A DNA stretch of 33,699 nt, from assembly GCA_025453745.1 (NCBI GenBank), contig JALOPS010000005.1, positions 1 to 33,699 on the forward strand, written 5' to 3'. The notes below the pieces were generated by a model. That model was not told where the DNA came from and made no database searches. It saw nothing but the letters and a program-made list of their open reading frames with translations. Source of the stretch: Gemmatimonadaceae bacterium. Lineage in GTDB: Bacteria; Gemmatimonadota; Gemmatimonadetes; Gemmatimonadales; Gemmatimonadaceae. The position numbers and the translations under genes are program-made. Every line of letters starts with the position of its first letter. Within the stretch, counting starts at the first letter, position 1. Positions 1 to 33,699 of the stretch are shown one piece after another.

Positions 1-1
1 T

Positions 2-160
2 CCGCCGGGCAATGCGGACTTGCTCGCGCTGGGGCCGTGGTCGGTGGCGCATGGACTGGCCATGCTCGCCCTCGACGGGCAGCTCGCGCGTCGCACGCTG
101 CCCACGCAGGATCCGGTGGCAATTGCGACGCTGCTCATGGCGATGGGTCCGCCACGTTAG
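2..160 (+). CDS. TetR/AcrR-family regulator, C-terminal fragment
   Basis: This is the 3' end of a gene that begins before the window; 52 codons are visible, ending in TAG. The readable peptide contains GPWSVAHGLAMLALDGQL, which resembles the C-terminal ligand-binding/dimerisation domain (WHG-type) of TetR repressors, where a conserved tryptophan, HG pair and LxLDG stretch recur. The N-terminal helix-turn-helix that would prove the assignment lies outside the window. It sits about 100 bp upstream of the alkylation-repair genes on the same strand, so co-transcription is possible but not shown. The family call is inference from a short stretch; another alpha-helical regulator is possible. Confidence 0.55.
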   Translation, partial: PPGNADLLALGPWSVAHGLAMLALDGQLARRTLPTQDPVAIATLLMAMGPPR

Positions 161-263
161 CGGTGCGGGACACGCGCCGAGGGCGCACGCGCACGGACGC
201 GACGTCGGCGACGAGGTCCGAAAACGGCGAGCGCACGCCGGGACTGCCGCGCATACTCTCTGC

Positions 264-1699
264 GTGACCGCTCTCGACCCCGTCCAGGCGCTGCGCGCCC
301 TTCGCGCGCGTGACACCCGCTTCGACGGTGTGTTCTTCGTCGGCGTGACGTCGACGAAGATCTACTGTCGGCCGATCTGCCCGGCGCCGAACGCGCGCGC
401 GGATCGGTGTCGCTTCTTCGCGAGCGCGGCCGCCGCGGAACGTCGCGGCTTTCGGCCGTGTCTGCGTTGCCGGCCGGAGCTGGCGCCGCTCGTGCGCGCC
501 CAGCTCGCCCCGTCGGATGTGCCGAGTGTGGATGCCGTGGCCACGTTGGCGCGCACCGCCGCCGCGCGCATCGGCAAACCCGGCGACTGCTCACCGCCAA
601 GCAACTGCTCACCGATACCACGCTGCCGGTGTCGCGGATTGCCGACGCCGCGGGCTTCAGCAGCCTTCGCCGATTCAACGCGCTCTTTCGCGATCGCTAT
701 CGCCTCGCACCCACGGCGCTGCGACGCGGCGTGCACGCGCGGTCATGCGCGCGCGCACCCGAGACGGCCGATGTCGTCACCGTCTCGCTCGCCTATCGCC
801 CGCCGTACGACTGGACCGCGATGCGCGCGTATCTCGCCGCACGAGTGACCACGGGCATCGAGACCCTCGAGCCCTCGGCCGACGGCGCGTACTGGCGGTC
901 CGTGTCGATGCACGGGGCGATGGGAGTGATCTCCATCGCCCCTGCGGCACGTACGCAGCGCGGACACGCGCTCCGCGTCACGCTCACCGCGTCGCTCGTC
1001 CCGGTCCTCGTGCCGCTGCTCGCGCGGCTGCGACGCATGTTCGATCTCGACAGCGATCCGCGCGCGGTCGAGCGGCACTTCGCGGACGACGCTGTGCTCG
1101 GGCCACTCGTCGGCGCGCGCCCAGGACTGCGTGTCCCCGGCGCGTTCGACGGTGCCGAGCTCGCCGTGCGCACGGTGATCGGACAGCAGGTGAGTGTGCG
1201 CGGCGCCAATACGCTCGCGCGCCGGTTCGTCGAACGATTGGCCGACGAACTGCCGGCCTCGTTGCGTCCGCACGCACCCGAGGCGCTCACGCATGTGGCC
1301 GTGACGCCCGCGCAGCTCGTGGACGCCGGGGTCGACGCCATCGCGGCCATCGGCATGCCGCGTGGCCGCGCCGTCGCCATCGTCTCGTTGGCGCAGGCGC
1401 TCACGGACGGACAGTTCCCCGAATTGGTCGACGGCCAGGTGAGCGACCCGATCGCGGTGATGCGACGACTGGACGCGTTGCCCGGCATCGGCGCGTGGAC
1501 GGCGCAGTACGTCGCGATGCGCGCCCTCGCGTGGCCCGATGCCTTTCCCGACGGGGATCTCGTCCTGCGGAAGGCGGCGGGCGGCATCTCCGCGGCACAG
1601 TTGCGCGCGCGTGCGGAGTCGTGGCGGCCGTGGCGCGCGTATGCCGCACAACATCTGTGGGCGTCACTGTCGACGTCGACGACGGAGCCGATGGCATGA
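264..1699 (+). pseudogene. Ada-AlkA fusion (DNA-3-methyladenine glycosylase 2), disrupted by internal deletion and frameshift
   Basis: An intact gene of this type encodes an N-terminal Ada zinc domain, an AraC-type helix-turn-helix and an AlkA base-excision glycosylase. From GTG 264 the first frame reads the Ada domain with its four expected cysteines (KIYCRPIC and RPCLRC). Near 573-577 this frame stops matching the family. Homology resumes one frame over with QTRRLLTAKQLL, the second AraC helix pair (RRFNALFRDRY) and a complete AlkA domain. That domain has the helix-hairpin-helix LPGIGAWTAQY and the acidic FPDGD region holding the catalytic Asp. Roughly 40 residues that normally carry the first recognition helix are absent at the junction, so a deletion of unknown length not divisible by three is the simplest reading. 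The second half is open from 407 and could be translated separately. It overlaps the downstream ogt-type gene by ATGA. A sequencing or assembly error is the main alternative. Confidence 0.8.
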
Positions 1700-2190
1700 G
1701 CCCGATTGCCTACGAGTGGATGCCGAGCGCGGTGGGACCGCTGCTCGTGGCCGGACACGCGGACGCGCTGGTCGGCGTGTACTTCTCGTCGATGACCCCC
1801 GATCCGTCGTGGCGCTCGAGCGACGTCGCCGCGAGCACAGCGGTACGCACGGTGCGCGAGGCGCGGCGGCAGCTCGAGGAGTACTTCGCCGGCACGCGAC
1901 AGCGCTTTGCGCTCACCTTCGACGCCGCCGGCACCGAGTTCCAGCGGCGGGTCTGGGCTGCGCTCGACGCGATTCCCTACGGGTCGGTGATCAGCTACGG
2001 CGAACTCGCGCGACGCATCGGGTCGCCGGCGGCGATTCGCGCCGTGGGGGCCGCGAACGGGCGCAATCCGCTCTCGATCGTGCGCCCGTGTCATCGCGTG
2101 ATCGGGGCGAACGGATCGCTCACCGGCTTTGGCGGCGGACTCCCGGCCAAACACTGGCTCCTCTCGCACGAGGGTGTACAGTTGCGCTAG
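1696..2190 (+). CDS. ogt: methylated-DNA--[protein]-cysteine S-methyltransferase
   Basis: This 164-residue protein transfers the alkyl group of O6-methylguanine in DNA to its own active-site cysteine, a suicide repair reaction in the cytoplasm. The C-terminal domain is complete. It has FQRRVWAALDAIPYG, then YGELARRIGSPAAIRAVGAANGRNP with the helix-turn-helix and arginine finger, then the IVRPCHRVI active site with Cys132. The GFGGGLPAKHWLLSHEG tail is also typical. Length matches the Ogt/MGMT family. The ATG start lies inside the stop of the ada-alkA gene (ATGA overlap), which implies translational coupling and a joint role in alkylation damage. Because the upstream gene appears broken, this may be the main working alkylation-repair protein of the locus. 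Confidence 0.93.
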   Translation: MSPIAYEWMPSAVGPLLVAGHADALVGVYFSSMTPDPSWRSSDVAASTAVRTVREARRQLEEYFAGTRQRFALTFDAAGTEFQRRVWAALDAIPYGSVISYGELARRIGSPAAIRAVGAANGRNPLSIVRPCHRVIGANGSLTGFGGGLPAKHWLLSHEGVQLR

Positions 2191-2290
2191 GGCGGCAGCA
2201 CCGGGGACGCTCGGCGTCGCCGACGAAGACCGTCCCCCAACGGGCGAGGGCTCGCCGGGATACCTCTCTGAGCGCACTTTCGCCCGCTTC

Positions 2291-2911
2291 GTGCCGACCC
2301 CTCCCGCAGATGCTCACCCTCCTCGAGACCACCCGGCGCCGGATTCCCCCGGCGCGCGCGAGAGCGCGCTTGCTGCGCGTGCGGTCGACGGGGATGGCGA
2401 TGCCTTCGGTGATCTGGTCACCCCGTATCTCGCCCGCGCCTACCAGCTCGCGCGCCGCGTCCTCGGCAACCGGGAAGACGCGGAGGATCTCGTGCAGGAC
2501 GCCGCGGTGCGCGCCTACGAGCGCCTTGCGCAGTTCGATCGCGCGCGCCCGTTTGCGCCGTGGTTTCTTCGGGTGGTCTTCAATCTGGCGCTCCGGCGAC
2601 GGGAGTCGGTCGTGCGCCTCAAGCAGGACTCGCTCGATGAGGTCAGCGAGCTCGCCGCGCCAGCGGGTGAGACCGTCGATCCCGATCGCGAGGCCTTCTG
2701 GCAGGTCTTTCGTGCTGCCGTTGAGCGGCTGCCACCCCGGCAGCGGAGCATCGTGATGTTGTTCGACGTGGACGGACTCTCGGGCGCCGAGATCGCCGAG
2801 CAGCTCGAGGTCTCGCAGGAAACCGTGCGCTGGCACTTGCACCAGGCACGCAAGACGTTGCGCGCGGTGATGGCGCCGTATCGCGATCGATTGCCGGGAG
2901 AAGACACATGA
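2291..2911 (+). CDS. RNA polymerase sigma-70 factor, ECF subfamily
   Basis: This is a small alternative sigma factor that directs RNA polymerase to a stress or envelope regulon. Region 2 spans about residues 38-100, with LGNREDAEDLVQDAAVRAYERL and the FAPWFLRVVFNLALRRR recognition stretch. Region 4 spans about 140-190, with LPPRQRSIVMLFDVDGLSGAEIAEQLEVSQETVRWHLHQARKTL split over a typical helix-turn-helix. The 206-residue length from GTG 2291 fits the family plus a proline-rich N-terminal extension. The open frame extends further upstream into the ogt-type gene and no clear ribosome binding site decides the start, so the true start could differ. The stop overlaps the next start by ATGA, which ties it to the putative membrane regulator downstream. 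Confidence 0.88.
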   Translation: MPTPPADAHPPRDHPAPDSPGARESALAARAVDGDGDAFGDLVTPYLARAYQLARRVLGNREDAEDLVQDAAVRAYERLAQFDRARPFAPWFLRVVFNLALRRRESVVRLKQDSLDEVSELAAPAGETVDPDREAFWQVFRAAVERLPPRQRSIVMLFDVDGLSGAEIAEQLEVSQETVRWHLHQARKTLRAVMAPYRDRLPGEDT

Positions 2912-3321
2912 TGGTGCACGACGCATCCGACGATTCGTACGACGCGCGACAGGACCCTCCGCGCGACGCGCTGCTCTCGCGTGCCCTCTCGCGCGTGGAT
3001 GCGCCGGCGCTTGCGCCCGAGCGGGTGGCGGCACTGCGCGCGCGGATCGTGCGCGACGTGGCCGCCGCGCAGCCGGCGACGCCGCCGTCATGGGTGTTGA
3101 CGGTCGCACGGCCGGCGCGGCGTGTCCTGCCGTGGGCGGCGATCGCGGCCGCGGCGTCGCTGGTGCTCACGTGGCGCACGGCGACGACGACGGTCACCGG
3201 TGATGACGACGCGTGGACGACGGCGATGCTCGGCGGTGTGGCGACGAGCGCGGCTTTCGTCGAACCGATGGGATTGCCCGCGTCGCCCGACGCGTTGCTG
3301 CAGGAGTCGCTGTCGCGATGA
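2908..3321 (+). CDS. small single-pass membrane protein, candidate anti-sigma factor
   Basis: This 137-residue protein has an acidic, charged N-terminal half (about residues 1-65, including APERVAALRARIVRDVAAAQ) and one hydrophobic segment (about 72-90, LPWAAIAAAASLVLTW). A short outer tail follows. That topology, with a cytoplasmic N-terminus and one membrane span directly after an ECF sigma gene and coupled to it by ATGA, is the usual arrangement of an anti-sigma factor. However, I see no HxxxCxxC zinc motif and no recognisable anti-sigma domain, so the role is inferred from position only. Its stop overlaps the next start by ATGA, making a three-gene coupled unit. Confidence 0.62.
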   Translation: MMVHDASDDSYDARQDPPRDALLSRALSRVDAPALAPERVAALRARIVRDVAAAQPATPPSWVLTVARPARRVLPWAAIAAAASLVLTWRTATTTVTGDDDAWTTAMLGGVATSAAFVEPMGLPASPDALLQESLSR

Positions 3322-3830
3322 CCGGCAGCCGCATGCCCGCGTGGGTCCCGCTCGTGCTCGTGGCGATGCTCGTCTGCGGTGGCGCGATCGGCGTCGCTGT
3401 CGACCGCACGCTGCTGCATCGCGGATGGCGAGACGGCCGCGGGATGATGTCGGGGCCGATGCGTCGGGGTCCCATGGGGCCGCCGAGCGCGGGGCGTCGA
3501 GCGGAAATGCGCGAGCGCATCGCGCGTGAGCTGGGCCTCACGCCGGAGCAGCAGGGCAAGGTCGACGCGATCCTCGAGCGGCAGTTCACGACGCTCGAAG
3601 CGACCTACGCGACGGTTCGGCCACGGCTCGACTCCATCTTCGAGTCCACCCGTGAGGCGCTCGATTCGGTGCTCACGCCGGCGCAGCGGGAGACGCGCGA
3701 CCGGCTCTTTCGGCAGCGCGGTGGGCCCGGCGGCCGCGGGCGCGGTCGCTTTGGCGGGCCGGCCGACGGTGCGATGCGTGGCCCGCCGATGATGCCGCCG
3801 GGCGGTCCGCCACCGCCGCCCGCACCGTAG
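3318..3830 (+). CDS. Spy/CpxP-like periplasmic stress protein with N-terminal membrane anchor
   Basis: This 170-residue protein starts with a hydrophobic segment (about residues 8-26, WVPLVLVAMLVCGGAIGVAV) that anchors or exports it. A methionine- and glycine-rich linker follows. The helical core has RIARELGLTPEQQGKVDAI and later DSVLTPAQRETRDRLF, the paired LTPEQ/LTPAQ motifs of Spy, CpxP and zinc-resistance-associated (heavy-metal sensor) proteins. In that family the core binds unfolded proteins or metals in the periplasm. The C-terminus is low complexity, rich in Gly, Arg, Met and Pro, and ends in a polyproline run. Its coupling to the sigma and membrane-protein genes suggests an envelope-stress or metal-responsive unit. 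The domain call is good; the ligand is unknown. Confidence 0.78.
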   Translation: MTGSRMPAWVPLVLVAMLVCGGAIGVAVDRTLLHRGWRDGRGMMSGPMRRGPMGPPSAGRRAEMRERIARELGLTPEQQGKVDAILERQFTTLEATYATVRPRLDSIFESTREALDSVLTPAQRETRDRLFRQRGGPGGRGRGRFGGPADGAMRGPPMMPPGGPPPPPAP

Positions 3831-3845
3831 GCGCGGGCGCCTTGT

Positions 3846-3878
3846 CGCGGCGCGGTGCGCGCGAGATCGTGCGCCGCG
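3846..3878 (+). terminator. GC-rich hairpin after the Spy-like gene, possible terminator
   Basis: A perfect 8-bp stem CGCGGCGC/GCGCCGCG encloses a 17-nt loop, starting 15 bp after the Spy-like stop and ending before the DUF3179 start. There is no T-tract, so intrinsic termination is only suggested. In DNA this GC-rich, chance stems of this size are not rare. Confidence 0.3.
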
Positions 3879-3909
3879 TGACTGATCTGACGACATGCGG
3901 TGAGGCGCC

Positions 3910-5055
3910 ATGCGCCGGCTGATCTTCTGGGCGGGGATCGTCCTCGTCATCTGTTTCGAGTTCGCGCACGTGTGGTTCATCATGCCGCTGCCTGGGAGTC
4001 AGCGGCTGCGCAGTCTCGACGTGGCGTACGCGCTGCACGGCGCGCGGTGGGTGGTGCGACTGTTCGCGCTCGCGCTCGTTGTCTATGGCGCGCCGGCCGC
4101 GTGGCAGCTGCGCGGGTGGCGGCGATGGATGCCGCCGATCGGTGTGATCGTCGCGGCCGTCGTCGCGTACATGACGAATGTGCAGATGGCCGCAGACCAG
4201 ATTTTTCGGCAGCCCACGCGCGTGGTGATGCAACCAGTGGCGGGCAACACGGTGGCACAGGATCGCCTCGTGGTCGGCGTGGTGGTCAACGGCCAGGCGC
4301 GCGCCTATCCGCTGCAGTACATCGGCTATCACCATCAGGTGCGCGACACGATCGGTGGCGAGCCGGTGCTCGTGAGCTACTGCACTGTCTGTCGGACGGG
4401 GCGCGTGTTCTCACCGCTGGTCGACGGGCGGCCCGAGACGTTTCGCCTGGTAGGGATGGATCAGTTCAACGCGATGTTCGAGGATGCGACCACGAAGAGC
4501 TGGTGGCGCCAGGCGAACGGCGAAGCGGTGACGGGCCCGCGGCGCGGTGTGCGATTGCGCGAGCTGCCGAGCGTGCAGGTGACGTTGGCGCAGTGGCTCG
4601 CGATCCATCCCGATGCGCGCATCATGCAGGGTGATACGACCTTCGCGGAGGAGTACGCGAAGGACTATGCGTTCGAGCGGGGAACGAGTCGCAAGACGCT
4701 CACGGGGACGGACACCGTGTCGTGGGGGGAGAAGGCGTGGGTGGTGGGGATCACGGCGCGTGGTGCGAGCGTGGCGTTCGACTGGAATCGGCTCAAGCGC
4801 GAGCGGGTGATCAACGCGATGGTGGGGACGACGCCCGTGGTGCTCGCGCTGCGCGATGACACGGCGAGCTTCTTTGCGTTCGAGCGGCCGGATACGGCGA
4901 CGCGGTTCGCGTGGCGTGGCGACTCACTGGTGAGTGCGCAGGGAGCGTATGGACTGGATGGGCGCGGCGCGACGGGTGTGCTGACGCCGATCAATGCGAG
5001 CCAGGAGTTCTGGCACTCGTGGCGAACGTTTCAGCCGGGGACGGGGCGGTACTGA
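3910..5055 (+). CDS. DUF3179 domain-containing membrane-anchored protein
   Basis: This 381-residue protein has an N-terminal membrane region with about three hydrophobic segments (roughly residues 3-25, 48-62 and 76-92). The DUF3179 domain fills the rest, on the outer face by this topology. Family marks are the stretch QARAYPLQYIGYHHQVRDTIGG and the motif LVSYCTVCRTGRVF, in which two cysteines three residues apart sit in the most conserved part of the family. Further on are FNAMFEDATTKSWW and QEFWHSWRTFQPG near the end. The biochemical function of DUF3179 is not established; the CxxC pair could serve redox or metal binding, but this is inference. It follows the Spy-like gene by 79 bp on the same strand and may be a separate unit. 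Confidence 0.85.
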   Translation: MRRLIFWAGIVLVICFEFAHVWFIMPLPGSQRLRSLDVAYALHGARWVVRLFALALVVYGAPAAWQLRGWRRWMPPIGVIVAAVVAYMTNVQMAADQIFRQPTRVVMQPVAGNTVAQDRLVVGVVVNGQARAYPLQYIGYHHQVRDTIGGEPVLVSYCTVCRTGRVFSPLVDGRPETFRLVGMDQFNAMFEDATTKSWWRQANGEAVTGPRRGVRLRELPSVQVTLAQWLAIHPDARIMQGDTTFAEEYAKDYAFERGTSRKTLTGTDTVSWGEKAWVVGITARGASVAFDWNRLKRERVINAMVGTTPVVLALRDDTASFFAFERPDTATRFAWRGDSLVSAQGAYGLDGRGATGVLTPINASQEFWHSWRTFQPGTGRY

Positions 5056-5088
5056 CCGGAAGGCGAAGGCTACGCCCGACGATGGCAG

Positions 5089-5108
5089 GACCTTGCAATT
5101 GCAAGGTC
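5089..5108 (+). promoter_or_regulatory. Perfect 20-bp palindrome, candidate operator of the Xre-RES toxin-antitoxin operon
   Basis: GACCTTGCAA is followed at once by its exact reverse complement TTGCAAGGTC. The site lies 32 bp before the antitoxin start. A TTGCAA hexamer inside it (5093-5098) could serve as a -35 element. At 17-bp spacing it faces CATGTT (5116-5121), a weak -10 candidate, so a protein bound to the palindrome would block the promoter. Type II antitoxins of the Xre class usually repress their own operon through such palindromes. The palindrome is seen directly; its operator role is inferred. Confidence 0.65.
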
Positions 5109-5140
5109 ACGCGGGCATGTTGAGTGGTGGAGGATATGCC

Positions 5141-5503
5141 ATGGCGTCGACTGCGGTCCGGAAGGACATCGAGTTTTCGGCGTACGAGCGTGGGGCTCGG
5201 CGACTTGCGCTCGGGCACCAGGAGATGGCCGACATCCTCGGTGTCGATCAGAGCACTTACTGGCGATGGCGGTCCGGTTCGTCGACGCCCCGCGGGGCGA
5301 TCATTCGCTCTCGTCTCACACAGTTCGCCGAGCTGCTCGAGCTGTCTCGGCGACTGTTCGACGGTCCCAATGTCGCACGGACGTGGTTGCGCGAGGCGAG
5401 ACCTGCGGCGCTCGGCGGCAGCACCACGCCACTCGAGGTCATGCGTGCCGGGCGCATCGACCGGGTGCTATCGCTCCTGCAGTCGCTTGCGGCTGGTGCG
5501 TGA
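5141..5503 (+). CDS. Type II antitoxin, Xre/MbcA/ParS family
   Basis: This 120-residue protein should neutralise the RES toxin encoded just downstream and repress their shared promoter. Residues about 25-48 (GHQEMADILGVDQSTYWRWRSG) form an Xre-type helix-turn-helix. Residues about 66-120 match the MbcA/ParS/Xre toxin-binding domain, with FDGPNVARTWLREARPAALGG, then TTPLEVMRAGRIDRVLSLL near the C-terminus. ATG 5141 is chosen because a strong GGAGGA ribosome binding site ends 6 bp before it; an upstream in-frame ATG at 5117 lacks one. The toxin gene follows after 57 bp in the same direction. The palindrome at 5089-5108 is the likely binding site. Confidence 0.88.
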   Translation: MASTAVRKDIEFSAYERGARRLALGHQEMADILGVDQSTYWRWRSGSSTPRGAIIRSRLTQFAELLELSRRLFDGPNVARTWLREARPAALGGSTTPLEVMRAGRIDRVLSLLQSLAAGA

Positions 5504-5560
5504 GTCTCTCGCGCGTGACGCGCGCGAGGGATCAGGGCGTGGCAGCCCGCGCACGCGTTG

Positions 5561-6139
5561 ATGCTCGCGTTCACCGGCGCTCCGGAAGAGCTCATTCGTG
5601 TGGTCGATCCACGATATGCCGACGATGCGCGTGCCGATTTCACCGCATACGTCGTCACGACGCTTCAGCACAATCCGCGCGTTGGCGGACGATTCAATCC
5701 CCCGGGTGAATTCGGCGCACTGTACATGACCAGCGACGAAGCAACCGCGTGGGCCGAGCTCCACGCGCGCTTTCTTCGCGAGGGTGTTCCCGGGCTGCCA
5801 TCCCGGATGGGCGTGCTGCGCGTGCTGTTGCGCGCCGGGCGATTCGTGGACTTGACGGACGCCAACGCGTGCGCGGCGTGGGGAGTGTTACCCGCCACGT
5901 TGGTCGCCAACCATCCGCCGGACGAGGAGCGGGAGGCCTGCTGGCGTGTGGCGCGCGATATCCGAAGTGTGGCCGATTTTCTGAGGGCTCCCTCCGCGCG
6001 CGCAGCAGGATCCAACGTGCCCCTGTTCGTGCGAGGGCGTCGCGACAGTGAATGGGTGTTCGAACTGATCGCCGCCGATGCAGCTCGGGTGACGCCGGAG
6101 TCGCTTCGGCAAGTCTCCACGGAGTCCTGGGACGATTGA
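5561..6139 (+). CDS. RES-domain toxin of a type II toxin-antitoxin pair
   Basis: RES toxins such as MbcT and Res deplete cellular NAD+ by phosphorolysis or ADP-ribosyl chemistry. This 192-residue protein has the expected invariant positions. Arg13 is in LIRVVDPRY, GGRFNPPG is at residues 42-49, Tyr55 is in GALYMTSDEA, and Glu66 is in AWAELHARF. Near the C-terminus SARAAGSNVPLF supplies the conserved serine/asparagine. Its position right after an MbcA/Xre-type antitoxin confirms the pairing. ATG 5561 is preferred over the preceding TTG; stops at 5501 and 5516 limit any longer start. The ribosome binding site is weak, consistent with lower synthesis than the antitoxin. The family is well supported; the exact reaction is inferred from homologues. 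Confidence 0.87.
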   Translation: MLAFTGAPEELIRVVDPRYADDARADFTAYVVTTLQHNPRVGGRFNPPGEFGALYMTSDEATAWAELHARFLREGVPGLPSRMGVLRVLLRAGRFVDLTDANACAAWGVLPATLVANHPPDEEREACWRVARDIRSVADFLRAPSARAAGSNVPLFVRGRRDSEWVFELIAADAARVTPESLRQVSTESWDD

Positions 6140-6256
6140 GCCGTACGCAGGCAGCGGGAGCACGGCCAGTTCCCTCCAACGCGCTCGTGCGCTCGACTTG
6201 CGTCCTGCGCTCATTCGACGCGCAGCGGACGCCAGCGCACTCGACATCGCGACGAT

Positions 6257-6280
6257 CGGCGCGGTTCCAGAGACGCGCCG
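6257..6280 (-). terminator. Hairpin after the M1 aminopeptidase gene, possible terminator
   Basis: A perfect 7-bp stem CGGCGCG/CGCGCCG with a 10-nt loop begins 10 bp beyond the aminopeptidase stop codon. It lies between that gene and the convergent RES toxin gene. It lacks a T-run, so the role is suggested by position and stem strength only. Confidence 0.35.
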
Positions 6281-6290
6281 CAGGTCGGCC

Positions 6291-8945
6291 TCACTGCGCA
6301 GGTCGTCCACGCCCTCGCCGCACACGCACCGTCCGCTCCAGCTCATCTCGCGCCTGCAACACCTTCCGTCGCAGATCGATGGCCAGTCGCGGGTGCGCTG
6401 CGAGCCATCGATCCACCGTGGCCAACGCCTCCGCATCGCGCTGACCGCCCATCACCGCGCCCAGCCACGCGCCCAGAAAGAAGATCCGCCGGTTCTGCTG
6501 AATCCACGGCAACGAGTCGAGCGATGCCACGAGATACGCCCGCGTCAGCTCGCTCTGCTCTGCATCGTGAAACGCGCGCAATGCCGACGTCACCCACTGC
6601 TCGTTGAGCGTCGTGTCCGCGAACCACGCAGTGAACAGCGCCCGCTTGTGTGCGGCATCCGGGCGCGTGGCCGCCGCCACGTACGCGAGTCGCTTGCCTT
6701 CGCTCGTGGAGTCGCGTACCACTTCCGCCGCCAGCCGCTGCTCAGCGGTTGCCGCGCCGCGCGCGAGGAGCTGTGTGACGATCGCCCAGCGCGTGGGCGC
6801 CCGGAGCGGGAGTCCGCGCACGGTGGTGCTGTCGAGCCACGCATCCAATTGACGCATCGCCGAGGGCGTTCGCGCGAGGTCGATGACGGCGTCGAGCTGC
6901 ACCTTGCGCTGTCCGTAGCTGCGCGCGGAGTCCGCGGCCCCGGCGAGCAACACCGCCTCGGCGCCCGCGCGCACTGCGTCGTCCTCGTGTGGCAGGTACC
7001 GGTCGATCGCGGTCACGGTGCGCTGCACGAGCGTTCCGGTCAGTTCCTCGTCGGCCTCCTTGGGGATCGCGTGCAACGCCAGCGCGGCGTAGCGCGCCGG
7101 GTCGAGCGCGCCCTCACGGACCGCATCCCACAGCGTGCCCCACAGCATGGTGCGCGGAAAGAGCGCGGCGACCTCGGGCACATGATCGATCAGCCACGCC
7201 AGCGAGCGCGCATCGGGCAGCACGAGCGCGTACGCATGGTCCTCGTCGTTGGCATACACGTATGCCGGCGCGGGCAATCCGCGCGCCCCGACCACCTCGT
7301 GCGTGCGACCGCGAACAGTGACGTCGAAGACGGTGTCACGCCCGCCGGGATAGTGCAGCCGCACACGCGTGGCAATCGGTCAGGGTGCTGTCCCCGAGAG
7401 CGCCGGCTGCGCGGGGCGCTGTGAGAGCAGGAGCCGCGCGATCCGTCCATTGCGCAGCGCGAGCGACGTCTCGAGCACAGGCATGCCGGGGCGCAGCATC
7501 CACTGCGCACCCCACGCCGACAGGTCGCGACCCGCAGCCTGTCCGACCGCGGCGAGCAGATCACGCCACGTGGCGTTGCCGAACGCACGGGAGGCGAGCA
7601 ACGCGCGCACCCCGCGTTGAAACGCCGGCGCACCCACCACGAACTCGAGCTGTCGCAGCAGCGCAGGCGCCTTGTTGTACACGATCGGCCCGTAGTTGCT
7701 CTTGGCCTGATCGAGGTTGCCCAACTGCTGCCAGATGGGCGTGGTGCCCATGGTGAGGTCGGTGGCATAGGCGACGGGCTTGTTGCGCAGGTAGAAGGTG
7801 CGCCACGCATCACCGCCGGGCTCGAGGGCCGCCTGCATCTTCGCGGCCATGTACGTGGCGAATCCTTCCTTGAGCCAGAGGTCGTCGAACCAGCGCATGG
7901 TCACGTAGTCGCCGAACCACTGATGTGCGACCTCGTGATAGGTCGTCGCCTGCCGCCCCAGCAGCTGCGTGCGCGTGGGACGCTCGCGATAGATGAAGCT
8001 CTGCTCATTGTAGAACACGGCACCGGGATGCTCCATGCCGCCAAACGGAAAGGCCGGTGCGAGCAACGCATCGTACTTGCCGAACGGATACGGCACGCCG
8101 AACCAGTCGCCCAACCAGGCGAGTGCGCGGGCATTCATCACGAGCAGCGTGTCGACTTCGGCTTCCGCCGCGCGAGACTGCCGCACCCAGAGCGAGACCG
8201 GGATTGCGGGCTCACCCGGCCGGATGCTCGCGGTGCGCGTGGCGACCGCCCACGGCCCTGCCGCGAACGCCACGAGATACGTGCTCAGCGGCGGTGTTTC
8301 GACGAAGCGTACGATGCGACGCGCCGCCGAGCTGTCATCCGCGGCCACGGCCCCGTTGGCCAGCGCACGCCAGTCGGGCGGCACGGTGAGGGTCAGCGTG
8401 ACGCGTGCCTTGAGATCGGGCTGGTCGAAGCAGGGAAAGAGGAGATTGGCGTCGGACGGGACGAGCAGCGTGTACAGATACGTGCGCCCGTCAGACTGGT
8501 CGCGCGAGCGAATGATCGCGGCGCCCGACGCCGCAATGGGCGTGACGAAGCGGGCCTCCACCCGATTGCGGCCCGCACGCAGCGAGCGTGCCCGGAGTCG
8601 GATGTGATGACCGTTCCAGGTCGCTGAATCGCGCACATCGACGGCGGTCCCATTGACGTCGAGCGCGAGGAGTGCGCGGCCACGGAAGTCGAGCAGCACG
8701 TCGTGCGCGGTGGACGCGCGCCGCTCGAAGGTGATGACCACGCGCCCGGTTGCACTGTCGGAAGCAGTCACGTCGAGCGACAGGTCGTAGCGTACGTCGC
8801 GCAGATGACGGGCGCGCGCTGAGGCCAGCGCGGCCGAGACGCCGGGCCCCATCAGGCGATCAGTACCCTGCGCACCAAGCGTGGAGCATGCCAGCGCGCT
8901 CGCAAGGGCGAGCCGTGCGACACAGTGATGAAGCGAGCGGGTCAC
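6291..8945 (-). pseudogene. M1-family zinc aminopeptidase, exported, interrupted by an in-frame TGA
   Basis: M1 enzymes remove N-terminal residues from peptides using one zinc. From GTG 8945 a signal peptide (residues 1-26) is followed by the N-terminal beta domain. The substrate motif GGMEHP is at 302-307, and the zinc site is HEVAHQ (His337, Glu338, His341) with Glu360 in WLKEGFATY. At 7380-7382 a TGA interrupts the frame at codon 522. The same frame then continues for 362 codons with no other stop, through PIATRVRLHYPGG and a helical ERAP1_C-like region. Summed length (884 codons) matches full-length family members. A tryptophan usually stands where the TGA is (xWPI...), so TGG to TGA is the simplest event. 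If translated as read, a 521-residue protein containing the active site would still be made. The DoxX gene ends 9 bp upstream, implying one operon. GGMEHP replaces the classic GxMEN. Confidence 0.82.
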
Positions 8946-8954
8946 GCCGCCAAC

Positions 8955-9350
8955 TTACCCCCGACGGGAGTCGCCTGCACTCCACGCCACGGCGCACAGC
9001 ATGACGATGAGCACCACGCTGTACTCCATGCCGTTGCGTCCCGCCCCCACCACAAACCACCCTGCCTGGCCGTGTACGAGGGCAATACCCGCCAGCAACT
9101 CCGCGACGAAGAAGAGCGCCAGCGGCCGCACGAACCGCCCGACAGCCAAGAGCGGTCCGCCGATCAGCTCCGCGATGGTGAGCGCCCACGCGAGCGCTGA
9201 TCCCTGCGGGAAGCCCACACTGTCCAGGAAAGTGCCGAACGGTGCCACGCCTCCGCTGGTCACACGCGACAGGCCGTGAATGAGCATGGTGCCGGCAGCG
9301 GCGACCCGAATGGCGATGAGCGACTGCGCTTCCCGCGAGCGACCTGACAT
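8955..9350 (-). CDS. DoxX-family membrane protein
   Basis: This 131-residue integral membrane protein has about four hydrophobic helices. Family marks include RVAAAGTMLIHGLSRV near the start, the PFGTFLDSVGFP loop, then AWALTIAELIGGPLLAVGRFVRPLAL and GRNGMEYSVVLIVMLCAVAW. DoxX-like proteins are quinone- or redox-linked membrane proteins of largely unclear biochemical role. It lies 57 bp after the hydroxyacid dehydrogenase gene and 9 bp before the aminopeptidase gene on the same strand, so it is probably co-transcribed with them. The start is ATG and the stop TAA. No partner protein of the classical DoxDA type is present. Confidence 0.84.
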   Translation of the reverse strand: MSGRSREAQSLIAIRVAAAGTMLIHGLSRVTSGGVAPFGTFLDSVGFPQGSALAWALTIAELIGGPLLAVGRFVRPLALFFVAELLAGIALVHGQAGWFVVGAGRNGMEYSVVLIVMLCAVAWSAGDSRRG

Positions 9351-9407
9351 GTGGCGACCTCGTGACGCGTGAGCCTGCGTGATGCACCCGCGCCGCGACG
9401 ACGGCGA

Positions 9408-10361
9408 TCAGTACTGTCGATCGCGATCCACCGTCCAGCGCGGCGTGGCACCTGCTTCGATCGAGGTCAGACACTCGAGGAATCCCGCCACCGTACCCTC
9501 GACGGTCGTGAGTCCCGAGATATGTGGCGAGACGATCACCCGCGGGTCAGCCCACAGCGGCGAGGTCGCCGGCAGCGGCTCCACGGCGAAGACGTCGAGC
9601 GCCGCAGCGCGCAGCCACCCGGCGTCGAGTGCGTCGGGAATTGCCGCTTCGTCCACCACCGCGCCACGCCCGCCATTGATGAGCACCGCGCCCCGGCAGG
9701 CCGCGAGGACCTCGCGCGTGACGAGGCCGCGCGTGTCGTCGGTGAGCGGCAGCATGAGCAGCAGCCAGTCAGCGCGCGCGGCGACTTGCGTCAGTGCACT
9801 GACCGGGTGACGCTCGGCGAATACGGCCGCATCACCCGCGCCTGTGCGCGAGACGCCGATGACATGACAGCCGAGTGCGGCGAAGAGGCGCCCGCAGTGC
9901 CCGCCGACGTCACCGGTGCCGACGATGACGGCGGTGGTGCCGCGCAGCAGGTGTGGATCGCGCGGTGCCCAGCGACGCTCGAACTGCGCGGCATCGAACT
10001 CGCGCAACCGTTGCGCCACCGCAAGTGCGCGCGCGAGCGCCCACTCGGCGATCATCGGCCCGAATGACTCGCTCGAGCGCGTGAGCAGAATCGATCGATC
10101 GAGTTCGGTGGGGGAGAACCACGCGTCCACGCCAGCGCCGGTGCAGTGCACCCAGCGCACCGTGCCCATGGTGGGCACGGGTGGGCGCTTGAAGCCGATG
10201 TACGCATCGGCCCACGCGAGATCGTCGGCGGTGACGTCCTGATAGCGCGCGCCGCGGGTGTCGAGGTCGGGGCGCGCAGCGGTCAGCGCGGCACGCACCG
10301 CCTCGTGTTGGGTGGAACCGACGACGACGCGGCGGACAGGGAACAGGGCAGGCGATGCCAT
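9408..10361 (-). CDS. D-2-hydroxyacid dehydrogenase (NAD-dependent)
   Basis: This enzyme interconverts a 2-keto acid and a D-2-hydroxyacid with NAD(P)(H) in the cytoplasm. The nucleotide-binding glycine motif VGTGDVGGHCGR is at about residues 147-158. The catalytic triad is visible as Arg232 (NGGRGAVVDE), Glu261 (DVFAVEPLP) and His280 (VIVSPHISG). The 317-residue length fits the family, and the substrate is not evident. The stop of the VPS10-type gene (TAA, 10365-10367) lies 3 bp before ATG 10361; a GTG at 10364 is also possible. This near-overlap indicates co-transcription with the VPS10-type protein, though no functional link is obvious. The DoxX and M1 genes follow. Confidence 0.9.
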   Translation of the reverse strand: MASPALFPVRRVVVGSTQHEAVRAALTAARPDLDTRGARYQDVTADDLAWADAYIGFKRPPVPTMGTVRWVHCTGAGVDAWFSPTELDRSILLTRSSESFGPMIAEWALARALAVAQRLREFDAAQFERRWAPRDPHLLRGTTAVIVGTGDVGGHCGRLFAALGCHVIGVSRTGAGDAAVFAERHPVSALTQVAARADWLLLMLPLTDDTRGLVTREVLAACRGAVLINGGRGAVVDEAAIPDALDAGWLRAAALDVFAVEPLPATSPLWADPRVIVSPHISGLTTVEGTVAGFLECLTSIEAGATPRWTVDRDRQY

Positions 10362-10364
10362 CAC

Positions 10365-13300
10365 TTACATCGCCACCTTGGGTTTGTCCTTGAGCTCCTC
10401 GGTGCTCGGCACGAGCGGTTGCAGTCCGGCGGCCTTGAGGATGGCGTTGAGTCGCGGCAATGCCTCGTCGAGCGCCTTCCGGATGACGGTGAGCTGCACA
10501 TCGAGCTTGCCGCTCAGCATGGTGAACGCTTCGCGTGCCTGATCGGTGGGGCGGTAGTCACCGCTGGCGACGGTGCCTGAGAGCGAGGCGATCTGGTTGT
10601 TGAGGCGAATGGGATAGTTGAGCGGATCCTGCATGCTCTGATTCTGCACCTGGTAGATCTCGCGCTCACCGGCGGCGACCTTCTCGAGCATGGTGCTGGC
10701 GAGCTGCGTGAACTCCGTCGCTGCGGCGCCGGTGAGCCGCGGCGTGCGGTCGGCCACCTGGCCGCGCATGTTGCGCGCGGTGCGCACGGCGTTGTTGGCA
10801 TCGGTGGTGCGAGCGTTGATCTGTTGCAGCATCGCGAACTGCGCGATGAGGTCGGCATCGGTCGCATCGCTGCGCGGGTCGCGCACCAGGCGAATGGGGC
10901 GCGTCTGCGTCTGGTCGCCGACGGTGAGGCGCACCGCATAGCTCCCCGGCGGCGCGATGGGGCCGGTGACGCTCGCGGCCCACATGATCATGCCGTCGAA
11001 GCGCACCGCATCGGGATAGCGCAGGTTCCAGAAGAAGGTGTTGAGCCCCGCGCGATTGGGGACGCGCGCCGGGCGCGCGGGGCGCGAGAAGAGCTCTTCG
11101 ATGTCGACCGTTTGCAGGAGCGCCGCCGGGCTCGCGAAGCGCGCGGTGATCGTTCGGGTCGCCGAATCGCGAGACCAGCCCGCCGTTGTCACGAGCGAGT
11201 CGATGGCCTTGAGCTTGCGCTGCTCGAGCGCCACCGAGTCGGCGGCGGTCGCCGGGTCCTGCTCACTGGTGAACGCGGCGATGGGCGCGCCCTTCGCGTC
11301 GAGGAACTCCAGGCGCACGAGTTCGTTCGGTGCCTTGAGCCAGTACTGGATGGGCGCACCGCCCGGAGGGTTCGCACCAATGGTGTTGCCGCCGCCGGTG
11401 AACGCCGCGAGCTGCGCAAAGAAGCCGCCCCCCCAATCGGTGCGCGTGATGACGGGCGGCTCGAAGAGATGCGTGCGCGCCGTGACCGTGCGCGGGGAGA
11501 GCTGCCGCAGTGGCGTGAGGTTGTCGAGCACCCAGAACGACCGGCCATGCGTGGCGGCAATGAGATCGGCGTCCTTGATGCGCAAGTCGTGCACGGGCAC
11601 GAGCGGCAGATTGCGGCGGAGCGAGCGCCATTGCTGGCCCGCGTCGAACGACACGTACACGCCGCGCTCGGTGCCGGCGAAGAGCAGGCCGCGGCGCACC
11701 GGATCCTCGCGCACGACGCGGAGGAAGTGCGTGGGCGCGATGCCATCGACGATGAGCGACCAGGTGGCCCCGAAGTCGGTGGTCTTGTAGAGCAGCGGGC
11801 GCGGGTCACCCTGCTGGTAGCGGTTGGCTGCGACGTAGGCCGTGCCCGCGTCGTGTGGCGAGGGCTCGATGATCGAGACACGCGTGAAGTCGCCGATCGT
11901 CGGCGGGGTGACGTTCTTCCACGTGGCCCCGTTGTCGCGCGAGAGCCAGACGAGGCCATCGTCGGTACCCACCCACAGCACGCCACGCTGCACGGGCGAC
12001 TCGTCGAAGGCGAAGATGAGGGCGTAAGTCTCGACGCCCGTCTGATCCTTGGTGATCGGCCCGCCCGAGGCTTCCATCGTGCGCGGGTCGCGCCGCGCGA
12101 GTTCGGGGGAGATCGGCGTCCATCGCTCGCCTTCATTGGTCGAGCGGAAGAGACGCGATCCCGCGGCGTACAACACGCGTGCATCGTGCCGCGAAAAGAC
12201 GATCGGGAAGGTCCACTGGAAGCGCACGGGGATGTCTTTCGATGACCACCCCATGGGATTGACCGGATACACCGTCACGTCGCGCGTGAAGCCGGTGCGC
12301 AGATCCTTGCGGGTGAGCAGTCCGCCATAGCTGCCGGCGAAGACGATGCCCGGCTTGGTGGGGTGCGGCGTGACGTAGCCCGACTCACCGCCCCCCGCGT
12401 CCTTCCAGTCGGAAAGATTCACGCGCCCTTCGCCGCGGCTCGGGCCGCAGAGCGTGGAGTTGTCCTGCTGCGCGCCGCAGATGAGGTACGGGTAGTCGTT
12501 GCTCGTGTCGACGTGGTAGAACTGCGCGGTGGGAAACTCCTGGTCGGTCCAGCTTCGCCCGCCGTTCGTGCTCACTGTCGCACCGCCATCGTTGGCTTCG
12601 ACCATGCGCTGTGGGTTGTCCGGTGCGATCCACAGGTCGTGATTGTCCGGATGCGGCACGTTGATGGGCTCGCGAAACGTCACGCCCCCATCACGCGAGC
12701 GATAGAAGCCCACGTTGAGTGCGTAGACGACGTTGGTGTCCTTGGGGTCGGCCACCAGGTTGGAGTAGTACCACGCGCGCTGGCGCAGCTTGCGGTCGCG
12801 GTTGATGTACGTCCATGTCGCGCCGGCATCGTCGCTGCGATACACCCCGCCCGAGTCGTGCTCGATGATGGCCCACACGCGGCTCGGTTTGGCCGGCGAG
12901 ATGGTGAGGCCGATCTTCCCCGTCACACCGCGCGGCAGCCCTGCAGCCGAACGCGAGAGTGAGGTCCACGTCGCCCCGCCGTCGGTGGATTTCCAGATGC
13001 TGCTGCCGGGGCCGCCCGACGACATCGCCCACGACGTGCGATACGCCTGCCACGTGGCGGCGTAGAGGATGTCGGGGTTCGAGGGATCGAGCTGCACGTC
13101 GATCGCCCCTGTGGAGTCGTCGACGAAGAGCACCTTGGTGAACGTCTGTCCGCCATCGGTGGTCTTGTAGACGCCTCGCGTGCTCGACGCGGCAAATGGA
13201 TTGCCGAAGACGGCGAGCCACGCCGTGCTGCTGTTGGTGGGATGCACGCGGATCGCGGCGATGTGCTCGTCGCGGAAGCCGAGCATCGTCCAGCGCTTGC

Positions 13301-13751
13301 CGCCGTCGGTGGTCTTCCAGAGGCCGTCGCCCGGCGCGGTGTTGCCGCGGATGTCGGTCTCGCCGCCACCGACCCAGACGATGTCCGCATTCTGCGGGTC
13401 GACGGTGATCGCACCGATGGTGCCGCCGAAGAAGCCATCACTCGCGGCGCTCCAGTTCTGCCCGCCGTCGATGCTCTTGAAGACGCCGCCGCCGGTAGTG
13501 CCCATCCAGTACTCGTTGGGGCGCTGCACCGAGCCCGCGACCGCAACGGAACGGCCGCCGCGAGCGGGGCCGATCTCGCGCCAGGCAAGCGCGGAGAAGA
13601 CGGTGGAGTCGAAGGTGAGCGGTTCGAGTGGTGTCGCGGCGGTCGCGCGCGGCGCGGGCGATGCGGGGTGGCGGGCGCGCTGCCCGTTCGACGTGGTGGC
13701 GGTGGCGCACGACACGCCGACCGTCGCGAGGGCCAGCAGAAGAGCGCGCAT
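10365..13751 (-). CDS. VPS10/sortilin-type Asp-box beta-propeller protein, exported (glycosyl-hydrolase-like)
   Basis: This 1128-residue protein begins with a signal sequence (MRALLLALATVGVSCATATTS); cysteine 15 gives only a weak lipobox. The mature part opens with FSALAWREIGPARGGRSVAVAG. It then shows many Asp-box repeats (S/T-x-D-x-G-x-x-W), for example SIDGGQNW, TTDGGKRW, STDGGATW, STNGGRSW and STNEGERW. These build one or two large propellers over about residues 50-800. A CGAQQDNSTLCGPS segment supplies a likely disulfide. The C-terminal 300 residues carry a beta-sandwich-like stretch (NTFFWNLRYPDAVRFDG) and a helical tail. Such proteins are often annotated as glycosyl hydrolases, but I see no proven catalytic residues. 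It heads the minus-strand run VPS10-type, dehydrogenase, DoxX, M1. A paralogue lies at 19525-22821. Confidence 0.85.
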   Translation of the reverse strand: MRALLLALATVGVSCATATTSNGQRARHPASPAPRATAATPLEPLTFDSTVFSALAWREIGPARGGRSVAVAGSVQRPNEYWMGTTGGGVFKSIDGGQNWSAASDGFFGGTIGAITVDPQNADIVWVGGGETDIRGNTAPGDGLWKTTDGGKRWTMLGFRDEHIAAIRVHPTNSSTAWLAVFGNPFAASSTRGVYKTTDGGQTFTKVLFVDDSTGAIDVQLDPSNPDILYAATWQAYRTSWAMSSGGPGSSIWKSTDGGATWTSLSRSAAGLPRGVTGKIGLTISPAKPSRVWAIIEHDSGGVYRSDDAGATWTYINRDRKLRQRAWYYSNLVADPKDTNVVYALNVGFYRSRDGGVTFREPINVPHPDNHDLWIAPDNPQRMVEANDGGATVSTNGGRSWTDQEFPTAQFYHVDTSNDYPYLICGAQQDNSTLCGPSRGEGRVNLSDWKDAGGGESGYVTPHPTKPGIVFAGSYGGLLTRKDLRTGFTRDVTVYPVNPMGWSSKDIPVRFQWTFPIVFSRHDARVLYAAGSRLFRSTNEGERWTPISPELARRDPRTMEASGGPITKDQTGVETYALIFAFDESPVQRGVLWVGTDDGLVWLSRDNGATWKNVTPPTIGDFTRVSIIEPSPHDAGTAYVAANRYQQGDPRPLLYKTTDFGATWSLIVDGIAPTHFLRVVREDPVRRGLLFAGTERGVYVSFDAGQQWRSLRRNLPLVPVHDLRIKDADLIAATHGRSFWVLDNLTPLRQLSPRTVTARTHLFEPPVITRTDWGGGFFAQLAAFTGGGNTIGANPPGGAPIQYWLKAPNELVRLEFLDAKGAPIAAFTSEQDPATAADSVALEQRKLKAIDSLVTTAGWSRDSATRTITARFASPAALLQTVDIEELFSRPARPARVPNRAGLNTFFWNLRYPDAVRFDGMIMWAASVTGPIAPPGSYAVRLTVGDQTQTRPIRLVRDPRSDATDADLIAQFAMLQQINARTTDANNAVRTARNMRGQVADRTPRLTGAAATEFTQLASTMLEKVAAGEREIYQVQNQSMQDPLNYPIRLNNQIASLSGTVASGDYRPTDQAREAFTMLSGKLDVQLTVIRKALDEALPRLNAILKAAGLQPLVPSTEELKDKPKVAM

Positions 13752-13903
13752 GGGCGCAGACGATTGGCGAAGCACGTGGCCTCGGTGAGGAAGGGCGGGA
13801 ACGCAGGCGGGACCGGTGCGCGACCGGCGTCGGAAGTACGAGAGTCCGCAGCAGAACCGCAAGGCGGGGCACCCGTTCCGGCCGGCCTGGGCCGCATGCG
13901 CGA

Positions 13904-13931
13904 CGGGGCGGCGCCTGACGGCACCGCCCCG
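13904..13931 (-). terminator. Strong 12-bp hairpin after the S8 protease gene, likely terminator
   Basis: The arms CGGGGCGG and CCGCCCCG plus inner pairs form a 12-bp stem with a 4-nt loop. It lies 29 bp beyond the stop of the minus-strand S8 protease. One inner pair is a G-U wobble only in the minus-strand transcript (it would be C-A in the plus-strand RNA). This supports selection for folding of the minus-strand RNA. No T-tract follows. Confidence 0.5.
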
Positions 13932-13960
13932 CACTCCGCACGCCGGTGGTCGACGGTCGC

Positions 13961-15169
13961 TCAGTAGTTGCTGAAGAGCAACCGATTGGGTGAGCGGCGT
14001 CCGGCGCTGGTGACGACGTTCGTGGTGCTGTTGCCGACGATCGCCGTGCGCACGGTCGAGGGGGACGCCGAGGGGTTCCCCTGCAGATAGAGCGCGGCCA
14101 CGCCGGCGACGTGCGGCGACGCCATCGACGTGCCACTGATCGTGACCGCCGCCGTGGTGCTCGTGTACCACGCGGACGTGATGCTCGACCCCGGGGCGAA
14201 GAGGTCGAGGCACGAACCGAAGTTGGAGAATGACGACCGCGCGTCAGTGCTGGTGGTCGAGCCGACGGTGATCGCCGATGCCGCACGGGCGGGGGAGTAG
14301 TTGCACGCGTTCGCGTTGCTGTTGCCGGCTGCGACCACGAAGGAGACGCCAGCCGCGATCGCGTTGTTCACGGCGTTGTCGAGCGTGGTGGAGGCACCGC
14401 CGCCGAGCGACATGTTGGCCACCGCTGGCTTCACGTGGTTGGCGCGCACCCAATCGACGCCGGCGATCACGCCCGACGTGGTCCCCGAGCCCGCACAGTT
14501 GAGCACGCGCACGGCGACGAGCGTGGTGCCCTTGGCGATTCCCCACTGTGTGCCGCCCACGGTGCCCGCGACATGGGTGCCGTGCCCGTCGCAGTCGTTG
14601 CCATTGCGCCCATCGTTGATGGCATCGAAGCCGGGCACCGCGCGCCCGCCGAAGTCCACATGATCGTAGCGGATGCCGGTGTCGAGGATATACGACCGCA
14701 CGCCGGCACCGGTCGCGCCGTAGGTGTAGGTCGACGAGAGCGGGAGCGCGCGCTGGTCGGTCCGATCGAGCCCCCACGTCGCATTCGTCTGCGTGGCGCT
14801 CTTGGTCATCTCCTGATCCTGCTCGACATACTCGACGGCGGGGTCGGCGGCCAACATCGCCTCGGCGCGTGCATCGCTCGTGCGGACCGCGAAGCCGCGC
14901 AGCGCCGAGCCGTACTGGTGGAGGATCTCGCCGTTGACGGCAGCGGCAAGGCGCTGCGACACGGCGCGCGGCTCGCGCGCATCCTCGCGGAAGACCACAA
15001 TGTATTGTCCGGGGATCGGCCGACCCGTTGGCTGGTCGAGTTCGTTGCCGAACTCCGCGAGCGTCGGCACGGCCGACGGATCAACGGACGAGGCAGGGGC
15101 GGTCGTATCCTGACATGCCGCGACGAGCGTTGCGGCGGCCAGGAGCGGGAGCGGTCCACGTGCGCGCAT
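13961..15169 (-). CDS. S8-family (subtilase, proteinase K-like) serine protease, lipoprotein
   Basis: This 402-residue secreted protease has the lipobox TLVAAC (Cys19), so it is probably lipid-anchored. An inhibitor I9-type propeptide follows (about residues 55-118, GQYIVVFREDAREPRAVSQRL to AVEYVEQDQEM). The catalytic domain carries Asp163 (YILDTGIRYDHVDF), His196 (DGHGTHVAGT) and Ser348 (SGTSMASPHVAG). Asn283 is in the oxyanion region (AAGNSNANAC). These spacings match the proteinase K subfamily. A GGAGAG ribosome binding site precedes ATG 15169. It is divergent from the class V aminotransferase, with 193 bp between the two starts. A related protease with extra PKD-like domains is encoded at 16872-18860. 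Confidence 0.93.
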   Translation of the reverse strand: MRARGPLPLLAAATLVAACQDTTAPASSVDPSAVPTLAEFGNELDQPTGRPIPGQYIVVFREDAREPRAVSQRLAAAVNGEILHQYGSALRGFAVRTSDARAEAMLAADPAVEYVEQDQEMTKSATQTNATWGLDRTDQRALPLSSTYTYGATGAGVRSYILDTGIRYDHVDFGGRAVPGFDAINDGRNGNDCDGHGTHVAGTVGGTQWGIAKGTTLVAVRVLNCAGSGTTSGVIAGVDWVRANHVKPAVANMSLGGGASTTLDNAVNNAIAAGVSFVVAAGNSNANACNYSPARAASAITVGSTTSTDARSSFSNFGSCLDLFAPGSSITSAWYTSTTAAVTISGTSMASPHVAGVAALYLQGNPSASPSTVRTAIVGNSTTNVVTSAGRRSPNRLLFSNY

Positions 15170-15266
15170 ACGGGTGACTCTCCGGACGGAAGGGTGGATT
15201 CGCAGAACGGCCCGGCAGGCTGTGTACGGGGCGCACAGGCAGCAAGTAGGCGCGCGGTCCGAGGCG

Positions 15267-15313
15267 TTGGTACTGTGTGCTGTGTCGCAGTAGGATGGTG
15301 TGGTCGCACACCA
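15267..15313 (+). promoter_or_regulatory. Candidate sigma-70-type promoter with adjoining inverted repeat
   Basis: TTGGTA (15267-15272) and TAGGAT (15291-15296), spaced 18 bp apart, resemble -35 and -10 boxes for the aminotransferase gene. Directly after the -10 box, TGGTGTG and CACACCA form a perfect 7-bp inverted repeat with a 4-bp centre (15296-15313). Its position over the likely transcription start would suit an operator or a leader hairpin. Promoter rules for this organism are not known, so this is a suggestion. Confidence 0.33.
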
Positions 15314-15362
15314 GTGGTGCTCACGGCGTGAAGTGCGTGGCGTTTGCGCCACAGGAGAGCGA

Positions 15363-16619
15363 ATGCAGAAGCGGGAGTTCCTCAGGTCGCTCGGCCAGGT
15401 GTCGCTCGGCGCGGTGCTCGCGCCCGAGCTCCTGACGTATGCGCACCGCACGGCGCCCGAGGCGCTCGCGCGCGACGGCGACTTCTGGGAGTCGGTGCGT
15501 GGCGGCTATCGCCTCGTCCCCGACTACATCAATCTCGAAAACGGCTACTACTCGATGCAGTCGAGTGCCGTGCTCGAGCAGTACGTCTCGCACGTGCGCG
15601 CCATCAACTACCAGGCGTCGCGGTACATGCGCACCGTGCAGAGCGACGATGCGCTCGAGACGCGGCGACAGCTCGCCGCACTCGCCGGCTGCGCCGTCGA
15701 GGAACTGATCGTCACGCGCAACACCACCGAGTCGCTCGACACGGTCATTGCCGGCTACGACTGGAAGCCCGGCGATGAAGCGGTGATGGCCGCGCAGGAC
15801 TATGGCGCGATGCTCGATCAGTTCCGGCTCATGGCGCGGCGGCATGGCCTGGTCAATCGCGTGGTGTCGTTGCCGTTCGACCCTGCGACGGACGACGAGG
15901 TCGTGCAGCTCTACGCCAACGCGATCACGCCGAAGACGCGCCTCCTGATGGTCTGCCATCTCGTGAACATCACGGGGCACATCCTGCCGATCCGGAAGAT
16001 CGCCGAGATGGCGCACGCGCGTGGCGTCGACGTGCTGGTCGACGGGGCGCACGCCTTCGCGCAGCTCGAGTTCCGTATTCCCGACCTCGGTGTGGACTAC
16101 TACGGGGCGAGCTTGCACAAATGGCTGGGCGCGCCGCTCGGTGCGGGGATGCTCTATGTGCGGCGCGAGAAGATCGCCGGCCTCTGGCCCGTCTTCGGCG
16201 ATGCGGTGAGCACGCCTGATGACGATATCCGCAAGCTCAATCATCGCGGCACGCATCCGGTGCATACCGATCTCGCCATTCGCGACGCGATCGCCGCGCA
16301 CCAGGCCATCGGCATCCAGCGCAAGGAGGCGCGGTTGCGCTATCTGCAGCGCTACTGGAGCGACCAGGTGCGCGACCGGCCGAACGTGGTGCTCAACACT
16401 CCGCGCGACCCGGTGCGCTCGTGCGCGATTGCCAACGTGGGCGTGACGAGCATGCCCCCGCGCGAACTGCATCGCCGGCTGTTCGACGAGCACAAGGTGT
16501 GGACGGTGGCGATCGACAACGCCGGGGTACGCGGCGTGCGCGTCACACCGCATCTGTATACCACGACGGCAGAGCTCGACACGTTCGTGGGCGCGCTTGG
16601 GGTGCTGGCCAGGGGATAA
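15363..16619 (+). CDS. Class V aminotransferase (isopenicillin-N epimerase-like), probably exported
   Basis: This 418-residue PLP-dependent enzyme belongs to fold type I. The PLP lysine is Lys253 in SLHKWLGAPLGAGML, and Asp227 of VDGAHAFAQLEF contacts the pyridine nitrogen. The TRNTTESLDTVIAGYDW segment cradles the phosphate. The family includes cysteine desulfurase-like and isopenicillin-N epimerase-like proteins, and the substrate cannot be read. The N-terminus MQKREFLRSLGQVSLGAVLAP resembles a Tat signal with a KR pair in place of RR. Export of a cofactor-loaded enzyme through Tat is plausible but not certain. AGGAG at 15353-15357 fixes ATG 15363. It lies between two subtilase genes, the first divergent and the second in the same direction. 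Confidence 0.88.
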   Translation: MQKREFLRSLGQVSLGAVLAPELLTYAHRTAPEALARDGDFWESVRGGYRLVPDYINLENGYYSMQSSAVLEQYVSHVRAINYQASRYMRTVQSDDALETRRQLAALAGCAVEELIVTRNTTESLDTVIAGYDWKPGDEAVMAAQDYGAMLDQFRLMARRHGLVNRVVSLPFDPATDDEVVQLYANAITPKTRLLMVCHLVNITGHILPIRKIAEMAHARGVDVLVDGAHAFAQLEFRIPDLGVDYYGASLHKWLGAPLGAGMLYVRREKIAGLWPVFGDAVSTPDDDIRKLNHRGTHPVHTDLAIRDAIAAHQAIGIQRKEARLRYLQRYWSDQVRDRPNVVLNTPRDPVRSCAIANVGVTSMPPRELHRRLFDEHKVWTVAIDNAGVRGVRVTPHLYTTTAELDTFVGALGVLARG

Positions 16620-16651
16620 GCACCCGGACCAGCGGCCAATCCGTCGGGTCA

Positions 16652-16679
16652 GGCGCGTCGCCGCACGCCGCGGTGCGCC
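16652..16679 (+). terminator. 10-bp hairpin after the aminotransferase gene, likely terminator
   Basis: GGCGCGTCGC pairs with GCGGTGCGCC across an 8-nt loop, 32 bp after the stop codon. Two neighbouring pairs are G-U wobbles that exist only in the plus-strand RNA. This favours a role in the aminotransferase transcript. There is no T-tract. Confidence 0.42.
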
Positions 16680-16871
16680 ATGAGGGCTCGCTCCGCGGGC
16701 GCGATGCATTCGTTCTGACGCTCGCGGTTCATGCCGTGATGGTTCTGACGCGCGGAGCGACCGATACGGCCGTGGCCGCTCAAGTTCACCACCGGAGTGC
16801 CGATACGGGCACGCAATGCGGGCATTCCATCCGAGTGCCCCACCGTCGCGCGCCCCTGCCCTCCGGTCGTC

Positions 16872-18860
16872 ATGCTCCGTCCCTCACGCCGTCTCGCGTC
16901 GCTCCTGTCGCTGCTCGTCGTCGCCGCGTGCGGTGACGTTACTCCCGTCGCCGTGCAGGACCTTACCGTCACGGCCTCGAGCGACAGCACGCCACCGTCC
17001 GCGTCGCGCGGCCCGACGACCATCACCGTGGTCGCGCTGCAGGACGGGACACTCCCGGTCTCCACGGTGGCGCGCGGCATCCTCGCGCAGCGGGCGCCTC
17101 GCGCGTCGCTCGACTCGCTGACGGTGTTCGATGGTGTGCGGATGTTCTCGATTCCGCTCACCGAGCAGGAAGCCGAGGCCGTACTCGGTGACGAACAGGT
17201 CGCCGAGGCGGAGCCGATCAAGACGGCGACCATCGAAAGCAGCACGACGTCGTGGGCGCTCGACCGGCTCGATCAGCGCAGTCTGCCGCTCGACGGTCGC
17301 ATGCAGCTGCGTGGCGACGGCGGCGGCACGCACCTCTACATCCTCGATACCGGGACGCGCGGTGACCACGTGGATTTCAGCGGTCGCGTGGCGCGCGGCG
17401 CCAACCTCGTCGGCACGACCATCTCTGGCGCGAGCGGCAACACCGACTGTCAGGGGCATGGCACGCTGGTCGCGTCGTCTGCGGCCGGGGCGACGTACGG
17501 GGTGGCCCGTGGTGCATTGATCATCCCGCTCGCCGTCATGGGGTGCGACGGGCGCGGCTCGTCGCTCGAGATCGTGCGCGGCGTGGACTATGTGTTGCGA
17601 CAGTTCCGTGCGAACCCGTCGATCCCCGTGGTCGTCAACATGTCGCTCGGTGTGACCGGCGGCAGCACGGTGGTCGACAATGCCGTACGCCGTGCGATCA
17701 CGGCAGGGATCACCGTTGTCGTCGCGGCGGGGAACAGCGCACTCGATGCGTGCACGGTGTCGCCTGCGCGCGTGCCCGACGCCATCACCGTGGGCGCCAG
17801 CGATGTGAACGATCGCGTGGCGTCGTTCAGCAACGTGGGCCGCTGCGTCGACCTCTTCGCACCGGGGGTCGAGGTGCCGAGCGCCTCACGCGGGTCGCCC
17901 ACGTCTGTCCAGCTCTGGAACGGCACCTCGGCGGCGGCGCCGTACGTCGCCGGGCTCGCGGCCGTATACCTGCAGCAGTTCCCGCGCGCCACACCGGCAC
18001 AGGTCCGCGCCGCGCTCGTCACCGGCAGCACCGGCAACAGCCTCACCGCGTTGCGCGGGACGGGCACACCCAATCGACTCGCATTCAGCGGCGTGACCGG
18101 TAGCACGGGTGGTGCGCCGAGCGGATCGGGCGCCCTCGCGGCGGCGACGGTGAACTGCACACGCCGCGTGTGCGTGTTCGATGGGCGCAGCTCTGCGGCG
18201 GGGACGGGGTCCACCTGGTTCTGGCGCTTCAGCGACGGTGACACGGCGTCGGGTCAGACGGTGTCGCGGGTCTTCGCGCAGAATGGCGACGTGCGCGGCG
18301 ATCTCACCGTGACCGACGCCACCGGGCAGCAGGGCACGGCCAGCGTGCTTGCGCGCGTGATCGACTCGCTCCCCGTGGCGCGACTGACGGGCAGTTGCAC
18401 GCGCCTGGCGTGCAGCTTCTCCGCCGCGTCGTCGACGGACGACGGCGAGATCTGGAACTACGTCTGGGATTTCGGCGATGGCACGGTCGTTCGCGGTATC
18501 TCGGCGACGGCCAATCGCACGTATGCGCAACCGGGCAACTACACCGCGCGCGTCACCGTGACCGACGACGTGGGGCAGACGCATACTGCCACCGTGATCG
18601 CGCGTGCGACGCCCGAGCCGCCACTCGCGCGTTTCACCGTGGCGTGCAATGGCAGACTCTGCACGTTCGACGCGACGGCAACGACGGACCCCGGCGGCTC
18701 GATTGCCAGCTATGCGTGGACGTTTGGTGATCGCACCACGGGGACGGGGGTGCGCACGCAGCGCCGCTACGCGACCGGTGGAAGCTTCACGGTGCTGCTC
18801 CGCGCGACGAGCACCAGTGGCGCCCTGGGTGAAGCGCGCGTGACACTGCGCGTGCAGTAG
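16872..18860 (+). CDS. S8-family serine protease lipoprotein with three PKD-like domains
   Basis: This 662-residue secreted protease starts with a lipoprotein signal (LVVAAC, Cys20). A propeptide-like region follows (about 50-118). The subtilase domain has Asp159 (LYILDTGTRGDHVDF), His196 (QGHGTLVASS), Asn288 and Ser353 (WNGTSAAAPYVAG). His-Gly-Thr-Leu replaces the common His-Gly-Thr-His, but the catalytic histidine is kept. After a Gly/Ser linker (about 407-422), three PKD-like beta-sandwich repeats occupy about 423-498, 500-579 and 584-662. Each has a W-x-F-x-D/G type core (WFWRFSDGD, YVWDFGDGT, YAWTFGDRT) and its own cysteine pair (429/434, 509/514, 592/597). PKD domains in proteases usually bind substrate or polymer. 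ATG 16872 is chosen because it begins the signal peptide; the frame is open further upstream. Confidence 0.9.
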   Translation: MLRPSRRLASLLSLLVVAACGDVTPVAVQDLTVTASSDSTPPSASRGPTTITVVALQDGTLPVSTVARGILAQRAPRASLDSLTVFDGVRMFSIPLTEQEAEAVLGDEQVAEAEPIKTATIESSTTSWALDRLDQRSLPLDGRMQLRGDGGGTHLYILDTGTRGDHVDFSGRVARGANLVGTTISGASGNTDCQGHGTLVASSAAGATYGVARGALIIPLAVMGCDGRGSSLEIVRGVDYVLRQFRANPSIPVVVNMSLGVTGGSTVVDNAVRRAITAGITVVVAAGNSALDACTVSPARVPDAITVGASDVNDRVASFSNVGRCVDLFAPGVEVPSASRGSPTSVQLWNGTSAAAPYVAGLAAVYLQQFPRATPAQVRAALVTGSTGNSLTALRGTGTPNRLAFSGVTGSTGGAPSGSGALAAATVNCTRRVCVFDGRSSAAGTGSTWFWRFSDGDTASGQTVSRVFAQNGDVRGDLTVTDATGQQGTASVLARVIDSLPVARLTGSCTRLACSFSAASSTDDGEIWNYVWDFGDGTVVRGISATANRTYAQPGNYTARVTVTDDVGQTHTATVIARATPEPPLARFTVACNGRLCTFDATATTDPGGSIASYAWTFGDRTTGTGVRTQRRYATGGSFTVLLRATSTSGALGEARVTLRVQ

Positions 18861-18869
18861 TCTCGCGCG

Positions 18870-19316
18870 TCAATGCACGAGCCGCGCGACCGTGCCCCCT
18901 ACGCGGTCGCGCAGCGTGGCAGAGTAGGCGGACTGCTCGCGCCGCTTGACACTGTCGGGCTGCAGTCGCTCGCCGGCGGCGCTCAACGCGGCGCTGAGTC
19001 CGGCGAGTTGCGCCGAATCACGCAGCAGGAAGACCCGCATGTGCGTCCACGGGAGCGTGCTGTCGTTCGCGAGATACGTGGCGACCGAGAGAAACGCGCC
19101 GCGGCGCTGTGCCTCGCGATCGATGGGCTCGGCGACCTCGCGTACGTACCGCGTGTATGCGTCGAGCTGGCCAGGGCGTGCGCGCCAGAAATAGATCTGT
19201 GCGAGCGTGGCCTGCGCGACGGGATCGGCGGCCAGCGTGGGCGCGTGCGTCGCGCGGGCACACGCCGAGAGGATGAGCAGCGTCGCGAGTGCGACGGAGC
19301 GGCGGCGCAGGGCCAT
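18870..19316 (-). CDS. Small putative lipoprotein, hypothetical
   Basis: This 148-residue protein has a clear lipoprotein signal (residues 1-19, ATLLILSAC). The rest, with QIYFWRARPGQLDAYTRYVREVAEPIDREAQRRGAF, then MRVFLLRDSAQLAGLSAAL, recalls dimeric alpha-beta barrel proteins of the NIPSNAP/ABM sort. A beta strand with an aromatic is followed by a long helix, twice. That fold assignment is inference, and no catalytic residues are evident. Its stop lies 9 bp from the stop of the convergent PKD-containing protease, and its start is divergent from the second VPS10-type gene by 208 bp. I do not recognise a specific family. Confidence 0.7.
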   Translation of the reverse strand: MALRRRSVALATLLILSACARATHAPTLAADPVAQATLAQIYFWRARPGQLDAYTRYVREVAEPIDREAQRRGAFLSVATYLANDSTLPWTHMRVFLLRDSAQLAGLSAALSAAGERLQPDSVKRREQSAYSATLRDRVGGTVARLVH

Positions 19317-19524
19317 GGCAGTCTGGTGGGTGGACGGGACAGTCGCCGAGCGGTCTGAACGTGCGCACGATGTCGCGGCGCGGACAGGGGCTCGCGGTGC
19401 GCCAGACGGCGACGCACCTTGAGGTTCGGCGCGACGCCGCGCCGCCACGCCCCCGGTCCGCCGTTGGTGCCGGGTGCCGCCCCCGCCGTTTCGTCGCCCT
19501 GCGACGCTTCCAGGACGTCGTCCC

Positions 19525-22500
19525 ATGCCTGCCTCAGCTCTTCGCCGCGCGCTCGTCGCGCTCCTCGTGACCGGCGTCGTCACCGCCGACCTCCCCGCAC
19601 AGGACAGCACGCTCTACTCCGCGCTGCACTGGCGTCATGTCGGCCCCATTCGCGGTGGGCGCGCGCGTGTGGCCACGGGCGTGACCGGGCAACTGACGAC
19701 GCTCTACATCGGCTTCGACAACGGCGGGCTGTGGCGCTCCACCGACTTTGGCGCGAACTGGGTATCGCTCTTCGATGGGCAGTCCACCGGGTCGATCGGT
19801 GCGATGGCCGCCGCACCGTCCGATCCGAACGTGCTCTATGTCGGGAGCGGTGCAGGGATCATTCGCCCCGATCTCGCGGTGGGCAACGGGATGTACAAGT
19901 CGACCGATGCGGGGAAGACGTGGACGCATCTCGGTCTGCGCGACACGCGTATGATCGCAATGGTCGATGTCGACCCGCGCAACGCCGATCGCCTGTTTGT
20001 CGCTGCGCTTGGCCACCCGTACGGTCCGAATGAGGAGCGCGGGATCTTCCGCAGTACAAACGGGGGACGGACGTTCGAGAAGGTGCTGTACAAGGATGCG
20101 TACACGAGCGGCAACGATGTGCGCATCGATCCCTCGAATCCCGACGTGGTGTATGCGGCGCTCTGGCAGCAGCAGCAAAGCTTCATCGAAGGGCAGGGCT
20201 TTGGCGGCGGCAATGGTGGGCTGTTCAAGTCGGTGGATGGCGGTACCACGTGGACGCCGATGACGGCGGGGTTGCCGGCGGTGCATCAGGCAAACTTGGC
20301 GCTCGCGCCGAGCAATCCGCGCGTGCTCTATGTGATTGCCGCGGCGCTGCCGACAGCGGCCGGTGCGCCCATCGCGAGTGGCCCGGTGGGGATCTACAAG
20401 TCGGTCGATGGCGGCGCGTCGTGGTATCTCGCCGCGAGTCCACCGGGCGAAGGAGCGCGCACGCCCGACCAGCGTCCGCTCGCGCGCATCGGTGGTGGCG
20501 ACCTGCCGACGCTGACCGTCGATCCGACCAACGAGAACGTGCTGTACAGCTCGTCCGTCGTGCTGTGGCGCAGCGAGGATGGCGGGCGGACGTGGAGTGC
20601 CGTGCGCGGCGCACCCGGCGGCGACGACTATCAGCGCACGTGGATTCATCCGACGAATCCCAACATCATCCTCACCGCCACCGATCAGGGCGCGGTGGTG
20701 TCGGCCAATCGTGGCGAGTCGTGGAGCGACTGGTACAACCAGCCCACGGCGGCGATGTATCACGTCACGGCGGACGACGCATTTCCCTATCGCCTCTGCG
20801 GGGGGCAGCAGGACTCGGGTTCGGCGTGCGTGCCCAGCCGCTCGGGCGACGGCAAGATCACCTTCAGCGACTGGCACCCGGTCAACATCCAGGAGTACGG
20901 CATCGCCGCACCCGACCCGCGTGATCCGGACGTGATCTTCGGCAGTCAGCGCGGCAACGTGACGAAGTACGATCGCCGCACCAAGCAGACGGTGCTCGTG
21001 GGGCCCGACATGACGGCCGTGGGCCCCAACGGGGAGCGGTACAACCGCAACGTGCGCACGATGCCGCTGCACTTCTCGCCGATCAACCGTGACCTGCTCT
21101 TCTACGTGTCCAATGCGGTGTGGAAGAGCGCCGACCGCGGGCAGTCGTGGACGCGTATCAGTCCGGACCTCACGCGGCAGTCGTGGGCGGTGCCAACCAA
21201 TGCCGGGCAGTACGCGAGCACCGTGAAGCCGGCGCCAGCAGGCGCGATCACCGCACTCGCGCCGTCTGCACGTGACGTGCGCGTCCTGTGGGCCGGCACC
21301 GACGATGGCCATGTACAGGTGACGATGAACGGCGGCACCTCATGGACCAACGTCACGCCCCCCGCCGTCAAGCCGTGGACGCGCATCTTCAACATCGATG
21401 CGGGGCGGCACGACGCGCGCACGGCGTACGTGGCGGCCAACACGCTGCGCCTCGACGAGCTCACGCCGCGCTTCTATCGCACGCACGACGGCGGTGCCAC
21501 CTGGACGGACATCAGCGTCGGGCTGCCGCCGGATGCGGTGGCCAATTCCATTCGTGAAGACCCGCGCGTGAGCGGGCTGCTCTACGCGGCAACCGATCAC
21601 CAGGTGTGGGTCTCGTTCGACGATGGGAGCTCGTGGTCGTCGCTCAAGCAGAACATGCCGACGATTTCGGTACGCGATCTGCGCGTGAAGGACGACTCCT
21701 CCTGCCTCTGCAGCGATCTGGTGGTGGGCACGCACGGGCGCGGCTTCTGGATTCTCGACAACATCACGCCGCTTCGGCAGATCGCCGCAGCACGCGCAGC
21801 GCGGAGTGCCCATCGGGCGCATCTCTTTGCGCCGTCGCGTGCGGTGCGCGTGCGCTTCGCCACCAACGATCCCACGCCGTGGCCGCCCGAGGTCCCCGGT
21901 GGCGAGAACCCGATGCCCGGCGCGGCGATCGACTATCTGCTGCCGCGTGACGCGTCGCAGCCGATCACGCTCGAGATCCTCGATGCGGCGGGGCGTCTGG
22001 TGCGGCGTCACGTCAGCGCCGCCGCGCCGCTCGCGCCGCATCCGGGTGTGGATCCCGCGAATTACGACGCCGTCTGCAGGCGCACGCCGACGGCGCCGTT
22101 CTGCGCCTTTCCGCTCTACTGGCCCGCACCGCCCATCGTGCTCTCCGGCGCAGCAGGGATGCATCGCTTCCATTGGGATCTGCACTTCGATCCGGTCGTC
22201 GCGGACGATGAGAAGATCACCGGCGCACTCGACGCCACCGGTGCGGTGCCGCGACGGACGTATCCGTCACCGACGGCGCCGTGGGCACCTCCCGGTCGCT
22301 ACACCGTGCGACTCACCGTCGACGGCCAGCCTTACGAGCAGCCGCTCACGGTGCATCTCGATCCGCGTGTGCGCACATCGGCCGCCGGGTTGGCGCAGTT
22401 GCACGCGCTCACCACGTCGCTCTATCGCGGTGCGCAGGACGCGTATCGGGCATACGAGGCCGCACGTGCGCTCGGCGGACAGCTCGCCGGGGCGACAGAC

Positions 22501-22821
22501 GCCGACGCAATCGCGCTCCGTGCACAGCTCGACTCGCTCGCACCGGCGATGACATCGCCGCGATCGATCGCGGCGATTCGCCGTCGGCCCGCGGCCGCTG
22601 GTGCACCGACGCTCATGGGTGCGAGCGATGCGCAATTGGCGGCCGCGCTCGCGATGCACGACGCGGACGTGACGCCGACGGCGCGACAGCTCGCCGCCGC
22701 CACGACGGCGCGCGCCCAGGCGACGCAGGCGTTGGCGGCGTGGACGCGCCTGAGGACGACGAGGCTCGCCGCGCTCAACGCGAAGCGACGGGCGGCGGGG
22801 CTGCCGACGGTGGGGCAGTAG
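19525..22821 (+). CDS. VPS10/sortilin-type Asp-box beta-propeller protein, exported (paralogue)
   Basis: This 1098-residue protein has a signal peptide (RRALVALLVTGVVTADLPAQ). It opens like its paralogue with YSALHWRHVGPIRGGRARVATG. Asp-box repeats include STDFGANW, STDAGKTW, STNGGRTF, SVDGGTTW, SVDGGASW and SEDGGRTW. A cysteine-bearing segment CGGQQDSGSACVPS matches the paralogue's CGAQQDNSTLCGPS. The region after about residue 770 (HRAHLFAPSRAVRVRF, then GMHRFHWDLHFDPV) is a beta-sandwich and helical tail. Function is unknown; family members are often labelled glycosyl hydrolases or sortilin-like. ATG 19525 starts the signal peptide; an earlier in-frame ATG at 19474 would spoil it. The last 47 bp overlap the convergent permease gene. 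Confidence 0.86.
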   Translation: MPASALRRALVALLVTGVVTADLPAQDSTLYSALHWRHVGPIRGGRARVATGVTGQLTTLYIGFDNGGLWRSTDFGANWVSLFDGQSTGSIGAMAAAPSDPNVLYVGSGAGIIRPDLAVGNGMYKSTDAGKTWTHLGLRDTRMIAMVDVDPRNADRLFVAALGHPYGPNEERGIFRSTNGGRTFEKVLYKDAYTSGNDVRIDPSNPDVVYAALWQQQQSFIEGQGFGGGNGGLFKSVDGGTTWTPMTAGLPAVHQANLALAPSNPRVLYVIAAALPTAAGAPIASGPVGIYKSVDGGASWYLAASPPGEGARTPDQRPLARIGGGDLPTLTVDPTNENVLYSSSVVLWRSEDGGRTWSAVRGAPGGDDYQRTWIHPTNPNIILTATDQGAVVSANRGESWSDWYNQPTAAMYHVTADDAFPYRLCGGQQDSGSACVPSRSGDGKITFSDWHPVNIQEYGIAAPDPRDPDVIFGSQRGNVTKYDRRTKQTVLVGPDMTAVGPNGERYNRNVRTMPLHFSPINRDLLFYVSNAVWKSADRGQSWTRISPDLTRQSWAVPTNAGQYASTVKPAPAGAITALAPSARDVRVLWAGTDDGHVQVTMNGGTSWTNVTPPAVKPWTRIFNIDAGRHDARTAYVAANTLRLDELTPRFYRTHDGGATWTDISVGLPPDAVANSIREDPRVSGLLYAATDHQVWVSFDDGSSWSSLKQNMPTISVRDLRVKDDSSCLCSDLVVGTHGRGFWILDNITPLRQIAAARAARSAHRAHLFAPSRAVRVRFATNDPTPWPPEVPGGENPMPGAAIDYLLPRDASQPITLEILDAAGRLVRRHVSAAAPLAPHPGVDPANYDAVCRRTPTAPFCAFPLYWPAPPIVLSGAAGMHRFHWDLHFDPVVADDEKITGALDATGAVPRRTYPSPTAPWAPPGRYTVRLTVDGQPYEQPLTVHLDPRVRTSAAGLAQLHALTTSLYRGAQDAYRAYEAARALGGQLAGATDADAIALRAQLDSLAPAMTSPRSIAAIRRRPAAAGAPTLMGASDAQLAAALAMHDADVTPTARQLAAATTARAQATQALAAWTRLRTTRLAALNAKRRAAGLPTVGQ

Positions 22822-24169
22822 TCGGCGCGCCGTGCCGCGTACGCGCAATGCCGATGACACCACACGCCACCAGCGCCGTCGCGACGACCTCCATGCGATG
22901 GGCGGGGTGCACCAGCATCACGCCCAGCACCACCACGATGAACGCCATTGCTCCCAGCGTGATCCACGGGAAGCCCCACATGCGGAGCAGCGGGCGCGCC
23001 CCGGAGGCATCGAGCGCGCGCCGCGTGCGATACTGGCTCCACGCAATCACGAAGTAGACCAGCAGCGCGATCGCCCCACTGGTGTTCATGAGAAACGCGA
23101 ACACGCGATCGGGCACCACGTAGTTGGCCACCGTGGCGAGCACGCCCACGAGCACCGACCAGAGCACTGCGGCGCGTGGCGTGCCCGCAGCGGTCGTGCG
23201 ACGCCACGACGGCGGTGCGTCGCCCCGTTCGGCCAGCGACCAGAGCATGCGTGATGCGGTGTAGATCGCCGAATTCAGGCAGCTCGCCACCGCCGTGAGA
23301 ATCACGAGATCCATCACTGTCTTCGCCCCGCCGATCCCGATCACCTCGAGTGTGCGCTGATACGCGCCCACCACCGGCAACTGCGGGTCGCGCCACGAGA
23401 CGAGCGAGGTGACCACGAAGATCGTGCCGAGATAGAAGAGGCAGATGCGCCAGATGACCGAGTTCGTGGCCTGCACGATCTGCTCGGCGGGGCGCTCGGA
23501 CTCCGACGCAGCGATCGTGACGATCTCGGTCCCCATGAACGAGAACATCGTGCCGAGCATCGCGATCAGCACCGTCGTGATGCCGTTGGGGAGAAAGCCG
23601 CCGTCGGCCGTCAGGCGCGACACGCCCGAGATGGGGGACCCGGGCAGCACCCCGAGAATCGCGGCCACGCCGACGCCCAGAAAGAGCACGATCGCGACCA
23701 CCTTGATGAGCGCAAACCAGAACTCGAACTCGCCGTAGTTCCGGACCGAGAAGAGATTCGTGAGCGTGAGTGCCACCGTGACCGCCAGCGCCCATCCCCA
23801 CATGGGCACCGCGGGCATCCATGCGTTGAGAATGGCCCCCGCCACGTTGGCCTCGAGCGGAATGACGAGCACCCAGAACCACCAGTAGAGCCACCCGATC
23901 GTGAAGCCGGCCCAGCGACCGATCGCCCGATCGGCGTAGGTCGAAAACGATCCCGTATCGGGCGAGGCGACGGCCATCTCGCCGAGCATGCGCATGATGA
24001 GGACCACGAGCGTGCCGGCGAGTGCGTACGCCAGGATCGCGCCGGGACCAGCGCTCGCCACCACGCGACCGGATCCCACAAAGAGTCCGGCGCCGATGAT
24101 CCCCGCGATGGAGAGCATCGTGATGTGGCGCGGCTTGAGGCCGGTCGCGAGCGATTCAGCAGCTGCCAT
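22775..24169 (-). CDS. Amino-acid permease, GabP-like (APC superfamily)
   Basis: This 464-residue protein with about twelve membrane helices imports an amino acid with protons. The N-terminal motif KPRHITMLSIAGIIGAGLFVGSG is the family hallmark. The block MGRMLGEMAVASP-like (read as MRMLGEMAVASPDTGSFSTY) and IGWLYWWFWVLVIPLEANVAG are strikingly like gamma-aminobutyrate permease GabP as I recall it. The substrate could be GABA or a related amino acid, which remains inference. ATG 24169 starts nearest the conserved region; GTG 24202 would add eleven residues. It is divergent from a second permease gene (169 bp between starts). Its proline- and alanine-rich C-terminal codons overlap the end of the convergent VPS10-type gene. 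Confidence 0.88.
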   Translation of the reverse strand: MAAAESLATGLKPRHITMLSIAGIIGAGLFVGSGRVVASAGPGAILAYALAGTLVVLIMRMLGEMAVASPDTGSFSTYADRAIGRWAGFTIGWLYWWFWVLVIPLEANVAGAILNAWMPAVPMWGWALAVTVALTLTNLFSVRNYGEFEFWFALIKVVAIVLFLGVGVAAILGVLPGSPISGVSRLTADGGFLPNGITTVLIAMLGTMFSFMGTEIVTIAASESERPAEQIVQATNSVIWRICLFYLGTIFVVTSLVSWRDPQLPVVGAYQRTLEVIGIGGAKTVMDLVILTAVASCLNSAIYTASRMLWSLAERGDAPPSWRRTTAAGTPRAAVLWSVLVGVLATVANYVVPDRVFAFLMNTSGAIALLVYFVIAWSQYRTRRALDASGARPLLRMWGFPWITLGAMAFIVVVLGVMLVHPAHRMEVVATALVACGVIGIARTRHGAPTTAPPSAAPPPVASR

Positions 24170-24338
24170 GTCGGGCTGCAGCAGGACCGTGGCCCCCGGC
24201 ACGCTGGCAGGGAGGCGGCGCGGGTCGCGCCTGGGGTGCGGAGCATGTGCCCGACGCGATCATGCGCATGCGCCCACAGTGCCACCCGGTCTTCGGCAAG
24301 GGAAGTAGCTTCTGCGCGTCTCCTTCCCACCTCCCCGC

Positions 24339-25676
24339 ATGATGCGCGACGCGTCTCCGCCGGCCCTCAAGCGTACGATCGGCGTATGGTCCGCCGCGCT
24401 CATTGTCATCGGCGGCATCATCGGGAGCGGCATCTACTTCACCCCCGCCGAAACGGCGCGCGCCCTGCCGAATGGCGCGTGGATCATCGGCGTGTGGGTG
24501 CTCGGCGGATTGATCGCGTTGGCGGGCGCGCTCACGTACGCCGAACTCGGTGCGATGCTCCCCGACGCCGGGGGGCCGTATGTCTACATCCGTCGCGCGT
24601 TCGGTCCGCTGGCGGGCTTCCTGCATGGATGGATGACGCTGTTGAGCATTGCCAGTGCGGCGCTCGCCGCCGTCGCGCTCAGCTTTGCGAGTTACGTCGA
24701 TCGCTTCGTGCCCATCGCCGGCATCGGCGGGCCCGTGGTGGTGGCCGCGGTGACGATCGTGGTGACGACGGCGCTCAACATCATCGGACTCAAGCCCGGG
24801 GTGATCTTCCAGAACATCCTCACCGTTGCCAAGGTCGCGGGCATCAGTGCGCTGGTGATCGGCGCAGTGATCGCCTGGGGGCGCGTGGAACCGGCGCTCG
24901 TGAGCGGTGCACCAGTCGCGCCCGATCGGTTGCGCGGCTTCGGCCAGGCGTTCGTCGCCGTGCTCTTCACCGTGGGCGGATGGGAACAGATGAACATGGT
25001 CGCCGGCGAGATCCGTGATCCGTCGCGCACCATTCCGCGCGCACTCGTGCTGGGCATCGCCGTGGTCATCGTGGCGTACGTCGGGGCCAACGCCTCGTAT
25101 CTGCTCGCGCTCGGGCGTGACGGGCTGGCCGTGAGCGGAGCGCCGGCGGCCGACACGGCGACGCGCATCTTCGGCGACGCCGGCGGCCGGCTGATGACGG
25201 CGGCGGTGATGGTCTCGATCCTTGGCTTCATCACCGTTGCACTGCTCGCGCAGTCGCGCGTGGTGTACGCGATGGCGAAAGACGGGCTGCTCGTTCCCGG
25301 TGCGGCGCAGGTCCATCCGCGCTTCGGCACCCCGTACATCGCGATTTGCGTGATGGGCGGGTGGGCGCTGGTGCTGCTGCTGGCCACGCGCGGGCGCATG
25401 GGGGCGCTGCTGACCGCCAACGTATTCCCCGCGTGGATCTTCCAGGGGCTGGCGGCGGCCAGTGTGCTCGTGCTGCGGCGGCGCGAACCTGCGCTGGCGC
25501 GCCCCTATCGGGTGACCGGCTACCCGGTGGTGCCGTTGCTCTTCGTGCTCGCAGCGATCGTGGGCATCGTGAGTGCGTTCGCGAGCGCACCGGGCATGAG
25601 TCTGGTGGGCGTCGCGATGCTCATCGTCGGTGTGGCGGTCTTTCGCTGGCGCACGGGGGCCCGCGCTGCGGCGTGA
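24339..25676 (+). CDS. APC-family amino-acid transporter (LAT/SteT-like)
   Basis: This 445-residue integral membrane protein has about twelve hydrophobic helices. It starts LKRTIGVWSAALIVIGGIIGSGIYF, with the GSGI motif of helix 1. GGLIALAGALTYAELGAMLPDAGGPYVYIRRAFG covers helices 2-3 as in LAT-type exchangers and SteT. Helix 6 contains FTVGGWEQMNMVAGEIRDPSRTIPRAL, the usual substrate-gating segment. Substrate and direction (exchange or symport) cannot be read. Starts ATG 24339 and ATG 24342 are both possible. It is divergent from the GabP-like permease and ends 3 bp before the stop of the convergent hybrid kinase gene. Confidence 0.88.
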   Translation: MMRDASPPALKRTIGVWSAALIVIGGIIGSGIYFTPAETARALPNGAWIIGVWVLGGLIALAGALTYAELGAMLPDAGGPYVYIRRAFGPLAGFLHGWMTLLSIASAALAAVALSFASYVDRFVPIAGIGGPVVVAAVTIVVTTALNIIGLKPGVIFQNILTVAKVAGISALVIGAVIAWGRVEPALVSGAPVAPDRLRGFGQAFVAVLFTVGGWEQMNMVAGEIRDPSRTIPRALVLGIAVVIVAYVGANASYLLALGRDGLAVSGAPAADTATRIFGDAGGRLMTAAVMVSILGFITVALLAQSRVVYAMAKDGLLVPGAAQVHPRFGTPYIAICVMGGWALVLLLATRGRMGALLTANVFPAWIFQGLAAASVLVLRRREPALARPYRVTGYPVVPLLFVLAAIVGIVSAFASAPGMSLVGVAMLIVGVAVFRWRTGARAAA

Positions 25677-25679
25677 TGC

Positions 25680-27695
25680 CTACGCCGCGCGCGCGGTGGC
25701 AACGTCTTCGGCGAGCACGCGACGGATCGCGGCTTCGAGCACCTTGAACTCGATCGGCTTGAGCAGCACGCGGTCGGCGGGCAGCGCATCGGCCCGATCG
25801 GCGAAGACCATGACATCGCCCGAGAGCATGAGCATGCGCGCCGCCAGCGCCGGATGTCGCAGGCGCAACGCCGCATGCAACTGTTCGCCGTCCATGCGCG
25901 GCATGCGCAGATCGGTGAGTACGAGATCGAAGGCGCCGTGTGCCGCGTGCTCGAGGGCGTCCACGCCGTCCATCGCCTCGGTGACCACGGCGCCGCGACG
26001 CCGGAGGAAGCGCGCGATGACCGCGCGCACCGGCTCTTCATCGTCGACGACCAGCACACGAATGCCGGCGAGCGTACCGGCGGGGTCGACCGGTGGTGCA
26101 GCAGTCGCGACCGTCGTGACGAGCGCGGGCACGGCATCGTGCGGTCTCGCCTCGGCATCGAGGGCCGGCGACGTCGCGTGCACCGGCGCGCTCGCCGCTC
26201 TGACGACGTCAGCGCTCGCCACCGGCACGCTGGCGATGAACCGCGCTCCGCGCACCCCATGGCGTTCGTACCGCAGATCACCGCCCGCATCGCGCAGGAG
26301 CTGACGCGAGATGTACAGTCCGAGCCCATTGCCCTTGGTCCCCTTGCTTGTGGCAAAAGGCTGGAAGAGCCGCTCGACCATCGCCGCGTCCACGCCGGGC
26401 CCGGAGTCGGCGACGACGATCTCCACCATGTCGTCGCGCTGGACCGACTCGACCGTCAGCCGGCGCGGACGCGCCGACTCCCGCAGGGCGTCCACCGCAT
26501 TGCTCAGGAGATTCACCAGCACCTGCTCGAAGCGCCCCGGGTCGATCAACGACGGCGGCAGTGCGGGCGCGAGCCGGTCGACGAGCTCGATCTCGCGCAC
26601 ACCGAACTGATACGACACGAGGTCGACGGCCGAGCGCGCGGCCACGGTCACGTCCACGAGTTGTGGTGCGTCGTCGGTGGTGCGCACGAAGCGCAGGAGC
26701 CCGCCCATGAGCTTGCTCGCACGTCGCGTCTGCCGCTGAATGACGCGGAAGTCCTCGCGGGCGACGTCACCTTCGATCCCGTCCTCGAGGCGGGTTTCGA
26801 TGAGGCCACTGATGGCCATCAGCGGATTGTTGACCTCGTGCGCCACGTCGGCCAACAACTGTCCTGCCGCAGCAAAGCGTCCTTCCTGTCGTGCACGCAC
26901 GCGCAGCACGCGGATCGCCTCGTTGAACAGGCGTCCCACGCGACCGAGTTCATCATCCGCCAGTACGGGGACCTCGCTGGCGTAGTCGCCGCTCGAGACG
27001 CGCGCGAGCCCGCGTTCGAGCGCGCGAATCGGGCGTTCGAGGCGCCGCAGCAGCCACCAGCCCCACAGGCCGATGAGCAGCGCGCCAAACACGCTCCACC
27101 CGAGCGAGATCAGCGTGGCGCGGCGGACGATGGCGGCCACGCCGCGCTCGCGCTGCTCGAGATCTTCCACGGCGACGCGCTGGATCTGCGACAGGTTGAG
27201 CTGCAGCGTGGTGTGGACGCCATGCGCGGTGCTCAAGCGCTCGCTCGCGCGCGCCGTGCGGCCCAGCCGCAAGGCGGCGACCACCTCGAGCAGCAAGTTC
27301 TGCAGCAACGTGGTCTCGTCGTCGGCGCGGGCAAACATGGGACGGAGCGCGGCGGGCGTCTCGCCCACGCTCAGCGGCACCGCACCACCGCGTCCGGGGG
27401 AGAGTTGCTCGGCGAGGAGCGCCAGGTTCGCCGTGTCGGAGGGTGTCTGCAACGCGACATCGACTTGCGCCATGAGCCCGGAGAGCATCGTGGCCCGCAA
27501 GGTGATCTCGCGCACCGCGCGGAGTGCCGGCGCACCGTCACGCGGCAAGGCATCGGTTTGCGGACGCACGACCAGCGCGAGCCAGAGCACCAGCGCGCCG
27601 ACATACGCGGCCGTGGCCGCGATGCCGATCGCCAGCAGTTGACGGAGCGAGAGCTGTCGCCGAAGCGGCGGCGCCGTCTCAGCGGGCAGCGACAT
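25680..27695 (-). CDS. Hybrid sensor histidine kinase with C-terminal receiver domain
   Basis: This 671-residue inner-membrane sensor has TM1 at about residues 19-42, a roughly 150-residue helical periplasmic sensor region, and TM2 at about 194-216. A HAMP-like linker follows at about 217-270. The HisKA domain has His286 in DVAHEVNNPLMAI. The ATPase domain shows the N box (NLLSNAVDAL, Asn395 region), G1 (DSGPGVD, about 430) and G2 (GNGLGLYISRQL). A linker of about 45 residues leads to a receiver domain (about 545-662) with the acidic pair DDEE, phospho-acceptor Asp595 (LVLTDLRMP) and Lys646. There is no output domain, so signal must pass to an HPt or response regulator not found here. Its start overlaps the upstream binding-protein gene by 17 bp, which suggests that protein is its sensing partner. 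Confidence 0.93.
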   Translation of the reverse strand: MSLPAETAPPLRRQLSLRQLLAIGIAATAAYVGALVLWLALVVRPQTDALPRDGAPALRAVREITLRATMLSGLMAQVDVALQTPSDTANLALLAEQLSPGRGGAVPLSVGETPAALRPMFARADDETTLLQNLLLEVVAALRLGRTARASERLSTAHGVHTTLQLNLSQIQRVAVEDLEQRERGVAAIVRRATLISLGWSVFGALLIGLWGWWLLRRLERPIRALERGLARVSSGDYASEVPVLADDELGRVGRLFNEAIRVLRVRARQEGRFAAAGQLLADVAHEVNNPLMAISGLIETRLEDGIEGDVAREDFRVIQRQTRRASKLMGGLLRFVRTTDDAPQLVDVTVAARSAVDLVSYQFGVREIELVDRLAPALPPSLIDPGRFEQVLVNLLSNAVDALRESARPRRLTVESVQRDDMVEIVVADSGPGVDAAMVERLFQPFATSKGTKGNGLGLYISRQLLRDAGGDLRYERHGVRGARFIASVPVASADVVRAASAPVHATSPALDAEARPHDAVPALVTTVATAAPPVDPAGTLAGIRVLVVDDEEPVRAVIARFLRRRGAVVTEAMDGVDALEHAAHGAFDLVLTDLRMPRMDGEQLHAALRLRHPALAARMLMLSGDVMVFADRADALPADRVLLKPIEFKVLEAAIRRVLAEDVATARAA

Positions 27696-28761
27696 GGATC
27701 GCCTCGGCGGTGGGTCGCAACATGACGAGCGGTCGCCGCGTGTCGGGTGTGAACGCCACGGGCCCGACGAGCCCGGTCCACGGCGCGCGCGTGCGGCCGA
27801 GCGACTCGAGCCACCGGGTCACCTGGGCGGGCGTGCGCTGTCCGTCTTCAACCGCGGCCACCAGCAGTTGGGCCGCGTCGTACTTGAGCGCGTCGATCGG
27901 GGCCGGGTGCTCGCCCGTGATCGCACGCCACGACGCCACGAACGCGGAGTCGCGCACGTTGCCCACCCGCGGCCACCAGAACGTGGCGACATAGACCGGC
28001 ACGCGCGGGTTCACCACACGCGAGAGCGAGATCGGGTTTCCTCCTGCGCCGTCCCCCATGACGACGGGGACACCCGGCATGCGGTGCGCCAACTCCGAGA
28101 CGATGACGCGCGAGTCCTTCTCACGACCGGCCAGCAGGATCACATCCGGCCGTGCGCGCGAGGCGTGCGCCTCGAGCAGCAGAGCGATATCGCCTTCTTC
28201 GCTGTACGGGACCTCGGCGCGCACCGCGATGCCCACGGCCTCCGCCCCCGTGCGCATGCCGTCACGCAGCCCGACGCCGTATGCGTCGTTGATGTAGAGA
28301 ATCCACGCCGACCGCGCGTGCAGCGAATCATGGGCGAAGCGGGCGATGTAGCCGCCTTCGATCGAATCGTTGGGGACGAGCACGAACGCGTTGGACTCCT
28401 CACGCAGCAGGCGGCTCGTGCTGGTGGGCACCACGAGCGGCACGCCGGCGCGGCGATAGATCGGCGCCGCCGCGAGTGTCGTGCGGCTGCTCGAGTGCCC
28501 GACGACGCCGATGAGCCCCGGCTCTTCCACGAGACGCTCGGCGCGCGTGACGGCGCTGCGCATGTCCTGGTCGCCCCATCGGCTCGAGTCGAAGACGATG
28601 CGCACCCGCTGCGTGTCTGCCGAGAGCTGCTCGAGCTCTGCAGCGTGGCCGACCGATCCGAAGCCGATGGCGGGTCGCGGTGGTTGCGGCCGTTCGCAGG
28701 CGACGAGCATCGCCAGCGTCGTCGCGATCGGTACACCCCGCCGGATCCTGAGCCGCGTCAT
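27679..28761 (-). CDS. Leu/Ile/Val-type periplasmic substrate-binding lipoprotein
   Basis: This 360-residue protein has a lipoprotein signal (LAMLVAC, Cys22). Its two-lobed periplasmic-binding fold is of the type I (LIVBP/receptor-family) class. Visible marks are LIGVVGHSSSRTTLAAAPIYRRAGVPLVVPTSTS, then FVLVPNDSIEGGYIARFA and SAWILYINDAYGVGLRDGM, and late DALKYDAAQLLVAAVED. These stretches line the ligand cleft in amino-acid, urea and amide binding proteins. No ABC permease or ATPase gene is nearby. It is coupled by ATGA to the PstS-like gene upstream and overlaps the kinase gene by 17 bp. A sensing role is therefore more likely than transport (inference). Confidence 0.87.
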   Translation of the reverse strand: MTRLRIRRGVPIATTLAMLVACERPQPPRPAIGFGSVGHAAELEQLSADTQRVRIVFDSSRWGDQDMRSAVTRAERLVEEPGLIGVVGHSSSRTTLAAAPIYRRAGVPLVVPTSTSRLLREESNAFVLVPNDSIEGGYIARFAHDSLHARSAWILYINDAYGVGLRDGMRTGAEAVGIAVRAEVPYSEEGDIALLLEAHASRARPDVILLAGREKDSRVIVSELAHRMPGVPVVMGDGAGGNPISLSRVVNPRVPVYVATFWWPRVGNVRDSAFVASWRAITGEHPAPIDALKYDAAQLLVAAVEDGQRTPAQVTRWLESLGRTRAPWTGLVGPVAFTPDTRRPLVMLRPTAEAIHVAAR

Positions 28762-29192
28762 GGCAGCACCACCAGCGCGCGTGTCCCGGGTTCGAGCGGC
28801 GTCGTCACACTGATGTAGCCGACGGCACCCGGATCGAGACGAATCATGTCGAGCACGTCACGCTCGGTCGCCCGCTCGCGTGGTGGGGTCCCGCGTCCGG
28901 CGAACTGCTGCTGCTGCCAATACGACCGCACCGCCGTTGCCGACTGGCGGATCACCGCCATCGAGAAGACCTGACGCACACGACTGGTGACGGGCAGATC
29001 GACCGGCGTGGCGCGCGCGCCGTGCCGCCACCGCGTCTCGCGACCGAGCAGCAGATTTGACAGCTCGCTGCGACCGATGGACGTGAGCGGGTTGGTCTCG
29101 TGCACGACGACGACATACTGCGCCTGCGCCTTCCTCGGTGCCAGCGCAGACGCGAGCAGCGCGCCCACGAGCAGCAGACAGACGCGCGCCAT
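28758..29192 (-). CDS. Short PstS-like (phosphate-binding-protein-like) periplasmic protein
   Basis: This 144-residue protein carries a signal peptide (residues 1-24, LLLVGALLASALAPRKAQA). One lobe of a type II binding-protein fold follows, with NPLTSIGRSELSNLLLGRETRW, then PVDLPVTSRVRQVFSMAVI, SYWQQQQFAGRGTPP and LDPGAVGYISV. These match the PstS-like group in which the I/L-x-x-I-F-x-G-x-x-x-W theme recurs. It is half the length of a true phosphate-binding protein, so it probably binds a ligand or partner protein but is not a full transporter component. The start shares one base with the TonB-receptor stop, and its stop overlaps the next start by ATGA. Confidence 0.8.
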   Translation of the reverse strand: MARVCLLLVGALLASALAPRKAQAQYVVVVHETNPLTSIGRSELSNLLLGRETRWRHGARATPVDLPVTSRVRQVFSMAVIRQSATAVRSYWQQQQFAGRGTPPRERATERDVLDMIRLDPGAVGYISVTTPLEPGTRALVVLP

Positions 29193-31195
29193 CAGAACGC
29201 CCACCGCAGCGCGGCCCGGAACGCACGACCATCGCGGGCGAGGACATCCTGCACATGTTCCTCGCCGGCCGGATCGAGCTGCGCCTGATCGAGCACGTTC
29301 CACACCATCAGATGCAGCTCCGGTCCGCTCGCCAGTCGGGGCCGCAGCCGAATCCCGACACTGGTCTGGTGCAGACGCGGGACCGTGGCATCGTCGAGCG
29401 TGCGCCGCACGCCGAGATGGCGATACTCGCCAAGGAGCTGCACGCGATCGGCCGCGAGCGGGATCGTCGCGGCTGCGCGGGCGACCGCGCGCGGTGCGTT
29501 GACCAGCACGACATCGGTCTCGAGGTCACGCGCCTGTTGCAGCGCGACATTGCCCTGCAGCACGACCCCGCGTCCGGGACGCGCGAGCATTGTGGCTTCG
29601 ACGCCGCGCGACTTCTGGCGATAGAGGTTCGTGAAGCGGAACACGTCGCTCCCCGGCTCGGTCGCTGCGCCAATGAGCCCGCGCACGCGCGCGTCGTAGG
29701 CGGTCAGCGAACCCTGCAGGCGCCGACCGAACGTGTGCTCGAGGGAGAGCTCGCTGTTGCGCATGCGCTCGGGGGCGAGGCCGTTGGCCGGCGGCAACTG
29801 CGTGATGCCCCCATCCGAGTAGAAGAGCTCGTAGCTGTTCGGTGCCCGGAACGCCGTGCCGTACCCCGCCTTGAGCACGCTGCGCGCGCCGAGCGTCCAG
29901 CGGAGCGCGAGACGCGGGCTGGTCGCCGAAAGGGTGCCGTCGTATCGGTCATGGCGGACACCAACGGAGAGTCCCACCGCGTCGTGCAATCGCAGATCGG
30001 CCTGCAGGAAGCCGGCGAGCACGCGCGAGGACGGGCGCAGGTCCACGATGGGATCGACCAGATTCGTCTGTGTGACCTCCAGCCGCTCGGACATCGTTCC
30101 GCGGTACTCGCCGCCCATCGTGATCGTGTGGCCGGCGCCGACGAAGCGGAGGTACTGCCCCTCGAGCATCGCCGTACGCGACGCGAGATGCTCCGTGAGC
30201 ACACCATCATCGTACGCGTAGTCGCCAACTTCGCGCCCGTCGACCACCGACGCCGTGGCCCACAGTCGCGAGAGATCGGTGAACGCCCGCTCGTACTGCA
30301 CCGAGAGCAAGCCGATGCGCTCGCGCGACTCCGTGCGCGGGTCGCCCGGCGTGGTTTCGTACGATCCGGTCGGCACGCCTTTGTGGCGGTTCGCGAGGGC
30401 GCCGAGCAGATGGAAGTTGCCGGCGCGCACGGTCGCGAGCATGCGTGCGGACGCGTCGTCGTCGAGCCCGCGCACAACACCATCGGGGAGCGCCGGGCCG
30501 GCGAGGTCGGGGTAGCGCAGGTCACCACCGCGACTCCGCGCACCGCTGGCAAACAGCGCTACGTCGAGCCCGTTCGGCCGTTGCGTGCCATAGGCCACCG
30601 TGGCGCGCGCGGCGTTGCCGCTGAGCAGATCGGCCCGCGCGACGGCTCCCGCCAGCGCGGCGCCGCGCCGCGTGATGATGTTGATCACACCATAGAACGC
30701 ATTCGTGCCGTAGAGCGAGGAGCCGGGACCGTGCATCACCTCCACGCGCTCGATCATCTCGACGTCGATCAGGGCATCGGTGCCGATGGCCGAGACGTCG
30801 TCGTGCATGAAGTTCGTGCGTCGTCCATCGACGAGCAGCAGGACGCGCGTGTTGAAGTCTCCCGAGCGATGCACGCCGCGGACATTCACGTACGAGAACT
30901 GCCGGTCGTTCGTCGTGAACATGCCGCGGACGGCGCCCAACACCTCATCGAGCGTGCGGTATCCGAAGCGCCAGATCTCGTCGGCCGTGAGCACCGTGAC
31001 GGTGGACGGCGCGTCGGCGGCGGACTGCGCGTAACGCGACGGGCTGAAGACGAGCGCCGGCGCGCCGACAGTGTCCACCGACTGCGCGCGCACAAGTGAT
31101 GGCGCGACGGCGAGCAGGAGTGCGACACAACGCGCCAGACCACGCGGGCGGTGGCTGGCGCGCACGAAGCGAGAAGAGAAGTCCAGTTCGTTCAC
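29192..31195 (-). CDS. TonB-dependent outer-membrane receptor
   Basis: This protein of about 667 residues imports or senses a ligand across the outer membrane using TonB energy. After a signal peptide (CVALLLAVAPSLVRAQ) comes the plug domain. It has TVLTADEIWRFGYRTLDEVLGAVRGM, then VNVRGVHRSGDFNTRVLLLVDGRR and MIERVEVMHGPGSSLYGTNAFYGVINIITRRG, all classical plug motifs. The 22-strand barrel follows, including YGTAFRAPNSYELFYSDGG and the C-terminal aromatic RAALRWAF. The start is unsettled: GTG codons at 31273, 31195 and 31165 are all in frame without a strong ribosome binding site, and 31195 is my choice. I see no cobalamin or other riboswitch upstream. It is the first gene of the sensor operon. 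Confidence 0.9.
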   Translation of the reverse strand: MNELDFSSRFVRASHRPRGLARCVALLLAVAPSLVRAQSVDTVGAPALVFSPSRYAQSAADAPSTVTVLTADEIWRFGYRTLDEVLGAVRGMFTTNDRQFSYVNVRGVHRSGDFNTRVLLLVDGRRTNFMHDDVSAIGTDALIDVEMIERVEVMHGPGSSLYGTNAFYGVINIITRRGAALAGAVARADLLSGNAARATVAYGTQRPNGLDVALFASGARSRGGDLRYPDLAGPALPDGVVRGLDDDASARMLATVRAGNFHLLGALANRHKGVPTGSYETTPGDPRTESRERIGLLSVQYERAFTDLSRLWATASVVDGREVGDYAYDDGVLTEHLASRTAMLEGQYLRFVGAGHTITMGGEYRGTMSERLEVTQTNLVDPIVDLRPSSRVLAGFLQADLRLHDAVGLSVGVRHDRYDGTLSATSPRLALRWTLGARSVLKAGYGTAFRAPNSYELFYSDGGITQLPPANGLAPERMRNSELSLEHTFGRRLQGSLTAYDARVRGLIGAATEPGSDVFRFTNLYRQKSRGVEATMLARPGRGVVLQGNVALQQARDLETDVVLVNAPRAVARAAATIPLAADRVQLLGEYRHLGVRRTLDDATVPRLHQTSVGIRLRPRLASGPELHLMVWNVLDQAQLDPAGEEHVQDVLARDGRAFRAALRWAF

Positions 31196-31386
31196 GGGGC
31201 GGTCGATCGGGGAGGGGGGCGCAACACGCCACTCGCTCACTCCGGAAGGACGATCCAGCCGTCGCCGTGACACATCAAAACGTCACGTCCGCGTGCCACG
31301 GGAGTGACGAGCGTGGCCACGCTGGAGCGGACGGGCTGGATCACCGGGTCCGAGGGTGCACACGGCGTGCGCGTCGTACGGCCCGC

Positions 31387-31427
31387 TCGCCGGACCGGCG
31401 AACTGCCCCCCGCGTCGAGCCGGGGGC
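31387..31427 (-). terminator. Two adjacent GC-rich hairpins after the cyclophilin gene, possible terminator
   Basis: Immediately beyond the cyclophilin stop, GCCCCC (31405-31410) pairs with GGGGGC (31422-31427). Next to it, TCGCCGG and CCGGCGA form a near-perfect palindrome (31387-31401). Both stems sit between the cyclophilin gene and the TonB-receptor gene on the same strand. No T-tract is seen, so this is a positional inference. Confidence 0.4.
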
Positions 31428-31428
31428 G

Positions 31429-32118
31429 CTACGGCTCGACGCGCGCGCGAATCAACCGGTCGAGCCTCGGGAACTCGGCGTCGAGGAACCGGTTGCCCTC
31501 GGCAAACACGCGCCCCTGACGCCCGCCGCGCATGCCGCCGCCGGAGGTCTCGCCATAGCCTCCGTAGAGCCGGTCGACAACGTCCATCCCCTCGATCACG
31601 CGACCGAGCGGTGCGAACCCCTGCGCATCGAGACGGCTGTTGTCGACGAGCGAAATAAAGAGCTGGTGCGTCCGCGTGTCGGGGCCCGTCATCGCAAACG
31701 CGATCGCCCCGCGCACATTGGACGCGCGCACGCTGTCATCGGGAATGGCGCGCGACCGCCACACTGCGCCAAGCGGTGGATCGCCCGGCACGCCGAACTG
31801 CGCGATGAAGCCGGGCACCACGCGCGAGAAGCGTGAGTCATCGAAGAAGCCGGCGCGCACGAGCTGGTACACACGATCGACGCCGCGCGGCGCGAGCGCA
31901 CGCTCGAAGGCGACGCGAATGACGCCTTGCGAGCTCTCGATGCGCACCACGAACGTCGACGGCGCGGGCTGCTGCCAGTACGCGTCGTCGGGGCGCAACA
32001 AGAGGGCGCGTGCCTCGGCAGCAGCACGCGATGGCGCGGCCGCCGCTGCATCGCCGCGCACACTGCGCGACGAACGACACGCCGCGAGCGAGAGCAGCAG
32101 GAGCAACGCGGCCCGCAC
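31429..32118 (-). CDS. Cyclophilin-type peptidyl-prolyl cis-trans isomerase, lipoprotein
   Basis: This enzyme speeds cis-trans isomerisation of proline bonds and helps exported proteins fold. From GTG 32118 it has 229 residues. The lipoprotein signal VRAALLLLLSLAAC is followed by an Ala-rich linker. The cyclophilin domain (about residues 55-200) has GFFDDSRFSRVVPGFIAQFGVPGD with the catalytic arginine of the FxRVxPGF motif. It continues with IAFAMTGPDTRTHQLFISLVDNSRLD and GFAPLGRVIEGMDVVDRLY. Gln-Phe at QLFISL keeps the usual QxFI theme. ATG 32190 would add 24 residues ahead of the signal peptide; GTG 32118 is preferred because AGGG lies 7 bp upstream and the signal becomes canonical. It is divergent from the FMN oxidase gene. 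Confidence 0.85.
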   Translation of the reverse strand: MRAALLLLLSLAACRSSRSVRGDAAAAAPSRAAAEARALLLRPDDAYWQQPAPSTFVVRIESSQGVIRVAFERALAPRGVDRVYQLVRAGFFDDSRFSRVVPGFIAQFGVPGDPPLGAVWRSRAIPDDSVRASNVRGAIAFAMTGPDTRTHQLFISLVDNSRLDAQGFAPLGRVIEGMDVVDRLYGGYGETSGGGMRGGRQGRVFAEGNRFLDAEFPRLDRLIRARVEP

Positions 32119-32321
32119 GCCGCGTCCCTGCACGCGCAGGGCATGCAACGTACGACGGGCGCATCCAGCCGAAGGTCCGTATCGTGGCATGGCGGGAACG
32201 CTACGAGCGGCTGCGCGGCCCGTCGAGCGGACGGGGTGTGCGGCCGGTGCACGGGGCCGGTCACTCTCGACATGGTGCGCACGGGGTGGCACCTTCGCAC
32301 GTCTCTCTCCCCAAGGCTCGC

Positions 32322-33614
32322 ATGTCCGACGTGCAGGATCGTCGCCGTTTCCTCGCGTTTCTGGCCGCCAGCCCGTTGTTCGCCGGCGAGGCACAGGCGG
32401 CCGTGCGGCGACTCGTCGCCCGCGAGGCGCCGCGTCGCGATACGCTCGATTTCGCCGTGCAGCTCGTCGATGCGTCGCGGCAACCGACGCCCATTCGGCG
32501 CGCGGCCGACGCGCTCGATGTCTTTGACTTCGAACCCGTCGCCGAGCGGCGCATCCCCATCGCGCACTGGGGCTACCTGGCCGGGGGCACCGACGACGAT
32601 GCGACCATTGCCGCCAATCGCGACGGGTTTGCGCGTTGGGCGTTGCGACCGCGTCGCCTGGTCGACACGAGCCGCGTCGACGCCTCGGTGACCCTGCTCG
32701 GCCAGCGCTGGCCCACGCCCATCGTCATCAACCCGGTCGGTTACCAGCGCGCCTTTCATCCGCTCGGAGAGTTGGCTGTGGCTCGCGCCGCGCGCGCGAA
32801 GGAGCACCTGCAGGTGCTCTCGACCGTCAGCACAACGTCCATCGAAGACGCCATTGCCGCGCGCGGCGCGCCGCTCTGGTACCAGCTCTACCACGACGCC
32901 GGCGACTGGGCCCGCACGAAGCAGATCGTCAGGCGCGTCGAAGCCGCCGGCGCCTCGGCGATCGTGTTCACCGTCGATCTGCTGGCCGGCAGCAATCGGG
33001 AGACGCTCGTGCGATCCGCCCGTCGTGATCCGCGCAATTGTCTGACCTGTCACGAGGGCGGGCCACCGGTGCCAGGCATGACCGGCAATGTTGCGGATCG
33101 TCGCGGCCAGTCACGCATCCCGATGCTCAATGGCTATCCGCCGGTCCCGCGCGAGCCGGAAGTGGGGCTCGCCACGTGGGAGTGGGTGAAGCGTTTGCAG
33201 GACACCACCACGCTGCCGGTGCTGCTCAAGGGCATCGTGACGAAGGAAGACGCGGAGCTCGCGGTCGCGCAGGGGATCCGTGGGCTCTTCTGCTCCAATC
33301 ATGGTGGGCGCGCGGAGAACTCACGGCGCGCGTCGGTGGCGTCGTTGCCCGAGGTGCTCGAGGGCGCGCAAGGCAAGATCCCCGTGATCCTCGACGGCGG
33401 CGTGCGGCGGGGCACCGATGTGTTCACCGCACTCGCACTCGGCGCGACCGCCGTGGGCATCGGCCGCCCGTACATCTGGGGGCTTGGGGCGTTCGGGCAG
33501 GAAGGGGTGGAGATGGTGCTGGCGATTCTGCGGAAGGAAACCGAATTGGTGATGGCGCAGTGCGGAGCGCCGAGTATCGCGCGGATCACGCGCGCGCACG
33601 TCGTGGCGCGGTGA
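32322..33614 (+). CDS. FMN-dependent alpha-hydroxyacid oxidase/dehydrogenase, Tat-exported, with CxxCH motif
   Basis: This 430-residue enzyme oxidises a 2-hydroxyacid such as lactate or glycolate using FMN. The N-terminus DRRRFLAFLAASPLFAGEAQA is a Tat-type signal, fitting export of a folded flavoprotein. Active-site parts are Tyr85 (HWGYLAGGTDDD), YQLY (187-190), Lys303 (VLLKGIV), catalytic His327 with Arg330 (SNHGGR), and the phosphate site DGGVRRGTD (358-366) with GRP at 381-383. Residues 240-244 (CLTCH) form a CxxCH motif in the mobile loop-4 region. That motif is the usual site of covalent haem c, though a metal or structural role is also possible. The usual SNHGGRQLD reads SNHGGRAENS here. 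The electron acceptor is unknown. It is divergent from the cyclophilin gene. Confidence 0.9.
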   Translation: MSDVQDRRRFLAFLAASPLFAGEAQAAVRRLVAREAPRRDTLDFAVQLVDASRQPTPIRRAADALDVFDFEPVAERRIPIAHWGYLAGGTDDDATIAANRDGFARWALRPRRLVDTSRVDASVTLLGQRWPTPIVINPVGYQRAFHPLGELAVARAARAKEHLQVLSTVSTTSIEDAIAARGAPLWYQLYHDAGDWARTKQIVRRVEAAGASAIVFTVDLLAGSNRETLVRSARRDPRNCLTCHEGGPPVPGMTGNVADRRGQSRIPMLNGYPPVPREPEVGLATWEWVKRLQDTTTLPVLLKGIVTKEDAELAVAQGIRGLFCSNHGGRAENSRRASVASLPEVLEGAQGKIPVILDGGVRRGTDVFTALALGATAVGIGRPYIWGLGAFGQEGVEMVLAILRKETELVMAQCGAPSIARITRAHVVAR

Positions 33615-33699
33615 GCGGCGGGACGATCGCGCGGCGAGTGCGGCCTGCCGTGTCTGCCGCCTGACCGACGCTCCTCTTGCTGCCGATTACGTCGGCGCG

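Follow-up and report, generated by a model that had tools for sequence, protein, structure and literature searches.

In signal transduction, the periplasmic binding proteins LuxP, TorT, and AioX serve membrane histidine kinases as the first component, with no transporter involved (PMC5908839). VpvABC of Vibrio cholerae, likewise a signaling module, consists of a porin, a periplasmic binding protein, and a diguanylate cyclase, and its authors proposed that VpvA imports a signal that is then sensed by VpvB and VpvC (PMC12456836). Among TonB-dependent receptors (TBDRs), the TOL_0244 family has as its namesake neighbor the TOL_0243 family of YfiR-like proteins (NCBIfam NF053590 and NF053591). A search of a limited literature collection for modules made up of a TBDR, a periplasmic protein, and a kinase found none.

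The four-gene operon

The window analyzed here, a stretch of 33,699 nucleotides that forms one entire contig of a Gemmatimonadaceae assembly (4.7 Mb in 521 contigs, 81% complete), carries a minus-strand operon of four genes. On comparative-genomic grounds, we hold with moderate confidence that this operon encodes an envelope-spanning sensor assembled from joined modules and not a textbook importer. The first gene (29192 to 31195, from a GTG at 31195 to a TGA at 29192) encodes a TBDR of 667 amino acids. The second (29192 to 28758) starts with ATG and encodes a single-lobe PstS-like periplasmic protein of 144 amino acids with a signal peptide, and the third (27679 to 28761, also ATG) encodes a LIV-type (Peripla_BP_6) binding lipoprotein of 360 amino acids with the lipobox ...LVA-C22. 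The last (25680 to 27695, again ATG) encodes a hybrid sensor histidine kinase of 671 amino acids with two transmembrane helices, HAMP, HisKA, and HATPase_c domains, and a receiver (residues 547 to 658, encoded at 25722 to 26057) that is followed by no output domain.

The first-pass annotation had described four minus-strand genes overlapping by 1, 4, and 17 bases, and the sequence and translations bear this out. The receptor stop and PstS-like start share 1 base at 29192 in the junction TGATG, the PstS-like stop and lipoprotein start share the 4 bases ATGA (28758 to 28761), and the end of the lipoprotein gene overlaps the kinase start by 17 bases (27679 to 27695). None of the four reading frames is interrupted, each shows the codon usage of a coding sequence, and because they overlap, expression of all four genes is expected to be coupled. 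The reported lack of an ABC permease or ATPase also held for those larger genes of the window that were scanned with Pfam. The operon itself encodes no FecR-like protein and neither an Hpt protein nor a DNA-binding regulator, and no Rfam match at an E of ≤1, which might have given a riboswitch clue to the receptor ligand, was found in positions 22000 to 33699. Two APC-type amino acid permeases (Pfam) adjoin the operon.

The LIV-type lipoprotein and the hybrid kinase

The lipoprotein matches Peripla_BP_6 at 91 bits (Pfam), and its nearest solved structures are LIV/HAAT binding proteins (4mlc and 4gnr). It shares its superfamily with the binding proteins of LIV/HAAT ABC transporters (PDB 4mlc, 4gnr, and 1usg) but differs from them in having no permease or ATPase in its operon and in having transducer-linked relatives. 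Homologues were matched in 41 of 59 genomes, the searched set comprising the bacterium's own genome and its neighbors. When the best locus per genome was considered in 29 other genomes, with upstream neighbors identified only in part, the gene that follows was for a chemoreceptor (MCP) at 20 loci, for a histidine kinase at 7, and for a GGDEF protein at 1, while a contig end cut the remaining one; the overlap with the next gene was exactly 4 bases in 18 of the 29, and in none was the next gene a permease. Because the homologues directly precede membrane transducers (28/29) and none precedes a permease, this lipoprotein subfamily is sensor-linked, which supports its initial interpretation as a sensor subunit. 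The lipobox Cys22 is followed by Glu rather than Asp. A residue other than Asp at this position favors outer-membrane sorting in Escherichia coli, a rule that may not be that of this host.

These neighborhoods also bear on the alternative that the operon serves transport, with the receptor and lipoprotein supplying an importer encoded elsewhere and the kinase only regulating the operon. The lipoprotein does have a genuine LIV-type fold, the two APC-type permeases lie alongside, the genome is 81% complete, and a more distant homologue in Thioclava sits in a complete LIV operon, providing a positive control for this alternative. We nevertheless consider it improbable, given that 28 of the 29 homologous loci lead into a transducer and none into a permease, and that a LIV permease was not found in the bacterium's own genome. 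The window's lipoprotein is the single PF13458 (Peripla_BP_6) match in that 81% complete genome, and the four BPD_transp_2 permeases present all lie within two nucleoside-type (Bmp-like) ABC loci, both of which carry their own binding lipoproteins, as assigned by reading the sequences. A LIV transporter elsewhere in the genome was rejected on these grounds. Thus, the complete LIV-type ABC transporter that the first-pass annotation had named as evidence against its own reading was not found in the genome, whose 81% completeness would allow for its location in a gap. APC permeases, moreover, are not known to use binding proteins, which further counts against transport.

The kinase sequence displays the catalytic motifs HEVNNP, N box, and G boxes, together with the receiver Asp and Lys. 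Its periplasmic sensor region (27111 to 27566, about residues 44 to 195) is, as originally estimated, about 150 residues long and is predicted by single-sequence AlphaFold2 to form a helical bundle between long transmembrane helices. We claim only a helical bundle for this region because the fold search with Foldseek gave no significant match (best E, 0.04, to NarQ). The region resembles the Adeh_2942 and Tar domains in shape, at nonsignificant Foldseek scores.

Kinase homologues with E below 1e-60 are present in 31 other genomes of the phylum. Comparison of 30 relatives showed that the full periplasmic domain is kept in all nine that follow a binding-protein gene, whereas it is much or mostly lost in 8 of the 21 with no such gene adjacent; many of these losses fall in one genus and so cannot be counted as separate events, and one of the unlinked kinases breaks off at a contig edge. 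In addition, distances between binding proteins and between kinase periplasmic domains were correlated over 13 linked pairs (Spearman, 0.70; Mantel, 0 of 2000), a value uncorrected for the species tree. Counting against a relay from lipoprotein to kinase, about two thirds of the relatives compared (21/30) have no adjacent binding-protein gene. Direct sensing by the helical bundle, with the lipoprotein as a vestigial neighbor, would fit the many kinase relatives that keep the periplasmic domain without such a gene. However, this lipoprotein subfamily repeatedly accompanies transducers (MCPs, kinases, and one GGDEF protein), in most cases with a 4-base overlap, and we regard direct sensing as very improbable.

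The TonB receptor and the PstS-like protein

Pfam identified only Plug and TonB barrel domains in the receptor, with no STN signaling domain. FecA-type signaling receptors have an N-terminal STN domain and a FecR-like partner, whereas the operon has neither; FecA-type transcriptional signaling was rejected for the missing STN domain. The best NCBIfam match was to the TOL_0244 family (NF053590), at 122.7 bits against a cutoff of 645 and hence far below equivalog level. The closest receptor relatives, which are not near PstS-like genes, are each the first gene in triads of receptor, periplasmic protein, and transducer. The periplasmic protein is an ABC_sub_bind protein followed by HK/REC at two loci (L130 and L132) and YfiR followed by HK/REC at two others (L131 and L133); a further locus (L135) has tandem TBDR-YfiR pairs upstream of a kinase, and Caballeronia and Paraburkholderia have the order TBDR-YfiR-EAL. 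The operon is thus like the TOL_0244/TOL_0243 pair and YfiBNR insofar as its receptor relatives form triads ending in HK or EAL proteins, but these systems have YfiR in the periplasmic slot that is occupied here by PstS-like and LIV-type proteins.

The PstS-like protein gave a subthreshold PBP_like_2 match of 16.2 bits (Pfam) and, used alone, no match in a sequence search of solved structures, whereas its family profile found PstS. PstS phosphate-binding proteins are two-lobed; in contrast, the 144-residue protein covers a single PstS lobe, and the family profile likewise matches PstS structures across one lobe only. Its AlphaFold2 model (pLDDT, 91.5) superposes on PstS 4exl at 2.2 Å over 124 columns. 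In the family profile, DLKAKSAVR stands opposite the phosphate loop NRAAGSGSR in lobe 2 of 4exl (R-x-x-GSG), and the phosphate-loop motif is not conserved across the family; PGAV-GY-S, on the other hand, is invariant across 15 diverse members. The protein is most likely no normal phosphate binder, and phosphate sensing was rejected because the protein has neither two lobes nor the phosphate motif of lobe 2. The first-pass label "PstS-like" therefore holds for the fold, a single PstS lobe, and misleads as to function. Of two Vibrio plasmid matches, the one inspected proved to be a true PstS operon.

Among 70 other family genes at fetched loci, an estimated 56 adjoin an outer-membrane-barrel candidate, barrels having been called by seed homology, C-terminal residue, and length, with weak Pfam backing for only part of them (Porin_O_P, Porin_4, OMP_b-brl, and BBP2). 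A transducer lies within three genes of 50 of these 70 relatives (25 MCPs, 20 histidine kinases, and 5 GGDEF proteins) in several phyla, an arrangement of the kind described for VpvABC in Vibrio; none of the 70 is next to a TBDR, which weighs against the sensor reading of the whole operon. For example, a Pseudomonas plasmid carries an annotated MCP, a porin, and a "phosphate ABC transporter substrate-binding protein" that is 25% identical to the window's PstS-like protein, and Caballeronia has an annotated hypothetical protein, a PstS-like protein, and an EAL protein in this order. At a second PstS-like locus in the bacterium's own genome (L085), a gene for a barrel-like protein lies downstream of one for a kinase. 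By their neighborhoods, the receptor and the PstS-like protein both belong to families that form modules of outer-membrane, periplasmic, and transducer proteins, in support of the first-pass relay reading.

Two recurrent arrangements can accordingly be recognized, one comprising an outer-membrane channel or receptor, a small periplasmic protein, and a transducer, and the other a LIV-type binding protein and a transducer. Because relatives of each half of the operon sit in their own transducer-linked modules, the operon most likely merges two recurrent sensing modules. The first-pass annotation had also named a nonconserved gene order as evidence against its reading, and the four-gene order was found in none of 394 other genomes of the phylum, a set that holds no congeneric genome. 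The original relay reading, from receptor through the binding proteins to the kinase, is therefore partly supported, with conservation holding for each half and not for the exact order, which was seen once.

This uniqueness would also suit two units on one transcript, with the lipoprotein and kinase acting as a sensor and the receptor and PstS-like protein as a coexpressed uptake unit outside signaling. Pairs of a binding protein and a histidine kinase do occur without a receptor or PstS-like gene, and 14 of the 70 PstS-like genes are in pairs with an outer-membrane barrel that lack a transducer within three genes. We judge this arrangement rather unlikely, however, since 50 of the 70 PstS-like genes are close to a transducer, receptor relatives occur in triads with a transducer, and overlapping frames throughout the operon imply that the four genes are expressed together.

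Proposed mechanism and comparison with known systems

In the sensing mechanism that we favor, a VpvABC-like module would have been joined with a module of LIV-type binding protein and transducer. The TonB receptor would import a ligand whose size or scarcity makes porins inadequate for its uptake, and the LIV-type lipoprotein, whose fold is assigned by homology, would bind it in the periplasm. The single-lobe PstS-like protein may act as an adaptor or reporter between the receptor and the inner-membrane sensor and not as a phosphate carrier. The lipoprotein would then dock on the periplasmic helical bundle of the kinase, as suggested by the strict gene pairing and by LuxP-LuxQ, TorT-TorS, and AioX-AioS, and shift the balance between autokinase and phosphatase activities. 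Phosphate would pass to the kinase's own receiver and from there to a partner that is presumably unlinked, since the operon encodes neither an Hpt protein nor a DNA-binding regulator.

More tentatively, the receptor, the PstS-type adaptor, and the lipoprotein may physically bridge the periplasm to the hybrid kinase and so belong to a broader class of modular systems. It is possible, although we lean against it, that such a class couples outer-membrane transport to inner-membrane signaling by combining an outer-membrane barrel with exchangeable periplasmic domains and exchangeable MCP, histidine kinase, or GGDEF outputs. If this pattern is true, outer-membrane uptake could report directly to chemotaxis, kinase, and c-di-GMP outputs via periplasmic adaptors that can be swapped for one another, and testable partners for orphan receptors could be read from gene order alone. 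Many small proteins annotated as "phosphate ABC transporter substrate-binding protein," as well as many LIV-type binding proteins, may be parts of sensors and not of transporters.

The operon resembles VpvABC in placing together an outer-membrane channel, a membrane transducer, and what may be, judged by description, a counterpart of the small periplasmic binding-type protein VpvB. It differs in that VpvA is a porin whereas the first gene here encodes a TonB receptor, in that VpvC is a diguanylate cyclase whereas the output here is a hybrid kinase (HK-REC), and in that VpvABC has no counterpart of the second, full-size LIV-type lipoprotein. With no porin and no cyclase, the operon is not a member of the VpvABC group. 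The hallmark of LuxP-LuxQ, TorT-TorS, and AioX-AioS, a binding-protein gene beside a kinase gene with transporter genes absent, is found here as well; LuxPQ, TorTS, and AioXS use other binding-protein families, and their operons are not known to include a receptor or PstS-like protein. By analogy, the operon would resemble in its working a combination of VpvABC and systems of the LuxP, TorT, and AioX type.

Repeated barrel, PstS-like and binding-protein genes

Three consecutive pairs of a candidate outer-membrane barrel gene and a PstS-like gene (encoding a single-lobe periplasmic protein) lie in tandem at 6772-12075 of locus L081 (G014:C1), as if specificities had been multiplied, and a tandem resembling this series was seen in Gracilimonas (L053). 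A second barrel and PstS-like pair is also present within the window's own genome (L085:7094-9039, contig C58), where one gene for a hybrid kinase and one for a receiver protein lie upstream of it. Doubling was likewise observed among the LIV-type binding proteins, two of which, in tandem, precede one hybrid kinase at L011/L074 (G014:C7).

Other neighbours of PstS-like genes

At L082:9301-11982 (G022:C1), a PstS-like gene adjoins a single unbroken frame of 893 codons that encodes a chemoreceptor and an outer-membrane-barrel protein. The barrel part has its own signal-peptide-like start, and the frame may have arisen either by fusion or through loss of a stop codon. On an Alteromonas mediterranea plasmid (L187), type IV CRISPR csf genes adjoin a pair comprising a PstS-like protein and a 386-aa protein.

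Other genes of the window

Two divergently transcribed APC-type amino-acid permease genes (22775-25676) adjoin the end of the kinase gene, a possible hint of an amino-acid-like ligand. Elsewhere, two very large Sortilin/VPS10-type BNR-repeat proteins are encoded at 10365-14213 and 19474-22821. On the minus strand (6291-8945), an M1 aminopeptidase is seemingly divided over two adjoining frames, the M1 domain followed by ERAP1_C, reflecting either two genes or a frameshift. A RES-domain protein is encoded at 5558-6139, with a small gene upstream; some members of this family are toxins of toxin-antitoxin pairs.
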